Positions 1-64,000 of a DNA stretch of 64,000 bases are shown piece by piece. The position numbers and the translations under genes are program-made. Under the pieces are notes generated by a model. That model was not told the origin of the DNA. It was given only the letters and a program-made list of their open reading frames with translations, and did no database searches. The DNA is from Herminiimonas sp. (lineage in GTDB: Bacteria; Pseudomonadota; Gammaproteobacteria; Burkholderiales; Burkholderiaceae_D): assembly GCA_028292665.1 (NCBI GenBank), contig JAQGLW010000133.1, positions 1 to 64,000 on the forward strand. Direction: 5' to 3'. How positions within the stretch are numbered: the stretch's first letter is position 1; each line of letters begins with the position of its first letter.

Positions 1-135
1 AAGCTCTTGGGCGAGTTTCTCGTGGCCTTGTTTTGCTTCTTTGGCTGCGACTTGCATAGCTATAGAGAAAAAATGGCTATCATCTCCGTCGATATGAGAT
101 TTTAGTAGCGCCTTTAACTGAGTTGCACTAGCCAT
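1..135 (-). CDS. AAA-family ATPase, N-terminal part (partial)
   Basis: The reading frame starts with ATG at 133-135 and runs leftwards off the window. The visible 45 residues begin MASATQLKALLKSHIDGDD and continue with a helical stretch rich in Gln, Ala and Lys. I recognise this as the N-terminus of AAA-type ATPases common in accessory DNA, often paired with a subtilisin-like protease gene. A GGGGGA ribosome binding site lies about 7 bases before the ATG, which supports the start. The ATPase motifs themselves lie outside the window, so the family call rests only on N-terminal resemblance. It sits next to a tRNA-Asn gene, a usual integration place for islands. Confidence 0.55.
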   Translation of the reverse strand, partial: MASATQLKALLKSHIDGDDSHFFSIAMQVAAKEAKQGHEKLAQEL

Positions 136-315
136 GTGTAAATCCCCCAATTCAAATGATTCTAAATGAACCAGATGAATACGCCTAGCAATCAGTGTCG
201 TGCATTCGACAAATTTCTACTAGGCTTTGAATATTTGTGGGCCGAGCATTCAGCACTTAGTAGATTGCAGCCAATAGAAAAGGGGCCACGCTTGCACGTA
301 ACCCCTTATATATTC

Positions 316-391
316 TGGCTCCCCGACCTGGACTCGAACCAGGGACCTGCGGATTAACAGTCCGTCGCTCTACCAACTGAGCTATCAGGGA
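316..391 (-). tRNA. tRNA-Asn (anticodon GTT)
   Basis: On the minus strand the gene folds as a full cloverleaf. The acceptor stem is TCCCTGA/TCGGGGA with one T-G pair. The D-loop reads AGCTCAGTTGGTAGAGC and the anticodon loop CTGTTAATC gives anticodon GTT. The T-arm contains GGTTCGAGTCC. The 3' CCA is encoded (316-318). Confidence 0.96.
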
Positions 392-497
392 AAAGAAGCA
401 GCATTATAGGACGATATGACGTCGGTTGTCAAAACCTAACAAACGGTTTTAGCTGCGTATGGATGAACCGCTTTGACTCATCCACGTTTCCGCAGAA

Positions 498-1712
498 TCA
501 AAGTACTTTTGCAATCGCGTCGACTACATTGTCGATATTGCGAGTATTCAGTGCCGCGACGCAAATGCGGCCGGTGTCCACCGCGTAGATCGAGAATTCG
601 ATACGAAGACGCTCTACCTGTGCCTTGGTCAACCCCGAGTATGAAAACATGCCGCGCTGCCTGATGACAAAATCGAAATCGTGGCCCGGCGCTTTCGCTT
701 TCAATTTCTGAACCAGCAACTGACGCATTTCACGGATGCGAACGCGCATGCCGGCGAGTTCTTCTTCCCATACCTTGCGCAATTCCGGTGTGGAGAGTGC
801 CGTCGCGACGACTTGTCCGCCATGGATCGGAGGATTGGAATAATTGGTGCGGATCACACGTTTTAATTGGGATAACACGCGGGCGGCTTCTTCCGCGCTG
901 ACGGCCACGATGCTCAATGCGCCGACGCGTTCACCGTATAGCGAGAAGGATTTCGAAAATGAATTCGATACGAATATCGGGCCGCCGGCCTGCGTGAAAA
1001 GGCGCACGACCTTGCCGTCCGATTCAATGCCGTCGCCAAAACCCTGATATGCCATATCGAGGAAAGGAGTCAGTCCGCGTTGCGTGACGACCTGGATGAC
1101 TTCGCTCCATTGCGCATCCGTCAAGTCTGCGCCCGTCGGATTGTGACAGCATGCATGCAATACCACGATCGATCCGGCCGGCATCGTTTTCAACGCATCG
1201 AGCATGCCGGCAAAATTGACGCCGCGTGTCGCCGCATCGTAGTACGGATAGTTGTTGACGGTAAATCCGGCGGACTCGAACAAGGCGCGGTGATTTTCCC
1301 AGCTGGGATCGCTGATCCAGACCTGGGCATTCGGGGAAAAGCGCTTCAGAAAATCCGCGCCGAGTTTCAATGCGCCGGTACCTCCGAGCGCCTGCACGGT
1401 AATCGCACGTTTTTCTTGAATAACCGCACTGTCGGCCCCAAATACAAGTTCTTGTACTGCCTTGTCATACGCGGCCAGCCCGTCGATTGGCAGGTAGGTC
1501 CGTGGTGATGCCTTTTCCATAAGCAATGCTTCTGCCTTGCGTACGCAATCCAGCAGCGGCACCTTGCCGTTATCGTCGTAATAGACGCCGACACCGAGAT
1601 TGATTTTATTCGGATTTTTATCGGCGTTAAATGCTTCAGTGATTCCGAGAATCGGGTCACGAGGGGCCATTTCAATGGCGGCAAACAGAGCGGAGGGAAG
1701 AGGTGCGTTCAT
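498..1712 (-). CDS. tyrB: Aromatic-amino-acid / aspartate aminotransferase (class I, PLP-dependent)
   Basis: 404 residues, the usual length for the AspC/TyrB family. It transfers amino groups between aromatic amino acids (or aspartate) and 2-oxoglutarate in the cytosol. Visible signatures are the N-terminal MAPRDPILGITEAFNAD, the glycine-rich NLGVGVYYDDNGKVPLL, the CCHNPTGAD segment, and SNSFSKSFSLYGERVG, which holds the lysine that binds pyridoxal phosphate. The ATG at 1710-1712 is chosen because the protein then begins MNAPLPSALFAAIE, typical of betaproteobacterial homologues; a longer frame upstream has no typical sequence. Whether the main substrate is tyrosine or aspartate cannot be told from sequence alone. 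It is divergent from uvrB. Confidence 0.9.
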   Translation of the reverse strand: MNAPLPSALFAAIEMAPRDPILGITEAFNADKNPNKINLGVGVYYDDNGKVPLLDCVRKAEALLMEKASPRTYLPIDGLAAYDKAVQELVFGADSAVIQEKRAITVQALGGTGALKLGADFLKRFSPNAQVWISDPSWENHRALFESAGFTVNNYPYYDAATRGVNFAGMLDALKTMPAGSIVVLHACCHNPTGADLTDAQWSEVIQVVTQRGLTPFLDMAYQGFGDGIESDGKVVRLFTQAGGPIFVSNSFSKSFSLYGERVGALSIVAVSAEEAARVLSQLKRVIRTNYSNPPIHGGQVVATALSTPELRKVWEEELAGMRVRIREMRQLLVQKLKAKAPGHDFDFVIRQRGMFSYSGLTKAQVERLRIEFSIYAVDTGRICVAALNTRNIDNVVDAIAKVL

Positions 1713-1788
1713 CGTGATAACATGAAAGGTTAGCTGCAAAATTTTGCTTTGCAGTCGGGTTGTGTACAGCGCAGGATAGTAAAAAAAC

Positions 1789-1816
1789 TTGACGCTTGGA
1801 TACAACTTTCTATTTT
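1789..1816 (+). promoter_or_regulatory. Candidate sigma-70 promoter for uvrB
   Basis: TTGACG at 1789-1794 and TATTTT at 1811-1816 are separated by 16 bases, just before the uvrB start at 1829. The predicted transcript start would leave a very short leader, so the match could be fortuitous. No clear LexA box (CTGT-N8-ACAG) is visible here. Confidence 0.35.
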
Positions 1817-1828
1817 ACCAAAGGTCGA

Positions 1829-3928
1829 ATGCAAATGGCTGAATTATCCCAGGTTTCCAGCACAATCGACGAATCGAAAATCGTCACATTCCCCAATTCG
1901 CCGTATCGGCTCTATCAACCATTCCCGCCTGCAGGCGATCAGCCGACTGCGATCGTCAAACTGGTCGAGGGCATCGAAGACGGTTTGTCTTATCAGACAC
2001 TGCTCGGCGTGACTGGTTCTGGCAAGACATACACGATGGCCAATGTCATCGCCCGCATGGGGCGCCCGGCCATCGTATTCGCGCCGAACAAAACGCTTGC
2101 CGCCCAGTTATACAGCGAATTCCGCGAATTTTTTCCGCAAAATGCGGTGGAATATTTCGTAAGTTATTACGATTATTACCAGCCGGAGGCTTACGTACCG
2201 CAGCGCGACTTGTTTATTGAAAAAGACTCATCGATCAATGAACATATCGAGCAGATGCGGCTGTCTTGCACGAAGTCGCTGATGGAACGGCGTGACGTGG
2301 TGATTGTGGCAACGGTATCGGCAATCTACGGTATCGGTAATCCGAACGAATACCATCAGATGATTTTGACGCTGCGGGCAAAAGACAAACTGAGCCAGCG
2401 CGATTTGATCGCGCGGCTGATTCAGATGCAATACACGCGCAACGAAATCGATTTCGGACGAGGAACTTTCCGTGTGCGCGGCGATACGGTGGATATTTTC
2501 CCGGCGGAGCATGCGGAACTGGCGCTGCGCGTCGATATGTTCGATGACGAGATCGACAGCTTGCAATTATTCGATCCGCTGACCGGTCGCGTACGGCAAA
2601 AAATTCCGCGCTTCACCGTCTATCCCGGATCGCATTACGTCACGCCGCGCGCGACCGTCTTGCGGGCGATAGAGACGATCAAGGATGAACTGCGCGATCG
2701 CCTGGAATGGTTCCGCAAGGAAAACAAGCTGATCGAGGAACAGCGGCTGGAACAGCGGACCCGCTTCGATCTGGAAATGATGCAGGAGATCGGCTTTACC
2801 AAAGGGATTGAAAATTATTCGCGTCATTTGAGCGGCGCCCAACCCGGCGAGCCGCCGCCCACGCTGGTTGATTACTTGCCGCAGGATGCATTGATGTTCA
2901 TGGACGAATCGCACGTATTGCTGGGACAACTCAACGGGATGTACAACGGCGACCGCGCACGAAAAACCAATCTGGTCGATTACGGTTTCCGGTTGCCGTC
3001 CGCGCTCGATAACCGGCCGTTGCGTTTCGATGAATTCGAAGGAAAGATGCGGCAAACGGTATTCGTTTCCGCGACGCCGGCCAATTACGAGAATGAGCAC
3101 GCCGGGCAAGTGGTCGAACAGGTGGTGCGGCCAACCGGCTTGACCGACCCTGCGATCAGCGTGCGTCCCGCGAGTTCGCAAGTCGACGATCTGATGTCGG
3201 AAATCACCGATCGCGTGAAGAAGAATGAACGCGTTCTGGTGACGACGCTGACCAAGCGGATGGCCGAGCAGTTGACGGAATTCCTGAGCGACAACGGCAT
3301 CAAGGTGCGCTATCTGCATAGCGATATTGATACCGTCGAGCGGGTTGAAATCATTCGCGATTTGCGGCTTGGCACCTTTGATGTATTGGTCGGCATCAAC
3401 CTGTTGCGCGAGGGACTGGATCTGCCCGAGGTATCGCTGGTGGCGATCCTCGATGCGGACAAGGAGGGTTTCCTGCGTTCGGAACGAAGCCTGATCCAGA
3501 CCATTGGCCGCGCCGCGCGCAACCTTAATGGCATGGCGATTTTATACGGCGACAAAGTCACCGATTCGATGCGGCGCGCGATCGACGAAACCGATCGTCG
3601 CCGTGCCAAGCAGGTTGCGTTCAACACAGCCAACAATATCACTCCAGTCGGCATCAAGAAGGATATCAAGGATTTGATCGACGGCGTTTACAGCCCGCAG
3701 GAGGCGCGCGAAGAGTTGCAGGCCGCGCAGGATCACGCCAAATACGAAGCAATGAGCGAGAAGCAGGTCAGCAAGGAAATCAAGCGTCTGGAAAAGCTGA
3801 TGGTCGATCATGCGAAGAACCTGGAATTCGAAAAGGCGGCGCAAATGCGCGATCAACTGCGGATTTTGAAGGAGCAGTTGTTTGGTGCTCCCGGCACCGA
3901 CAACGTAGTGCCGATCACCGGCAATTAA
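1829..3928 (+). CDS. uvrB: Excinuclease ABC subunit B (UvrB)
   Basis: 699 residues, close to the family norm. UvrB is the damage-verifying helicase-like subunit of nucleotide excision repair; it takes damaged DNA from UvrA and recruits UvrC. Visible features are Walker A GVTGSGKT near the N-terminus, the beta-hairpin segment [10 protein letters not shown] that clamps DNA, the DESH Walker [11 protein letters not shown], and the helicase motif [12 protein letters not shown]-terminal UVR motif with [15 protein letters not shown] binds UvrC. The start at 1829 has AAAGG five bases upstream; ATG at 1835 is an alternative two codons later. Confidence 0.97.
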
Positions 3929-3937
3929 CAGCGATCC

Positions 3938-3971
3938 GGTCCTTCCTGATATTGCCGGTTCAGGAGGGACC
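3938..3971 (+). terminator. Hairpin after uvrB
   Basis: Arms GGTCCTTCCTGA (3938-3949) and TCAGGAGGGACC (3960-3971) pair with one mismatch over a 10-base loop. There is no following T run, so it may be a weak or Rho-assisted terminator or an mRNA-stabilising stem. Confidence 0.5.
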
Positions 3972-4108
3972 GGGAGCGTTGCGCAGGCGCAAGCCGCCAC
4001 GGCAAAAACATGACGTCGAATCCGGACCGGATGCCGGTCTTTCTCCGCGTATGGCATGCCGGCGTTGAAAGGTCGCGCTACAATCGCGATTTGCATTGTC
4101 TATCCATC

Positions 4109-4906
4109 ATGTCCGAAACCATTCCTGCATCCATTCTCGACGCGCTTGCATTGGCCGATCCATCCTGGCGCCCGATCCTGCTGGCGGGATTGAATGCCGT
4201 TGCGCGCGCCGATCCGGCGTATTTGCCGGCGCTGGCCGACGACGCTTATTTGCCTGATGGGGGACGGATATTCGCGGCATTTGCACAACCGCTGGATGCG
4301 GTGCGTTATGTGCTGGTCGGCGAAGGCCCGTATCCGCGTCCGGAAAGTGCGACCGGTGTCTGCTTCATGGATGGCGCTGTCGAAGCGTTGTGGTCGGAGA
4401 AGGGATTGTCGAAGCAGGTGAATCGTGCGACGTCATTGCGCAATTTCATGAAAATGCTGCTGGTGACGGATGGGCAATTATCGCTTGAACAAACCTCGGG
4501 CGAGGCGATAGCGCAGATTGCACTGAAGGCGCGCGCAACCGGTTCGCGGTTGATTCAGACACTGCCTGAATTGCAGGGCAATCTGACCAGGCATGGTTTT
4601 TTGCTGCTGAACGCCTCGCTGGTTTTCCGCTCGGATGTGCCTCCGATCAAGGATGCGAAAGCATGGCAGCCTTTTTTGCAGACGGTGCTGGCCGGATTGG
4701 CCGATCATGCCGACAAAGAAGGAAAGTCGCCGCCCACTTTGGTGTTATGGGGAAAAGTCGCGGAACTGCTCAGCGCATTGCCTGCGAATGCACGTTTTCC
4801 CAAGGCGATATCCGAACATCCGTATAACCTGTCTTTCATCGCCAATACAGCGATGCACAAGCTGTTCGGGCCGATGCACCTGCTGCGGAAGCAGCCGGGG
4901 GCCTGA
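4109..4906 (+). CDS. Uracil-DNA glycosylase superfamily protein
   Basis: 265 residues. The segment YVLVGEGPYPRPESATGVCF matches the UNG water-activating loop region (normally GQDPYxGxxxAxGLxFS), but the catalytic Asp position is Gly-Glu-Gly. The leucine-loop region (normally HPSPLS) appears as HPYNLSFIAN. LLLNASLVFR corresponds to the LLLN core strand. It therefore looks like a divergent member of the UDG fold that may have altered or lost uracil excision. The start MSETIPASILDAL at 4109 follows weak translation signals. Neighbours uvrB (repair) are on the same strand, but a 180-base gap with a hairpin separates them. Confidence 0.7.
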   Translation: MSETIPASILDALALADPSWRPILLAGLNAVARADPAYLPALADDAYLPDGGRIFAAFAQPLDAVRYVLVGEGPYPRPESATGVCFMDGAVEALWSEKGLSKQVNRATSLRNFMKMLLVTDGQLSLEQTSGEAIAQIALKARATGSRLIQTLPELQGNLTRHGFLLLNASLVFRSDVPPIKDAKAWQPFLQTVLAGLADHADKEGKSPPTLVLWGKVAELLSALPANARFPKAISEHPYNLSFIANTAMHKLFGPMHLLRKQPGA

Positions 4907-5266
4907 AGTGCTTCATTGAAATCACATCCCGCATCGATTGCAACCGTGATGCATCTGGATCGGATATTGGCAATGCGGAAGTCTGACGCCCGTATTTGAC
5001 GTCTGTAAAGCTTACGATCGCAGGTAACTCTTACTATCTTCATTCGGCGTTCCATCCGCACCATGTTGAGACGGCCTGCCGGAAGCATTCTCCTTTTCCC
5101 TGTTGACCATGCGTTTTCGACACGCTGTTCCCGCACGTCCATGGCGCCGCATCGATTGGTACGGACGTTGCGTCTGTTAATGACAGTGAATGGCAATGCC
5201 AAGTCGGAATGGCGATAACAGCTTGAACGATTCTGCTCGTTGATTAACGGAAGAAAGGAAATCGCC
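4907..5266. other. Intergenic stretch without a recognised gene
   Basis: About 360 bases between the UDG-like gene and the copper-storage gene. I see no convincing coding frame, tRNA or strong hairpin. The ribosome binding site of the next gene (AAGAAAGGAA) lies at its right edge. Confidence 0.5.
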
Positions 5267-5620
5267 ATGCATCATTCGATGACTGCCGATATGCGCAAAT
5301 GCATTGAATCCTGTCAGAAATGCCACAATGTTTGTCTGCAAACGGCCATCAGCCAATGTCTGGAAATCGGAGGAAAACATGTGGAGCCGGCGCACTTTCG
5401 ATTAATGACCGACTGTGCCGCGGTTTGTCAGACTGCAGCCGACTTCATGCTGAGGGGCTCGCATTTCCATGCCCAAGCCTGTGAACTTTGTGCCGCCGTG
5501 TGCGACGCCTGCGCTTACAGTTGCGAGCAGGTGGGCGGCATGAACGACTGTGTTCATGCCTGCCAGAATTGTGCGGCGAACTGCCGTCACATGGTTGAAA
5601 CGACAGTGTTGACGTCATAG
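5267..5620 (+). CDS. Four-helix-bundle copper-binding protein (Csp / DUF326 type)
   Basis: 117 residues with regularly spaced cysteines: CIESCQKCHNVC, then CAAVC, CELCAAVCDACAYSC and CVHACQNCAANC. This pattern is that of bacterial copper-storage proteins, whose helices line the bundle core with Cys thiols that bind Cu(I). No signal peptide is visible, which suggests a cytosolic form. The ATG at 5267 has AGGAAA about 6 bases upstream. A related gene lies inside the transposon at 35992-36372. Metal content is inferred from the family. Confidence 0.85.
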   Translation: MHHSMTADMRKCIESCQKCHNVCLQTAISQCLEIGGKHVEPAHFRLMTDCAAVCQTAADFMLRGSHFHAQACELCAAVCDACAYSCEQVGGMNDCVHACQNCAANCRHMVETTVLTS

Positions 5621-5729
5621 TTTTTCGGGCAAGGTCTGATCAATCGTGCAAGCCGGCATCGATGAAGGCGCCCATTTCCGTCCGGCGGTTTGATTTACAG
5701 GCGCATTCCTATTTTTTGATGTGATTATC

Positions 5730-6332
5730 ATGGTCATTGAAAAAACAGACGAACGCCGTAGAAAAATGCTGGTGGCGACTACCGTAGGAATAGGCGGATG
5801 TGCGGCTGTTGCGACTGCCATCCCCTTTCTGGAAAGCATGACGCCCAGTGAAGCGGCCAAGGCGGCCGGTGCGCCGGTGGAGTTTGACGTGGCCAAAGTG
5901 GATCCGGGCAAACTGGTTACCGTTGAATGGCGCGGCAAGCCGGTCTGGATCGTACACCGCACCGATGAAATGCTTAAGCTGCTTGGCAACCACAATAATG
6001 AATTGGTCGATCCGCAATCCAGCCAGCCGCAACAGCCGCGCTATGCGAAGAATGCTACCCGTTCAATCAAGCCGCAGTATTTTGTCGCCATTGGCATATG
6101 CACGCATCTCGGTTGCATACCGGGTTATCGTCCCGATATCGGCGCAGGCGATCTGGCCGGCGCATTTGGCGGCCCATGGCCTGGGGGATTCTACTGCCCA
6201 TGCCATGGTTCCAAATTCGATCTGGCCGGACGCGTTGCCAGGAACGTGCCGGCACCGACCAACCTGGAAATTCCGCAGCATGTTTATGTGAGCGAGACGC
6301 GGCTTTTGATCGGGGAAGACAAAAAAACATGA
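5730..6332 (+). CDS. Rieske iron-sulfur protein (PetA-like), orphan
   Basis: About 200 residues. The C-terminal half carries the two Rieske cluster-binding boxes, CTHLGC and CPCHGS, with a GGFY lead-in to the second. The N-terminus has RRRKMLVATT followed by a hydrophobic segment, in the style of a Tat-exported, membrane-anchored bc1 Rieske protein. In the cytochrome bc1 complex this protein passes electrons from quinol to cytochrome c1. Here no petB or petC follows, so it is an extra or orphan copy. ATG 5730 is preferred over GTG 5721; no good ribosome binding site is visible for either. It stands between the copper-storage gene and the isc operon. Confidence 0.87.
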   Translation: MVIEKTDERRRKMLVATTVGIGGCAAVATAIPFLESMTPSEAAKAAGAPVEFDVAKVDPGKLVTVEWRGKPVWIVHRTDEMLKLLGNHNNELVDPQSSQPQQPRYAKNATRSIKPQYFVAIGICTHLGCIPGYRPDIGAGDLAGAFGGPWPGGFYCPCHGSKFDLAGRVARNVPAPTNLEIPQHVYVSETRLLIGEDKKT

Positions 6333-6579
6333 CGCAGGAAAAACATGAACGAATGAAAGCCCAATCCGCATCTTGCGTTTTTAAAAGCCGGCTTTCCTCT
6401 GCGCTGCCAAGTTGGTATCGACTGTCCGATGTAAAATAATTTGCAACAGAAATATTTGCGGATTAACCCGGCACTGTCAGCCATGATGCCGGCATGTCGA
6501 TTGAATAATTAAAATTCCCGGCATCGTTTTGTTGCTATTTTTCACGATGATTCCCGAAAATGAAAACGTGAAAAGACCT

Positions 6580-6612
6580 ATACCTGACAAAATTACTCAA
6601 CCTTGTTATACT
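6580..6612 (+). promoter_or_regulatory. isc operon promoter with IscR-type operator
   Basis: CTGACA (6584-6589) and TATACT (6607-6612) are spaced by 17 bases. The -35 box lies inside ATACCTGACAAAATTACTC, which resembles the type 1 IscR site of other proteobacteria. This fits the known autoregulation of iscR by its [2Fe-2S] form. The operator match is by eye. Confidence 0.6.
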
Positions 6613-6686
6613 TGAGCAGAATATTCAGGAATTCAGAATATCGGGAACAGGACTTTAATCAAGTTTGGCTTTGGAGTTGAAAGTTC

Positions 6687-7160
6687 ATGCGTCTGACAAC
6701 AAAAGGCCGCTTTGCGGTGACTGCGATGATTGACTTGGCATTGCGCCAGGACAGAGGTCCGGTGACGCTTGCCGGCATCAGCCAGCGACAAGAGATTTCA
6801 TTGTCGTATCTGGAACAATTGTTCGGCAAATTGCGTCGTCATGAAATCGTCGAATCGGTGCGCGGCCCGGGCGGCGGCTACAATCTCGCGCGCCGCGCCG
6901 AGGATGTGACGGTGGCTGACATCATCATTGCGGTAGACGAACCGCTCGACGCCACGCAGTGCGGAGGCAAAGAGAATTGTCATAGCCAGGACCATGAACA
7001 TGGCAGCCGCTGCATGACGCATGACTTATGGGCAACGCTCAATGCCAAGATGGTTGATTATCTGGATTCCGTGTCGCTGAAAGACCTGGTAGACCAGCAA
7101 AAACAAAAAAATACCGAGCACAACGTGGTCGTGATGCATCGTCCGCATGTGGTTGTTTGA
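6687..7160 (+). CDS. iscR: Iron-sulfur cluster regulator IscR
   Basis: 157 residues, Rrf2 family. It represses the isc operon when holding a [2Fe-2S] cluster. The N-terminus [19 protein letters not shown] and the winged-helix wing [12 protein letters not shown] are typical. Cys92, Cys98 and Cys109 with His112 form the cluster-binding loop; the spacing of the third Cys is longer than the C92/C98/C104 of E. coli because of an inserted His-rich stretch ([10 protein letters not shown]). It is the first gene of the operon, 20 bases before iscS. Confidence 0.96.
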
Positions 7161-7179
7161 TTCGATTGGAGTTGAAAAC

Positions 7180-8433
7180 ATGAATGCCCCTCTGGAAAAA
7201 AGCTTGATAGACACGATAAAGGCGCCGCATTTTCCGATTTACATGGATTATTCCGCGACCACGCCGGTCGATCCGCGCGTTGCCGATAAAATGATTCCGT
7301 TTCTGCGCGAACAATTCGGCAATGCGGCATCGCGCAGTCATATGTACGGCTGGACTGCGGAGCAGGCGGTCGAGCAGGCGCGCGAATACGTCGCTGCGCT
7401 GGTCAATGCCGATCCGCGCGAAATCGTCTGGACTTCCGGCGCGACCGAAGGCAACAATCTCGCGCTCAAGGGCGCCGCCCATTTCTACAAGACAAAAGGC
7501 AAGCACATCATCACGGTCAAGACCGAACACAAGGCTGTGCTCGATACCGTGCGCGAACTGGAGCGCCAGGGCTTTGAAGCAACTTATCTGCAACCCCAGG
7601 ACAATGGCCTGATCACCGTCGAGCAGCTTGCCGAGGCGATTCGTCCCGACACGATCCTGGTATCGGTAATGCTGGTCAATAATGAAATCGGCGTTATCCA
7701 GCCGATCGACGAGATCGGCGAACTGTGCCGCAAGAAGGGCATCATTTTCCATTGCGATGCGGCGCAGGCAACCGGCAAGGTGCATATCGATCTGGAAAAG
7801 AGCAAGGTCGATCTGATGACCTTTACCGCGCACAAGACGTATGGTCCGAAAGGCATCGGTGCGCTGTATGTGCGCCGCAAACCGCGGGTGCGCATTGAAG
7901 CGCAAATGCATGGCGGCGGTCATGAACGCGGTTTGCGTTCCGGCACATTGCCGACCCACCAGATCGTCGGCATGGGCGAAGCTTTCCGTATCGCCAAGGA
8001 AGAAATGGACAGCGAAAGCGTCCGCATCAAGGCATTGCGCGACCGTCTTGCCAAAGGCTTGCAGGAAATGGAAGAAGTCTATATCAACGGCGACATGGCG
8101 CATCGCGTGCCGCATAACCTGAACGTCAGCTTCAATTATGTCGAAGGCGAATCGCTGATCATGGCGATAAAAGATATCGCGGTATCGTCCGGTTCGGCTT
8201 GTACTTCGGCCAGTCTGGAACCATCTTATGTATTGAGGGCCCTGGGTCGCAGCGATGAGCTGGCGCATAGCTCGATTCGATTTACCTTCGGCCGCTTCAC
8301 GACTGAAGAGGACATCGACTTCACCATCAGGCTGATCAAGGAAAAAGTGGAAAAGCTGCGCGAACTGTCGCCGCTGTGGGACATGTACAAGGAAGGGATC
8401 GATATCAGCTCGATCCAATGGGCGGCACACTAA
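7180..8433 (+). CDS. iscS: Cysteine desulfurase IscS
   Basis: 417 residues. IscS takes sulfur from cysteine as a persulfide and hands it to IscU and to tRNA thiolation enzymes. PLP-enzyme motifs are present: [30 protein letters not shown], and the lysine motif [14 protein letters not shown]. The mobile loop [14 protein letters not shown] holds the catalytic cysteine. ATG at 7180 is chosen for its TTGGAG ribosome binding site and for MNAPLEKS; it lies 19 bases after iscR. Confidence 0.97.
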
Positions 8434-8458
8434 TCATCAAGTTTCAAGGAGCATTAAA

Positions 8459-8860
8459 ATGGCTTATTCGAAAAAAGTTCTGGACCATTACGAAAATCCG
8501 CGCAATGTGGGCGCGTTCGACAAAGGCGACGACACGATCGGCACCGGCATGGTTGGCGCACCTGCATGCGGCGACGTAATGAAATTGCAAATCAAGGTCG
8601 GCGCCGACGGCGTGATCGAAGATGCCAAATTCAAGACGTATGGCTGCGGCTCCGCGATTGCATCGTCTTCCCTGGTGACTGAATGGGTCAAGGGCAAGAC
8701 GCTGGATCAGGCGATGTCGATCAAGAACACCCACATCGCGGAAGAGCTCGCATTGCCGCCGGTAAAGATTCACTGTTCCATTCTGGCGGAAGATGCGATC
8801 AAGGCTGCAGTGCACGATTACAAGACCAGGCACGGCGTCGAATCGAAGGAAGCGGCCTGA
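8459..8860 (+). CDS. iscU: Iron-sulfur cluster scaffold IscU
   Basis: 133 residues. IscU assembles [2Fe-2S] clusters from IscS sulfur. The three ligand cysteines appear in GAPACGDVMKLQI, YGCGSAIASSS and KIHCSIL, and LPPVKIH is the HscA-recognition region (LPPVK). A strong AAGGAG ribosome binding site precedes the ATG. Confidence 0.98.
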   Translation: MAYSKKVLDHYENPRNVGAFDKGDDTIGTGMVGAPACGDVMKLQIKVGADGVIEDAKFKTYGCGSAIASSSLVTEWVKGKTLDQAMSIKNTHIAEELALPPVKIHCSILAEDAIKAAVHDYKTRHGVESKEAA

Positions 8861-8865
8861 TATTC

Positions 8866-8943
8866 GTCATGCCGGCGAAAGCCGGAATCCGGCGGTGTTC
8901 GATGTGAACGGCGCCGGATTCCGACTTGCGTCGGAGTGACTTG
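8866..8943. repeat. REP-like palindromic repeat between iscU and iscA
   Basis: GTCATGCCGGCGAAAGCCGG followed by AATCCGGC, then GCCGGATTC and GACTTGCGTCGGAGTGAC, forms an imperfect extended palindrome. It belongs to the dispersed class of intergenic repeats (GTCATxCCxGCGAAAGCxGGAA) common in beta- and gammaproteobacteria. In the isc transcript it could stabilise upstream mRNA or lower downstream expression; that is inference. Confidence 0.7.
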
Positions 8944-8960
8944 AAAGAGATCAAGGGATC

Positions 8961-9284
8961 ATGGCAATCACACTGACTGAAAAAGCTGCGAAACATATCA
9001 GCCGCTACATCGATCGGCGCGGTAAAGGCATCGGCCTGCGTTTCGGCGTACGCACCACCGGCTGCTCCGGTCTCGCATACAAGCTGGAATATGTGGACGA
9101 GAGTGCGACCGAGGACAGCGTATTCGAATCGCATGGCGTCAGGGTTTTCGTTGATCCGAAAAGCCTGCCGTATATCGACGGCACCGAACTGGACTTTGCA
9201 CGTGAAGGATTGAACGAAGGATTCAAGTTCAACAACCCCAACGTGAAGGATGAATGCGGTTGCGGAGAAAGTTTCCGCATTTAA
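8961..9284 (+). CDS. iscA: A-type iron-sulfur carrier IscA
   Basis: 107 residues. The A-type carrier signature is complete: [14 protein letters not shown] carries the first cysteine and [10 protein letters not shown] the C-terminal CxC pair. It receives or stores clusters (or iron) for delivery to apoproteins. It follows iscU after a REP-like repeat of about 80 bases. Confidence 0.97.
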
Positions 9285-9366
9285 TATATTTCCCCTTCCA
9301 AGGCGAAGTTCAGGCGGGAGATGGGTCTAATTACCTTGCCTTGAATTTTCAACCCATCCTATCCTG

Positions 9367-9431
9367 CCCGTCCCTTAGAAGAGACGGGAATTTTAGACAA
9401 GCCTGTTGAAGTACGGACAGGCTTTTGTTTT
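9367..9431 (+). promoter_or_regulatory. Two consecutive hairpins between iscA and hscB
   Basis: CCCGTC (9367-9372) pairs with GACGGG (9383-9388), followed by AATTTT. GCCTGT (9401-9406) pairs with ACAGGC (9417-9422), followed by TTTTGTTTT. The second looks like an intrinsic terminator only 8 bases before hscB, so it may attenuate transcription from the isc genes into the chaperone genes. Confidence 0.55.
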
Positions 9432-9438
9432 AATAACC

Positions 9439-9954
9439 ATGCAAAACCACTTCGATCTGTTCCACTTGCCGCAACGCTTCGCGCTCGACATGACCGCGTT
9501 GGATACGGCCTATCATGAAGTGCAAAATCAGGTGCATCCCGACAAGTTCGCCAATGCTCCCGATGCGGAAAAGCGGGTTGCGATGCAATGGGCGACGCGC
9601 GCCAACGAGGCATATCAGACACTGAAAAGTCCCTTCAAGCGCGCCGCCTATTTATGCGAATTGAACGGCATCGATCTGCAAACAGAATCCAATACCGCGA
9701 TGCCGCGCGAGTTTCTGATGCAGCAAATGGAATGGCGCGAGGCGCTGGACGATGCGAAAACGGCGAAAGATATCGATGCGCTGGAAAAGCTGAATGCCGA
9801 ATTGCGCGCCGCACGCAATACGCAAGTGGCGGAGATCGGCGAGTTACTGGATGCGAAAAATTTCGAACAGGCAGGACAAGAAGTGCGGCAGTTGATGTTT
9901 CTGGAAAAATTCGGAAATGAAATTGCGAATACGTTTGAAATAATCGAGGCGTGA
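9439..9954 (+). CDS. hscB: Co-chaperone HscB (J-domain)
   Basis: 171 residues. HscB brings IscU to HscA and stimulates its ATPase. The N-terminal J-domain begins NHFDLFHLPQRFALD and contains the HPD motif in NQVHPDKF. The C-terminal helical domain (MPREFLMQQMEWREAL) binds IscU. The start lies directly after the terminator-like hairpin. Confidence 0.96.
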   Translation: MQNHFDLFHLPQRFALDMTALDTAYHEVQNQVHPDKFANAPDAEKRVAMQWATRANEAYQTLKSPFKRAAYLCELNGIDLQTESNTAMPREFLMQQMEWREALDDAKTAKDIDALEKLNAELRAARNTQVAEIGELLDAKNFEQAGQEVRQLMFLEKFGNEIANTFEIIEA

Positions 9955-10040
9955 CTGCCATCGGCCTATCGGTCTTCGACGGAAATTGATCGTATTCAAG
10001 ATTAACAGCATAAAGAATTTGCGAATTGATAGATATTTAA

Positions 10041-11906
10041 ATGGCTCTCCTCCAAATCTCCGAACCCGGCATGTCCACAGCGCCGCACCAGCATCGGCTG
10101 GCTGTCGGCATCGACCTTGGCACCACCAACTCGCTTGTTGCGACGGTGCGCAACAGCATCCCGGAAGTGTTGAACGACGAAGCAGGGCGGCCGTTGCTGC
10201 CTTCCATCGTACGTTACCTGCCGAACGGCCATGCCCATGTCGGCTACAAGGCGCAGGCGGTGCAGACCACCGATCCGAGGAATACTGTCGTGTCGGTCAA
10301 ACGCTTCATGGGACGCGGATTGAAAGACATTGCCTATGCCGAGAACCTGCCGTACGACTTTCTCGATACGCCGGGAATGGTGCAGATCAAAACCGCGGCG
10401 GGCGTGAAAAATCCGGTTGAAATATCGGCGGAAATTCTCGCGACATTGCGCCAGCAGGCGGAAGACGCATTGGGCGACGAACTGGTCGGCGCGGTCATCA
10501 CGGTGCCGGCCTACTTCGACGATGCGCAGCGGCAGGCTACCAAGGATGCCGCCAAACTGGCCGGATTGAATGTGCTGCGCTTGCTGAATGAACCGACCGC
10601 CGCGGCGATTGCCTACGGACTGGATAATTCTTCGGAAGGCATTTACGCGGTGTACGACCTGGGCGGCGGCACCTTCGACATTTCCATTCTGAAACTGACC
10701 AAGGGCGTGTTTGAAGTGCTGGCCACGGGCGGCGACTCCGCACTGGGCGGCGACGACTTCGATCATCGCCTGTTCTGCTGGATCATCGAACAGGCCAGGC
10801 TGGCGCCGTTGTCGGATGAGGACACCAGCGTGCTGATGGTCAAGGCGCGCGAAGCGAAGGAATTATTGTCGACCAAGACCGAAACCCAGATCGATGCGGC
10901 ACTGAGTTCCGGCGAGGAAGTGCATTTGACATTGACTGCCGCGACCTTCGTGCAGATTACCAGGCATCTGGTCGCAAAAACCATGGCTCCCGTCAGAAAG
11001 GCGCTGCGCGACGCCGGATTGACGGTCGATGACATCGATGGCGTGGTGCTGGTCGGCGGCGCGACGCGCATGCCGCATGTGCGCAAGGAGGTCGGCGAGT
11101 TTTTCCAGACCACGCCGCTGGCCAACATCGACCCGGACAAGGTCGTCGCGCTCGGTGCGGCGATCCAGGCCAATCTGCTGGCAGGCAATCGCGCTGCCGG
11201 AGACGACTGGCTGCTGCTCGATGTGATCCCGCTGTCGCTCGGAATCGAGACAATGGGCGGTCTGGTGGAGAAAGTCATCCCGCGCAATTCCACGATTCCA
11301 TGCGCCCGTGCGCAGGAGTTCACCACGTTCAAGGATGGCCAGACTGCGATGGCGATTCATACCGTGCAGGGCGAGCGTGAACTGGTCAGCGATTGCCGCT
11401 CGCTTGCCAAATTCGAATTGCGGGGTATCCCGCCGATGGCCGCCGGCGCGGCGCGCATCCGCGTGACGTATCAGGTCGATGCCGACGGCCTGCTGTCGGT
11501 GTCGGCGCGCGAACTGCGTTCGGGCGTGGAAGCATCGATCAGCGTCAAGCCGTCGTACGGTTTGGGCGATGATGAAATCGCGCAGATGCTGCAGGACTCG
11601 TTCAAGTCGGCGGATGTCGACATGAAGCTGCGCGCATTGCGGGAAGAGCAGGTTGAAGCCGAGCGCATCGTGCTGGCGACGCAATCGGCGCTGGATGCGG
11701 ACGGCAATTTACTGTCGGACGCCGAGCGGGCCGATGTCAGTGCATTGATCGACGCCGTCCGCCGGCAGGCGCAGAGCGACGATCACCTTGCGATCAAGGC
11801 GGCAGTCGAAGCGCTCGCGCATGGCACTGAAGAATTTGCGGCGCGCAGAATGGACCGCAGCGTACGCACTGCGCTGACCGGCAAGAAGCTGGATGAAGTA
11901 GCTTAA
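10041..11906 (+). CDS. hscA: Fe-S protein maturation chaperone HscA (Hsp70 type)
   Basis: 621 residues. HscA uses ATP to help release clusters from IscU, binding its LPPVK motif. Typical Hsp70 features are [25 protein letters not shown] and [11 protein letters not shown] in the ATPase domain, and a substrate-binding domain starting about residue 390 ([14 protein letters not shown]). The start [10 protein letters not shown] matches the conserved HscA N-terminus, so ATG 10041 is preferred to ATG 10071. Confidence 0.97.
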
Positions 11907-11934
11907 GAATCACTAACATATCAAGGAAGTCGAC

Positions 11935-12273
11935 GTGCCACAAATTGTTGTATTACCTCATGCCACCTTATGCCCGGAAGGTGCGGTGATCGATGCGCCC
12001 GCCGGCAAATCGCTGTGCGATGCGCTGCTCGACAGCGATATCGAGATCGAGCACGCATGCGAAAAATCGTGTGCATGCACCACTTGCCATGTGGTGATCC
12101 GCGAAGGCTTCGAATCGCTCAATGAGCCGCAGGAAAAGGAAGAGGATCTGCTCGACATGGCATGGGGACTGGAAGCGACGTCGCGCTTGTCGTGCCAGGC
12201 TGTTCTGAGCGATGAGAACCTGGTGGTCGAAATTCCGAAATACACGATCAACCATGCGCGCGAAAATAATTAA
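11935..12273 (+). CDS. fdx: [2Fe-2S] ferredoxin of the isc system
   Basis: 112 residues, GTG start with AAGGAAG upstream. The ligands are in CEKSCACTTCHVV and LSCQ, the adrenodoxin-type spacing. The isc ferredoxin supplies electrons for cluster assembly on IscU. It lies 28 bases after hscA in the same operon. Confidence 0.96.
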   Translation: MPQIVVLPHATLCPEGAVIDAPAGKSLCDALLDSDIEIEHACEKSCACTTCHVVIREGFESLNEPQEKEEDLLDMAWGLEATSRLSCQAVLSDENLVVEIPKYTINHARENN

Positions 12274-12298
12274 TCGGAAATCGCAACAGGGGGAATGA

Positions 12299-12496
12299 AT
12301 GATGAAATGGACCGATACCATCCGTATTGCGGAAGAGCTGCACGATAAATTTCCCGATGTCGATCCGACGGCGGTGCGCTTTACCGACCTGCATAACTGG
12401 GTGTGCGAACTGAAGGATTTTGACGACGATCACAAGCGGGGCGGGGAGAAGATACTGGAAGCGATCCAGGCGGCCTGGATCGAGGAAGCGCAATAA
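12299..12496 (+). CDS. iscX: IscX (YfhJ), iron-binding adaptor of IscS
   Basis: 65 residues, the normal length. MKWTDTIRIAEELHDKFPDV and HNWVCELKDF are characteristic. IscX binds IscS and modulates desulfurase activity depending on iron. An AGGGGGAA ribosome binding site precedes two adjacent ATG codons. It is the last isc gene and is followed by a strong terminator. Confidence 0.95.
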   Translation: MMKWTDTIRIAEELHDKFPDVDPTAVRFTDLHNWVCELKDFDDDHKRGGEKILEAIQAAWIEEAQ

Positions 12497-12580
12497 AAAG
12501 GCGGCAGTCAAGGCAATGCCGGCCGGTTAATGGAGAAGCCCCATTATCCGACCGGCATTGCCTTGATTGCCGCCTTTTCC
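12495..12580 (+). terminator. Long inverted repeat terminating the isc operon
   Basis: AAAAGGCGGCAGTCAAGGCA (from 12497) and its near-complement ending TGCCGCCTTTT (to 12577) flank a 21-base loop region. The stem is about 30 bases and ends in a T run, so it should act on both strands. Confidence 0.85.
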
Positions 12581-12621
12581 ACAAATCCCCGGCCCGGGTT
12601 GACCCAGGCTGCGTATCGATC

Positions 12622-12785
12622 CTAGAGCGGTTTTCATATCAGTGTATGGGCGCTGTGGGCCGCTTTGAAGCGCATGGCGGCGTTGTTCGTCGCTTGTGTG
12701 GCTGGCCACACTGCGCTCCTCGCGCCTTGCCCTGCACCCCAAACCAACCCGCATCACCCTCACACTGATACGAAAATCGCTCTAG
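12622..12785. repeat. MITE-like element with 24-bp terminal inverted repeats
   Basis: CTAGAGCGGTTTTCATATC... at 12622-12645 is the inverted copy, with two mismatches, of the segment ending CGAAAATCGCTCTAG at 12762-12785. The 164-base unit has no gene. The right terminus supplies the stop codon of the neighbouring glycine-zipper gene. It resembles a miniature inverted-repeat element; the CTAG ends suggest the usual insertion preference of some IS families. Confidence 0.65.
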
Positions 12786-13483
12786 CTACGCGATGTCAAA
12801 TACCCGTCGACCACTTTGACGCGATCGCCGACGCTCCACGACGGATGCGAGTTATACGGGAAATTACGAACGGCGCCGTCTTCCATGCGCACGCGTACCT
12901 GATAGGTCGTTGCCGTATGCGTGCGCTTCTCGATCTCATTTCCGGCAAATCCGCCACCGACCGCGCCTGCTACCGTTGCCAGGGTGCGGCCATTGCCGCC
13001 GCCGACCTGATTGCCCAGCAGACCGCCCACTACGCCACCTGCCACGACACCGAGACCACTGGGTTTGGCCTGGGTTTGCACCGCATGAACCGACTCGACC
13101 CGGCCGCAGCTATGGCAAATAGCGGGCGCTTGAGCGACTTGCGTGGTCTGTTGCGAATAGTCCGGAGTTGAACCGGACGCCGAACTGTGCTTTGCGGTTT
13201 TTTGATGTTTTACTACAAGAGCAGAAGCAGCCGGCTTTGCAGGAACGGCAACGTCATTCGTTGCGACTTTGCTCTCCGTCGCAGTAGTCGGCGCGCCGGC
13301 CGCCAAAGGCGCCGATTGCGTCGGAGCCGTCGATTCTGTGGGTGCAGCCGGCGTTACCGTGCTGTTGGAATTCGGAAGTACTCCTGTAATGGCTGCAACA
13401 CCCACCAGACTGACCAGCATCACCGAAACCGAAGCCGCAGCGACGAGCGGATGAATGCGATTTGATGTTTTGTTAACGTCCAT
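12782..13483 (-). CDS. Glycine-zipper 2TM-domain envelope protein
   Basis: 233 residues. An N-terminal membrane segment (residues about 13-37, SVMLVSLVGVAAITGV) is followed by a Pro/Thr/Ala-rich linker and a glycine-zipper pair (GVVAGGVVGGLLGNQVGGG and TVAGAVGGGFAGNEIEK, residues about 145-182). A C-terminal SH3-like stretch (YQVRVRMEDGAVRNF) follows. The family is placed in the cell envelope; its function is not known. A paralogue with the same N-terminus lies in the transposon (33720-34220). The stop codon falls in the end of the MITE-like repeat, so the last residues may have been changed by its insertion. Confidence 0.85.
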   Translation of the reverse strand: MDVNKTSNRIHPLVAAASVSVMLVSLVGVAAITGVLPNSNSTVTPAAPTESTAPTQSAPLAAGAPTTATESKVATNDVAVPAKPAASALVVKHQKTAKHSSASGSTPDYSQQTTQVAQAPAICHSCGRVESVHAVQTQAKPSGLGVVAGGVVGGLLGNQVGGGNGRTLATVAGAVGGGFAGNEIEKRTHTATTYQVRVRMEDGAVRNFPYNSHPSWSVGDRVKVVDGYLTSRS

Positions 13484-13631
13484 AATTTCCTCCAGTTAAT
13501 TTTCATTCTCGCTGTCTATGAACACATTATCGACGCCAAGTTGCATGATGAGTAGGAAAATAATGTGTCAGATGTAATCGTTTGTAACGAGTGAATTCAA
13601 TTTCGACAATTAACTATAAATGAAACCATAA

Positions 13632-13668
13632 ATGAAAACGGGACCGCAATATGCGGTCCCGTTTTCAT
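13632..13668 (-). terminator. Intrinsic terminator after lysS
   Basis: ATGAAAACGGGACCGC and GCGGTCCCGTTTTCAT form a perfect 16-base stem with a short loop, directly downstream of the lysS stop (minus strand). The T-rich arm works for both strands. Confidence 0.85.
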
Positions 13669-13686
13669 GAAAAAACTTGAGCTGAA

Positions 13687-15216
13687 TCAATCTTCGCGGC
13701 GCAGATGCGGAAACAGGATCACGTCGCGGATATTGGGCGAATCCGTAATCAGCATCATCAGCCGATCGATGCCGATGCCGCAACCCCCGGCAGGCGGCAT
13801 GCCGTACTCAAGCGCACGGATGTAATCGGCATCGTAGTACATTGCCTCTTCGTCGCCCGCGTCCTTCGCCGCCACCTGCGCCTGAAAACGTGCGGCCTGA
13901 TCTTCCGCATCGTTCAACTCCGAAAAACCGTTGGCGATTTCACGGCCGGTGATGAACAGCTCGAAACGTTCGGTGATGCCGGGAACCGTATCGGATGCGC
14001 GCGCCAGCGGCGACACCTCGACCGGATAGTCGACGATATAGGTCGGCTCCCACAACTGCGCTTCCGCCGTTTCTTCGAACAGCGCGAGTTGCAGCGCGCC
14101 GAGGCCGGCGGCGGCAAATGGTTTCACGCCGAATTTTTTCAGTTCCTGCTTTATGAATGCGGCATCATGCAATTGTTCGTTCGTATAGTGCGGTGCGTAC
14201 TTGTTGATCGCCTGCACAATGGTCATCCGATGGAACGGCTTGCTTAAATCCAGTTCGCGGCCCTGATAGGTCAGCGACGCGGTGCCGTGCGCATCGACCG
14301 CCGCCTGCCGGATCACCGCCTCGGTGAAGTCCATCAGCCATCGGTAATCCACATAGGCGGCATAGAATTCCATCATCGTGAATTCAGGATTGTGGCGCGG
14401 CGATACGCCTTCATTGCGGAAGTTGCGGTTGACCTCGAACACGCGGTCGAAGCCGCCGACCACCAGCCGCTTCAGATACAGCTCGGGCGCGATGCGCAGG
14501 AACATCTGCATGTCGAGCGCGTTGTGATGCGTGATGAAAGGCTTGGCCGCTGCGCCGCCCGGAATCGCATGCAGCATCGGCGTCTCGACTTCCATGAATT
14601 CATGTTTCTCCATGAAACGCCGGATCGACGACATCGCCGCGGTGCGCGCCTTGAAAGTGCGGCGCGTCTCTTCGTTCATGATCAGATCGACGTAGCGCTG
14701 GCGGTACTTGGTTTCCTGATCGGCCAGGCCGTGGAACTTGTCCGGCAGCGGACGCAGCGATTTGGTCAGCAGGCGCAGGCCGGTGACCTTGACCGACAGC
14801 TCGCCGGTTTTTGTCTTGAACAGCGTACCTTCGGCGCCCAGGATATCGCCCATGTCGTAATGCTTGAACGCTTCGTGCTCAGCTTCGCCGGCCAGTTCGT
14901 TGGTGATGTAGAGCTGAATGCGGCCATCTGTCTTGGGGCCGGACGCGTCCTGGATCGTGGCGAAGGAGGCCTTGCCCATTACGCGCTTCAGCATCATGCG
15001 GCCGGCGACGACGACTTTCACAGCCTGCGCTTCCAACGCGTCGCGCTCTGTCTCGCCGTATTCGGCCTGCAGTGCCGCCGCCTTGTGCTGCGGACGGAAA
15101 TCGTTCGGAAAAGCGATCCCTTGATTGCGCAACGCCGCAAGCTTGGCGCGGCGCTCCACGATGATCGAATTTTCGTCTTTCTCTTCCTGTATTGCGCTGT
15201 ATTTGTCAGTCATCAT
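13687..15216 (-). CDS. lysS: Lysyl-tRNA synthetase, class II
   Basis: 509 residues. It charges tRNA-Lys. The N-terminal OB-fold anticodon domain ([19 protein letters not shown]) precedes the class II catalytic core with motif 2 ([20 protein letters not shown]) and motif 3 ([19 protein letters not shown]). It begins 6 bases after prfB on the same strand, the conserved prfB-lysS arrangement, and likely shares its transcript. Confidence 0.97.
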
Positions 15217-15221
15217 GATTC

Positions 15222-16326
15222 TTAGACGCCTTGTTTGAGAGATGCCGCAATGAATCCGTCGAGATCGCCATCCAGCACGGCCTTGGTGTTGCCCGTCTCG
15301 AAATTGGTTCGCAAGTCCTTGATCCGCGATTGGTCCAGCACGTAAGAACGGATCTGGTGGCCCCAGCCGACATCGGTCTTGGAGTCTTCCAGTTTTTGCT
15401 GGTCGCTCATGCGTTTGCGCAATTCATGCTCGTACAGGCGCGACTTCAGCATCTCCCAGGCTTCGGCGCGATTGCGGTGCTGGCTGCGGTCGTTCTGGCA
15501 TTGCACCACGATGCCGGACGGCGCGTGGGTCAAGCGCACGGCGGAATCGGTCTTGTTGATGTGCTGTCCACCGGCGCCCGACGCACGATAAGTGTCGACG
15601 CGCACGTCGGCCGGGTTGATGTCGATTTCAATCGATTCGTCCACTTCCGGATAAACGAACAGGCTGCAGAACGAGGTGTGGCGGCCATTGGCCGAATCGA
15701 ACGGCGATTTGCGCACCAGGCGATGCACGCCGGTCTCGGTGCGCAAAAAGCCGTACGCGTAATCGCCTTCGACCTTGATGGTCGCGGTCTTGATGCCCGC
15801 CACCTCGCCATCGGATTGTTCGAGGATGTCGACTTTGAAACCTTTGCGTTCGCAATAGCGCAAGTACTGGCGCAGGATCATCGATGCCCAATCCTGCGCT
15901 TCGGTGCCGCCCGCGCCGGCCTGAATGTCGATAAAGCAATTGTTGGAATCCATCGGATTGCTGAACATCCGGCGGAACTCCATGCCCTCCACCAGTTGCT
16001 TCAGCCCTTCGACGTCTTGCTCGATGGCGAGCAGCGTATCTTCATCCTGCTCTTCGCGCGCCATCGCGAACAGGTCTGCGGCGTCACGCAGTTCGGTATC
16101 GGTCTTGATCAGGGTATGCACGATGGCTTCGAGCGATTTTTTCTCTTTGCCAAGCTCGAGCGCGCGTTTCTGATCGTCCCAGACGGTGGGGTCTTCTAGT
16201 TCTTCGTTGACTTGTTCCAGCTTCTCCGACTTCGTATCGAAGTCAAAGATACCTCCGAAGTTCGGTTTCGCGGGTAGTCAGATCCGCGAGCAGCGCTGAC
16301 AGGGAATTGAGGCGTTCGGCTTCCAT
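15222..16326 (-). CDS. prfB: Peptide chain release factor 2 (programmed +1 frameshift)
   Basis: RF2 releases peptides at UGA and UAA. Translation starts at the ATG at 16324-16326 ([13 protein letters not shown]). An in-frame TGA at 16243-16245 lies in CGGAGGTATCTTTGAC, the classic shift site with an internal Shine-Dalgarno (GGAGG) and slippery CTT. A +1 shift continues as [19 protein letters not shown] and then about 300 residues to 15222, giving roughly 366-367 residues. [15 protein letters not shown] holds the SPF stop-codon tripeptide and [15 protein letters not shown] the GGQ motif. This frameshift is the known autoregulatory device. Confidence 0.96.
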
Positions 16327-16459
16327 GATGATTTCTTCTGCAATCAAACCCTAGATTATACCCGAGCGGGCAGCGGAGAAGGCTGGTTCAAGCGACCCGA
16401 TGCCTGAACTTTGATATGCATTTGACAGCTGTCCGCCGGACGATTGCGTTCAAAACCGG

Positions 16460-18154
16460 TCAGATCGATTCGGCATGCTCGACCAGCAATTGCACGCGCG
16501 TCACGCCATTGAATTCATTCGCATCCAGCCGGTATGCCACCCTGGCCCGATCCGGCAATGCATCCGCATGCCCGAACCAGATCGCATCGTAGCGGCGGCC
16601 GTCTTTCTCAAGTTGCAATTTCAAATGTTTTTCTTTGAGGACACGCTGGTTCACCACCCGGAATTCATCGCAGAATACCGGCGGTGCAAAACCCTGGCCC
16701 CATACCTGGCCATCCATCACCTCGATGAACTGAGTCGTGAAGTACGCATCTTCCAGCGGCCCATCGGTTTCCAGCACGCGCTCCAGCTGGCTTCGATCCA
16801 GCCATTCGCGGCCGACCGCTTCGAAGGCCGCGCTGAACGAGTCGAACGCATCCGCGCGTATCGTCAGGCCGGCCGCCATCGCGTGGCCGCCGAATTTGTC
16901 GATCAGGGTCGGCGCGTGTTTGGATACCAGGTCCAGTGCGTCGCGCAAATGAAAGCCGGCGATCGAGCGGCCCGACCCCTTGATCCAGCCGTCGCCGGCC
17001 GGCGCAAAGGTGATCGTCGGCCGGTAAAACTTGTCCTTCAGCCGCGATGCGACGATGCCGATCACGCCCTGATGCCAGGATGCATCGAATACGCTGATCG
17101 TTGCGCTGTCTTTCGGATTGATTGCTTCGAGCAATGCGAGCGCCGTATCCTGCATGTCCGCTTCGATCGTGCGCCGTTCGCGGTTGATTTCATCCAGCTG
17201 CTGGGCGATTGCCCATGCGCGGCCTTCATCGTCGGTGGTCAGGCATTCGATGCCCAGCGACATATCGGCCAGCCGGCCTGCCGCATTCAGCCGCGGGCCG
17301 AGTGCAAACCCGAGATCGAACGGCGTGGCGCGCCGCGCTTCCCGGCCGGCCGCGCGGAACAATGCGGCGATGCCGGGCTGCATGCGGCCGGCACGCATCC
17401 GCTTCAGGCCCTGCGCGACCAGGATGCGGTTATTGGCATCGAGTTTCACCACGTCGGCGACGGTGCCGAGCGCCACCAGGTCGAGCAGCGCATCCAGTTT
17501 CGGCTGGGTCTGCGCATCGAATATGCCGCGCCTGCGCATTTCGGCGCGCAGCGCAAGCAGCACATAAAACATCACGCCGACGCCTGCCAGGTTCTTGCTC
17601 GGGAAACCGCATGCGGGTTGATTCGGATTGACGATCACGCGCGCGGCGGGCAGCGTGTCGGCCGGCAAATGGTGGTCGGTCACGACTACGTCGATGCCGC
17701 GCCGGTTCGCTTCCGCCACGCCGTCGATGCTGGCGATGCCGTTATCGACGGTGATGATGATGTCGGGCGATTTCTCTTTTGCCGTCAGCGCGACGATTTC
17801 CGGCGTCAGGCCGTAGCCGTATTCAAACCGGTTCGGCACGATGAAATCGACGCGTGCGCCCAGTGCGCGCAAGCCGCGCAGCGCGACTGCGCAGGCGGTC
17901 GCGCCGTCGCAATCGTAGTCTGCGACGATAACCAGTTTTTTCCGGGCATCGATCGCATCGGCCAGGAAGCCGGCGGCCGCATCGATATGCAGCAGGCCCG
18001 CCGGCGCGATCAGCGCCGTCATGTCGCTGGAAAGTTCTTTTACGTCTGTCAGGCCGCGCGCCGCATAGAGCCGCGCCAGAACCGGATGTACGCCGCTCTG
18101 CCGCAATAATTCGGCAGTCCGGTAAGGATAAGGGCGGGTCGCAATACGGGTCAT
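16460..18154 (-). CDS. recJ: Single-stranded-DNA 5'-exonuclease RecJ
   Basis: 564 residues, full length. RecJ degrades single-stranded DNA 5' to 3' in recombination and mismatch repair. DHH-family motifs are VADYDCDGATACA, VDNGIAS, VTDHHLPAD and the C-terminal DHHA1 motif GGHAMAAGLT. An OB-fold C-terminus follows. The start overlaps the upstream gene's stop by 4 bases (18151-18154), which indicates translational coupling. A 544-codon open frame lies antisense to it but is a by-product of GC-rich codons. Confidence 0.96.
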   Translation of the reverse strand: MTRIATRPYPYRTAELLRQSGVHPVLARLYAARGLTDVKELSSDMTALIAPAGLLHIDAAAGFLADAIDARKKLVIVADYDCDGATACAVALRGLRALGARVDFIVPNRFEYGYGLTPEIVALTAKEKSPDIIITVDNGIASIDGVAEANRRGIDVVVTDHHLPADTLPAARVIVNPNQPACGFPSKNLAGVGVMFYVLLALRAEMRRRGIFDAQTQPKLDALLDLVALGTVADVVKLDANNRILVAQGLKRMRAGRMQPGIAALFRAAGREARRATPFDLGFALGPRLNAAGRLADMSLGIECLTTDDEGRAWAIAQQLDEINRERRTIEADMQDTALALLEAINPKDSATISVFDASWHQGVIGIVASRLKDKFYRPTITFAPAGDGWIKGSGRSIAGFHLRDALDLVSKHAPTLIDKFGGHAMAAGLTIRADAFDSFSAAFEAVGREWLDRSQLERVLETDGPLEDAYFTTQFIEVMDGQVWGQGFAPPVFCDEFRVVNQRVLKEKHLKLQLEKDGRRYDAIWFGHADALPDRARVAYRLDANEFNGVTRVQLLVEHAESI

Positions 18155-19203
18155 CGGATGAATTTCGAAAGAGAGGGTTTGATCCAGAATTTTCGCACCG
18201 ACTGTTTTCCGGATGACGATTCCGACAAGTGCGTGCCGTGACTGAAAATCAGCGAAACTGCATCTATTTTACCGGCTTTGAGCGCTTCCAATGCAGGCGA
18301 AAACCAGTCGGACTCCAGCGTATGGAACCGGTCCAGCCAGACCGACCAGTCTCCGGCGAGCGCCGGTTCGATCAGCGTGTCGACGACGGCCAGACCGTGT
18401 TCCGGCGATGTTGCGATGGCATCGGATGCAGTGGCCGCGTGTTTTTGCAGGATTGCCGGTTGCCTCGGCGCGCCGGCCCAGCCGGGCAGGTTGAATACTT
18501 CCCGATAACGCGGCGGCGCGCTGTCCATCGTGGTCGGCGTGCCGCCCCAAAGCCAGACTGAATTGACTGTCTGCAGGCCGCGCGCTTCACGCTCCGCATT
18601 GACGGCATGCGAATGCCACAGCATCTGCACTTCGTTTTGCAGTCTGCGCCAGTCGCGTTCGCCGTCGCCTTGCGGCATCCAGATGTCGATATTGTGGCCG
18701 CAGGCGGCATCCGGAGTCGATGTCCGGAGCGCATCCCATGCATCGGCACGGATAAACCAGGTGCGGGCATCGCCATAAAGCAGAGGCCGGTCGAATTCTT
18801 CGAATAGCGGTTTGGCCGCATCGAACAAAGCGTGCGATTCATGCTCGGAGAGCGCCAGTTGCCGCAGATCGGTCAGTACAAGATGGTCGCGCGCAACGTG
18901 CAGATGCGCCGGGTGGAGCATGAACCAGACGCCCGGGTCGGGCGTCAAGCCGGCCGCCTGCATTGCCGCCGTGGCAATAGGCGGGCTGCCGCCGATAGGC
19001 AGGCGCCGGTCCAGCCCGAACTGCCGGGCCAGCCAGATCTCGTGCGGCAGCGCGCGCGAGAATCCGTCGAATGTCTGATCGCGCCGCGATTTTGCACGGG
19101 CGATCAGGGTGGCCAGCGCGGGGGTTTTTAATTCCCGCAATAAATCCGGCGCCATTTCCGCGGGCGGCAATCCGAACGGTAACAGAATATCGAGATGACT
19201 CAT
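18151..19203 (-). CDS. Conserved protein upstream of recJ (function unassigned)
   Basis: 350 residues starting MSHLDILLPFGLPP at 19203. I recognise it as the conserved betaproteobacterial protein that precedes recJ, sometimes labelled RpfE-type regulator or phosphoglycerate-mutase-like, but I see no clear catalytic motif. Notable segments are WFMLHPAHLHVARDHL, the Trp-rich NSVWLWGGTPT, and SLIFSHGTHL near the end. No signal peptide or membrane segment is visible. Its stop overlaps the recJ start by 4 bases, so the two are probably made together. I do not assign a function. Confidence 0.75.
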   Translation of the reverse strand: MSHLDILLPFGLPPAEMAPDLLRELKTPALATLIARAKSRRDQTFDGFSRALPHEIWLARQFGLDRRLPIGGSPPIATAAMQAAGLTPDPGVWFMLHPAHLHVARDHLVLTDLRQLALSEHESHALFDAAKPLFEEFDRPLLYGDARTWFIRADAWDALRTSTPDAACGHNIDIWMPQGDGERDWRRLQNEVQMLWHSHAVNAEREARGLQTVNSVWLWGGTPTTMDSAPPRYREVFNLPGWAGAPRQPAILQKHAATASDAIATSPEHGLAVVDTLIEPALAGDWSVWLDRFHTLESDWFSPALEALKAGKIDAVSLIFSHGTHLSESSSGKQSVRKFWIKPSLSKFIR

Positions 19204-19306
19204 GGTGCGATTGTAGGGCAAGTATGGCAAACTGCGGACTGCATTCAGCGCTTATGGATAAATCAATTGCGCGTCCGGATTTTTGCGATCCTTTCAGGAG
19301 TATTTA

Positions 19307-20572
19307 TTGAGCATCATCAAAAACTTGCCTTTCGAATGGCTGGTCGGCCTGCGCTACACGCGCGCCGGACGCCGTAGCGGCCGCAACAGCTTCATTTCAT
19401 TCATTTCCCTGATTTCGATGGCGGGCATCGCTCTGGGCGTGGCCGCGCTGATCGTGGTGCTGTCGGTAATGAACGGCTTCCAGAAGGAAGTGCGCGACCG
19501 GATGCTGTCGGTGCTGTCGCATATCGAAGTGTTCGAGGCTTCCGGCACCATGCCCAACTGGCAGGCGACCGCGAAAGAAGCGTTCATGGACAAGGAAGTC
19601 AAAGGGGCCGCGCCTTATGTCGAGGCGCAGGCGATGATGACGCGCGACGAGACGGTGCGCGGCGTCATCATCCGGGGCATCCTTCCGCAGGAAGAGCCGA
19701 AAGTGTCCGATGTGGCATCGCAAGTGCGCCGGGGCAGCCTGAACGACTTGCGGGCCGGCGAATTCAATATCGTGCTCGGCAGCGAACTGGCGCGCGGCAT
19801 GCACGCGATGATCGGCGACAAGGTCACGTTGATCGCGCCGCAGGGACAGGTCACGCCGGCCGGCGTGATACCGCGCCTCAAGCAATTCAATGTGGTCGGC
19901 ATATTCGAGGCCGGGCATTATGAATACGATTCCTCGCTGGCCTTCATCCATATCGACGACGCGGAGAAGATGTTCAAAATGAATGCGCCGTCCGGTTTGC
20001 GGCTGAGAATTGTCGATATGCAACGCGCGCCGGAAGTCGCGCTCGACCTGTCCAGGATATTGACCGGCGATGTGCTGATTCGCGATTGGTCCAAGCAAAA
20101 CCGCAACTGGTTCGCCGCGGTGCAGACTGAAAAGCGGATGATGTTCATCATCCTGACGCTGATCATTGCGGTCGCTGCGTTCAACCTGGTGTCGACGCTG
20201 GTGATGACCGTCACTGACAAGCAGGCCGACATTGCGATCCTCCGCACGCTCGGATCGTCGCCCCGGTCGGTCATGAAAATCTTCATGGTGCAGGGCGCGC
20301 TGGTCGGTCTGATCGGCACGGCGCTCGGCGTGACGTTCGGCGTGCTGGTCGCGCTCAACGTCGACGTGATCGTGCCGTTCATCGAGCATCTGCTGGGCGT
20401 GCAGTTCCTGCCGCGCGATATTTACCTGATCAGCGCATTGCCGTCCGATTTGCGCTGGCCGGATGTCTGGACGATCGGCGTGGTTGCCGTGGTATTGGCT
20501 TTCCTGGCGACCTTGTATCCCAGCTGGTGGGCCGCCCGCGTCAAACCGGCGGAAGCGTTGCGCTACGAATAA
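19307..20572 (+). CDS. lolC: Lipoprotein-releasing system permease LolC/LolE type
   Basis: 421 residues. With LolD it extracts lipoproteins from the inner membrane and passes them to LolA. The N-terminus SIIKNLPFEWLVGLRYTRAG, a first membrane segment (about 25-50), a large periplasmic domain (about 50-270) and three C-terminal membrane segments (from LTLIIAVAAFNLVSTLVM) match the family. I choose the TTG at 19307 because AGGAG stands 7 bases before it; the earlier ATG at 19283 lacks such a site. Betaproteobacteria often have a single LolC/E-type permease, which fits here. LolD follows after a GST gene. Confidence 0.93.
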   Translation: MSIIKNLPFEWLVGLRYTRAGRRSGRNSFISFISLISMAGIALGVAALIVVLSVMNGFQKEVRDRMLSVLSHIEVFEASGTMPNWQATAKEAFMDKEVKGAAPYVEAQAMMTRDETVRGVIIRGILPQEEPKVSDVASQVRRGSLNDLRAGEFNIVLGSELARGMHAMIGDKVTLIAPQGQVTPAGVIPRLKQFNVVGIFEAGHYEYDSSLAFIHIDDAEKMFKMNAPSGLRLRIVDMQRAPEVALDLSRILTGDVLIRDWSKQNRNWFAAVQTEKRMMFIILTLIIAVAAFNLVSTLVMTVTDKQADIAILRTLGSSPRSVMKIFMVQGALVGLIGTALGVTFGVLVALNVDVIVPFIEHLLGVQFLPRDIYLISALPSDLRWPDVWTIGVVAVVLAFLATLYPSWWAARVKPAEALRYE

Positions 20573-20584
20573 CAGGAGTAAAAA

Positions 20585-21193
20585 ATGAAATTGATCGGAT
20601 TGTTCGATTCTCCGTATGTGCGGCGCGTGGCCGTGTCGATGCGCTTGCAGGGATTCGCCTTCGAGCATGTTGCGTTGTCCGTATTCCGGCATCAGGATCA
20701 GATGCGCAAGATCAACCCGCTGGTCAAGGCGCCGATGCTGGTGCTCGACAGCGGCGAGAAACTGATCGAGAGCAGTTTCATTCTCGATTATCTGGATGGC
20801 GAAGCGGCCGCCGGCAAGCGCCTGATCCCGGCGGAAGGCGCGGCGCGCACGCAGATCCAGCAGCATTGTGCGATTGCGTTGATCGCGGCCGAAAAAGCCG
20901 TTCAGATCGTCTACGATACCAAGCAGCGGCCGGTTGAATTGTCCTACGCGCCGTGGGTCGCGCGCTGTACCGAACAGATGCATCAGGCGTTTGCGATGCT
21001 TGACGCGCAGCCGGTGTCGCAGGTGCTGTCCGGCGGGCCGATCAATCAGGCCGATATCACAAGCGTGGTTGCATTGGGTTTCGCCCGGCATGTTCATCCT
21101 GCCCAATTCCCGATCGGACGCTATCCCCGATTGGAGCAATTGTCCTCTTGTTGTGAAGCATTGCCCGCGTTTCTCGAAACGCCGCTGGAATGA
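20585..21193 (+). CDS. Glutathione S-transferase family protein
   Basis: 202 residues. The N-terminal thioredoxin-like domain ([20 protein letters not shown]) has the Ser/Arg motif typical of bacterial GSTs, with [11 protein letters not shown] holding the cis-proline region and [12 protein letters not shown] the ESxxI glutathione-binding motif. The C-terminal helical domain follows ([14 protein letters not shown]). Its substrate is unknown. Its presence between lolC and lolD is unusual for the Lol pathway; the stop overlaps the lolD start. Confidence 0.85.
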
Positions 21194-21882
21194 TGATGAA
21201 TCAAACTGTATTGTCTTGTCAGGGTCTCGGGAAAACTTTCACGCAGGGAAAATATTCGGTCAAGGTTTTCGGCGGCATCGATTTCAATGTGGTCAAAGGC
21301 GAGCGCGTTGCAATCGTCGGCGCATCCGGTTCCGGCAAATCCACGTTGCTGCACCTGCTCGGCGGGCTCGATACGCCGACTGCCGGCAGCGTCACGCTGC
21401 TGGATCGCGATTTCGCCAGTCTCGGCGAGAAGGCGCGCGGCGATTTGCGCAACGTGTCGCTCGGATTCGTCTATCAATTCCATCATCTGCTTCCGGAGTT
21501 TTCCGCGCTCGATAATGTTGCGATGCCGTTGATGATCAGGAGAGTGAAACGGGCCGAGGCGCAGCACACTGCGAACGCAATCCTGACGCGTGTGGGCCTG
21601 GCCAGCCGAGTGTCGCATGTGCCGGGCGAATTGTCCGGCGGCGAACGCCAGCGCGTTGCATTGGCGCGCGCACTGGTGACGCAGCCGGCCTGCGTGCTGG
21701 CGGATGAGCCGACCGGCAATCTCGACCGTGCCACCGCCCAGAAAACTTTCGACCTGATGCTGGAGTTGTCGCGCACCCTGGGTACCGCGTTCGTGATCGT
21801 CACCCACGATATCGAACTGGCGCGGCATTGCGATCGCATCCTGCGCCTGTCGGATGACGGGTTGCATCCCTACGTGGAATAA
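21190..21882 (+). CDS. lolD: Lipoprotein-releasing system ATP-binding protein LolD
   Basis: 230 residues, an ABC ATPase. Walker A is GASGSGKST, the signature [16 protein letters not shown], and Walker [29 protein letters not shown] is the Q-loop region typical of the MacB/LolD group. It energises the LolC-type permease encoded at 19307. The start overlaps the stop of the GST gene. Confidence 0.95.
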
Positions 21883-21888
21883 TCGGCC

Positions 21889-22686
21889 ATGTGGATCGAC
21901 ACGCACTGCCATCTCGATGCAGCCGAATTCAACGGCGAGCAGAGCGCGATAGCCGAGCGTGCGGCGCGGCAGGGCGTGTTCCGGATCGTCATCCCGGCAA
22001 TACAGCGCGCAAACTTCGATGCCGTCGCCACGCTGGCGCACCGGCACATCAACTGCGCCTATGCGCTCGGGATTCATCCGATCTGCGTGCCGCAGGCGGA
22101 AGAAGACGATTTGCCTGCACTGCGCGAAGCGATTGCCGGTGCGATGCAGGATCCTCGTTTTGTCGCGATCGGTGAAATCGGACTGGATTTTTTCGTGCCG
22201 GGTTTGCGCGACAGTCCCGTACGCGAGAAGCAGGAATATTTCTACAGCGAGCAACTCAAGATGGCCCGCGATTTCGGCTTGCCGGTTCTGCTGCATGTGC
22301 GCCGCTCGCAAGACCTGGTGCTCAAGTACCTGCGCCGCATCGAGGTGCCCGGCGGCATTGCGCATGCATTCAACGGCAGCTTTCAGCAGGCGCAGGCGTT
22401 CATCGATCTTGGATTGAAGCTTGGATTCGGCGGAGCGATGACATTTACCCGTGCATTGCAAATCAGGCGGCTGGCAAGCGAACTTCCGCAGGACGCCATC
22501 GTGCTCGAAACGGATGCGCCGGATATATCGCCCACATGGCTGCATCCGGACCGCAACAGTCCCGAACAGTTGCCGCGCATCGGTGAAGTGCTGGCCGGTT
22601 TACGCGGCATGTCGCACAGCGCGATCGCGCAAGTTACCGCCGCCAATGCGCAGATGGCGCTGCCGCGGCTCGGCCGGCTCGTCTGA
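21889..22686 (+). CDS. TatD-family metal-dependent hydrolase / DNase
   Basis: 265 residues. The metal-binding motifs of the family are present in order: IDTHCHLDAAEF, GEIGLDFF, HVRRSQDL, HAFNGS and VLETDAPDISP. TatD proteins are Mg-dependent 3'-5' exonucleases or amidohydrolase-like enzymes. It follows lolD by 6 bases and precedes comEC by 6, so it is likely in one transcript with them. Confidence 0.93.
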   Translation: MWIDTHCHLDAAEFNGEQSAIAERAARQGVFRIVIPAIQRANFDAVATLAHRHINCAYALGIHPICVPQAEEDDLPALREAIAGAMQDPRFVAIGEIGLDFFVPGLRDSPVREKQEYFYSEQLKMARDFGLPVLLHVRRSQDLVLKYLRRIEVPGGIAHAFNGSFQQAQAFIDLGLKLGFGGAMTFTRALQIRRLASELPQDAIVLETDAPDISPTWLHPDRNSPEQLPRIGEVLAGLRGMSHSAIAQVTAANAQMALPRLGRLV

Positions 22687-22692
22687 GCGCCC

Positions 22693-23436
22693 ATGCGCAG
22701 CGCGATCATCGGCTTTGCAGCCGGCATCGGCTGGCTGCAAATTCAGGCGTCGCTGCCCGCACCATCGCTGATCTGTTTTCTGTTTGCCGCCGCGCTACTG
22801 GCGGCCCTGTCCGCACGCGCGCTCAAGCGTCCGGCTCTGAAAATTCCGTTTCTGTTCGCCTGCGGCGCCATGCTTGGCTTTGCATGGGCGGCTCTGTTCG
22901 CACAACATTATCTCGCCCGGGAATTGCCGAAAGAGCTGGAAGGGCAGGATGTGACGGTGATCGGCACGATAGACAGCCTGCCTTACCGTTTCGAACGAGG
23001 CGTCCGTTTCAATTTTGCGGTGGAACAGGCAACGGCCAGGGATGGCGTTGTTCCCGTCTTGCCGTCCAGGCTGGCATTGTCCTGGTATTCGGATTTCCGC
23101 GCCGAAGACATGCAGGCGGTCGGCGACGTGCAGCCGGGCGAACGATGGCAATTCACGGTGCGCCTGCGCCGCCCTCATGGCAATGCCAATCCGTATGGTT
23201 TCGATTATGAGGCATGGCTGCTGGAGCAGAATCTGCGTGCGACGGGAACCGTGCGTTCCGATGAAAACGCGATACTGAAAAACCGGCGACTCGATGAGTT
23301 TGTCGTCAGTTTCTCCAATATCGTCGAGCGCTGCCGCAGCCGGCTGCGGGATCGGATATTTGCCGCGTTGCCGGACAAGGAATATGCCGGCGTGATCGTC
23401 GCATTGGTGGTCGGCGACCAGCGCGAGATCAGCCAG
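22693..23436 (+). pseudogene. comEC: comEC, 5' part, interrupted by the Tn7-like transposon
   Basis: ComEC is the inner-membrane channel that imports single-stranded DNA in natural transformation. The intact part (248 residues) begins MRSAIIGFAAGIGWLQ, has three early membrane segments and the periplasmic DUF4131/OB-type domain (EGQDVTVIGTIDSLPYRFE), and ends in GVIVALVVGDQREISQ. At that point the frame meets the transposon: the next codons TGG TGA come from the element's left end. The family is normally about 750-850 residues, so the channel and the C-terminal part are missing. The next codons reappear at 59970-60030. Confidence 0.93.
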
Positions 23437-23446
23437 TGGTGACCGA

Positions 23447-23586
23447 CATTTAAAACCTGAACTTCGTTTCTTGGTAAGCTGTTGATTCTAATCAGTTTGC
23501 CAAAGTTGGCGATTTGAACTTTGCAATCAAAATCTGAAGTTAATATTGTTACCCTACCTCGCACATTTTCAATTAAAACCTGAACT
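23447..23586 (-). repeat. Left-end TnsB-site-like repeats (three)
   Basis: Three copies of a 17-base motif: CATTTAAAACCTGAACT (23447-23463), CAATCAAAATCTGAAGT (23524-23540) and CAATTAAAACCTGAACT (23570-23586). They are spaced within about 150 bases, like the three TnsB sites in the left end of Tn7. The opposite orientation of the motif is found at the right end. Confidence 0.85.
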
Positions 23587-23818
23587 CGACTCAACAGAAG
23601 CCACCATCGCACATTGGCTCCTTTCCCGGGAGATAAAGTAGGGCTGGCGCGACAAGTTACGCTCATCCAATCCTTCACCAAGAAGGTGCGGACTAGGCCC
23701 TGCTTATCGCGGACGAGGCTTTTACTAAATCCGCGAAATTAGAGAGGAAAATGTCAACGTTAGACTCGAGCGATGCAGCACCTAACAATGTGCGTATTTT
23801 CAAACGACAGTGGTCCCT
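23587..23818. other. Non-coding stretch inside the left end
   Basis: Between the last left-end repeat and the end of the next gene I see no convincing gene or hairpin. Confidence 0.5.
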
Positions 23819-24847
23819 TCATATTCGGCGTGAGTGCTTCAATATTGTCTGTATCTCCAGCCAGCGGCCGTCTTTTCTGCACTCACCGTACAATTTGCTG
23901 GCGTTAGACCATGTGCCGGCTTTGAATTCGAACTTGGTCCAGGGAATTCCAGTTCCAAGCTTCGCGAGAATTCCGTCGATGAGAGTTCTGAGTTCGTGCT
24001 TTCGTTTCGAACTGCCTCTTTTTTCTTGTTCTGAAAACAGCTGATAGATTGCATCCCATTCTTGGTCTGTAACATCCCATTTCCCGTTAACCTGGATGAG
24101 CGTGTTGTCCGCCCGCGCTACGAAATCCGACAGTTGCCTATTCCTGAAAGACACTCCTTCGTGAAAAACGATTGTTTTCGAATGGACGCAAGCAAACTCG
24201 AACGGCTCTTCGTCTGTCGTAATTTGAAGCATGGTTATCTCGGTGACGAATAATTGCGCATCTTTCTTGACGCCCTTTGCAACGATTCGCGCGTTGCCAA
24301 CAGGTAGGTCACATGCCAGCAAGCCGTTACATGCATAGCTGTACACACTATTCCACATCAGCTTCGCAGATGGGAAACACCATAGCCACGATAAGGGTTG
24401 TTGCAGCGACGAGCAACTTTGTGCGCGCTTACTCAGACCAGACATCACGAAGTTAGCGCCAGCGCTGCTGAGTGTTGGTACACATGCCTGCTCTAACCCT
24501 TGAGGTCGAAAAAGGTAAGTGGCTGTCAAATTTAAAGGGCGGAAAATCGCCTTAAATAAAACAGCGGCTGGTACCAAATACGTCACTTTCTCGTGTTCAA
24601 ATTTGAAAACACGGTGTGCCTCATCGACAGTACTCGACAAGCCAAATCCAGATATGTAGTCGTTCGCCGACGAGAGTTGCCAATTTTGAAAGTCTGTATT
24701 AAGTTTGCTTATGTGGCTTCGGCTATGGGCTTTGGAAAGTTTACTAAGTTCGCTTAACGAATAAGTGTGCCGCTTTCCGTTTCCATCGATTGCTGCTGTC
24801 GCAACTAGCCTTGCGTCCTCTCTTACTATGCCTTCAATCCATTGCAT
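23819..24847 (-). CDS. Unknown protein with C-terminal IS5-type DNA-binding-like domain
   Basis: 342 residues, no signal peptide. Residues about 258-342 (DVTDQEWDAIYQLFSEQEKR, then KRKHELRTLIDGILAKLGTG, IPW, CRKDGRWLEI) resemble the N-terminal helix-turn-helix domain (DUF4096) of IS5-family transposases, where it precedes a DDE nuclease. No DDE domain follows. The first 250 residues have no match I recognise, though ATYLFRPQGLEQACVPTLSSAG looks conserved. It is the first gene inside the left end of the Tn7-like element, 230 bases from the terminal repeats, so a role in transposition or its control is possible. This is inference. Confidence 0.6.
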   Translation of the reverse strand: MQWIEGIVREDARLVATAAIDGNGKRHTYSLSELSKLSKAHSRSHISKLNTDFQNWQLSSANDYISGFGLSSTVDEAHRVFKFEHEKVTYLVPAAVLFKAIFRPLNLTATYLFRPQGLEQACVPTLSSAGANFVMSGLSKRAQSCSSLQQPLSWLWCFPSAKLMWNSVYSYACNGLLACDLPVGNARIVAKGVKKDAQLFVTEITMLQITTDEEPFEFACVHSKTIVFHEGVSFRNRQLSDFVARADNTLIQVNGKWDVTDQEWDAIYQLFSEQEKRGSSKRKHELRTLIDGILAKLGTGIPWTKFEFKAGTWSNASKLYGECRKDGRWLEIQTILKHSRRI

Positions 24848-25144
24848 AACTATCTCCCTAAAAGAGAGATATAGCGACTGAGGTTAGCCTTTTAGTTGAA
24901 TATCGGAAATATTTTTCCGCATGGCTTTCCTAGTTAGCAAGGCAGGCTGCACTTGAAAAAGACATTGCGTCTCTGTCGAGTTGATTGGTCGAGCGAGAAC
25001 TGTTCCCGCCGCCACAATTGAACGTCAACTTCTTGCCACCTGAGTACCTTTATTCCAAGGATATGCATCCGGGGCGGGACAGCCCTAGGATTACCATTGA
25101 TAGCATTGGAGGTCGAGTAGGCCCAGTTGTTTGGTCATGACGAC
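24848..25144. other. Non-coding stretch
   Basis: No gene recognised. AT-rich sequence upstream of the 23819-24847 gene may hold its promoter. Confidence 0.4.
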
Positions 25145-25513
25145 TTAGCGAGATTGCATTGCGGTAAGTTGTAGCGCAACGTGCTTAAAAATCCATTTGA
25201 TTTCGGCGTCAGTGCCCCAGCCTCTTTTCAGAGTTTCTTCAAAATGTGCTAGCACGATTTCTTCAAATGGAAGCAGTGGACTTATGACCATAGCTGCCAA
25301 GCACTCTTGTATGAAATGTTGAACGAGTTCGTCGCACATTTGCCATGCAGTCCATACTTCTGGAGGGCTCCCGCCCAATAGATAGTATTTTCCTTGGTAA
25401 AGTGAATATAGACGGCTGTCTTCCCATTTTGGTAAGGTAAGTAGCGCGGCTGACCTAGGGAAGTCGGCAGGAATGCTCAGTTCTTCATACGGATTTGTGA
25501 TTTTCTCGCGCAT
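25145..25513 (-). CDS. Small hypothetical protein, paralogue A
   Basis: 122 residues. The core YSLYQGKYYLLGGSPPEVW, followed by an acidic helix and LKRGWGTDAEIKWIFKHVA, is shared with the protein at 26911-27312 and with a remnant at 54124-54261. I do not recognise the family. No signal peptide or membrane segment is visible. The conserved GK-Y-GG/D-PPE and GW/Y-T-E-KW pattern and the repeated presence in one transposon suggest a small module that is being duplicated. Function unknown. Confidence 0.6.
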   Translation of the reverse strand: MREKITNPYEELSIPADFPRSAALLTLPKWEDSRLYSLYQGKYYLLGGSPPEVWTAWQMCDELVQHFIQECLAAMVISPLLPFEEIVLAHFEETLKRGWGTDAEIKWIFKHVALQLTAMQSR

Positions 25514-25853
25514 AGCTTATTCAGCAATGTGAAATTGCTGGATACTTACTGTATATTTATACAGTATAAGCCAGTTATGAAAGTTATACTACTGTGCTAA
25601 GTAAACCAATGTTGTTAGGAGTCGTTTCGCCTTACCCTAATTGACTTACATAAAGCCAAACTAAGACAAGACTGGGCGGTTCGCTATGCCGCAAAAATTC
25701 TTTAAGGCAGTTGCGCGCGTGGGCTTGTTCTAAGTTCACATCAATGGCCATGTCATGCATTTAAACCTATCCGTTTTTGCCCATCCTGGGGTGGTCGACA
25801 TTTCAGACTCGCTGCAGGAAGGTGCGACATTATGCAAATCAAATTGAGTTCCG
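25514..25853. other. Non-coding stretch
   Basis: No gene recognised; AT-rich directly upstream of the 25145-25513 gene (TATTTATACAGTATAAG), which may contain its promoter. Confidence 0.4.
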
Positions 25854-26132
25854 TTATTCATTTACTGCACGAGGCCACTTTCGGAGTCCTCGCGACCCAG
25901 TCTGTTCAGCTGACCGGATAACCGCTCTTCCTCCTTCAATCTGAACTTGGGCAAATTTTGCCCAAATTGCTTTTTCATCAAGCGCTCCTTCTGAAAAGAC
26001 GTTGCAGATGTACTTACGAATAACAGACCGGTCACGTCCAAACAGCAAAGCCATCTGCTCCGGGCTCAGCCAAACGGTATCGTTTTCCAAGCGAACATCA
26101 ACGGTAAGTTGACTATCGTCAGTTTCAAAAAG
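25854..26132 (-). pseudogene. RhuM-family protein, N-terminal fragment
   Basis: VDVRLENDTVWLSPEQMALL followed by FGRDRSVIRKYICNVFSEG and LDEKAIWAKFAQV matches the N-terminal region of the RhuM (virulence/KilA-N-like) family. The frame diverges after FAQVQIEGGR and ends early, and no start codon is seen at the left end of the similarity. It is a fragment of a protein normally of about 300 residues or more. Confidence 0.7.
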
Positions 26133-26151
26133 AGCTCTTGGCGATTTTTCC

Positions 26152-26442
26152 TTTTTCAGACTGACACCAAGGCGGACAAGGTATATTGCCGGCTTTGGTG
26201 AAATGGGATGGGTAGAAGAAGCGGACTGGCAAAATGCAGCGACATTTTCCTTAAGCGACGAGGAAAATATTTACCAGGAAGTCATCTCGTTGGTACCTAC
26301 GGGTATGCGCTTGCTCGGCATCGATTGCTACGGCTTTGATGTTGAACACAGCGGGAAGCGGGCGCGACACCAGTTTGCTGACGCCCCGATTCACTTGGCG
26401 AAATTGGCCGACGTGATTAAACGGTTTCTTATCTCGCTGTAA
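26152..26442 (+). pseudogene. HugZ-like (PPOX/DUF2470) protein, C-terminal fragment
   Basis: The frame reads FFRLTPRRTRYIAGFGEMGW, then VEEADW, and LLGIDCYGFDVEHSGKRARH before QFADAPIHLAKLADVIK. This is the C-terminal half of the pyridoxamine-phosphate-oxidase-like heme utilisation proteins with a DUF2470 domain (normally about 240 residues). The N-terminal half is gone, replaced by the RhuM fragment on the other strand. Confidence 0.6.
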
Positions 26443-26910
26443 AAGAATTGCTCATCAAGAGTCGCAAGAATAGCGAACATAGCTATACAACGACAAATTG
26501 GTATAAATCTGCACTGGTAAGCGACAAATCCTTTGGCCACCACACAAAACGAAGCTGTTTCGCGACAAGCTCATCCATGCGGCTATTGAAAGCAAGCTTA
26601 GGCAAGCAAGAATCTCAGGGAAGCACCGAGGTCTATGGTAAGGTTTTTGCGCGCCTGTTGCGTGCTGACATATCTTAATTGCAATGGACACTGCCATATT
26701 GGCTCAGTGACTTAAGAATATCAATATCTGACGTGTCCCAACTAGTGGATACCACGCAGAACTATTGATGAAAAAAAGAACTTGGAGGTTCGGCAGTGAG
26801 ATGCGAACTTTTCTCGTCGACAGGTGCGGCTGCTACACTGGCCTACAGCAGCACCTCCTATATTTCCCGGCAAAATAACGTCACACTGTTGCTCCGACCA
26901 TTAAGAACAG
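26443..26910. other. Non-coding stretch
   Basis: Short open frames exist on both strands but have no start signals or recognisable sequence. I see nothing convincing. Confidence 0.4.
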
Positions 26911-27312
26911 ATGGTAGACATGACAGATATTTCTCAAGCCAAAGGCGACAGTCACTTCTCGCAAATTCCGAATGATTTTCCACATCTGGAAATCGCCAGT
27001 GCAGTTCCAGGCTTCCAGCCGAAGTTTGTCATGGTCGAATACGAAGGGAAGTTTTACATTCCTGGCGATACGCCGCCCGAGAGATACGAGCGCTGGCGCT
27101 ACTGCGAAGATTTAGCAGCCGAGTTCGTCATAAAGTGTCGCCGGAATCAGTACGGCAAATATGTGCATCTCTCTGAAGTCGAGATTCTCGACCAGTACTG
27201 TGTCCGCTTGCTGAGAACAGGTTGGGCGTCAAATGCAGAGTTGCAGTGGGTCATTCGCCGGACCGCGGAGCTGCTGGGCTGGCCTGTGCCTTCTACAGCA
27301 ATGGCTTCTTAA
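26911..27312 (+). CDS. Small hypothetical protein, paralogue B
   Basis: 133 residues, paralogous to the protein at 25145-25513: VEYEGKFYIPGDTPPERYER and LRTGWASNAELQWVIRRTAE align with the corresponding parts there. I do not recognise the family. It is followed by a short hypothetical gene in the same direction. No membrane segment or signal peptide is visible. Confidence 0.65.
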   Translation: MVDMTDISQAKGDSHFSQIPNDFPHLEIASAVPGFQPKFVMVEYEGKFYIPGDTPPERYERWRYCEDLAAEFVIKCRRNQYGKYVHLSEVEILDQYCVRLLRTGWASNAELQWVIRRTAELLGWPVPSTAMAS

Positions 27313-27373
27313 TGAGTGCCCTGCAATCAATAGAATCGAGGCTTTCTTTCATTAGAGACGAACGGAAATACCT

Positions 27374-27640
27374 ATGACCGTCGACGAATTGCGAGCATTC
27401 CTGAGCACCGTAGCGCCAGATATTGATGTGCTTGTCGGCAATCAGGACCATGACACTTATTTCGAGCCGACGATAAGCGTATCCAGCAATGTACATCTCT
27501 GGAAACTCGTGCAAGAAAATCCGACTGGTAGCCCACATTACATCACGTATTTTGCTGACAGAGCCAAAGGCGAGCGCGAGACATCGGCAAGCTCGCTGAT
27601 GATGCTAGCGTTCTACGAAGTTGAATGCCTGTACATTTAA
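27374..27640 (+). CDS. Small hypothetical protein
   Basis: 88 residues starting MTVDELRAFLSTVAPDIDV and continuing with LVGNQDHDTYFEPTISVSS. The text has regular secondary-structure composition and reads like a real small protein, but I do not recognise it. It lies 61 bases after paralogue B on the same strand. Confidence 0.5.
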   Translation: MTVDELRAFLSTVAPDIDVLVGNQDHDTYFEPTISVSSNVHLWKLVQENPTGSPHYITYFADRAKGERETSASSLMMLAFYEVECLYI

Positions 27641-27767
27641 ATGGTCGATGATGAGTCCATCAGATAAATTCCAATCATTTCGTGGCCTACCGATTACGGG
27701 ATAGAAGTACGCGGAACTGCGCGCGCGCTCGTGCACGTAGCGAGTGCCATATGCTGACAAATGAAAA

Positions 27768-28220
27768 ATGCGAATCCTGTTTCTTGATTTCGACGGCGTG
27801 CTTCATCCTATCAGCGTTTTGCGCTGGTTCGAGATGCGCTTGCCGCTGGAAACAATAATCCAACGAGCCAGGTTATTCCGTTGGACGTGGATACTGGCCG
27901 AGTTATTAGAGCCGTATCCTGATGTTCGCATCATAGTGCACTCATCCTGGCGGTTATTGAAAACCGATGCAGAGTTGAGTACTTTCCTTGGGCCTCTCAG
28001 TAATCGGTTTACCGGCAGTACACCGCATGTACAGAGATGGGAAAGCATCGAATGGGTTCTACAGCAGAATCGACTTTCAGACTTTCGCATTCTTGACGAC
28101 CATCCAGAAGAGTTTCCCTTGCAGCTCGATGAGCTGATTGTCTGCGACTCTGAACTGGGCGTTTATGACGAAGCTGTCCGCAACCAACTCATGAAATGGT
28201 TAGCCATTAACGTTGAGTAG
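27768..28220 (+). CDS. HAD-superfamily phosphatase-like protein
   Basis: 150 residues. MRILFLDFDGVLHPIS carries HAD motif I (DxDG), VRIIVHSSWRLLKT fits motif II (a Ser after a strand), and FRILDDHPEEFP with ELIVCDSELGVYDEA fits the acidic motif IV region. It looks like the small HAD domain proteins found in accessory DNA and in RNA-repair-like loci. Substrate unknown. Confidence 0.75.
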   Translation: MRILFLDFDGVLHPISVLRWFEMRLPLETIIQRARLFRWTWILAELLEPYPDVRIIVHSSWRLLKTDAELSTFLGPLSNRFTGSTPHVQRWESIEWVLQQNRLSDFRILDDHPEEFPLQLDELIVCDSELGVYDEAVRNQLMKWLAINVE

Positions 28221-28229
28221 GATGCGACT

Positions 28230-28490
28230 CTAGTTCTCGGCTTTTAGCGGTCCAGAAGGCGGACAATTAGCCTCGCAACAAAGCTCAATTATCGTTCGTC
28301 GTGCCGGTCGAGTGTAGTATATGTCGATACTTTCCAGCACGCGATTGCGGTACAGGCAATCAAAATCGCGATACCGGCTGTCAATGCCGGGATGAACGTG
28401 TACCAAATGGCGCGTTAAAAGGGTACCAATCAGGGTTAATAAATAGAGCCGTTCAGGCTCTGGTTCTTTCTTCTCTGAGTTTGCTTTCAT
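28230..28490 (-). CDS. Small hypothetical protein
   Basis: 86 residues starting MKANSEKKEPEPERLYLLTL, then GTLLTRHLVHVHPGIDSRYR and RNRVLESIDIYYTRP. The start at 28488-28490 is preferred to a longer frame because the upstream extension is low in sense. No clear ribosome binding site; moderate trust only. Confidence 0.35.
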   Translation of the reverse strand: MKANSEKKEPEPERLYLLTLIGTLLTRHLVHVHPGIDSRYRDFDCLYRNRVLESIDIYYTRPARRTIIELCCEANCPPSGPLKAEN

Positions 28491-28544
28491 TGCTAGGCAG
28501 TCATGTGGTGGCGGGCGAATATCAACAGAAACAATGAAAAAACA

Positions 28545-28709
28545 ATGACAACAGCGTCGAGTCGCGCGCGCCGTTCGCACCCCTTTTTTCGTATGTCCGC
28601 CTTGGCCTTCGCCTTCTCGTGTATGACCTGGAGCGCGGGCGCCTTTGCACAGCAAGCCATGAATGAAAAAATCACTGTGTTGGCCGCGGGAAGCCTGCAC
28701 GAGTGTTGA
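28545..28709 (+). pseudogene. Periplasmic substrate-binding protein, N-terminal fragment
   Basis: 54 residues: a signal peptide (SALAFAFSCMTWSAGAFAQQ) followed by KITVLAAGSLHE, the first strand of ModA-type or related substrate-binding proteins. The frame stops right there, about 80 bases before the direct repeat at 28790. It is a 5' remnant of a gene of about 750 bases. Confidence 0.6.
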
Positions 28710-28789
28710 TTTTCGTCGCGGCATGACCCGCGTTTTTCATCGTAGATGACCCACTCAGTTGCGGTTAAAGTCTTGCAGGACAAAGGGCC

Positions 28790-28850
28790 GCGCCCGATAC
28801 GAGGGGTCATGGCGCAATGAAAAGGTGGGGCAATATGGATTGAAATTAAC
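28790..28850 (+). repeat. 61-bp direct repeat, left copy
   Basis: GCGCCCGATACGAGGGGTCA to TTGAAATTAAC. It is almost identical (about 90%) to 36692-36753; the two copies bracket the metal-related block. In one frame both read WRNEKVGQY, so the repeat could derive from a coding sequence. Confidence 0.75.
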
Positions 28851-28933
28851 AGGGCAGCTATTGCGTTTATTGAAACTGCCACCATCATGCGGACATTGGA
28901 AGTACAAGTTTAGAAATTATTTAAGGAGATTTC

Positions 28934-29584
28934 ATGATTGATGTTGCCTTCGGTTCCAGCACAACTGCGGTTAGAACAACTGTTTTGCAAAATACTTATC
29001 GACTGCTGTCGATGACGTTAATCTGGAGTGCGCTAACTGCTTATCTAGGGATGCTTTTCCCCGTAGGCGGGTGGGGCATGTTGGGGATTATGGTCCTCGC
29101 AATCGGACTCTTATTTGCTACCCGCGCCTACAGCAATAGTGGCACCGGGGTGCTGTTGGTATTCGGGTTCACTGGGTTAATGGGGTTTAGCCTTGGGCCG
29201 ACAATGAATCACTATCTGCACTTGCCGCACGGCTCAGAAATTGTCGGGACTGCGCTCTTGGCGACTGGCGCAGCATTTTTGGGCCTGTCGGCCTATGTGC
29301 AGATAACCAAAAAGGACTTCGCATTTCTGGGCGGCTTTTTAATGGTGGGCCTCATTGGATTGATAGTTGTCAGCCTTGTCGGATTGTTTTTTCCTACGCC
29401 CGCGCTTAGCTTGACGTTGGCATATATCAGTGTGCTTATTTTCGGTGGATACATCCTCTATGATACGAGCGATATCATCTCTGGCCGCCAGACGAACTAC
29501 ATTATGGCGACCATTAGCCTATACTTGGACATCCTGAACATGTTTACGTCTATGCTGCGAATTGTCAGCGGATTCCGCAACTAA
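28934..29584 (+). CDS. Bax inhibitor-1 / YccA family membrane protein
   Basis: 216 residues with seven hydrophobic segments: TLIWSALTAYLGMLF, MLGIMVLAIGLLFATRA, VLLVFGFTGLMGFSLG, IVGTALLATGAAFLGLSAY, GGFLMVGLIGLIVVSLVGL, ALSLTLAYISVLIFGGYIL and a short C-terminal one. The C-terminus LYDTSDIISG and YLDILNMFTSMLRIV is characteristic. YccA in E. coli modulates the FtsH protease; BI-1 proteins are channel-like. A strong AAGGAG ribosome binding site stands 7 bases before the ATG. Confidence 0.9.
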   Translation: MIDVAFGSSTTAVRTTVLQNTYRLLSMTLIWSALTAYLGMLFPVGGWGMLGIMVLAIGLLFATRAYSNSGTGVLLVFGFTGLMGFSLGPTMNHYLHLPHGSEIVGTALLATGAAFLGLSAYVQITKKDFAFLGGFLMVGLIGLIVVSLVGLFFPTPALSLTLAYISVLIFGGYILYDTSDIISGRQTNYIMATISLYLDILNMFTSMLRIVSGFRN

Positions 29585-29977
29585 CTGGGCAATACGTGTT
29601 TGAAAGGTCGCCGATGAGAATCAGGTGACTGACTTACCTATGGATTGATTTGCCGGCGGCTGCGTCTTGTAAAAGGTTGCAGCCGTTTTCGTTGGCTTGG
29701 CGCGTCCGGAAGGCGGGGAAGAAAGCTATTGACGTGTGCCGAAGGACCACTCCAACAACGCCTATCGATTTTGTCTCCGAGAATGCATGTGAGCTGCTCC
29801 CTTGAAATAGTCCGATAGAGAGGTAGAGTCACCTAACCGCTGCCTCTATGTCGATTGCGAGCTAAATTGGGGGAGCAGGTAAGTTAATTCATTTCTCGTT
29901 GATTTGACACTTCATGGCTGTTCCTGGACTGCGCGCAGACGACAGTATTGCGGCCATAGCTAAGCCGGCTCCGTCCT
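29585..29977. other. Non-coding stretch
   Basis: No gene recognised between the BI-1 gene and the H-NS remnant. Confidence 0.4.
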
Positions 29978-30154
29978 CTAGCTTTCGGGTTTGGGAACAA
30001 GAAGGTCGTTGAGCGGCTTCCCAGACGCCAATGCATCCTTCACCCACCTGGGCTTGTGACCACGGCCGCTCCAGGTATTGCCTGCGTCGTCAGCGTATTT
30101 TGGTGTGGCACCGTCGTCAGCGACTTTACTTGCCCTCCTAGCAGAACGGAAGTC
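29978..30154 (-). pseudogene. H-NS family protein, C-terminal fragment
   Basis: The frame reads YADDAGNTWSGRGHKPRWV and then KDALASGKPLNDLLVPKP before the stop at 29978. This is the DNA-binding domain of H-NS family proteins (NTWSGRGRxPxW). No start codon or oligomerisation domain precedes it, and a stop lies upstream. It is therefore a remnant; H-NS-like genes are frequent on plasmids and islands. Confidence 0.75.
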
Positions 30155-30369
30155 CTACTTAGGCGTGGCATTGATACACATTCATCATGGCGTTGACAGG
30201 GTGCGACAAGGAAAGCAAAGCATGGCACTCTCCAATCCTCTCTTATAACTTCCTCAAGCCAGTTTTCGCATTTACTGAAAAGCACTAAGCTAGTATTATC
30301 CAAAAGCAATCTTGCTGCTCTAGTCTCCTATGAAAGAAGTCTTGCGACTTGCTTTCTTTGTAAGTTTTG

Positions 30370-33108
30370 ATGGAGGCGATTGATTTGGGCACCGAAAAGA
30401 AAAATAGCCGAACTTCTCGCTGTCAAATGCGGCTCGCATATCTCCGGAGCAGCGTATTAGGCATCGTCGGTTGGCCGCTATTTTGCCTGTTCGTTGGCGC
30501 CATCATGTGGTGCGCCGTGTTGTCGAAGCTGGCAGACGAGAAAGTGACGCTCCAGAAAGCTGCGTTCAAGGGAGCTGCCTCCCTGGCGAAGTCGTATGCC
30601 GAGCAGCTCTCGCGTGAAGTGGGACATCTGGACCAAATCGCGCGAAGCGTTGCTTTTTACTGGGCAGAATCGAAAGGCACCCTGCAGCTTGAGCGGCAAA
30701 AAAACCAGGGCATATATCCTTCTGACGCCAATCTCTATCTAAATGTGGCGATTTTGAATCGTGATGGCCTTGTTAAGACTAGCTTGCACCAGCACGCGAA
30801 GACCAATGACCTTTCCGACCGGGTCTATTTTCAACGTCACAAGTCAGGACAAGCCACTGGCCTGCAGATAACCAGGGTAGACCGTAGCCGGGTAACCGGA
30901 AAGCCGGCGGTGATATTTTCCCACCCGCTAACTGCGGCCAACAGTGCGTTCGCCGGTGTGGTTTATGTAGCTGTCCACCCGGATTTCCTGGCGTCGTTCT
31001 TCGACCAGCCTATGCAAGGCACAAACGATACATTGGCGGTACTCGACAAGGATGGCAATCTGATTGCTTCCCAGATGGGCGAAAACGTCCGCTCCCATCG
31101 TACTATCTCAAAGACCCCTCCCACATTTGCCACACCCAAAGGCGTTGCCGTAGTCCCGGGTGAACAGTACATCGACAATCTTGCGCGGATTGTTGCATGG
31201 CAAACGCTCGACAACTACCCCCTTGTTTCCATTGTGGCCCTTGCCGAAAAAGGCGTCTACGCGCCCTACGAAACGATGCGCAGGGACTATGTGAATATGG
31301 CCTTAAGCACCAGCGTGCTGCTGGCGCTGATTGCCGCGATGGGCATGTATTTTTCTGTTCACCTTGCCTGGAAAAGGCATCAAACGAAAACCATCAAGGA
31401 TACTTACCGCCTGGCGACTGATAACGCCCGCGAAGCATTCTATATGTTGCGCGCAGTCTTCAATCCGCAAGGCGGCATTGTGGATTTCATTGTTGAGGAT
31501 TGCAATGAAAGAGGCTGTGATTTTCTTGAGAGGCCAAGGAACGAACTTATCGGCAGCAAGCTTTCTGCGCTATTTCCAGCGCCACAAGCGACCAAAGTGC
31601 TGAACATCTATCGCTCTGCAATGGAACAGGGATTTCACGAAGATGAATTCCAGATGCCGATTCGGCATTCCCTGAAAACCGTGTGGATGCAGCGGCGGAT
31701 TATCCGCTCTGGCGATGGCTTGGCAATGACGCTTCGGGATATCTCAGAAGCCAAAGCGCATGAGCACGCGCTATCCACATTAGCCAACAGCGACGCCTTG
31801 ACGGGACTTTCCAACCGGCATTGGCTCAGCCACTATCTGCCCAGTTGCCTTGAAAACGCCAAGCGCCAAACCACCAGGGTGGCGGTCCTGTATATCGACC
31901 TCGATGATTTTAAAAACATTAACAATATCGAGGGGCATGCCGCCGGCGACAAAGTGTTGCACGCTGCGGGGCAACGCATGAAGGCCTTGCTCAGGCCCGG
32001 CGACCATGTCGCGCGCCTGGGAGGCGATGAGTTCACCATCATTCTTGCGCAGATTACCAATGAAGACGATGTTGCCGGCGTCGCTGCTCGACTTATCAAG
32101 GAGTTGTCGCAGCCTTACGTGACTGACGGTCACGGCCCGCATGTGGTGAAAGCTTCGATTGGCATTAGCCTCTATCCTGAGCATGGCGAGGATATGCCGA
32201 CCTTGCTCACCCATGCCGATGTGGCCATGTATGCCGCCAAGGCAAACGGAAAAGGCACTTATCAGTTTTATACGCCCGACCTCTCGGAGAAAATTGTCCA
32301 CAAGTTAACCACCGAACAGGCATTGCGTCAGGCTATTGAGACCGACCAGTTCGTATTGCACTATCAGCCCCGTGTGGATACCTATTCGGGTGAGCTACGC
32401 AGTCTCGAAGCCTTGGTGCGCTGGATGTACCCTGAACGGGGCTTGATATCGCCGTTGGCGTTTATCCCGCTTGCAGAAGAGACTGGCCTGATAGTGGAAC
32501 TGGGCGCGTTGGTCCTGGAAAAAGCGTGTGCCCAGCTTGCGGTTTGGCAGGCGCAAGGACTGCCTGTAAAACCTGTTTCAGTCAACGTCTCGCCCAGGCA
32601 GTTCAGTTCAACAGGCTTGAAAGCCACGATTGCGGCATGTTTGTCCCGGAACGGGGTTAACCCATCCTTGCTGGAACTGGAAATCACCGAATCGTGCATG
32701 ATGGGAGACTCGGCAAAGATTGCCGACGACCTGGCGGAGATAAAGGCCATGGGCATTCGGATTTCGGTCGATGATTTCGGTACGGGGTATTCCTCGCTGT
32801 CGCAGTTGCAAAGACTGGACCTGGATGTGGTGAAGGTAGACCAGTCGTTCACGAGAGAACTGACAAACGATGAACAGGGTCACGCATTAGTGACGACCAT
32901 CATTTCAATGGCACATAGCCTGGACATGGAGGTGGTCGCCGAAGGCGTCGAAACACCGGAACAGCTCCAGATATTACAAGCGCTATCTTGCAATCAAGTG
33001 CAGGGTTATTTGATTTCCAGGCCGGTAGTGGCCGACGAGGCGGCAGAATTTTTGCGCAAGCGCTTCCTGTTCGGGACGACCCAACCGGTATTGCAGGTTG
33101 TGAAGTAA
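30370..33108 (+). CDS. Membrane-bound diguanylate cyclase/phosphodiesterase (dCACHE-PAS-GGDEF-EAL)
   Basis: 912 residues, ATG at 30370. A first membrane segment (about 30-50, GIVGWPLFCLFVGAIMWC) is followed by a periplasmic sensor of dCACHE type (about 55-300), a second membrane segment (STSVLLALIAAMGMYFSVHL), a PAS domain (about 340-460), a GGDEF domain with intact ARLGGDEFTIIL, and an EAL domain with intact SLEALVRWMYP and EITESCMMGD, DDFGTGYSSLS. It controls cyclic di-GMP and hence surface or biofilm behaviour in response to a periplasmic signal. Both catalytic motifs are complete. Confidence 0.92.
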   Translation: MEAIDLGTEKKNSRTSRCQMRLAYLRSSVLGIVGWPLFCLFVGAIMWCAVLSKLADEKVTLQKAAFKGAASLAKSYAEQLSREVGHLDQIARSVAFYWAESKGTLQLERQKNQGIYPSDANLYLNVAILNRDGLVKTSLHQHAKTNDLSDRVYFQRHKSGQATGLQITRVDRSRVTGKPAVIFSHPLTAANSAFAGVVYVAVHPDFLASFFDQPMQGTNDTLAVLDKDGNLIASQMGENVRSHRTISKTPPTFATPKGVAVVPGEQYIDNLARIVAWQTLDNYPLVSIVALAEKGVYAPYETMRRDYVNMALSTSVLLALIAAMGMYFSVHLAWKRHQTKTIKDTYRLATDNAREAFYMLRAVFNPQGGIVDFIVEDCNERGCDFLERPRNELIGSKLSALFPAPQATKVLNIYRSAMEQGFHEDEFQMPIRHSLKTVWMQRRIIRSGDGLAMTLRDISEAKAHEHALSTLANSDALTGLSNRHWLSHYLPSCLENAKRQTTRVAVLYIDLDDFKNINNIEGHAAGDKVLHAAGQRMKALLRPGDHVARLGGDEFTIILAQITNEDDVAGVAARLIKELSQPYVTDGHGPHVVKASIGISLYPEHGEDMPTLLTHADVAMYAAKANGKGTYQFYTPDLSEKIVHKLTTEQALRQAIETDQFVLHYQPRVDTYSGELRSLEALVRWMYPERGLISPLAFIPLAEETGLIVELGALVLEKACAQLAVWQAQGLPVKPVSVNVSPRQFSSTGLKATIAACLSRNGVNPSLLELEITESCMMGDSAKIADDLAEIKAMGIRISVDDFGTGYSSLSQLQRLDLDVVKVDQSFTRELTNDEQGHALVTTIISMAHSLDMEVVAEGVETPEQLQILQALSCNQVQGYLISRPVVADEAAEFLRKRFLFGTTQPVLQVVK

Positions 33109-33164
33109 CGATGGGCGTGAACGACTCGCGCTCCCCATTCCACAGTATTTGTTAAGGGAAAGGC

Positions 33165-33671
33165 TTAATCCTCGTCATCGTCATGATGACTGTGCCGGTG
33201 CTCACCGCGCTCGTGCCCGTTTTCTCTCCAGTGCTCGCGGTGATGATGTTCTTCCTCGCGCTCAATGTAGTAGACGGGTTGTTCTACTACCTGCACCGGT
33301 TCGCGCACCACCCAAACCGGCGCCTGTTCGCGAACAACCGGAACCTGTTCATAGTCCATCACGGTCCGACAGCGTTGCACCATCCGATAAGATGGTGAAC
33401 CCGACGACATCCGGTCGCCTACGAGCGCACCTGTCATGGCGCCAACGGCGGTGGCCACCGTTTTGCCATTGCCGCCACCGACTTGATTTCCCAGAATGCC
33501 GCCGGCAAGGCCGCCAATAATCGCGCCACCATATCCTGAATCGACCGATTGGACCGGAACCCGCTCGTTCCAGCACTCCTGGCGTGGATGTTCAACAGTA
33601 CGGTATTCGGTAGCAGAGGCCAGCAGCGGCAATGCCAGAAGTGCGAGTGTACTAAATGCTTGTCGTAACAT
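33165..33671 (-). CDS. Glycine-zipper 2TM-domain protein, His-rich C-terminus
   Basis: 168 residues starting MLRQAFSTLALLALPLLASA, a clear signal peptide. The glycine zipper GGAIIGGLAGGILGNQVGGG and AVGAMTGALVGDRM (about residues 48-85) is followed by a mixed region and a His/Asp-rich tail (HHHREH, HSHHDDDED) that could bind metal. Envelope location is expected. It stands next to the other glycine-zipper gene and the copper block, so a role in metal stress is possible. Confidence 0.8.
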   Translation of the reverse strand: MLRQAFSTLALLALPLLASATEYRTVEHPRQECWNERVPVQSVDSGYGGAIIGGLAGGILGNQVGGGNGKTVATAVGAMTGALVGDRMSSGSPSYRMVQRCRTVMDYEQVPVVREQAPVWVVREPVQVVEQPVYYIEREEEHHHREHWRENGHERGEHRHSHHDDDED

Positions 33672-33719
33672 GAGGATTCCAGTTGTTTTATTGGGTGAGT
33701 GTCGGCCTGGTGGCAATTG

Positions 33720-34220
33720 TTACCAGTTTCTCTTGGCTACTTCATTGCCGAGATAGCCGCCGCCGACAGCCCCTGCAATTGTCGCAAGGGTACGTCCGTT
33801 GCCACCACCAACCTGGCTACCCAGAAGACCGCCGACTACCGCGCCCACTCCGATGCCAACCGGACTGTTTTGCGCAACAGGTGCCGGCTGCTGATAGACC
33901 GGTGCTGGAGAATATTGGCGAACCGGTTCTGCCTGAGCATAGCTAACCTGCTGAGCGCGCGCTGCGGGTACATGATGCACAACATATTTGTGATGAACGA
34001 TAATGGCAGGCGCTGCGTATTGCGCTGGCGCTGCTGCAACCGGTGTTGCGATTCTGGTATCCGCTAGCACAGCAGTTTCCATGGCTGGCGCTACTGAGCC
34101 ATGTGAATTTGGCAAAAGACCTGTCATTGTTGCGATGCCTAGTAAGCTGGCAAGTGTTACTGAAACGGCTGCGCCGGCAATGAGTGGGTGAATGCGATGG
34201 GTCGACTGGTTCATTGCCAT
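33720..34220 (-). CDS. Glycine-zipper 2TM-domain protein, paralogue of the chromosomal gene
   Basis: 166 residues. The N-terminus (MNQSTHRIHPLIAGAAVSVT) and the zipper (GVGAVVGGLLGSQVGGGNGR, TIAGAVGGGYLGNEVAK) closely match the chromosomal protein at 12782-13483, but the SH3-like C-terminus is absent. A membrane segment lies at about residues 14-36. The shared sequence shows that the transposon cargo and the host have a common gene family. Confidence 0.82.
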   Translation of the reverse strand: MAMNQSTHRIHPLIAGAAVSVTLASLLGIATMTGLLPNSHGSVAPAMETAVLADTRIATPVAAAPAQYAAPAIIVHHKYVVHHVPAARAQQVSYAQAEPVRQYSPAPVYQQPAPVAQNSPVGIGVGAVVGGLLGSQVGGGNGRTLATIAGAVGGGYLGNEVAKRNW

Positions 34221-34501
34221 TTAAGACTCCGTTAGGTTGCCTGACAGGTGGGGTATGACGAGATTAACGTCTGGCAGATACAATCGTTAGTCGGATAACT
34301 GTATCAACTGTAAGCATTTGTAAGCGGAAATTTGCTTGATGATGCTTTCTTGTCAGATTACGCAGTCATATTTCTTCGTTATCCCGATACCAGCTTGTCC
34401 CTGACGGGTTTTTACATTCTTTACACCAACGATGGCTTCGACAGCTTTCAGTCTGTTTAGCGCTGCCCTGACTAACACAACTGCAACATAGCTGGTGGTC
34501 T

Positions 34502-35476
34502 ATGGTCGCGGATGTGCAATCGGTCGTTTCATCCGCCATCGGCGGCGAGAACGTGGGCGAAGTCATCGACGGACGCCAGCGGTTTCCGATTAATGTCCGG
34601 TACCCTCGGGATTATCGTGATTCCGTCCAAACCTTGCGCGAGTTCCCGGTAGTGACGGACAAAGGCGCGCAGGTTCGCCTTGGCGATATCGCGGAAGTCA
34701 AGGTCACCGACGGGCCGCCGATGATTCGCAGCGAAAATGACCGCCTATCCGGTTGGGTCTATGTCGACGTGCGCGGCACTGACCTGCTCTCAGCAGTTAA
34801 AGCGATGCAAGCTGCGGTCCAGAAGGAAGTGAAGCTACCGCCCGGATACTCGATTGGTTGGTCCGGCCAGTTCGAATACCTGGAGCGCGCCGCGGCCAAG
34901 CTGAAGACGGTCATTCCTCTGACGTTGGCAGTAATTTTCATTCTCTTGTATCTCGCCTTCCGGTCAGCATCCGAGGCACTGCTGCTGATGCTGACGGTGC
35001 CATTTGCGCTAATCGGGGGATTCTGGTTTGTCTGGCTGCTCGGCCATGCAGTCTCTATTGCTACGGCGGTTGGCTTTATCGCGCTGGCAGGGTTGGCCGC
35101 CGAGTTCGGCGTCGTCATGCTGGTTTATCTGCGCAATTCACTGAATCAGCGGCTGGGGGCAGGGTATCCGTTGACCAAAGAATTGATTGCGGACGCGATA
35201 CGTGAAGGTGCGGTTCTTCGCGTGCGTCCCAAAGCGATGACCGTAGCAGTCATTCTGGCCGGTCTTCTTCCGATTATGTACGGTACCGGAGCCGGTTCGG
35301 AAGTCATGCAGCGTATCGCTGCACCGATGGTTGGCGGCATGATTACCGCCCCGTTGTTGTCCCTCTTCATCATCCCAGCAGCATGGCGTCTGTTACAGGA
35401 GTGCCGGTTGCGGCAAGCAACTAACCTGTCCCCCTTAACCACCAAGGAGCAAAAAAATGAAATACCTACTATTTAA
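34502..35476 (+). pseudogene. cusA: cusA/czcA-type RND efflux pump, C-terminal fragment
   Basis: 324 residues. It begins inside the second periplasmic domain (VADVQSVVSSAIGGENVGEV) and runs through the C-terminal membrane segments, with FALIGGFWFVWLLGH, VGFIALAGLAAEFGVVMLVY and EGAVLRVRPKAMTVAVILAG to SLFIIPAAWRLL. A whole CusA is about 1,040 residues, so roughly the first two thirds are missing and the proton-relay region of the first half is lost. It cannot pump by itself. Its end overlaps the start of the cusF-like gene. Confidence 0.88.
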
Positions 35477-35888
35477 AGTTATCGGAGCGCTCGGATTTGC
35501 AGTACTGGCGATGAACGCCTATGCTGACCAGGAAGGCAGTAATAAGGGCATGGAGATGGGCGGCATGAAGATGGACTGCTCCAAGCACATGGAGAGCATG
35601 AAAGGCATGGAAGGCATGAAGATGGACTGCATGGGCGGTGATGCTGCAATGCCAATGTCCATGTCCGACGGCGAAGTTAAAGCCGTCGACAAGGCCGGAA
35701 AAAATATAACGCTAAAGCACGGTCCCATAAAATCGAAAACTGTCGAAATGGGGGCGATGACCATGTCGTTTGCTGTACAAGATGCGGCAATGCTCAGCAA
35801 GGTCAAGATGGGCGACAAGGTGAAGTTCCAGGTCGAGAACGTCGACGGACAACCGATAGTCGTGGCACTGACCAAGCAGACGAAGTAA
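35457..35888 (+). CDS. CusF-like periplasmic copper-binding protein, Met-rich
   Basis: 143 residues with a signal peptide (ending NAYADQEG), a Met/Asp-rich region (KGMEMGGMKMDCSKHMESMK) and a C-terminal CusF fold: GEVKAVDKAGKNITLKHGPI, then AMTMSFAV. The His and the MTM methionines match the Cu(I) ligands of CusF; the capping Trp of E. coli CusF is not evident. CusF hands Cu(I)/Ag(I) to CusB. Here its pump gene is truncated, so it would act alone or with a host pump. AAGGAG stands upstream. Confidence 0.85.
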   Translation: MKYLLFKVIGALGFAVLAMNAYADQEGSNKGMEMGGMKMDCSKHMESMKGMEGMKMDCMGGDAAMPMSMSDGEVKAVDKAGKNITLKHGPIKSKTVEMGAMTMSFAVQDAAMLSKVKMGDKVKFQVENVDGQPIVVALTKQTK

Positions 35889-35991
35889 TCAAGTTCAGAT
35901 AACAAAGAGGTAGGGCGGCAGCCTTACGCCGTACCCGTAGTCAGGGAGGGCAAGTGTTTTTCATCAACCTTATTTTCACTCGAAGGAGAAC

Positions 35992-36372
35992 ATGATGGCC
36001 CAACAACAGTACGAATCCTGTATTGAAGCCTGCAACACCTGCGCGGATGCCTGTGACAATTGCGCAGCATCCTGTTTACAAGAACCGGACCCCAAGGCGA
36101 TGGCGCGCTGTATCGCATTGGATATGGATTGTGCGCAAATCTGCCGTCTCGCAGCAAGCTACATGTCACGAAACAGCGAGTCTGCCAGCGCCATCTGCCA
36201 AACATGCGCTGAAATCTGTGAGGCATGCGGCGAGGAATGCTCAAAATTTCAGATGGAGCATTGCCAAAAATGCGCCCAAGCTTGCCGGCGCTGTGCGGAC
36301 GAATGCCGGCGTATGGCAGGCGTCGCGGCAGGTTCCCAGCGAGGAATGGGCACCGGCGCGACCGCCCATTAA
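35992..36372 (+). CDS. Four-helix-bundle copper-binding protein (Csp / DUF326 type)
   Basis: 126 residues. Cysteine-rich helices: CIEACNTCADACDNCAASC, CIALDMDCAQICR, CQTCAEICEACGEEC and CQKCAQACRRCADECR. This is the Csp pattern for storing many Cu(I) ions. No signal peptide, so likely cytosolic. GAAGGAGA precedes the two adjacent ATGs. It is the transposon-borne relative of the host gene at 5267-5620. Confidence 0.87.
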   Translation: MMAQQQYESCIEACNTCADACDNCAASCLQEPDPKAMARCIALDMDCAQICRLAASYMSRNSESASAICQTCAEICEACGEECSKFQMEHCQKCAQACRRCADECRRMAGVAAGSQRGMGTGATAH

Positions 36373-36449
36373 TTGACCTTTTGTCGGAGCGTCTGAACGC
36401 TCCGCCAGGTCGGCTTGAAGTATGCCATCTGAATATTCTAGGAGATAAT

Positions 36450-36677
36450 ATGAAATTGAGATTCTTTTTGCCGCTCACCACAGTGGCAGCATTGGCGCTG
36501 GCCGGCTGCGCAGCAGGACCAGGAACTCAACAAGGAGCTTCAAAGGAGTCGATGCCGATGATGGCCATGTCCGACAAGGACATGATGGAAATGTGCGCCA
36601 GGCACATGAGCCAAATGTCTCCGGAGATGAGGCAAAAGCATATGGAAATGATGCGCGAAATGATGCAACAAAGATGA
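36450..36677 (+). CDS. Small Met-rich lipoprotein
   Basis: 75 residues. A lipoprotein signal peptide ends in the lipobox LALAGC (Cys about 20). The mature part is methionine-rich (SMPMMAMSDKDMMEMC, HMEMMREMMQQR), as in periplasmic Cu(I)-binding proteins. GGAG stands 5 bases before the ATG. It closes the copper block. Confidence 0.7.
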   Translation: MKLRFFLPLTTVAALALAGCAAGPGTQQGASKESMPMMAMSDKDMMEMCARHMSQMSPEMRQKHMEMMREMMQQR

Positions 36678-36691
36678 AGCCATCGAGGGTA

Positions 36692-36753
36692 GCGCCCGAT
36701 ACGCGTGGGTTATGGCGCAATGAAAAGGTGGGTCAATATGAATTGAAATTAAC
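36692..36753 (+). repeat. 62-bp direct repeat, right copy
   Basis: Near-identical to 28790-28850. The block from 28.85 to 36.69 kb lies between the two. Confidence 0.75.
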
Positions 36754-36789
36754 GCCATTACACAATATGTGAAGGTCCTAATACCGAAC

Positions 36790-39285
36790 TCATTTCTTCA
36801 ATTTTACCTGCTTCGTGAATCTATTAAGGAACTTGTCCGGAGTTAAATTATTGTGGTCCAGCAGTTGAAGCACCTCTTTGTATTCAATCGTTCCAATTTG
36901 CTCACCGACAGCTTTAGCATACGTACGCAGCGCCTCCTTAAACAAATGTAGACCTTCCTCGGTGATTACTCTAGTCTCCGGCAACGGTGACGCATCAAAT
37001 TCGAAAAGGTTAGCTGGATGCACCAATACGGGAGTTGTTTTGCACGTATGGTCATATCTCTGCTCGAACCAATTCACGGAGCCAGTCAACTGATTGCAAT
37101 CGTCTTTCGAGACTTTGGAAGTAACAGCCCCGTTCTTGCACTCAATGACAAAATATCGCAGGTTACCAACCGCCCAAAGTACGTCGGGACCACTATTGAA
37201 ATCAAGTTCTGGCCTCTGAGATATGAATCCAATCAGTTCGGCGATTTCCTTCATTGCATCTTCAAAGGCCTTTGAAGTGTCGGGCTTAAATATAAGGTCT
37301 TCCAACACTCCATTAAGGTCAACGAGAAGCTTGTTAGAATCGCTTCCATACGAACGGAGCTTCCATACTGCATTGCGTGATTGCTCAAGGTCTTTAGCAC
37401 TTAGTTGTTCATAATCAATTCCCTCAAGGGGCTTTGTAAGGCGCCTGTTGTAGCCAACGGCAGCTTTCAGGATTATCTGCGCTTCGACCGGATTGGTGTA
37501 TTGCGTATACTCTGCGAGCTGCCACATTAACCATCCACGGGTAATTGAATCGAATTCCTTCTCGCTATTCAGCAGCTTCTGCAAACTTTTTTGTGCTTGT
37601 CCATAGTTAGTTACTACTGATGCGTCGAAAGCTTCTCGCTGGGCGATTGCTATCGACCTGACGGTTCCTTTCTCCGCGTATCCCACTCCGACGAGGCATT
37701 CTCTTGCCAGTTTCTTCCAAGCTGAATCTTGATTAAGACAGTAATCAATGGCTTCATCAATATCTTTCATGCCTCCCTCAAGCTGTTTTGTGACGTCTGC
37801 AGCAAGATTGAGTTGCGCCCGTGTGGCAGGCGAAAACATATCCTTTGCATCGAGCAAAAACAGTACTTTTGTTAATTCGGCACCCATCAATAAAACAACA
37901 CAGTAGTCATCGTTTGCTCTGACTCCTCTCCCGATACCCTGTTCGATGCGCTGCACTTGACGTCCAATAATATGACGACTACGGCCCAAAAAATTGTTCT
38001 CTATTTTTTCGATTAGACGTCGAGCTTTCGGTAAACCGTCAAGGACCAGTATGCGACAAGCCGCGTTCGGTAAGTCTATGCCGTCGTATTTGTTAACGAG
38101 AACGACTAGGCCAAGATGGCCAGCTTTTAATTCTTTTACCGTTGTCTCAAGGTTATTTTTGTTGCAAATGCGGTCGGCAACGTCTTTCCAAAAACTTTCG
38201 GCGCGGTACTCAGAGCCGACAATAATCACTACATTGTATTTTTTTGACTTTTCTTTCAAATATTCTTTTAATTCGATTTCCGAGATGTTCGGGTCAATTT
38301 CTTGCGGCGCTAATATCATGCGGTCGCCGATATCGTTAGCCGAACGCGGAGTGATGTGTTTAGTTACGCCACCAGGGTTTGCTTTGAAATCACTTACAAG
38401 AATTGAATCGTCGGCCAATGTTGCTGTCATAAAAATTCTGCGCTTTGCATTGTCGAAACTTGGTATCGATTCGATTGGCAGACACCGTGGCGAAATTTCT
38501 AATCGTTGGCCTCCAATGACACAGCGGCAGTGAGAAAGGTCACTTTTGATTAACGGCCAATTAAATTTTAGAGCATCGTCATTCCTAAACTTCGACAGAA
38601 TACGAGTGGCCTGTTCACTCTTCTGGTGCCACGCCCAAAATGGGACAAGCATTGTAGGACCAGGGTCTCTAGCTTCGATTTCAAGCAGCATCGATTCATT
38701 CTGACCCCGTAAATCGTCCCTAAATAATCCAAGTAAATTTGCGTACACCTCATGGGTATGGTCGACCTCGATTGAAAATTGAGATTCCATGCTGTTCATG
38801 CAAGCGTGAGCATCATCTACAACAACTGCTCCAATCGGCAATTTGATACCGTCGTCCCCTACGCCAAACTTGGAAAACCCGTTAATAAGTTTGTGAATAT
38901 TAATAATTCCAATGGCCTTGCCCTGTAATACGGCTGGGGAATCCGGTTCTCGTTCGACTGGCAACCCTAGCAAATGCGCTTCGTTTTCAACTTGGCTCAA
39001 AAGATAATTGTCTGGAACAATAAAAAATGCTGGCGCTATCCCTTCATTCAGGCAGCTTTTAAGTAGCAGTAAACCCACTACAGTCTTGCCGCCACCTGTG
39101 TTCATCTTAAGCACAACATCTTTTTCTCGACGACGCTCGAACCAGTGCTCGAGCACCTCAGCTTGTACATCGCGAAGATATTGATACTTTGGGTCTTTTT
39201 CCGCCAACAGAGTAAATATTTCTCGCGGGTTCGGCTCCTTATCAAGTAGCGATGCGCCGCGAAGTTTGCTGAGGTCTAAGGCCAT
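36790..39285 (-). CDS. SF2 helicase fused to a PD-(D/E)XK nuclease domain
   Basis: 831 residues. The helicase part has Walker A MNTGGGKT (61-68), the DExH-box variant DDAH (157-160), an FMTATLADD motif III region and QGIGRGVRANDD as motif VI. In the C-terminal domain GPDVLWAVGNLRYFVIECKN (PD at 700-701, ECK at 715-717) followed by NQLTGSVNW is a restriction-endonuclease-like active site, P-D...E-x-K. It should unwind and cut nucleic acid. It is divergent from the SIR2-Argonaute gene with a 239-base shared promoter region, so the two may form one defence locus. I do not know a named system with this exact fusion. Confidence 0.82.
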   Translation of the reverse strand: MALDLSKLRGASLLDKEPNPREIFTLLAEKDPKYQYLRDVQAEVLEHWFERRREKDVVLKMNTGGGKTVVGLLLLKSCLNEGIAPAFFIVPDNYLLSQVENEAHLLGLPVEREPDSPAVLQGKAIGIINIHKLINGFSKFGVGDDGIKLPIGAVVVDDAHACMNSMESQFSIEVDHTHEVYANLLGLFRDDLRGQNESMLLEIEARDPGPTMLVPFWAWHQKSEQATRILSKFRNDDALKFNWPLIKSDLSHCRCVIGGQRLEISPRCLPIESIPSFDNAKRRIFMTATLADDSILVSDFKANPGGVTKHITPRSANDIGDRMILAPQEIDPNISEIELKEYLKEKSKKYNVVIIVGSEYRAESFWKDVADRICNKNNLETTVKELKAGHLGLVVLVNKYDGIDLPNAACRILVLDGLPKARRLIEKIENNFLGRSRHIIGRQVQRIEQGIGRGVRANDDYCVVLLMGAELTKVLFLLDAKDMFSPATRAQLNLAADVTKQLEGGMKDIDEAIDYCLNQDSAWKKLARECLVGVGYAEKGTVRSIAIAQREAFDASVVTNYGQAQKSLQKLLNSEKEFDSITRGWLMWQLAEYTQYTNPVEAQIILKAAVGYNRRLTKPLEGIDYEQLSAKDLEQSRNAVWKLRSYGSDSNKLLVDLNGVLEDLIFKPDTSKAFEDAMKEIAELIGFISQRPELDFNSGPDVLWAVGNLRYFVIECKNGAVTSKVSKDDCNQLTGSVNWFEQRYDHTCKTTPVLVHPANLFEFDASPLPETRVITEEGLHLFKEALRTYAKAVGEQIGTIEYKEVLQLLDHNNLTPDKFLNRFTKQVKLKK

Positions 39286-39476
39286 AAGCTTTCTTTCGTA
39301 TATGAGTTACATTGCCGGCCACGCTTCTGCCAACGCTTCTTTGCGTCGGCACTATTTCCACAGCACGGATTCCAGACTAGTTGGATACCCCTCTTTTATG
39401 GGTATTTGCCCTCGATAATGGTACGTACTGCCAATCGGCACATAGTTATTAATGGACAACAATTGTATTGTCCGCT

Positions 39477-39493
39477 ACATTTGTTACAAATGT
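39477..39493. promoter_or_regulatory. Perfect palindrome between the helicase-nuclease and SIR2-Ago genes
   Basis: ACATTTGTTACAAATGT has 7-base arms around TTA. A second inverted repeat, GGACAA...TTGTCC, lies just to the left (39454-39473). Both sit 30-70 bases before the SIR2-Ago start, so they could be operators of the divergent pair. Confidence 0.5.
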
Positions 39494-39524
39494 AATTGTT
39501 AATTACTTTGGGAGTAGGCACTCA

Positions 39525-42500
39525 ATGACAGTGGTTTCCGAACTCCCTGAGACAACAGGTCGCCTAACGACCATGTCAGTCGACACGTTTATACGCGCTG
39601 TCGCCGTAAATCGTGGTCGTCCTCTGTGTCTGCTGCTTGGCGCCGGAGCATCGATTTCTTCGGGTATGCCCTCTGCACAGCGCTGTATCTGGGAGTGGAA
39701 ACGGGACATTTTTGTCACTAAGAATCCGACGCTTCGAGAGTCCTTCGGCGAGCTTTCACTCCCCGGCACTCGGCAGCGAATTCAGCGCTGGCTGGACCAA
39801 CGTGGGAGCTATCCTGCTGCTGATAGCCCAGAGGAATACTCGTTTTATGCTCGCGAGTGCTACCCGACCGGTCAGTTTCGACGTAGCTTTTTCCAGTCGT
39901 ATGTAGCGCAGGCTAAGCCGCACACCGGTTACAAGCTGCTGCCTATTTTGGTAAAAGCAGGCCTCATTAGAACCGTATGGACGACGAATTTTGATGGCTT
40001 AGTCGGACGGGCTTGTGCGGCGGCAGATGTCGTGTGTGTTGAAGTCGGTATTGACACTGCCCATCGTGCTGCCAGGCGTCATGTCGAAGGGGAACTGCGG
40101 GTTATATCGATGCACGGCGACTATCGATACGACGACCTTAAGAACACAGAAGAAGAACTGCAGCAGCAGGAGGCCGCTCTTCACACTGAGTTTCTTCATG
40201 AGCTTGGGGACTATGACCTCGTCGTTGCCGGCTACAGTGGTCGTGATGTCTCACTCATGGCGATTTTGCATCAAGTCTATGCCCAGAGTAGCCCTTGCTG
40301 TTTGTACTGGTGTGGTTTTGGCGAAGTGCCTTCTGAACCGGCTGAGGCTTTACTCAGAAACGCCGGCGGGGCAGGGAGAGTTGCGTTCTATGTCCCATCT
40401 GATGGGTTCGATGACCTTGTTTCACGTTTAGCGCTCAGACAGTTAGACGGTGTACTTCTTGCTGATGCCAAGAAAATTCTTGCTGCCGCTGCAGAGCCGG
40501 CAAGCCGTCCAATGGCGTTTTCTGCCCCTCCGCTATCGCCGACGAGTCTTGTCAAGAGCAACGCCTATCCCTTAGGTTTTCCAAGTCAAGCGCTCATACT
40601 TGACCTAGCTTTTCCTGAGGATACGGACCGACGTACCTGGCTTGATAAATGCCTCCCGACAAAAGAAGGGCTCACAGTTGCCATGGATAATGGGGCGTTG
40701 GCCTTGTCTAGCTCATCAGATGTTCAACTGGCGTTTGGCTCTGCGCTTCGAGGTATTCCGGTCACAGTGGCGCTTTCTGAGGAGGACGTCGCCAGGGACG
40801 GACGAATTCGCTCACTCCTGCGTCGGGCACTAATTCAAAGTGTCGCTAAGCAGCTTCAATCTGATACAGATGGAAGCCGTCGCATATGGGAACCTCAGCA
40901 TTACATAGTCCAAGTCCTCCAAGGGATAGGCTATCAACTACACCGGGCGTTGTCATTCCATCTGATGACGTTAGAGAATAAGCTACATGTAGTACTCATG
41001 CCTGAAGTCATTGCGAAGGCACCTGACGGCCAATTCGCCGACCGTGATTCGAGCAAAGTCTTGCGCAATGCAGTGTATGGCTATCAACACAACAACGTTT
41101 TCGATGCTGACCTCAAGCACTGGACGAGCAAGGTGACGAACTTAGACGTCGAGGCACCCGGTGGTGGCACATTTCGCATTTCGAATGTCCCTATCTATGC
41201 CGGACTTTTCCAGAAAGGTAAAAATCCTCTGCCGCAGGCGATGCAGCGGCATGCGCGCCAGAGCGGCGTCGTGGTGTCTGATGCTAACCTAATATTTAGC
41301 TCAACTAATGGCAGGGCAGAAGTCAAGAATACTAATCCTCTGAAGGGGCTAGTCGAAAATCGTCCCTGGGATTTCCAGCTAACCAGTTCAGGGCTGTCAT
41401 CCTCAATCGATATCGCTGTGGTTTGTCCTCAAACCGATTCAGCCAAACTAAAAAGGTTTCTGACCCAGTTTCAAGAGAAATCTCAGCCGAAATCTTCAGA
41501 GCGAGACTATTTGCATGACTTCCCGGGTTTCTCGTCCGCGTTTGGCCTGCCATTAACCTATCCAAATCCTGGAGAAGCTTCGTGGTTTAATCTTGATGAC
41601 GGGGTGGCTGGTGACCCGCTGTCAGCAGCAAAACAACTCGCCCAACGTATTTGTCGTGCGCTTGACGTTCTCCGAAGCTTACGACCGAGTTCTGTTGCGA
41701 CCATATTCATTCCAACACGCTGGACACCGTTCAAGATAGTCGATACAGAGACGGAAATATTTAATCTTCACGACTATGTGAAGGCGTACGCGGCACGGCA
41801 GGGGCAAAGCACGCAGTTTATTCGCGAAGAAACCACAGTCACTCCGCAGCCATGTAGAGTTCGTTGGTGGCTGTCCTTAGCACTCTACGCCAAGGCGCTT
41901 CGGACACCTTGGCGCCTCGACTGCCTGGACGATAAGACTGCGTTTGTCGGAATCGGATATAGCATTGACCACGGGGCCACTCGCGGCAGACATGTTTTGC
42001 TTGGGTGTAGTCATTTGTACAGTGCACGAGGTGAAGGACTGCAATTTCGGCTGGGCCGTATCGAAAATCCCATTATTCGCGGTAGGAATCCGTTCATGTC
42101 CGAGGATGATGCGCGGAGAACCGGTGAGACGATTCGACAGCTTTTTTTCGATGCAAAGATGTGTTTGCCGCAAAGAGTCGTTGTTCACAAGCGGACGCCT
42201 TTCACTATGGATGAACAGCGCGGATTAGTTCAGGGATTGGAGGGTGTTGCCAACGTTGAGCTCATCGAAGTCAATGTCGAAGAATCACTCCGCTACCTCG
42301 CATCAAAATTCTTTGATGGGAAGCTGGATATAGACAAGTTTCCAGTTCCCCGGGGCGCGGTAATTGTCCAAAATGAGAACACTGCATTGCTATGGGTACA
42401 TGGGGCTGCACCTAGCGCCAACAATCCGAATTTTAAATACTACCAAGGTAAGCGACGCATTCCTGCGCCATTGTTAATTCGGCGCTATCTTGGCCAATCC

Positions 42501-42674
42501 GACGTTGTCCAGGTTGCGACTGAGATTCTTGGATTGTCGAAAATGAATTGGAATACGTTCGATTATTACTCGCGTTTGCCGGCTACTCTCGACTCGGCAA
42601 GCGCAATCGCGAAGGTGGGGACCTATCTCAGTGGATTTGGCTCTGCGCCCTACGATTATCGCTTGCTGATATAG
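39525..42674 (+). CDS. SIR2-short Argonaute fusion (single-chain SPARSA-like NADase defence protein)
   Basis: 1,049 residues. The N-terminus is a SIR2 domain: CLLLGAGASISSGMPSA (GAGAS 39-43), TTNFDGLV (N155, D157), MHGDY (H197) and AGYSGRD. The last 250 residues are PIWI-like (FVGIGYSIDHGATRGRHVLL, LLWVHGAAPSANNPNFKYYQ, IRRYLG, FDYYSRLPATLDSASAIAKV). The middle (about 330-760) would hold APAZ and MID domains. Short prokaryotic Argonautes with SIR2 partners kill the cell by NAD+ depletion when guide RNA finds invading DNA; here both parts are on one chain. The catalytic tetrad of an active slicer is not evident. ATG 39525 has GGGAG about 10 bases upstream; a longer frame from 39468 runs through a palindrome and is less likely. 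Confidence 0.85.
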   Translation: MTVVSELPETTGRLTTMSVDTFIRAVAVNRGRPLCLLLGAGASISSGMPSAQRCIWEWKRDIFVTKNPTLRESFGELSLPGTRQRIQRWLDQRGSYPAADSPEEYSFYARECYPTGQFRRSFFQSYVAQAKPHTGYKLLPILVKAGLIRTVWTTNFDGLVGRACAAADVVCVEVGIDTAHRAARRHVEGELRVISMHGDYRYDDLKNTEEELQQQEAALHTEFLHELGDYDLVVAGYSGRDVSLMAILHQVYAQSSPCCLYWCGFGEVPSEPAEALLRNAGGAGRVAFYVPSDGFDDLVSRLALRQLDGVLLADAKKILAAAAEPASRPMAFSAPPLSPTSLVKSNAYPLGFPSQALILDLAFPEDTDRRTWLDKCLPTKEGLTVAMDNGALALSSSSDVQLAFGSALRGIPVTVALSEEDVARDGRIRSLLRRALIQSVAKQLQSDTDGSRRIWEPQHYIVQVLQGIGYQLHRALSFHLMTLENKLHVVLMPEVIAKAPDGQFADRDSSKVLRNAVYGYQHNNVFDADLKHWTSKVTNLDVEAPGGGTFRISNVPIYAGLFQKGKNPLPQAMQRHARQSGVVVSDANLIFSSTNGRAEVKNTNPLKGLVENRPWDFQLTSSGLSSSIDIAVVCPQTDSAKLKRFLTQFQEKSQPKSSERDYLHDFPGFSSAFGLPLTYPNPGEASWFNLDDGVAGDPLSAAKQLAQRICRALDVLRSLRPSSVATIFIPTRWTPFKIVDTETEIFNLHDYVKAYAARQGQSTQFIREETTVTPQPCRVRWWLSLALYAKALRTPWRLDCLDDKTAFVGIGYSIDHGATRGRHVLLGCSHLYSARGEGLQFRLGRIENPIIRGRNPFMSEDDARRTGETIRQLFFDAKMCLPQRVVVHKRTPFTMDEQRGLVQGLEGVANVELIEVNVEESLRYLASKFFDGKLDIDKFPVPRGAVIVQNENTALLWVHGAAPSANNPNFKYYQGKRRIPAPLLIRRYLGQSDVVQVATEILGLSKMNWNTFDYYSRLPATLDSASAIAKVGTYLSGFGSAPYDYRLLI

Positions 42675-42827
42675 CGTAGTCCTGCGAACTTGGCACCGGC
42701 ACGAACTGTCGGTGTAAAGAAGTGCTGGTCACCTGCTCTGGTCGAATATGCTCGTTCACGACGGTCCGCGAGCTAGCGTGGAATGTGAGTTAGAAACTCA
42801 TAATATTTAATCTGTCAGTTAGTCGAT
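42675..42827. other. Non-coding stretch
   Basis: Short spacer with possible promoter for the following operon; no gene recognised. Confidence 0.4.
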
Positions 42828-43322
42828 ATGGAACAATCGCTCTATTGGAAAGAACTATTTCAACTGAAGGTACACGGTCATTACGTCGAGTGCTTTCTCC
42901 GGCAGTCCGAGAATTGGGACAAGTCATTGAGCATGTTCTTGGCCATTTGTTCGAGTGCAAGCATCGGGGCATGGGTAGTTTGGAAAGACTATGCACAGGT
43001 ATGGGGACTAGTTATTGCTATCTCGCAAATTATTCAAGCCGTACGACCGTTTCTTCCTTATCACGAGCGGATAAAGTGCTTAGCTGTTCTACGAAATAGC
43101 TACGCTGAGCTATTCGTGTTTGCGGACTCAAGATGGCCAAATATTGCGGCCGGAGAAACGGCCACGGCGGAGATAGCAAAACTACGTATGGATATTCGAG
43201 GGCGAAAACTTCAGTACGAACAAAAGGCATTCCCATCATCAGGACTTCCTGATAGCAACGAGTTTTTAGAAAAGTCCACACAAACCGCCGAAAAATACTT
43301 TTCAAATTTCTACGGAGTCTGA
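42828..43322 (+). CDS. Small two-helix membrane protein (unknown)
   Basis: 164 residues. Hydrophobic segments at about 35-52 (SMFLAICSSASIGAWVVW) and 55-76 (YAQVWGLVIAISQIIQAV) form a hairpin; the rest is cytosolic helix with many Lys/Arg/Glu, ending EYFSNFYGV-like. I do not recognise the family; small two-helix proteins of this shape occur in effector modules. It is the first gene of a four-gene operon and ends 2 bases before the next. Confidence 0.75.
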   Translation: MEQSLYWKELFQLKVHGHYVECFLRQSENWDKSLSMFLAICSSASIGAWVVWKDYAQVWGLVIAISQIIQAVRPFLPYHERIKCLAVLRNSYAELFVFADSRWPNIAAGETATAEIAKLRMDIRGRKLQYEQKAFPSSGLPDSNEFLEKSTQTAEKYFSNFYGV

Positions 43323-43324
43323 AT

Positions 43325-43450
43325 ATGGCTACTTCACCTACCAAGCCACCTACGCCCCCATCTTCCCCTAGAAGGGATGAAAGAGGGGCCACGTTTCCCG
43401 TTCCGCCGAGAACACCGGCAATGCCGCCAATTCAGCCACCAAGGCGATAA
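43325..43450 (+). CDS. 41-residue proline-rich peptide
   Basis: The gene starts ATG at 43325, two bases after the preceding stop, with GGAG seven bases upstream inside the previous gene. The peptide has 14 prolines of 41 residues (MATSPTKPPTPPSSPRRDER, then FPVPPRTPAMPPIQPPRR). No signal peptide or membrane segment. Proline-rich tails bind SH3-like or membrane-associated partners; here the coupling suggests it works with the two-helix protein. It is too short for usual gene callers. Confidence 0.65.
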   Translation: MATSPTKPPTPPSSPRRDERGATFPVPPRTPAMPPIQPPRR

Positions 43451-43525
43451 GACAGCGTACCCTTTCCACAATGCAACGAAATATTCTCGCGTCTAAAATT
43501 GTAAAAAAGGCACTCCATTAAACTT

Positions 43526-44809
43526 ATGCCTCCAAAATTAAAAGCTTTTCTAAGTTGGTTACGCCGGTGGTTTATTGCTGTATTTACCTCTGCATTTTTT
43601 CCCGCATTCGTTGCTTTAATCGGTGTGATTGCTGGGCTATGGTCATCTTTATATACTGCGGAATTAAAAGATGCCCTACCTAAACTGTTGTCGGCTGGGA
43701 TGTACGGTGAATTCAAGAAGGAGGCCATAATCGGTGGCGAGTTAATAGTTGGATTTTTCTTCCTATTTGCTTTGCACCAGACGGCCAAGAACATGCAAGA
43801 GAAGGATGCAAGACGAGCGCTCCTTGCAGAAACCGATAAGCTTAAGCTGCTCGTTGAACGTCTTGAGACCTTACCGCCGGATGGATTTCTGCAGACATTT
43901 CAAGCTCTGTATCAAGAAGTGGCGTATTTGCCTTTGCTCGCATGGTCAGAGGACACCATCACAAAGGAAGACATTGAAGAGGCAATTAGAAGCGTCTTGG
44001 CTGCCATTGCAAATTTAGCGCATAAGTTCGATGGTGCCCCAGACAGGGAGCAATATATTGCCAACCTGATGCTGTGCCGAACGAAATCCCAGTTAAGTAA
44101 TCTTACACAGGCCGAGCGCGATGATTTGGAATCACGCCTGATATTCTGTCCGGAGCTTCCTACTCCGAAGTTAAATGGAGTGGAAGCGGTGCTAGATTTG
44201 GCTCCCCAATTGAGGTCAGATTACGACGACTCAGACCCAAATGCGGTCAATACTCCACTAATTGTTCTGCCCGTACCCGTAAAATTCGAAGTGGACTTAG
44301 GCCCAGAGCACGGCCGCCAGTATACTGTGCTTCCTGGTGCACCGTTCGTCGCAGCAATGCACCGCTACGCAGCATTCGAGTCAATACGCGCTCTGCTTGA
44401 CTGGTGCAGGGAAAGTGCTGATGTCACCAAGGCGACCGTGAACGAAATTAGCGCATTTTTTCACGACGGGGCCGGTTCGGATATCAAGAGCTTTATCGCA
44501 ATCCCTGTATGTATGACAGTCGACAAAGAGGCGCCGGCCCCGGAGGTAATCGGTGGACTACCAAAAGACGTAGATAATGGTGTGCGTCGCGAAGACTGTT
44601 TGGCGGTGCTCAACATTCATAGCAAGTCAGAAGATATTCTAGGAGCAACAGGATATGGAATGTTCGTTCCGATTATTGAACCTTTTATCAGAGTATTGGC
44701 TTTGTTGCTTGTTAGCTACGGAGCAACTCTATCGACTCCGCTAGCCACGGATGCTATACTTAAAAATAAGGTGGAAAATCAAGATGACCAAAAATCAAAC
44801 ATTTCTTAA
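43526..44809 (+). CDS. Membrane protein with C-terminal GAF-like domain (unknown)
   Basis: 427 residues. Two N-terminal membrane segments (about 16-40 and 69-86), a Leu-rich coiled stretch (KARRALLAETDKLKLLVERL-like), then a central helical region and a C-terminal domain (about 255-400) resembling GAF folds (FESIRALLDWCRES, SFIAIPVCMTVD, CLAVLNIHSKSED, FVPIIEPFIRVLALLL). GAF domains bind small molecules. The architecture suggests membrane sensing or effector work; I do not recognise a named family. Its end overlaps the next small gene. Confidence 0.7.
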   Translation: MPPKLKAFLSWLRRWFIAVFTSAFFPAFVALIGVIAGLWSSLYTAELKDALPKLLSAGMYGEFKKEAIIGGELIVGFFFLFALHQTAKNMQEKDARRALLAETDKLKLLVERLETLPPDGFLQTFQALYQEVAYLPLLAWSEDTITKEDIEEAIRSVLAAIANLAHKFDGAPDREQYIANLMLCRTKSQLSNLTQAERDDLESRLIFCPELPTPKLNGVEAVLDLAPQLRSDYDDSDPNAVNTPLIVLPVPVKFEVDLGPEHGRQYTVLPGAPFVAAMHRYAAFESIRALLDWCRESADVTKATVNEISAFFHDGAGSDIKSFIAIPVCMTVDKEAPAPEVIGGLPKDVDNGVRREDCLAVLNIHSKSEDILGATGYGMFVPIIEPFIRVLALLLVSYGATLSTPLATDAILKNKVENQDDQKSNIS

Positions 44810-44975
44810 GCGGTATGTACTGCAGCAGACTCCCAAGCAGACCACCAAGCAGGTTGCTGAAAGAGTGGCGGCGGTTATTAACGACTCGACGGTAAAATCT
44901 ACTGAGGTTATTCGACAAGGGCGTTTTGTTTATGGTCGGGTGTCGCCAGTTCCTAAGATGCGGGCTACTGCATAG
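44784..44975 (+). CDS. Small basic protein at operon end
   Basis: 63 residues, starting within the last codons of the preceding gene (26-base overlap). Sequence MTKNQTFLKRYVLQQTPKQT, VAERVAAVINDSTVKSTEVI. Basic, no membrane segment. A terminator follows directly (44998). Function unknown; a regulator or antitoxin-like role is possible but unproven. Confidence 0.55.
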   Translation: MTKNQTFLKRYVLQQTPKQTTKQVAERVAAVINDSTVKSTEVIRQGRFVYGRVSPVPKMRATA

Positions 44976-44997
44976 TACCGTCAAACTGCCTTGATGC

Positions 44998-45030
44998 AAA
45001 AAGCGAGCTCTTGAGCTCGCTTTTTATTTT
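44998..45030 (+). terminator. Bidirectional intrinsic terminator
   Basis: AAAAAGCGAGCTC (44998-45010) and GAGCTCGCTTTTT (45013-45025) form a perfect stem, followed by ATTTT. It ends the 42828-44975 operon and also serves the tns operon coming from the other side. Confidence 0.9.
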
Positions 45031-45110
45031 TGGCTCATAGAAATAAGACCATGTATTGAATTTTTCTTTCAGGGGATAACTACCTGTGTCGAAAAATCGT
45101 GTAAGCGTCT

Positions 45111-46244
45111 TTAACGCGCCTTGTTCGTTCGGCACACGGCTTTAAAGGCTTCAACGAGGCTGGCAGTTTTTGGAAGACGGTTTCGAGCATGACGGTATTG
45201 GGACCAACAACTGCACTCGGACATGAACTCGGTCAGTGTTAGCAGATGAAGGCGCTTACGGAGCCTCCGAAGACCTGCTTCGACCCTTTTACTTAACTGT
45301 TCGTCAAGTTTGAAGTTGTCTCGAGGTTTTCGCCCGCACTTTATCTGACTCACCAGTTTGAGCCCTGAGCTGCAGTTGTCGAGAAAAGTACAAAGCAATA
45401 TATGTTTTACTGGGGAAAAGGGCCCTTTTGTACATGGACGAACCATGAGAGCGGGCCATGCATTCCTTTCTTTGGGATATGTGCAATCCACATGGGCAAG
45501 AAAGTCAGGTCCGTAAGCAGCCCTTATATCGTAGGCAAGCTGCCTGCCTGCAATGAAAGGACCGGGCGTTACATAGCCCTTGTCTTCAGCAAGCCGCCGA
45601 TATTCGTCATTCCAGCAATCTCGATAATCTACATGTTTTTCAAGGGCGACTCCCGACCGGCAGGCGATTTCCATGAGTACCCAAGCAGGGAGTCCAAAAT
45701 CGATGCAAGTCCCTTTGACTTCGTGCGGCATGCAATAAGACCAGAGACGACCGAAGTTTCTGACAGCAATCCGCGTTTCTTCAAGATGTTGCCGGTGCTT
45801 GGCACAATAGTGCACTGCTGGCAGCATATGTGACCTATGCCAGTAGCTCGTGCCGAACCGTGACAGGTCCTCCTGAACGCAGTGCCGGCATAGGCGCCGA
45901 TATGCCACGCCATTGGTTACAGACTGTGTCAAGGAGTGGAACGAACCTCCAGAGATTCCCACCCGAGAAAGAACCAAGGCTTTAAGCCGCGCGGCTAAGT
46001 CATTCGCCATGAAGCTGACGATATAAGGGAAGGCACTATGGGCATATACAAGTTCTTCGACGTCGATTTTAGTTACCGTCGCTAACTGCCTCACGTAAGA
46101 AGGCAAGAAGATGGAACTGTATGTCCCAGACACGTTGGCGAGGGAAAATACGAGCTCCTTATGCGACAAGCCGTTTTCCCTGCACGCCCTCACTACGAGA
46201 CTTCCAAGTAGCTCGTCAGGGAAGGGACGTGGGAAATGCAGCAT
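45111..46244 (-). CDS. tniQ: TniQ/TnsD-family target-selection protein
   Basis: 377 residues. The N-terminal part (PRPFPDELLGSLVVRACREN) is the TniQ signature, and the zinc finger is in LCRHCVQEDLSRFGTSYWH, with HYCAKHRQHL. TniQ/TnsD proteins choose where Tn7-like transposons insert, by DNA binding, and recruit TnsC. It is shorter than Tn7 TnsD (508) and longer than or equal to CAST TniQ. The presence of the element inside comEC suggests that this protein recognises a comEC sequence. It is the last gene of tnsABC-tniQ, 4 bases after tnsC. Confidence 0.85.
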   Translation of the reverse strand: MLHFPRPFPDELLGSLVVRACRENGLSHKELVFSLANVSGTYSSIFLPSYVRQLATVTKIDVEELVYAHSAFPYIVSFMANDLAARLKALVLSRVGISGGSFHSLTQSVTNGVAYRRLCRHCVQEDLSRFGTSYWHRSHMLPAVHYCAKHRQHLEETRIAVRNFGRLWSYCMPHEVKGTCIDFGLPAWVLMEIACRSGVALEKHVDYRDCWNDEYRRLAEDKGYVTPGPFIAGRQLAYDIRAAYGPDFLAHVDCTYPKERNAWPALMVRPCTKGPFSPVKHILLCTFLDNCSSGLKLVSQIKCGRKPRDNFKLDEQLSKRVEAGLRRLRKRLHLLTLTEFMSECSCWSQYRHARNRLPKTASLVEAFKAVCRTNKAR

Positions 46245-46248
46245 CGTG

Positions 46249-47874
46249 TCACACCGATAAAACTTTGTTTAGGTCACAAACCACCCCCATCAGCTGCAGT
46301 TGGTGGAATACCCGGGTTCCCTCCGACTTTGCCAATCGAACGGCATTTCGCAGGTCATTAGGCTCTAACTTAGGTTCAGCCTTCAGTTTTATTGCTTTTG
46401 ATTTCACTCTGGCGGGTGGCTGAAGGTGTTTGAGTGCTAGAGCGGTACCCTCAAGCGTATTGTTCACCTCTCCGCTCGCCTCGACTGCAGTCGCAATCTG
46501 CTCGGCTTGCTTGCTTTCGACTCCTAGATGAGTCAGAACAGTCGTTACTGACGGTGCAAAGTTACTGTCCCCTGGGCGGGTCGAGGCTCCTCTTAGGCGT
46601 TTGCCCACGTACTGGCTTTCTACGTTGCGTAACATATCTTCAAAACCGAGCGGGGCGATATCGTCGTAAGCTTCTAACGCTTTAAGATTATTGTTTCGCA
46701 ATGCCTCGACCATAGGCATTACCATTGACAGCTCCTTTTTGGCGACGGCGTCGATAAGCTGAACTGTAATGGTTTCGGAGCCATCCATCATGGCGCGCCA
46801 CTGGCAGGCGGCAAAAAGCTTGATGGCGATATCAATAATGCCTTGCGAGTAGTGATACATCACATCAGATAGATGAGGATTCAGTTCAGCAGGCCTCTGT
46901 ATCCACTGGAATCGCCAAAGAACGCCCAAAAAGTCATCCCATTCTCCTGGCTCCTCGGGGCTTCCTTGGGTTAGTCTGTCCCAATAAGCGGAGCCTTTTC
47001 CGACTGAGCGACGCGCTTGGCGAAAGTCCAGCCCTAATACTCGTCTTGCTTTGTTGGTGCCAATGAACATGATTGGAACGCGTAATTCATTGGACGCCGA
47101 CACAAGCAAAGTCATTAGCGACTGTTTGTTCTTTGGCGCGTTTTCAAGATTCTGGATTTCATCGCAGACAAGTAATCCAACGCAATGAATGTGCATCACA
47201 CGAGCGACATGATTCATTAGCGTCTCAACGCTTGGCTTGCCGCGCATTGCATAGGTCTCATAGTAGTTCGCGTCCGGAATCAATGCATCAACTTTCCGAA
47301 GTATGGAATGTGCGAGTCCCTTGACACTGACTCCGTCATGCGGGGTTTCAATATGAAGATAGGGAATTTGCCAGACTCCAAGGTCTGGGTGATGTATCAC
47401 TTGTGGTGTCATCGCTAGCACCCGTTCGACTGTCGTGGACTTGCCGACGCCGGAAATGCCGATAAGCGACGTCGAGAGCTGCGGTGTGGCAGATGTTCGG
47501 CTCATTTGAAACGCCTTTCCGGCTTTTTGGTTATCGTAAATCTTCTGAAACATTTGTGTATGTTGAATTGTCCGAGGCTCCCGGCCGACGTACCCTTCAC
47601 GCATCAGTACGTCTAAAGTGCGTGCCAATTGGACGTGCCGCTCGAGCGGCACCATGAAACTGGACAGTCCCGCGACAAGCTGCATGCGCTCGTGTATTTG
47701 CCAGTTCCGCTGTTCAGCGTGAAATTCTGGGCTTTGCATAAGCGCATTAGTGAGTTCAATGTCGTCGAGGCATGGCGGAAGCGCCGCAATAAGCGGGTTA
47801 TTTCGGTACCGGGGCAATCGCTGCTCTGAGTAGCGTGCGTCAACGATTACATTTATGAGATTTCTACTTTCCAT
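46249..47874 (-). CDS. tnsC: Transposition ATPase TnsC
   Basis: 541 residues, AAA+ protein that links target selection to the transposase. Walker A is GISGVGKST (139-147), and Walker B is GLLVCDEIQNL. The N-terminal and C-terminal extensions of about 100 and 200 residues would contact TniQ and TnsA/B. The start overlaps the end of tnsB by 11 bases. Confidence 0.93.
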   Translation of the reverse strand: MESRNLINVIVDARYSEQRLPRYRNNPLIAALPPCLDDIELTNALMQSPEFHAEQRNWQIHERMQLVAGLSSFMVPLERHVQLARTLDVLMREGYVGREPRTIQHTQMFQKIYDNQKAGKAFQMSRTSATPQLSTSLIGISGVGKSTTVERVLAMTPQVIHHPDLGVWQIPYLHIETPHDGVSVKGLAHSILRKVDALIPDANYYETYAMRGKPSVETLMNHVARVMHIHCVGLLVCDEIQNLENAPKNKQSLMTLLVSASNELRVPIMFIGTNKARRVLGLDFRQARRSVGKGSAYWDRLTQGSPEEPGEWDDFLGVLWRFQWIQRPAELNPHLSDVMYHYSQGIIDIAIKLFAACQWRAMMDGSETITVQLIDAVAKKELSMVMPMVEALRNNNLKALEAYDDIAPLGFEDMLRNVESQYVGKRLRGASTRPGDSNFAPSVTTVLTHLGVESKQAEQIATAVEASGEVNNTLEGTALALKHLQPPARVKSKAIKLKAEPKLEPNDLRNAVRLAKSEGTRVFHQLQLMGVVCDLNKVLSV

Positions 47875-50059
47875 TTTGCATTTCCATTCTTCTCAGTTTC
47901 AATTTTTCGGCGAGTGTTAGTGTCTTGACCGGCAGTTCGTCTGCGGATTCATGGCACAAAGATGTCTCTGCGGAGATGAGTTGGGTTACACCTTCGTTCG
48001 CTCGCTGCGGCATAAATGGAATAACTGCGGCCTTTGTAGGTTGAGTAGCGGACGCCGACGGCAACGCCGCCTCCTCCTGCCTACGCATACGGCGTTCGTC
48101 GGTCCGGTCGCCGACGATATCCGCTTTCCTGGCACTACGTGACTTCCCTTTGCTGGCGAGCTTGGTTTGTTGCCGTGCAGTCTTCGCGATAGGGTCCGCG
48201 TGAGCATGAAGGTTTGAGCGCTCTTGCCGCTTTATCTGCTCGTACTCAGGCTGGAGCCTCCTCTTCAAGCTTTCATATGCTTGAACCTCTGCGAATGACA
48301 GCCCTCTGTATTCGGCACTTTTCTCCAGCAAATACGCGACGTAGAACTTGGTTGCGTCTTTATCGTCATGAAGATAGATTGAATCGACAAGTCTTCGGTC
48401 ATAAGAAATGTCAATTGATTTGGCTCCGTTTCCTGCTCTTACAAACCAACCGCTTTCGACGGCGACCGGGGCAGAGTAAAAGCATCCGTTAAATATAATT
48501 CCTTCGCGAGTAATTACTGCTTTATCCGGCGGTAGCAAAGAAAAACGTACAAATTCTTCGTCAAATCTAGTCAATGAACCCATACGCCTAGGTGCCTCGT
48601 CATTCCAAATTTCACGCGGTATCGCTCGTACACCGCGTGACATTGAGTCGATTGATAACGGAAAATTTGGCATCGGCGTTCGGTTATGCGTGATGATGGC
48701 TTTTATGATGATGGAGATGAATTCATCAAGGGTAAGGCTTGCGTCCTTATCGAAGCGCTTAGCCATACGCTTAAATACATTTTCCGGCGGCTCGTAACCT
48801 GGTACTGAATCCACCATTGCTCGATGTAACAACTTGAATCCGCATTCGACAAGTGGCTTATAGTCAGGACGCTGCTTCGGGAGATTTCCAACGGTTAGCT
48901 GCAGTCCATTCACGACCAAGCTGCTGTCGCGGGATAGCATTTCTCCTCGGTCGGCGAGGAACATCCCGGGATAGATTGCGTCGGCCGGCCAATCTTCTGC
49001 CGAATACGGAACGTTATATCGCGCACAGAGCGCGGCTTTGCTTTCTGAAATCGAAAGTATCGCATGCATCGCAGCAGGCCATGATGGAGCTTCGAGCCCG
49101 ATATAGAACCCTACGATAAGACGGCTGCGCCGGTCGATAACGAGATACAGAGTGGGTTTGCCGATAATACGAGAACGGTCCTTACTTGCGACGAGAAAAA
49201 CATCCGCAATAGTCGCGTCTATTTCATAAATGTGGCCGACACCGAGACAATCTTGTTGGACGCTGCCTATCTTGGCTGCGTGATTCCGTTCGAACTCGGA
49301 GTCGCCTTTTCGCCGTCGAGTGATTGTTTCAATGGAGTAGTGCTTGTATAGATAACTGTAAAACTGGCGTAGTGTGGGACGTTCTCCCAGTTCTTTGATT
49401 ATCCGATTCCCGTTTCCATCGTTATATGAATAGTGGGATTCGAGTAGGCGTTGATATGCATCGGTTACCGTGGCAGCGGTTAAGCCATCCACCTTCAAGT
49501 AAGTGCTGTCAATCGCTTCTTTCATACTGGCTTCATCTTTAGGTTTAACCCTAAATATTATGTAGTCTGAAAGATGTGGTTTGCGGCCGGCCGATGATTC
49601 ATGAGTAGACAATTTGTACCCACATCGATGAAAATATCCAAGGAGCGCAGATTTTGTTTGTCCACCAAACCAGTATCGGCGAAGGTCCTTTAGGAGAGTC
49701 ACTTCTGAACATTTAACCCGGCGTGCATGCTCTTCTATGAGCGTATACCGAGTTTCCTTCGAATATATTTCGACCTGCGATATTAGCGTTTCTATCCGTG
49801 TCCAGGCCGTGTCTCGCCGCGCTTGCGCTTTAACACTAGCGCGCTTGTCATTAAGGGGCGTAAGTTGACCTCTTTCGATAATAATGGTTCCTAGCCGCTC
49901 GCCTTCGATTAGCACGCTCAGTGGCTCTATGATGGGCAACGCATCTGGCGCACTCATATCGAATGTTACGGCTTCGTCGCTGCTAACATTTATGTGCAGC
50001 AAACGAGCTCTACGGCTTTTGGTGATGTCAGTGAATATGTCATTCCGGCAAAGCATCAT
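47864..50059 (-). CDS. tnsB: Transposase TnsB (DDE)
   Basis: 731 residues. It binds the end repeats and joins the 3' ends to the target. DDE residues are D281 (HIYEIDATIAD), D370 (MFLADRGEMLS) and E405 (YKPLVECGFKLLHRA). N-terminal helix-turn-helix domains precede the core and a basic C-terminal tail follows. The start overlaps tnsA by 4 bases. Confidence 0.94.
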   Translation of the reverse strand: MMLCRNDIFTDITKSRRARLLHINVSSDEAVTFDMSAPDALPIIEPLSVLIEGERLGTIIIERGQLTPLNDKRASVKAQARRDTAWTRIETLISQVEIYSKETRYTLIEEHARRVKCSEVTLLKDLRRYWFGGQTKSALLGYFHRCGYKLSTHESSAGRKPHLSDYIIFRVKPKDEASMKEAIDSTYLKVDGLTAATVTDAYQRLLESHYSYNDGNGNRIIKELGERPTLRQFYSYLYKHYSIETITRRRKGDSEFERNHAAKIGSVQQDCLGVGHIYEIDATIADVFLVASKDRSRIIGKPTLYLVIDRRSRLIVGFYIGLEAPSWPAAMHAILSISESKAALCARYNVPYSAEDWPADAIYPGMFLADRGEMLSRDSSLVVNGLQLTVGNLPKQRPDYKPLVECGFKLLHRAMVDSVPGYEPPENVFKRMAKRFDKDASLTLDEFISIIIKAIITHNRTPMPNFPLSIDSMSRGVRAIPREIWNDEAPRRMGSLTRFDEEFVRFSLLPPDKAVITREGIIFNGCFYSAPVAVESGWFVRAGNGAKSIDISYDRRLVDSIYLHDDKDATKFYVAYLLEKSAEYRGLSFAEVQAYESLKRRLQPEYEQIKRQERSNLHAHADPIAKTARQQTKLASKGKSRSARKADIVGDRTDERRMRRQEEAALPSASATQPTKAAVIPFMPQRANEGVTQLISAETSLCHESADELPVKTLTLAEKLKLRRMEMQNGK

Positions 50060-50907
50060 TGAACTCCAATCATACGAAGCTGTCCGGGGGCCGCGGTTAG
50101 TTGAAAGGATGATAGCGGGGCCGTCTGCAAATCGGGATTATTAAAATCCGCAATGAGCACATGATTAGACATCAATAGGCGTGCGGCTCTTAAACCTGTA
50201 CCGGACTCATGACCATTTCGATGGTCGAAGCTAGCGCAGTATTCGGTTAGAGAGATGCTTCGTTTTGTGTAATAGAGCAGCTCCGATGCAATCTTCCGAG
50301 ATGCTTCATCAAGCAGTCCCGAAAAGCTTTCAGTTTCGCCCTTCTTAAGGCGAGCGCTGCGAATCCATTCAATGTTCCGGGACTTGTTGACTGGGATAAC
50401 CGAATGGAAAACCAAATGGTGTGGAATGCCGACACCTTCCAAGTAAGTACGTTGAATCTGGAGCTTTTCAAGAGAACGCGCATCTTCAGCTTCCTCTTCT
50501 CGTTTCGTGTCGAAAGCTTCCAAGACGGTTTCTCCGTTTCGTATTCTAGTGACCAGAAAGTCCGTTGTCATCATCGTGGGTACGTGCGTTCCAGGGTAGT
50601 AGGGATGGCGAATACCAAGCAATGCTGCAATCTCTAAAGTAAGCTCGCGGTCGAGCGGGTACTGCTCGCGAATATCGACAATGTCTTGGCTAAATTCCAG
50701 TAATAGAAACAGGTTCCATTCGACGTCGGATAGGAAGTGGTGTTCGCGCTGAGTCTTGATGCCGAACGGCCGACGGCTACGGCCACTCGATGACACTTCA
50801 GCCACATTCAGCCACGGCAGATAGTGTTTTCCTTCCCCTTTGCCTCGACCTTCCATGAGAAATTTTTCTATGGTCTGTTCAGACCATTTGCGAGGGCCTC
50901 TTGGCAT
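50056..50907 (-). CDS. tnsA: Transposase endonuclease TnsA
   Basis: 283 residues. It cuts the 5' ends, making the transposition cut-and-paste. The restriction-enzyme-like residues are E63 (DVEWNLF), D116 (MTTDFLVTR) and K135 (EAFDTKRE), corresponding to E63, D114 and K132 of Tn7 TnsA. It is first in tnsABC-tniQ and is divergent from a DUF6471-like gene across a palindrome. Confidence 0.93.
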   Translation of the reverse strand: MPRGPRKWSEQTIEKFLMEGRGKGEGKHYLPWLNVAEVSSSGRSRRPFGIKTQREHHFLSDVEWNLFLLLEFSQDIVDIREQYPLDRELTLEIAALLGIRHPYYPGTHVPTMMTTDFLVTRIRNGETVLEAFDTKREEEAEDARSLEKLQIQRTYLEGVGIPHHLVFHSVIPVNKSRNIEWIRSARLKKGETESFSGLLDEASRKIASELLYYTKRSISLTEYCASFDHRNGHESGTGLRAARLLMSNHVLIADFNNPDLQTAPLSSFQLTAAPGQLRMIGVQ

Positions 50908-51076
50908 ATTTGTCCTTTTTTAATCATTAGTTTTCCAAGCAAACGCAAAATCGCTTTATGCTTAAGCACTTATCGCTTGCCTATACCTCCCACGCTGTGG
51001 GTAAACCGGTATAGACACCCATAAGCGGCAATTCGCGGAACATCTCAAATCTAAGTCATTAATCTTAAATTTGTGT

Positions 51077-51104
51077 AGATATATCTCAAATATGAGATAT
51101 ATCT
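51077..51104. promoter_or_regulatory. Perfect 12-bp inverted repeat upstream of tnsA and the DUF6471-like gene
   Basis: AGATATATCTCA and TGAGATATATCT flank AATA. It lies between the divergent genes tnsA (start 50907) and 51146. A partial copy (ATCTCAAAT) is near 51044. It is a good operator candidate for transposition control. Confidence 0.7.
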
Positions 51105-51145
51105 TGTTGGCGTTTTGCTGCCAAATTTTTATCAGGCGGGACGAA

Positions 51146-51394
51146 ATGGACTGGAATAAGGAAGCGCGGCGAATTCTTAGATTTGAAATGAGAATCCGTG
51201 AGATTAGCTATAAAGAGTTAATACGCCGTTTGGCCGACATTGATGTAACGGAGACTGAGCGCTCGGTCGCTAGCAAAGTTTCCCGTGGCACATTTTCTGC
51301 GGCCTTTTTCCTTCAATGTATGCGTGCGATGGATGTCAGTGCACTGGATGTATCGGGGAAGTCGGTGACATCGGCCAAGCATTCCGGGAAATAA
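51146..51394 (+). CDS. DUF6471-like small helix-turn-helix protein
   Basis: 82 residues from ATG 51146: DWNKEARRILRFEMRIREIS, YKELIRRLADIDVTETERSV and KVSRGTFSAAFFLQCMRAM. This is the pattern I know as DUF6471, small HTH-like proteins in mobile DNA. The ATG has GGCGGGA upstream; a longer frame from 51071 runs through the palindrome. It is divergent from tnsA and may repress the tns operon. Confidence 0.7.
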   Translation: MDWNKEARRILRFEMRIREISYKELIRRLADIDVTETERSVASKVSRGTFSAAFFLQCMRAMDVSALDVSGKSVTSAKHSGK

Positions 51395-51730
51395 GTTATT
51401 CGCTGCCTCGAGCCCTGAAATCGTTAAAAATTGGTTACGGCGGGTAGTAATTCGCAATTATGATTTCATTATCGTTATCCGAACACTTGGTTATTTTAGG
51501 GGCTGTTTCCCATTATATGTAGGCGAAGGACGGGAACCCTCTGACTGTTCAGTCACTGCGCGATTGGCTTAAAGTCACCTAAAATTGTTTGGCCTCGGTG
51601 CCTCTGGCAAGTTTATGAAGAAATTTAGACCGGTACCGAGTAGAGAGCCTTGAACAAGACCAATCGCCACGGCAGGGCAAAAACGACATCAGACTGATGC
51701 CGGGTGAGTCATCGTTTAACAAGGAAAGTG
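51395..51730. other. Non-coding stretch
   Basis: No gene recognised; may carry the promoter of the DUF6236-like gene. Confidence 0.4.
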
Positions 51731-52765
51731 ATGGAAAACGCGCTTTACTTCCCAAATATTAATCTGCCTGACAGTAATTGGACTTTTCGCACTCTGTTGT
51801 ACTGGGATTCCCTCATTTCAATTGTCCCAGAGGCGGTTGCCAGCGATGACGCTACTTTGTCCCCAATGATGGTCAACATGATACAGAGTGGACTTGTTGC
51901 TCCTGTAGAGTATGGCTTACTCTCTACGACAGCAAATGCCATATCTACCCCCTTTCTAGATTATTTAAACGTGCTCCCCCGGCGGCCGAAAGACTTGATA
52001 TGGAAAGAAAAATTTGCAGCACGGGTGCATTTCCAAAAGATTTCACCCGCACTCCGCCACGCCTTGGAGACTTTTGATGTAGGACATCCAGGTGAAGAGG
52101 GATGGTGGCACTTACGGCCTAGCATTGCTCGGGCTTATATGTCACTCCTCGCTTTAACGATGTCAGCGAACGATGAAGTTAGAGCGAGCGCGGTCACGGA
52201 TAGTGTTGCGCATTTAGTCCGCGTCGATAACGTGCGGAGGGACAGTCGCAACCCCAATGCGGCTAAATCGGTAATGACGGAAATACGAAATGAGTTTTTG
52301 CAGGAGTTGTTCCCCGTACCGGTAAAAGCTAGTAAAGACCTTGATACGCTCGTACGTTTTAAAGAATCGCATGGCGCTAGCCTTCGCCTGTTTCGCGTTG
52401 AGGTAGAACGAGAAGTTGCCTTACTCGCCACAATTGCCGATGCAAGTCAACGCAATGAAGCAATCCGTGCTGCGAAAATGAGGTTTAACGAACAAACGTC
52501 TCAAGCACAGAACGCTATGCGATTGAGTTTTGGTGAGATAGTCTTTAACATGATAATTCCTGCGGCTACGAACATTGCGGCATACCAACTAAATTCTGAC
52601 CTTGCAACGGCAATTACCGGCGGCGGAACTATACTGCAAGCGGCCTATTCAGCACAGAAAATATGGAATCGTCGGGGACAAACGGTGAAGTTGCCGATGG
52701 GATATGCAGCATTCGCGAACCGACGGTTCTCTGTGAGTGGGAAATACAAGTTCCCTTGCATTTAA
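51731..52765 (+). CDS. DUF6236-like protein
   Basis: 344 residues from ATG 51731 (GGAAAG upstream), preferred to GTG 51704. The N-terminus ALYFPNINLPDSNWTFRTLL, then YWDSLISIVPE, is the pattern I know from DUF6236 proteins of phages and islands. The rest is largely helical, with FGEIVFNMIIPAATNIAAYQ near the end. Function unknown. The next gene (79 bases away, same strand) encodes a PIN-like protein, so the two look like a module. Confidence 0.65.
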   Translation: MENALYFPNINLPDSNWTFRTLLYWDSLISIVPEAVASDDATLSPMMVNMIQSGLVAPVEYGLLSTTANAISTPFLDYLNVLPRRPKDLIWKEKFAARVHFQKISPALRHALETFDVGHPGEEGWWHLRPSIARAYMSLLALTMSANDEVRASAVTDSVAHLVRVDNVRRDSRNPNAAKSVMTEIRNEFLQELFPVPVKASKDLDTLVRFKESHGASLRLFRVEVEREVALLATIADASQRNEAIRAAKMRFNEQTSQAQNAMRLSFGEIVFNMIIPAATNIAAYQLNSDLATAITGGGTILQAAYSAQKIWNRRGQTVKLPMGYAAFANRRFSVSGKYKFPCI

Positions 52766-52844
52766 AGTTAGACTATCCAATGGAAGTAATTGCGAGCGTT
52801 CTAGCTGTCTTCTGCATTGCGCACATGTGGCGTGATGAATTTCT

Positions 52845-53417
52845 ATGCATATAGGACATACGACCAAGTCGAATTTTGAAAATATTCCACGTCGAATCTT
52901 TTTGGATTCGTCCACTCTCCAAACTCTGCAGGATTATGGAGGTTTTCTATATGAGAACGAGTCATTAACTCCCAGCGACCGTATTCACCGTGATGCACGC
53001 GGTATCCAAAAACTCGATGCACTTCGTTTCATTATGGCGGTAACTGAACGTGCGCAATTTGAGTTTGCACTTTCCGAGAATAGTCTTTTTGAGGTTCAAA
53101 AGAGAGGGGACCTTTCGTATTTGAATTGGGCCTATGATGTGTTGGACCATTGGCGCGCATGTTTGACAGAGTCGGAGAGGCTCATAACTGGAGCCTCGCT
53201 CGTGAACAGAATTGACCCTACCGCTTTTGGCTATTTGGGCACCGGTGACCGCGTACTACTTGAAGATGCCTTGTCGCTTGATTGCGACACTTTCATGACA
53301 ATGGAAAATAAACTTCCAAAGAATGCAGGTCACATAAAGAAAGCGCTTGGGATTCGAGTCTTCACACCCGTCGAAGTTTGGGAGGCACTCCGCCCATGGG
53401 CTGGACTTTTCCGCTGA
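52845..53417 (+). CDS. PIN-like domain protein
   Basis: 190 residues. RRIFLDSSTLQTLQDYGGF carries the first acidic motif; ALRFIMAVTERAQFEFALSE the second; GTGDRVLLEDALSLDCDTFM, TMENKLPKN and GIRVFTPVEVWEAL the last acidic strand and the closing VxTPxEF-like region. PIN domains are RNases common in toxin-antitoxin pairs. The partner would be the DUF6236-like protein. A short gap between them allows co-transcription. Confidence 0.7.
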   Translation: MHIGHTTKSNFENIPRRIFLDSSTLQTLQDYGGFLYENESLTPSDRIHRDARGIQKLDALRFIMAVTERAQFEFALSENSLFEVQKRGDLSYLNWAYDVLDHWRACLTESERLITGASLVNRIDPTAFGYLGTGDRVLLEDALSLDCDTFMTMENKLPKNAGHIKKALGIRVFTPVEVWEALRPWAGLFR

Positions 53418-53686
53418 GAGGACCTCACTTTCGTTGTCCGACCAGAGCTGCAGCGGCCGATTTCTTGCAAATTTCAAACATTGAGAGCCCGCATAATGGC
53501 TGCCCAGTCAGCCAGTGATTTATCTTCTGCGCCTTGATACGCTACTGTTTCGAACTATCTATCCCAGCTTCGCGCCGTTGGGAACAAAACCAAGTTTTTT
53601 CCACATGGACGCACGGCACTAGGGTACACAATGCCGGCTAGGCGCGAATCGCCCCCAATAAGCGTGAACACTTGAGCAAAGTACTC
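53418..53686. other. Non-coding stretch
   Basis: No gene recognised. Confidence 0.4.
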
Positions 53687-54124
53687 TCAGATTACTTGAG
53701 ATGGCACATAGTCGATGTGTTCCGAACCGTCTTTGCGAACTGGTTGCGATATTTCTTGGACAAATTTTTCTAGAAACAGGAGCCCTTCGAGGTTATGACG
53801 TTGGGCGTCATCGAATATGGATGGACGCGCGGGCAACTCCGACAGGTCCAATACCGCGAATGGCTGCGCCGTTTCGTAAACGGCAATCACTACATCAACA
53901 AGTGGTGGCGATGCAGTTTCGGCAATTGCCGTGGAGGCTTCGAGAGCCGAGTACAAATAGGATATGCCCGCAGGGTTCATCCGCCCAGCACGGGCCTTTT
54001 CTGGTGGTGGTGCGCCCATGGCCTCGGCGCTGGGATAACAATCGCCTTCACCGGTCCTAATCCGAGCTCTATATAGCTGGGTACCTGCAGCTATCTGCTT
54101 AATCAGTGTTAACGAATGGACCAA
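53687..54124 (-). pseudogene. RES-domain (NAD+ phosphorylase toxin-like) fragment
   Basis: 145 residues: AAGTQLYRARIRTGEGDCYP, GRMNPAGISYLYSALEASTA and FLEKFVQEISQPVRKDGSEH are RES motifs (R-x-R, G-R-x-N-P-x-G). The frame stops at YVPSQVI, where the usual TEY continues, and the N-terminus is short. It is a truncated copy. RES proteins degrade NAD+ as toxins paired with Xre-type antitoxins; none is seen here. Confidence 0.7.
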
Positions 54125-54261
54125 TCATCGTTCAATATTATGAGAGAGCCATTGCTGCACAAGGTCGTTACGGGACTGAAGCCCAATTGAAATGGACGTT
54201 CAGGCGCGTGGCCCAACTGTTAGATTGGCCTGTACCGGAAGTCTGCAAAGAGCATGGCTGA
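54124..54261 (+). pseudogene. Remnant of the small hypothetical family (paralogue C)
   Basis: The frame reads IIVQYYERAIAAQGRYGTEA and then QLKWTFRRVAQLLDWPVPEV before the stop. It aligns with the C-terminal part of the 26911-27312 protein. The start and N-terminal half are missing. It is the third copy of the family in this transposon. Confidence 0.65.
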
Positions 54262-55027
54262 TGTGTTCATGGTCAGCTCGATAAACCCTACACATAAAAG
54301 ACAAGTAGATTTGACACTAAAATGGCGAGCCTTCCTCGATGTATAGCAAATTGCGGAGTAAATAGTACTCGTTTAGCCGGTCCTCTCAATACGGTTCCAT
54401 GGACTTTGCCATTCCAATTGAAACTGCAGATTGTTTTGCGGCTTCTAAACGGTTTTCGCACTTACCTTCTGCATTGTCAGCAGGCCTGCGCTTAACCTTC
54501 AATTGGCAGCCCGTTGGGCGGCTTGACCTCGGAGTGTCAAAGTCAGGGTCTCGTACACTGCGCAAGCCTATCTCAGACGTGATTGAAGGAAGCTCTCGTT
54601 TTATTGTTACATGGCGCCGCTCAGGCCTTGGAAAGGTTAAAAATTAGTGCAATTACCGCCCATCTATGGTAACTCGTCACGAACCATAACGATATGCAAG
54701 TGGCCCTCACGAACGTGCGATAGTTACTTGCCCTAGGCTAAGTTAAGCCCTCAATCTTTGGCTGTTGGTTCCAATCAGATTGCTGCAATTTCTGACCAAC
54801 AATGGTGTTTCGCAGTCTGCTATTTAATTGACTACTTGATAATTGCTCCTATCTGATTAGACTGAAGGTGTATGACTTGCCTAAAGTAGAAGCTGTCATA
54901 TCGACAGTGATAGGAAAATGGCTGTCAACCTGATGCTCGCGATTTGGACTGTTCTCCGCACGGGACCATACTACAGATTCCGATTGAGTCTGCCATCGGG
55001 AATGACCATACATAAGGAAGATGGGTA
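54262..55027. other. Mostly non-coding stretch
   Basis: An open frame at 54399-54647 (82 codons) exists but has no good start signal or recognised sequence. I do not call it a gene. Confidence 0.4.
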
Positions 55028-57499
55028 ATGCGCACGTTACTCACTGACTTGAGAACTCGCACGTGCGGTCTACTGTTGGCGATTTCCCTAGCGGTGAATG
55101 CTTGGGCTGCAGCGACAATCAAGGGAACTGTGTCATTGAATCGCGAACAAGGCGAGCCGGTTGCGGGCGTATCGCTTACCGCAGACGGTGCCAACCCAAC
55201 GCAAACCGATAGCTTCGGTAGTTTTGTCCTGTTTTTTTCGAATCGGATACCAGGCGACGATATCAAAGTGAAGGTCGCTCGTCCAGGCTGGGAGGTGGTG
55301 AACAAAATTCAACTTTCCCTGACCCTGCCCGGAGAAAACGCTCGTCCTCTCGAAATTATTATCTGTAAAGCAACAGAATGGAACGCGTGGGCATTGCAGT
55401 TCTACCGTCTCAAAGGTAATGAATCTGTACAGAAGAGATACGAAGGTCGATTTGCAGAGCTTCAGGGACGCCAAGTTGTACCAGCGGCAGAGCTGGAAAG
55501 GCTGGTTCGAGAGAGGGACCAAGCTCGGAGCGAAGCTAGTGAACTGGCGCGCCAGTTGGCAAACCTCGGACCGGCTACTGATGCAATGTTAGAAGGCAGG
55601 ATTTACCGCGAAGCCGTACGGATGTTTTTGGATGGGAAAATCGATGCGGCGTTAGAAGCGCTGAATGAAGCGCAATTGGAACGGCAAGCCGCTGCAGCAC
55701 AGAATCAGCTCAATGAGACTGCACAAAGCTGGCTGCTGCGGGGAAAACTATTGGCATTGCGCTTCGATTTTGCAGGCGCAGGCGTTGCCTACAGCAAGGC
55801 CGTCTCCCTCACTCCCGATTCTACAAACGCATGGTATACGTATGGGCTTTTCCACCACGAGCAAAATCAATATCAAGAAGCTCGTCGAGGATTCGAACGT
55901 GGGCTTACGCTGGCCCGTAATGCAGACGATAAAAAAAATATCGCTCTGACTCTCAACAGGTTGGGAAGTCTGAACCAACAAGAGGACCGGTATGATGAAG
56001 CCCGCAAGGCATTCAACGAAGCCTTAACTATCCAGCGCAAACTGGCGCAGAAAAATCCGGACGTTTATTTGCCAGACATGGCGAGTACTCTCAACAAACT
56101 GGGGAGCCTGAATTATAACGAAGACCGCTATGCTGAAGCGCGCAAGGCATATGGTGAGGCACTGGTCATTCGACGCAGGCTGACGCAGAAGAATCCGGAC
56201 GTCTATTTGTCAGACGTAGCTAGTACTCTCAACAATTTAGCCGCTTTAGAACGTAATGAAAACCACTATGTCGAAGCGCGCAAAGCATACGACGAGGCAT
56301 TAACTATTCAGCGTAAGCTGGCGCAGAAAAATACGGACGTTTATCTGTCGGATATGTCCATTACTCTCAGAAATATAGGCGCTTTAGAAAATGATGTAAA
56401 CCACTATGTCGAAGCGCGCAAAGCATACGACGAGGCATTAACTATTCAGCGTAAGCTGGCGCAGAAAAATCCGAACGTATATTTGCCATATGTAGCTAGT
56501 ACTCTCAGAAATATAGGCGCTTTGGAAATTGACGAAAAACACTATGTCGAAGCGCGCAAGGCGTATGACGAAGCACTGGAAATCTACCGCAAGCTGGTGC
56601 AGAAGAATCCGGACGTCTTTTTATCAGCCGTCGGCATAACCCTACGTGAGTTAGGTATTTTACAAAATGATACAAACCACTATGCCGAAGCGCGCAACGC
56701 ATACGAAGAGGCACTGGAAATCTATCGCAGGTTGGCCCAGAAAAATCCGGATGTCTATTCGCTAAGCGTGGCTAATATCCTCAACGACCTAGGTATTTTG
56801 TATAGTGATGAAAGCCGCAATGCCGAAGCGCGCAATGCGTATGACGAAGCACTGGAAATCTACCGCAAGCTGGTGCAGAAGAATCCGGACGTTTATCTGC
56901 CTTTCGTGGCCGATGTCCGCTACAACTTGGGCATTCTAAACATTGATGAAAGCCGCAATGCCGATGCGCGCAAGGCGTATGACGAGGCGCTGGAAACCTA
57001 TCGCAAGCTGGCGCAGAAGAATCCGGACGTTTATCTGCCTTCCGTCGCCATGACCATCAACAATTTTGGCATCCTGAACCGAAAAGAACACCGCAATGCC
57101 GACGCGCGCAAGGCGTTTGACGAGGCGCTGGAAACCAACCGCAAGCTGGCGCAGAAAAATCCGGACGTTTATCTGCCCTCCGTCGCCATAAACCTTTACA
57201 ACTTGGGCAATCTGAACCGTGCTGAAAGCCGCAATGCCGACGCGCGCAAGGCGTATGACGAAGCACTGGAAATCTACCGCAAGCTGGTGCAGAAGAATCC
57301 GGACGTTTATCTGCCTTCCGTGGCCGATGTCCACTACAACTTGGGCATTCTGAACCGTGCTGAAAGTCGCAATGCTGAAGCGCGCAAGGCGTTAGAGGAT
57401 GCGCTGGATATATATCGCCGTTTTGCTGCTATCGCCCCTCTTATTTATGAGCATTCCTTGCGAGAGGCAGAAGGCATTTTAGCCACATTACCTAAATGA
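55028..57499 (+). CDS. Secreted/periplasmic TPR protein with ten near-identical 46-residue repeats
   Basis: 823 residues. A signal peptide (LLLAISLAVNAWAAATIKG) is followed by a carboxypeptidase-regulatory-like beta domain (about 30-115, GEPVAGVSLTADGANPTQTD), a coiled stretch (about 135-190), then TPRs. From about residue 328 there are ten full copies of a 46-residue repeat with the pattern AYDEALEIYRKLAQKNPDVYL...NADARK, of kinesin-light-chain style, plus a partial copy. Such solenoids bind partners. The following gene (57510) is a membrane protein with the same beta domain, so the two probably act together. No enzymatic domain is visible. Confidence 0.85.
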   Translation: MRTLLTDLRTRTCGLLLAISLAVNAWAAATIKGTVSLNREQGEPVAGVSLTADGANPTQTDSFGSFVLFFSNRIPGDDIKVKVARPGWEVVNKIQLSLTLPGENARPLEIIICKATEWNAWALQFYRLKGNESVQKRYEGRFAELQGRQVVPAAELERLVRERDQARSEASELARQLANLGPATDAMLEGRIYREAVRMFLDGKIDAALEALNEAQLERQAAAAQNQLNETAQSWLLRGKLLALRFDFAGAGVAYSKAVSLTPDSTNAWYTYGLFHHEQNQYQEARRGFERGLTLARNADDKKNIALTLNRLGSLNQQEDRYDEARKAFNEALTIQRKLAQKNPDVYLPDMASTLNKLGSLNYNEDRYAEARKAYGEALVIRRRLTQKNPDVYLSDVASTLNNLAALERNENHYVEARKAYDEALTIQRKLAQKNTDVYLSDMSITLRNIGALENDVNHYVEARKAYDEALTIQRKLAQKNPNVYLPYVASTLRNIGALEIDEKHYVEARKAYDEALEIYRKLVQKNPDVFLSAVGITLRELGILQNDTNHYAEARNAYEEALEIYRRLAQKNPDVYSLSVANILNDLGILYSDESRNAEARNAYDEALEIYRKLVQKNPDVYLPFVADVRYNLGILNIDESRNADARKAYDEALETYRKLAQKNPDVYLPSVAMTINNFGILNRKEHRNADARKAFDEALETNRKLAQKNPDVYLPSVAINLYNLGNLNRAESRNADARKAYDEALEIYRKLVQKNPDVYLPSVADVHYNLGILNRAESRNAEARKALEDALDIYRRFAAIAPLIYEHSLREAEGILATLPK
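56009..57388 (+). repeat. Ten tandem 138-bp coding repeats
   Basis: Each unit is 138 bases (46 codons). The later units (from about 56700) are nearly identical in DNA, which points to recent amplification or conversion and to a variable copy number. Confidence 0.9.
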
Positions 57500-57509
57500 G
57501 GCATCAATT

Positions 57510-58334
57510 ATGACATCCCCCTCTCGTGTCCAGTTTCCGCTGATTGTCGCTGCAGTAGGGTTAGTCGTGGCCTTGGCCCTTATGGCGGTGATGCTTTTGA
57601 ATGCGCAAATGCTTGTTCGGTTGGGTATCTTGGGTAACGTCTGGTTTATGTTGCTGCTCCTGTTGGGGGTGACGTCGGCAGTATGTCTATTCGCGTTGTT
57701 CAAGTCTTATGCACGATATCGCGGAATGGCCTTTGACGGAACTGTGGAATTGGGTGGTCCAGCGGTGCTCATGGTGTTGGTCATTGTGCTCGGTTTCTGG
57801 CTAGTGCCGAAGCCATTGGCACAGTTCGGACTTACGGTCTTTTTGCATGGTGAGGGCGGACGGAATGTTGTCGTCCTGCGCAATCGGGGGACGCTCTCTT
57901 TGGATTTAGGGGCGGACCGGCGGCGAGAAGCCATCGGCGACAAAGGCGAGGTGCGCTTCGATGGTATCCCCGCAAACCAGCGTGGCCTTAGTGTGTCGGT
58001 AATACTGGACGCGGAAGGATACGAACTTGCTGACCCGAATGCCACCGTCACCTTGGATACGGAAGCTAGTTATCTGGCTGTGCGGGCGAAAACCTTACAT
58101 CTCTCAGGCGAGGTGTTGGACAGCCTTGGCAATCCATTAGCCGGAGCCCATCTCAGCCTCAAGGATAGGACCGCCGTTACAGATGCGCATGGGCTTTTCG
58201 ATTTCTCCGTGCCGAGTGATTTGGCAGAGCAAGACAGCACCTTGACCATCACGGCGAACAGGTATATGCCCTGGCGTGGTCTGGTGACGCCCGGCGGCAA
58301 TCCTCTGGTTGTCCGTCTTGAAGCGGGGGGATAA
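57510..58334 (+). CDS. Membrane protein with carboxypeptidase-regulatory-like domain
   Basis: 274 residues. Three membrane segments (about 10-30 FPLIVAAVGLVVALALMAVM, 40-62, 83-103 AVLMVLVIVLGFWLV) and a C-terminal beta-sandwich (about 195-274, LHLSGEVLDSLGNPLAGAHL, TVTDAHGLFDFSVPSD). Such domains are extracytoplasmic and bind proteins or carbohydrates. It starts 10 bases after the TPR gene, so they form an operon. Confidence 0.8.
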   Translation: MTSPSRVQFPLIVAAVGLVVALALMAVMLLNAQMLVRLGILGNVWFMLLLLLGVTSAVCLFALFKSYARYRGMAFDGTVELGGPAVLMVLVIVLGFWLVPKPLAQFGLTVFLHGEGGRNVVVLRNRGTLSLDLGADRRREAIGDKGEVRFDGIPANQRGLSVSVILDAEGYELADPNATVTLDTEASYLAVRAKTLHLSGEVLDSLGNPLAGAHLSLKDRTAVTDAHGLFDFSVPSDLAEQDSTLTITANRYMPWRGLVTPGGNPLVVRLEAGG

Positions 58335-58595
58335 ATGTCTTGTGTTGAAAACGTAACCATTTTGTCGTATCACTACTCGGCCAAGCCATTATATTGTAGT
58401 GAGATTCCTTCCTATATCGCGCGAAAATCTCTACGTTACCCAGCAAAACTGCGCCCGGTGCAGTAAGCCGAACTGCGACAGTATCTGGCTGTTGACTGTA
58501 TTTTTCTTTAACAGCTAATATCGTCTACAAAATCGGTCGGATACTCGATGAACTTTCCACCGAGGTGTAGCCAGTTGTATGAGCTAGTTCACGTT
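58335..58595. other. Non-coding stretch
   Basis: No gene recognised. Confidence 0.4.
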
Positions 58596-59408
58596 TTAAA
58601 AAGTGTCAGGAATAAGTCTGTCTCCAATCAGATAGCTCTCAGAAAATTTGTCGAGGCCGTGAATTCCACCATTAACTAAACGGCGGGCCGCCTGCAGATT
58701 TTTGTGCATCAGTGCATCTTTGATTGCCAATTCGCGGTCGCCAATAAATAGCGCCAGCAACTGAGCTGCAATGCTGCTGGAATTTGCAGTTTCCGGGTTT
58801 GCTACAAGGTCCGCAGGATTATTAAGCTTGGCTCCATAAACCGAATAATTGGCACGGCCGGTAAGTTGTACAAACCCCCGGCCACGAAAGCGCTCACCAT
58901 CCGGTGGCCCTTTATTTCCCAGTGTCTTTCGGTAGTCGTATAAATCAAACGGATGCTTATTCGGTGAAGTATTAAAGCGTGATATGCCTTCACTAACTGG
59001 TAGAAACACCTCAGTCTCTGCGCGTATTGTGCAAAGGGCCATTAACACCATTGGTTTATCACTGAGATTTCTATCCACGAGAGCCTGTAATACAAACGGT
59101 AGATTGTTCTTGATATTCTCGAGGTGTGTATTGGGAAACATGTGGCTCACAATCTGCACTGTGACTGCATTGGTCGAGTCAGGAAGTGCATTAGAGGTGC
59201 CGAGCCCCAAGGCGGTCAAAGTCCGCGGCCCAACGATGCCGTCTGCTAGTAAACCTTCGCCTTGCTGAAAAGCCAGGACCGCCGCCTTAGTTGCCGCTCC
59301 AAACTCACTATCAATGACGCCAGGACTGAATCCGCTTTGCTCAAGCTTATTCTGTAACGCCAGCACGTCTTTTCCAGAGCTTCCTTGCATTAGTACCATG
59401 CCATCCAT
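58596..59408 (-). CDS. Peptidoglycan-binding protein with GH19 chitinase/lysozyme-like domain
   Basis: 270 residues. Residues about 5-70 (GSSGKDVLALQNKLEQSGFS, FQQGEGLLADGIVGPRTLTA) form a peptidoglycan-binding repeat. The catalytic part has CTIRAETEVFLPVSEGI and GERFRGRGFVQLTGRANYSV, the GH19/lysozyme-like fold, with the Glu of RAET as the acid. No signal peptide is visible; phage-type endolysins often lack one and leave by holin. It is close to the right end of the transposon. Confidence 0.85.
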   Translation of the reverse strand: MDGMVLMQGSSGKDVLALQNKLEQSGFSPGVIDSEFGAATKAAVLAFQQGEGLLADGIVGPRTLTALGLGTSNALPDSTNAVTVQIVSHMFPNTHLENIKNNLPFVLQALVDRNLSDKPMVLMALCTIRAETEVFLPVSEGISRFNTSPNKHPFDLYDYRKTLGNKGPPDGERFRGRGFVQLTGRANYSVYGAKLNNPADLVANPETANSSSIAAQLLALFIGDRELAIKDALMHKNLQAARRLVNGGIHGLDKFSESYLIGDRLIPDTF

Positions 59409-59634
59409 ACGGCCTCGCTATTTCAAAAACTGTGTTTGGAAACACTGCAAAAAAATGCGGGACAACCAGCGCGGTCCACTATGCTTTTCACGTTCGACGC
59501 TTAAGCGATAGGAAAGTGTCCCTTTCCCGAGACAAATCCAATGTTGAGTGAAGTTGTTATAGCCGCGACCAGCAAGTACTGACTGAACTTGAGTGCAATG
59601 ACTATTTTAAAACTACCTATAGGACAAGAGAAGG
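59409..59634. other. Non-coding stretch before the right-end repeats
   Basis: No gene recognised. Confidence 0.5.
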
Positions 59635-59959
59635 ACTTCACATTTTATTGGAAGTTGTGGAGTACCACTACAGATTTTATTGCAAGCCTCTGAGCTAAAC
59701 TATTGATTCATATGAAGAGCGTTCGGTTGATTAGTTTCGCTTGCAGAATTAGCTTTAGGTACTAGCCCTTTTTCATGAACCACTGGACACTGGTTCATCT
59801 TTACTTCTTATGGTGACGAATTTCAACACTGACGCGTCTTTACAGCGAGTACTTCAGGTTTTTCTGCTGTTTATTTACCTCAATTTGCAGGCTTACTTTA
59901 GTTTTTATTGTCGTAAAATTGCACTTCACATTTTATTGTCCGACTTTAGGTTTTAATTG
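59635..59959 (+). repeat. Right-end TnsB-site-like repeats (six)
   Basis: Copies of the motif ACTTCAGGTTTTAATTG: 59635-59650, 59667-59682, 59851-59866, 59895-59910, 59923-59938 and 59943-59959. The last three are tightly spaced, as in the right end of Tn7, while the left end has three wide sites. Opposite orientation to the left-end copies. Confidence 0.85.
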
Positions 59960-59969
59960 TTAGGGACCA

Positions 59970-60030
59970 CCAGTCGGACTGGAAAATTTTCAACCGGACC
60001 GGAATCGGCCACCTGATTTCAATATCTGGG
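59970..60030 (+). pseudogene. comEC: comEC fragment between two insertions
   Basis: CAG TCG GAC TGG ... reads QSDWKIFNRTGIGHLISISG, the ComEC competence domain start (normally followed by LHVTM). It continues exactly the frame broken at 23436. After GGG at 60030 the comEC sequence ends and TCA TGA follows, so a second element begins here. Confidence 0.92.
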
Positions 60031-60087
60031 TCATGAATACATCCTCCTGATATAATTGAATCAGAGAAACAATAATAGGATACGAGA

Positions 60088-61974
60088 TTGCCAATAGCAT
60101 ATTCATATGTAAGGTTTTCAACCTTAGAACAAAGAAAAGGCGATTCGTTGAGAAGGCAGATGGACCTTTCTGCCAAATATGCTTCTGAACATAGCCTTAC
60201 GCTTGACACTTCACTCACACTGCACGATCTTGGGATTTCCGCGTTCGATGGTTCGAATGTTGAACGTGGCGCATTAGGAGCTTTCCTGAATGCGATTAAG
60301 CAGGGCCGCATTCAATCTGGTTCTTACCTACTTGTTGAGTCTTTGGATCGGCTTTCACGTGAACGTACACGTGAAGCTTTGAACCTTTTCCTATCGATCT
60401 TGGGGCACGGCATCACAATTGTTACCCTTGCCGACAACAAGGTTTACAGTCCAACGGGTGATGATAATGGGTACGACTTGATATTCTCCATTTTGATTAT
60501 GCAGCGTGCACATGAAGAATCGGTGACGAAGAGTCGCCGAATCAAAGCCGCATGGAGTAACAAGCGTTCGCATCTATCGGAAAAAAAGCTTACGGCGCAA
60601 TGCCCGAAGTGGATGAAACTGAACGATAGTAAAACGGCATTCGAAGTCATTCCAGAACGCGCCGAAATCGTAGAAGAAATTCTGGATTTGGCAAAGAATG
60701 GAATGGGTCAGGCGCAAATCGCGAAAATCCTGAATGAGCGTTCCATCCCACCATTCTCGAACTACGGCAAAGGATGGCACAATTCTTACATCCAAAAAAT
60801 TCTGACCAGTACAGCACTTTATGGGAAATTTCAGCCGGGTGTTTTCGAGAATGGAAGGTCAATTCCTCACGGTGATCCTGTCGAGGATTATTACCCGGCA
60901 TTGATTACGAAAGAAGAATTTTTTCTACTGCAAGGATTAAGGTCGGAACGCGCTATAGGCGGCGCTAAGGCTAAGAAGGGAGATACAGTTCCGAATCTTT
61001 TGAGTGGTATTGCCAAGTGCGGTTACTGCGGCTGTACGATGATTCTGGTCGGTGCAGCAGCTAAACGGGTTCGTGCACCAGATGGAACTGAGACTAAAAG
61101 ACCATCTAAAAAGGTACTGGTCTGTGACGGTGCTAGACGTGGTCTGAATTGCTATGCCGTTCAGTGGAACTATAAGGATTTTGAGAAGAGTTTTTTGACA
61201 TTCTGTCGTGGGCTGGAATTGGAGAGGATACTGACCAACTTTGATCACAGTACAACCACGAAGGAAAAAAAGCTTTCGATTAGTGATCAGTTACAGGCAA
61301 CAAACGCAGAAATCGGTACAACCGACACGCAATTAGATCGTCTGGTTTCAGCAATTGCACTTGGAGATGCGCCTTCTTCAGTAATGAAAAGAATTAACGA
61401 TACTGAAGCCAAATTGGTGCGGTTGACAAAACAGAAAATGAAGCTTGAGACGGAACTACATGCAATAGAAGGTGCTAATCGTCATCATGAAATGGCAGGG
61501 GAGTCTATACGCGATCTGATCGCCCAGATGGACTCAATAAGTAGTGATGCGTTGTTCTCAGTTCGGGTAGCTTTGGCAGACCATATACGTAGGTTTATTG
61601 AAGTCGTCAAAGTATGTCCTGCTGGTCGGTTGTACACACTCGAACAAGTCCAGCGTCAACGAACAGCTTTGATAAATAGTGGATTTCCAGAAGACCGGGT
61701 CGATGACTATTTATGTGATAACCATCCAACATCTCCAAAGAGACAGGGGAGAGGCATCAGAGGACGTTATGGATCACGCAAGGATATTGGTAGGCACTTC
61801 TCGATTCTCGCAAAGAACGGTGGTTATCGAGTGGTTTATCCAGACTTCGATGATCCGTCCATTTTGAAGGTTGGATCGGAAGTTGTTCAAACCGAGAACG
61901 GCGACTATCGGATGATTCATTCAGACTTCGATGATCCATTCAGATTGCTTGTCGAACCGTCAGGCGCAACTTAA
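60088..61974 (+). CDS. Large serine recombinase (integrase)
   Basis: 628 residues, TTG start with AGGA upstream. The resolvase domain has IAYSYVRFSTLEQRKGDSLR with catalytic Ser11, followed by LVESLDRLSRERT. A recombinase domain (about 165-270, AEIVEEILDLAKNGMGQAQI) and a zinc ribbon (AKCGYCGCTMILVG) with a coiled coil (about 405-480) follow, as in phage-type integrases. Near the end a short internal repeat is seen (YRVVYPDFDDPS and YRMIHSDFDDPF). It integrates and excises the second element at comEC. Confidence 0.92.
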   Translation: MPIAYSYVRFSTLEQRKGDSLRRQMDLSAKYASEHSLTLDTSLTLHDLGISAFDGSNVERGALGAFLNAIKQGRIQSGSYLLVESLDRLSRERTREALNLFLSILGHGITIVTLADNKVYSPTGDDNGYDLIFSILIMQRAHEESVTKSRRIKAAWSNKRSHLSEKKLTAQCPKWMKLNDSKTAFEVIPERAEIVEEILDLAKNGMGQAQIAKILNERSIPPFSNYGKGWHNSYIQKILTSTALYGKFQPGVFENGRSIPHGDPVEDYYPALITKEEFFLLQGLRSERAIGGAKAKKGDTVPNLLSGIAKCGYCGCTMILVGAAAKRVRAPDGTETKRPSKKVLVCDGARRGLNCYAVQWNYKDFEKSFLTFCRGLELERILTNFDHSTTTKEKKLSISDQLQATNAEIGTTDTQLDRLVSAIALGDAPSSVMKRINDTEAKLVRLTKQKMKLETELHAIEGANRHHEMAGESIRDLIAQMDSISSDALFSVRVALADHIRRFIEVVKVCPAGRLYTLEQVQRQRTALINSGFPEDRVDDYLCDNHPTSPKRQGRGIRGRYGSRKDIGRHFSILAKNGGYRVVYPDFDDPSILKVGSEVVQTENGDYRMIHSDFDDPFRLLVEPSGAT

Positions 61975-62177
61975 CTCAAAATTAGTCCTACTTTGAAAAC
62001 TTAGGCATCTGCAGCCTATAATTCGCACCCCAACATCAAGAAGCGGTTAATACCGGGCCAACCTGCGAATCCGCGCAAGGCGGAATGTAATAATGATGTG
62101 GCTTCATGCTTTTGCTCCCTTTCGTAGTCGTACACAGTCAAATATCCGCGCAATGCGAAACTGATCCATACGATGAT
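61975..62177. other. Non-coding stretch
   Basis: No gene recognised. Confidence 0.4.
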
Positions 62178-62444
62178 TCAGAACGGGTTCTTAACCTTCT
62201 TGATGACCGGCGTAGGTAATTTGTCCGGCAGATGTTCACCTTCCAGCGTACTGATAATCACATTAACCATTGTTTTTAGTTCTTGTGCTAATCCAAGGCC
62301 ATCCTTGTCACGAGTAATATCCAAATCTCCATATAAACTGATCCAGTCCACCCGGTTTTCCACCGTCAGATTGCCAATCACTTGCAGGTTAGTAGAAGAC
62401 AGATCACTTCCAAATAAAAAACCCCAGAACGCATTCATACGCAT
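62178..62444 (-). CDS. Small hypothetical protein
   Basis: 88 residues, MRMNAFWGFLFGSDLSSTNL, QVIGNLTVENRVDWISLYGD. No recognised family. It is in line with the two genes to its right on the same strand. Confidence 0.5.
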   Translation of the reverse strand: MRMNAFWGFLFGSDLSSTNLQVIGNLTVENRVDWISLYGDLDITRDKDGLGLAQELKTMVNVIISTLEGEHLPDKLPTPVIKKVKNPF

Positions 62445-62480
62445 TCTGGGTTCCGATAATCCTATACTACAGAAGATCGA

Positions 62481-62759
62481 TTATTTTGCAGCGACCTTCT
62501 TGGCATGGTGGGTTTTACCATTCAGTTTGGCGTGATGCTTTGCCTGATGTTTTTTAACGTGGTGGCGCACTGCATGCTTTGCTGGCATGGTGGACGACGC
62601 AGGTTGGGGATTCTTTTGAATTTCATCGGCATGACGCTCCACGGCGGCTGCTTTTGCTGGATCGGTACTACTAGTGACACCAGTTGCCGAATTTTGCGCA
62701 AATGCTGAACCTGCGATGGCAACCGACAGAGTAGCAAGAATCAGTGATAATTTTTTCAT
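62481..62759 (-). CDS. Small exported, His/Lys-rich protein
   Basis: 92 residues. A signal peptide (LSLILATLSVAIAGSAFAQN) precedes a mature part with HAVRHHVKKHQAKHHAKLNG and many Ala/Lys/His. It is periplasmic and highly basic, so it could bind DNA, metal or the envelope. No family recognised. Confidence 0.7.
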   Translation of the reverse strand: MKKLSLILATLSVAIAGSAFAQNSATGVTSSTDPAKAAAVERHADEIQKNPQPASSTMPAKHAVRHHVKKHQAKHHAKLNGKTHHAKKVAAK

Positions 62760-62879
62760 GATGCATTTCCTTCGTAGAGGTGAACAGTTCTATGACTGGA
62801 TGTACCTGTAACGAACTGGATATGTATCAGGACTACATAAACATTCTGCGAATATGTAACGAAATGTTTTCTTCATTAC

Positions 62880-63401
62880 TCAAGGCTGAATTATTGACGT
62901 GATGCGTCGTCTTGTTCTCTCACGCAAAGAACATTCACGAAGAGTATCGGCCATCTGTTCAAGGTCTGGAATTCCATAGATGGACACAGTCTGAAAATCG
63001 GTATCCGATGACCGTAACCGCAGGACGCAGTATCCAGCAAGGCGCATTCCTAGTGGTTTATGTAAATCGAAATGTTCAATGGTGAACAATTCGACACTGT
63101 CCATTTCCTTGGACAGAACACCCCGTTCGATCTTGATTCGTTGTGTCGTGATCTTGTAAGTGATTCCAATACTCTGCATCCAGTAGTAGAGATAGGCGAT
63201 TCCCAAGGTCAGAATGATGGCTATCCACTGCCACGCACTGTAGATGATGGCAGGATGGCCGGAATAAAGAGGTTTCTCGATTTCGGCATCTTGGTTGGCC
63301 TTGAATGCCGTTAGATCAGTGTTGCAAAATCTGCATTTGATTGCCGATTGCTTGATCGTCTCTCCGCATACAGGACATGCCTTGGTATCTTCAGTACTCA
63401 T
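62880..63401 (-). CDS. Zinc-ribbon PH-domain membrane protein
   Basis: 173 residues from MSTEDTKACPVCGETIKQSA. A zinc ribbon (CPVCGE, CRFCNTD) is followed by a membrane segment (AWQWIAIILTLGIAYLYYWM) and a bacterial PH-like domain (GITYKITTQRIKIERGVLSK, RMAGYCVLRLRSSDTDF-like). Function unknown; YdbS/PH-type proteins. The start ATG at 63401 is preferred to upstream ones. Confidence 0.75.
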   Translation of the reverse strand: MSTEDTKACPVCGETIKQSAIKCRFCNTDLTAFKANQDAEIEKPLYSGHPAIIYSAWQWIAIILTLGIAYLYYWMQSIGITYKITTQRIKIERGVLSKEMDSVELFTIEHFDLHKPLGMRLAGYCVLRLRSSDTDFQTVSIYGIPDLEQMADTLRECSLRERTRRRITSIIQP

Positions 63402-63490
63402 CTTTATCTTTCGTTTATCCATCAGAGACTGTGGCGGGTCATTTACCACCATCATGCAACACGCGAATTGATTAGTACTTGGATTCTACT

Positions 63491-63520
63491 TTGACAACAC
63501 CTATCCCGCCAGCGTATACT
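63491..63520 (+). promoter_or_regulatory. Strong sigma-70 promoter
   Basis: TTGACA (63491-63496, perfect) and TATACT (63515-63520) with an 18-base spacer. It faces right and has no gene with a start within 130 bases. Confidence 0.7.
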
Positions 63521-63526
63521 TCGCCA

Positions 63527-63663
63527 TACATTCAGACGTGGGTCAACGCCCAGACCAACCTTCCGGCATCGGGAAAGGTGGTAATCGCAACCAGCGAAAA
63601 TGTGGCCTTAACATCGGCAACGATACGACGCGTTGATCCCCACTATTCATTGGGGATTTTTTT
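63527..63663 (+). ncRNA. Candidate small RNA (about 137 nt)
   Basis: It lies between the promoter and a perfect terminator (ATCCCCA, loop, TGGGGAT, T run; 63636-63663). Internal stems TGGG...CCCA (about 63538) and ACCTT...AAGGT (about 63559) are visible. It has no convincing reading frame. It could be a regulator RNA or an attenuator for the next frame. Confidence 0.5.
63636..63663 (+). terminator. Intrinsic terminator of the small RNA
   Basis: ATCCCCA pairs with TGGGGAT across 8 bases, followed by TTTTTT. Confidence 0.8.
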
Positions 63664-63891
63664 ATGTCATTTGAATTTGATCTTGGATTCACTGGAAATC
63701 AGATTTCCCGGTTCCACACTCTCATCCAAACATCCCTCAAAACGCATCAGATCATCGCCTGTGACGTTTTATTGCTGTCCCGACATATCTCCGCGTCACT
63801 TGCAGTAATAATCGCTTGTAGCACGTTCTTCCTGTCACTTCCTGTCCAGTCACTTCCTGATCGGTTCATCAACCAAGTCGCTATCTTCTGA
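63664..63891 (+). CDS. Small open frame, uncertain
   Basis: 75 codons starting MSFEFDLGFTGNQISRFHTL, directly after the terminator, whose GGGGA could serve as a ribosome binding site. No family recognised; hydrophobic C-terminal half. Confidence 0.3.
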   Translation: MSFEFDLGFTGNQISRFHTLIQTSLKTHQIIACDVLLLSRHISASLAVIIACSTFFLSLPVQSLPDRFINQVAIF

Positions 63892-64000
63892 CAAGTTCGG
63901 TCCATTGTGTCGGCCAATTGAACTGGTGACGGTGCCTGATGGTTAATCCTGTTGTGGTGATTGCGGTGACTGTCACTGTTGATCCAGTGACCAGTGACCA

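What the first reader, a model, noticed from the sequence alone, without database searches (positions are those of the whole stretch)
39525..42674. Single-chain SIR2-short Argonaute carried by a Tn7-like transposon
SIR2 residues N155 and H197 and a C-terminal PIWI region are on one 1,049-residue protein. The usual SPARSA is two genes; fused forms are known but few. Being transposon cargo, it may protect the element or host against competing plasmids and phages by NAD+ depletion.
Basis: partly seen in the sequence, partly recalled or inferred. Interest (0 to 1): 0.85.

Follow-up and report, generated by a model that had tools for sequence, protein, structure and literature searches.

The report
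Transposon-borne fused SIR2-Argonaute defence protein
A bacterial jumping gene carries a one-piece Argonaute-NADase protein of a known anti-invader type, and it sits inside the gene for the cell's DNA-uptake channel, breaking that gene.

Summary
Confirmed: window 39525-42674 (+) encodes an intact 1,049-aa SIR2-APAZ-MID-PIWI protein. Its halves match the two subunits of Geobacter SPARSA by sequence and predicted fold (Z 29.6 for residues 14-559, Z 31.1 for 575-1049). N155 and H197 are invariant in 35 of 35 aligned sequences. Such fusions are not rare: they are the named subclade S1A, 102 were counted in 2018, and one scan here returned 44 loci. The Tn7-like cargo claim holds, and the ends are now mapped: 36,533 bp (23437-59969), TGGT...ACCA termini, repeats at both ends, CCAG on each side. 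The element splits the competence gene comEC. Five of five order-mates with TnsB 38-44% identical also have comEC broken at the same place and encode a DUF4096 protein, partial in one, which I propose as target selector. A second fused Ago lies beside a divergent TniQ/TnsC/TnsB set in Burkholderia sp. H160. NAD+ depletion is inferred, not tested. Verdict: a new member of a known kind, in an interesting vehicle.

The parts
39525..42674 (+). fused SIR2-APAZ-MID-PIWI short Argonaute (S1A-type), 1,049 aa
39525..40490 (+). SIR2 NADase domain (about residues 1-322); N155 codon 39987-39989, H197 codon 40113-40115
   Evidence: Pfam SIR2_2 at residues 150-256; N155 and H197 invariant in 35 of 35; in the phmmer alignment they face GsSir2 N142 and H186
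40515..41210 (+). APAZ region (about residues 331-562; borders approximate)
   Evidence: model residues 14-559 align to Sir2-APAZ chains 8jl0_A (Z 29.6, rmsd 8.7) and 8y80_E (Z 29.1, rmsd 5.1); no Pfam hit
41247..42671 (+). MID-PIWI half (residues 575-1049), with H749, K753, Q764 and K790 invariant
   Evidence: 8y7z_B Z 31.1, rmsd 2.6 over 410 residues; phmmer 8in8_C E 1e-42
36790..39285 (-). divergently transcribed helicase-like defence candidate PDC-S28, 831 aa
   Evidence: PADLOC PDLC04986 at 1,016 bits; ResIII, DEAD, Helicase_C_2
45111..46244 (-). TniQ/TnsD-like target-selection protein
   Evidence: Pfam TniQ E 1e-18, TnsD E 2e-12
46249..47874 (-). TnsC-like AAA ATPase
   Evidence: Pfam TniB E 5e-14, AAA_22 E 4e-16
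47864..50059 (-). TnsB-like transposase
   Evidence: PADLOC TnsB E 1e-12; Mu-transpos_C below cutoff; 38-44% identical relatives in the same gene order
50056..50907 (-). TnsA endonuclease
   Evidence: Pfam TnsA N and C domains
51146..51394 (+). small divergent gene next to tnsA, shared with related elements
   Evidence: tblastn match in 3 of 5 related elements and in L009
23819..24847 (-). element-encoded protein with a C-terminal DUF4096 domain; proposed comEC target selector
   Evidence: relatives over the full length only in genomes with this TnsB family; selector role is inference
23437..59969 (.). Tn7-like transposon, 36,533 bp
   Evidence: both ends inside comEC; matching termini and repeats
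23437..23461 (+). left terminal motif TGGT..C..ACA.TTAAAACCT.AA
   Evidence: two matches in the window, 0 expected; the pattern was read off the two ends themselves
59945..59969 (-). right terminal motif, inverted copy
23445..23588 (+). three TnsB-site-like repeats at the left end (23445, 23522, 23567)
59632..59962 (-). TnsB-site-like repeats at the right end (59941 best; 59632, 59920, 59892 weaker and individually no better than chance places)
   Evidence: weight-matrix scan of the 75-kb contig
23433..23436 (+). CCAG direct repeat, left copy
59970..59973 (+). CCAG direct repeat, right copy
22693..23436 (+). 5' part of host comEC, interrupted
   Evidence: Pfam DUF4131 E 6e-40; junction
59970..60030 (+). 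next comEC codons (QSDWKIFNRTGIGHLISISG) after the right end; the rest of comEC is at contig C64 about 75,010 and on contig C19

Best explanation
The protein is a single-chain SPARSA (short-pAgo subclade S1A). APAZ plus MID-PIWI hold a 5'-phosphorylated guide RNA. Pairing of the guide with invading single-stranded DNA switches on the fused SIR2 NADase, NAD+ is hydrolysed, and the cell stops growing or dies before the invader spreads. It is cargo of a 36.5-kb Tn7-like transposon that inserts into comEC. I infer that it protects the element, through its host lineage, from plasmids and phages, and that breaking comEC also closes natural DNA uptake. Shown: the gene, domain order, predicted fold, conserved catalytic residues, element ends, and comEC interruption in this and related elements. 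Inferred: guide type, target, NADase activity, abortive infection, benefit to the element.
For: Full-length PADLOC fused-pAgo matches. Sequence match of both halves to GsSPARSA. Fold match of both halves (pLDDT 81.4, pTM 0.69). N155 and H197 invariant in 35 of 35; they face GsSir2 N142 and H186, whose alanine mutants lose NADase activity (PMC10781750 passages). MID residues H749, K753, Q764, K790 invariant, in line with the HK-type MID reported for short pAgos (PMC6299218 passage). dN only 0.16-0.25 versus three homologues, dS not computable and presumably saturated. Element ends. comEC broken at the same place in 5 of 5 order-mates with TnsB 38-44% identical, intact in 4 of 4 tested with TnsB 31-33% identical. 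A second association with TniQ, TnsC and TnsB genes in L009.
Against: No activity data for this protein. The model is weak at residues 198-206 (next to H197), 836-848 and 1008-1049, and the Sir2-APAZ half aligns with a high rmsd (8.7 and 5.1), so the domain packing is uncertain. Among neighbours of 39 fused-Ago loci, profiles of TnsA, TnsB, TnsC and TniQ hit only L009 (itself in the profiles) and L018 (TnsA); the two nearest homologues, L015 (77%) and L007 (75%), are not among them, so the transposon link is not general. Cargo may simply hitchhike. Absence of the PIWI catalytic tetrad was judged from the alignment and recall, not measured.
Confidence: 0.85

Rival explanations
1. The protein is a fused SPARSA, but its main client is the transposon: it acts as an addiction or exclusion module that harms cells receiving rival elements, not as general phage defence.
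For: It is cargo inside mapped ends. A second mobile element with a serine recombinase sits about 20 codons away in the same comEC gene, so competition for this site is real.
Against: A rival did insert beside it. SPARSA is reported to act against phages and plasmids in general (PMC10781750 and PMC12205087 passages). In 37 of 39 fused-Ago loci no tns-type neighbour was found (flanks up to 10 kb, shorter in several).
Confidence: 0.15
2. The gene is intact but silent or inactive: a passenger kept only recently.
For: No expression data. The promoter was not examined.
Against: Full length, catalytic residues conserved, dN 0.16-0.25 at uncomputable, presumably saturated dS, GGGAG upstream of the ATG.
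Confidence: 0.07
3. It works together with the divergent helicase PDC-S28 (36790-39285), which feeds or exposes single-stranded DNA to the Argonaute.
For: A related helicase ends 5-15 bp before the start of the Ago match on the same strand in L027, L030, L032 and L033 (helicase domains checked by Pfam in L030 only). Helicases near pAgos are reported (PMC6299218 passage).
Against: Here it is transcribed away from the Ago. The similarity is only 22-25%. It is its own PADLOC candidate system. Two of the three nearest homologues, L015 and L011, have a methyltransferase there instead.
Confidence: 0.15

Closest known systems
S1A short pAgos: SIR2-APAZ-pAgo fusions (PMC12205087 passage; PMC6299218 passages); Paraburkholderia graminis C4D1M homologue L038
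   Same: Same domain order on one chain, same conserved residues; 43% identical to L038 in the alignment. That the P. graminis protein has been tested in the laboratory is recalled (Zaremba 2022, not held).
   Different: Nothing seen in the protein architecture; its vehicle differs.
Geobacter sulfurreducens SPARSA (GsSir2-APAZ/Ago; PDB 8in8, 8jkz, 8jl0, 8k87, 8y7z, 8y80)
   Same: Both halves align in sequence and predicted fold; the N142/H186 dyad is conserved as N155/H197.
   Different: GsSPARSA is encoded by two genes; this is one chain.
Tn6022 and AbaR-type Tn7-like elements that insert in comM through TnsF (PMC10293859 passages; PMC11472951 passages)
   Same: TnsABC plus TniQ, insertion inside a natural-transformation gene, an extra element-encoded protein.
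   Different: Target is comEC, not comM; the extra protein has a DUF4096 domain, whereas TnsF is related to tyrosine recombinases.
Tn7-like transposons with defence cargo (PMC8649781)
   Same: Defence genes between mapped transposon ends.
   Different: The words Argonaute, pAgo, Sir2, comEC and competence do not occur in the main text held of that paper; its supplementary tables were not seen.

Membership tests
S1A short pAgo (fused SPARSA) | SIR2, APAZ, MID and PIWI on one polypeptide | tested here: met
S1A short pAgo (fused SPARSA) | SIR2 catalytic Asn and His | tested here: met
   N155 and H197 invariant in 35 of 35; they face GsSir2 N142 and H186
S1A short pAgo (fused SPARSA) | MID-PIWI half most similar to short pAgos | tested here: met
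   best structural matches to residues 575-1049 are SPARSA, then SPARTA, SPARHA and SPARDA Ago chains
S1A short pAgo (fused SPARSA) | Catalytically dead PIWI (no DEDX) | tested here: inconclusive
   G811 is invariant where I recall the first Asp of active pAgos; no alignment to an active pAgo was inspected residue by residue
S1A short pAgo (fused SPARSA) | RNA-guided, DNA-triggered NAD+ hydrolysis | not testable with these tools
   needs purified protein
[quoted passage not shown]
Tn7-like transposon | Inverted ends with arrays of TnsB-site-like repeats | tested here: met
   The terminal 29 bp match at only 20 of 29, and other places in the window reach 20 and 19; three of the four right-end repeats score no better than scattered places. 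The weight is on the clustering and on the comEC halves
Tn7-like transposon | 5-bp target-site duplication | tested here: inconclusive
   only a 4-bp CCAG repeat is certain; in G363 I read CAGG, in G058 none
Tn7-like transposon | Site-specific insertion | tested here: met
   comEC interrupted at the same place in the window and in 5 of 5 order-mates with TnsB 38-44% identical

The most novel reading that the evidence does not exclude
This is a previously undescribed Tn7-like family that homes into comEC, the DNA-uptake channel, through its own DUF4096 protein (23819-24847) as target selector. By one insertion it disables natural transformation and brings a DNA-triggered suicide Argonaute, so the host lineage is closed to rival DNA twice over.
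Probability: 0.35. Interest if true: 0.72.

Novelty: new member of a known kind. Interest (0 to 1): 0.45.

Why it matters
The Argonaute itself adds one member to a known subclade. The value is in the vehicle: mapped transposon ends show how a fused Argonaute can move between genomes, a second association (L009) suggests it is not unique, and the insertion breaks comEC. That makes a testable case of a mobile element that may both block DNA uptake and punish incoming DNA, in parallel with comM-targeting elements. The DUF4096 protein is a concrete candidate for a new Tn7 target selector.

Tried and rejected
Considered and rejected. (1) Chance open frame or domain misreading: excluded by full-length profile matches and fold. 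(2) A transposon end next to tnsA at 51.1 kb: the local repeats there found no partner. A first search for shared 18-mers between assumed flanks found nothing in any of 6 elements; in the window the right flank given stopped at 53.9 kb, short of the true end, and for L063 and L064 only 328 and 92 bases of left flank were available. (3) The junction at contig position about 75,010 as the right end of the Tn7-like element: I saw none of the repeats there. I read it as the far end of a second, serine-recombinase element. (4) A Tn7-like origin for the whole Ago family: profiles of TnsA, TnsB, TnsC and TniQ hit only L009 (which was in the profiles, so its scores are inflated) and TnsA in L018 among neighbour frames of 39 Ago loci.

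Led nowhere: single-sequence fold of the DUF4096 protein (pLDDT 33.6, not used); its profile against solved structures (one hit, E 0.53); viral contigs with TnsB; plasmids with the tns DNA; the TniQ protein in plasmids gave 183 records, none at 60% identity or more, which says little. The Ago in plasmids: 104 records, none with one place covering 80% of the protein. TniQ (PF06527) is present in 12 of 38 fused-Ago genomes searched (L009 not held), but contig numbers could not be tied to the loci in general, so nearness was not worked out. A coordinate match beside L012 was checked and dropped, because the start of the L012 gene there does not look like TniQ (by eye). L018 has TnsA about 9 kb from the Ago and TniQ nearby if contig C15 is the same contig; its ends were not mapped. 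dS came back as not computable.

Rows dropped: of the 44 loci, 34 were aligned in A1; 10 short, cut or segment-broken matches were left out (L013, L039-L043, L046-L048, L050). In the neighbour analysis 39 loci were used.
Full report
The gene. Window 39525-42674 (+) is a complete 1,049-codon frame with a GGGAG about 10 nt before the ATG. Pfam gives SIR2_2 (E 4e-9) and nothing else at E 0.1. PADLOC matches the whole protein to a pAgo model (1,322 bits, residues 16-1049) and to the fused Aga_SIR2 model (633 bits). Against solved structures by sequence, residues 602-1047 match the Argonaute subunit of Geobacter SPARSA (8in8_C, E 1e-42) and residues 32-350 its Sir2 subunit (8in8_B, E 3e-31). The genome holds one match.

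Fold and residues. An AlphaFold2 model from 35 sequences has pLDDT 81.4 and pTM 0.69, with weak stretches at 1-12, 198-206, 836-848 and 1008-1049. Residues 575-1049 align to SPARSA Ago 8y7z_B at Z 31.1, rmsd 2.6 over 410 residues. Residues 14-559 align to Sir2-APAZ chains 8jl0_A at Z 29.6 (rmsd 8.7) and 8y80_E at Z 29.1 (rmsd 5.1). N155 and H197 are invariant in 35 of 35 aligned sequences and face GsSir2 N142 and H186, both needed for NADase activity (PMC10781750, passages seen). H749, K753, Q764 and K790 are invariant and fit the HK-type guide pocket reported for short pAgos (PMC6299218, passages seen); that these four are the pocket residues is my reading of the alignment. G811 is invariant at the place where I recall the first catalytic Asp of active pAgos.

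How common the fusion is. PMC12205087 (passage seen) names four short-pAgo subclades, S1A being SIR2-APAZ-pAgo fusions. PMC6299218 (passages seen) counted 106 short pAgos with their own APAZ, 102 of them with SIR2. One scan of genome contigs found 44 loci from many phyla, 34 of which I aligned. In a tree of 35 proteins the window protein groups with Acidithiobacillus ferrivorans L015 (77%) and Gallionella acididurans L007 (75%), then a Verrucomicrobia contig L011 (67%). This host mix suggests horizontal transfer (inference). In 399 genomes of the order (own included), 4 had a match at E 1e-30: the window's own, two with separate Sir2 and Ago frames (G278, G387), and one with only an Ago match listed (G124).

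The vehicle. The ends lie elsewhere than next to tnsA. GC falls sharply at about 23.5 kb. There the host gene comEC (DUF4131 domain) is cut after the codons GDQREISQ. The repeat AAAACCTGAACT occurs at 23452 and 23575, and with one mismatch on the other strand at 59851 and 58586. A weight matrix from the three left repeats, run over the whole 75-kb contig, gave as its best places outside the training sites 59941 (14.4 bits) and 59632 (13.3) on the opposite strand. The next best is 24879 (13.0), and 59920 (11.8) and 59892 (10.7) lie among scattered places of like score. So only 59941 stands out by itself; the rest count as a cluster. At 59969 the element ends in ACCA and comEC resumes as QSDWKIFNRTGIGHLISISG. 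The element is therefore 23437-59969, 36,533 bp, with CCAG on both sides. The terminal 29 bp alone match 20 of 29, and other places in the window reach 20 and 19. The case rests on the comEC halves, the repeat clusters and the terminal pattern (two matches, 0 expected; the pattern was read off these ends). The Argonaute at 39525 is inside.

Related elements. Eleven of 399 genomes have a TnsB at E 1e-60. The five best besides the window's own (38-44% identical) share tnsA-tnsB-tnsC-tniQ and, past tniQ, the DUF4096 protein (partial in L066/G238). In all five the ComEC competence domain starts at profile position 11-13, whereas in three with TnsB 31-33% identical it starts at 1, and so it does in G056 (33%). 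G279 (29%) was not tested. As a background, 49 of 60 genomes of the order had a match to the domain and 11 had none. In 46 of the 49 it starts at position 1; the exceptions are the window's genome, G058 (one of the five) and G059, which is not among the 11 TnsB hits. Sequence upstream of the ComEC 3' part was read in six cases and left junctions in three (window, G363, G058); searches for the ComEC 5' part in the stretches taken from G204 and G238 found nothing. The alignment of the DUF4096 protein found full-length relatives only in the window's genome, G058, G267, G204 and G363, and a partial one in G238. The other 25 of 31 matching genomes match only parts, nearly all the DUF4096 tail shared with IS elements. 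Among genomes tested, this is the set with comEC split at this place; comEC was not examined in all 399. On this I propose the protein as target selector (inference). Its fold could not be predicted.

A second carrier. In Burkholderia sp. H160 (L009) a 61%-identical fused Ago stands next to TniQ, TnsC and TnsB genes (Pfam), then a gene in the tnsA position (profile match, but L009 was in that profile) and a relative of the small divergent gene. The order is that of the window, where two further frames lie between Ago and tniQ. TnsB is only 17% identical to the window's. Its ends were not mapped. Among neighbours of 39 fused-Ago loci only L009 and L018 showed tns-type genes. The Ago is thus occasional, not obligatory, Tn7-like cargo.

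Neighbourhood. Divergent from the Ago is a helicase-like PDC-S28 gene. Distant relatives of it end 5-15 bp before the Ago match in L027, L030, L032 and L033; a 349-aa frame in L028 clusters with them but has no Pfam hit. Other cargo includes a GGDEF-EAL protein, a 3' fragment of an RND pump gene and a CusF-like copper protein.

Mechanism. I take the SPARSA mechanism over: RNA-guided DNA recognition, SIR2 activation, NAD+ loss, growth arrest or death. This is inference from close homology. What the transposon gains is also inference: protection of its lineage, and possibly closure of natural transformation by breaking comEC.

Literature. Searches for Argonaute with Tn7-like and SIR2, Tn7-like with comEC (its one paper, passages seen, concerns comM), Tn7-like with cargo and Argonaute, Argonaute with transposon, cargo, SIR2 and defence island and transposon with comEC, insertion and TnsB listed no paper whose title or abstract start reports a fused Argonaute as Tn7-like cargo or a comEC-targeting Tn7-like family. 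The library holds only open-licence papers, so this is a weak negative. comM targeting through TnsF is described in PMC10293859 (passages seen). Defence cargo in general is described in PMC8649781 (listing and passages seen).

Noticed in passing
window 60031 to contig C64 about 75,010 (L070): A second mobile element with a large serine recombinase (60088-61974) sits in the same comEC gene about 20 codons from the Tn7-like right end, bounded by short inverted repeats around ATGAATACATC.
   Followed up: partly
window 23819-24847: A protein with an unassigned N-terminal part and a C-terminal DUF4096 domain; relatives over the full length only in genomes that carry this Tn7-like family; candidate target selector.
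   Followed up: yes
window 34502-36677: A 3' fragment of an RND pump gene, a CusF-like copper protein and a Cys-rich protein (the last by eye only): copper-related cargo that looks partly decayed.
   Followed up: no
window 30367-33108: A Cache-PAS-GGDEF-EAL signalling protein carried as transposon cargo.
   Followed up: no
L011:7154-9976 and L015:6959-9937: Large N6/N4 DNA methyltransferases end 22 and 61 bp before the match of two closely related fused Agos.
   Followed up: partly
L027, L030, L032, L033 upstream of the Ago: A helicase distantly related to PDC-S28 ends 5-15 bp before the fused Ago match, likely one operon.
   Followed up: partly
G059: The ComEC domain match starts at profile position 32 in a genome that is not among the TnsB hits; another kind of interruption or an assembly break.
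   Followed up: no
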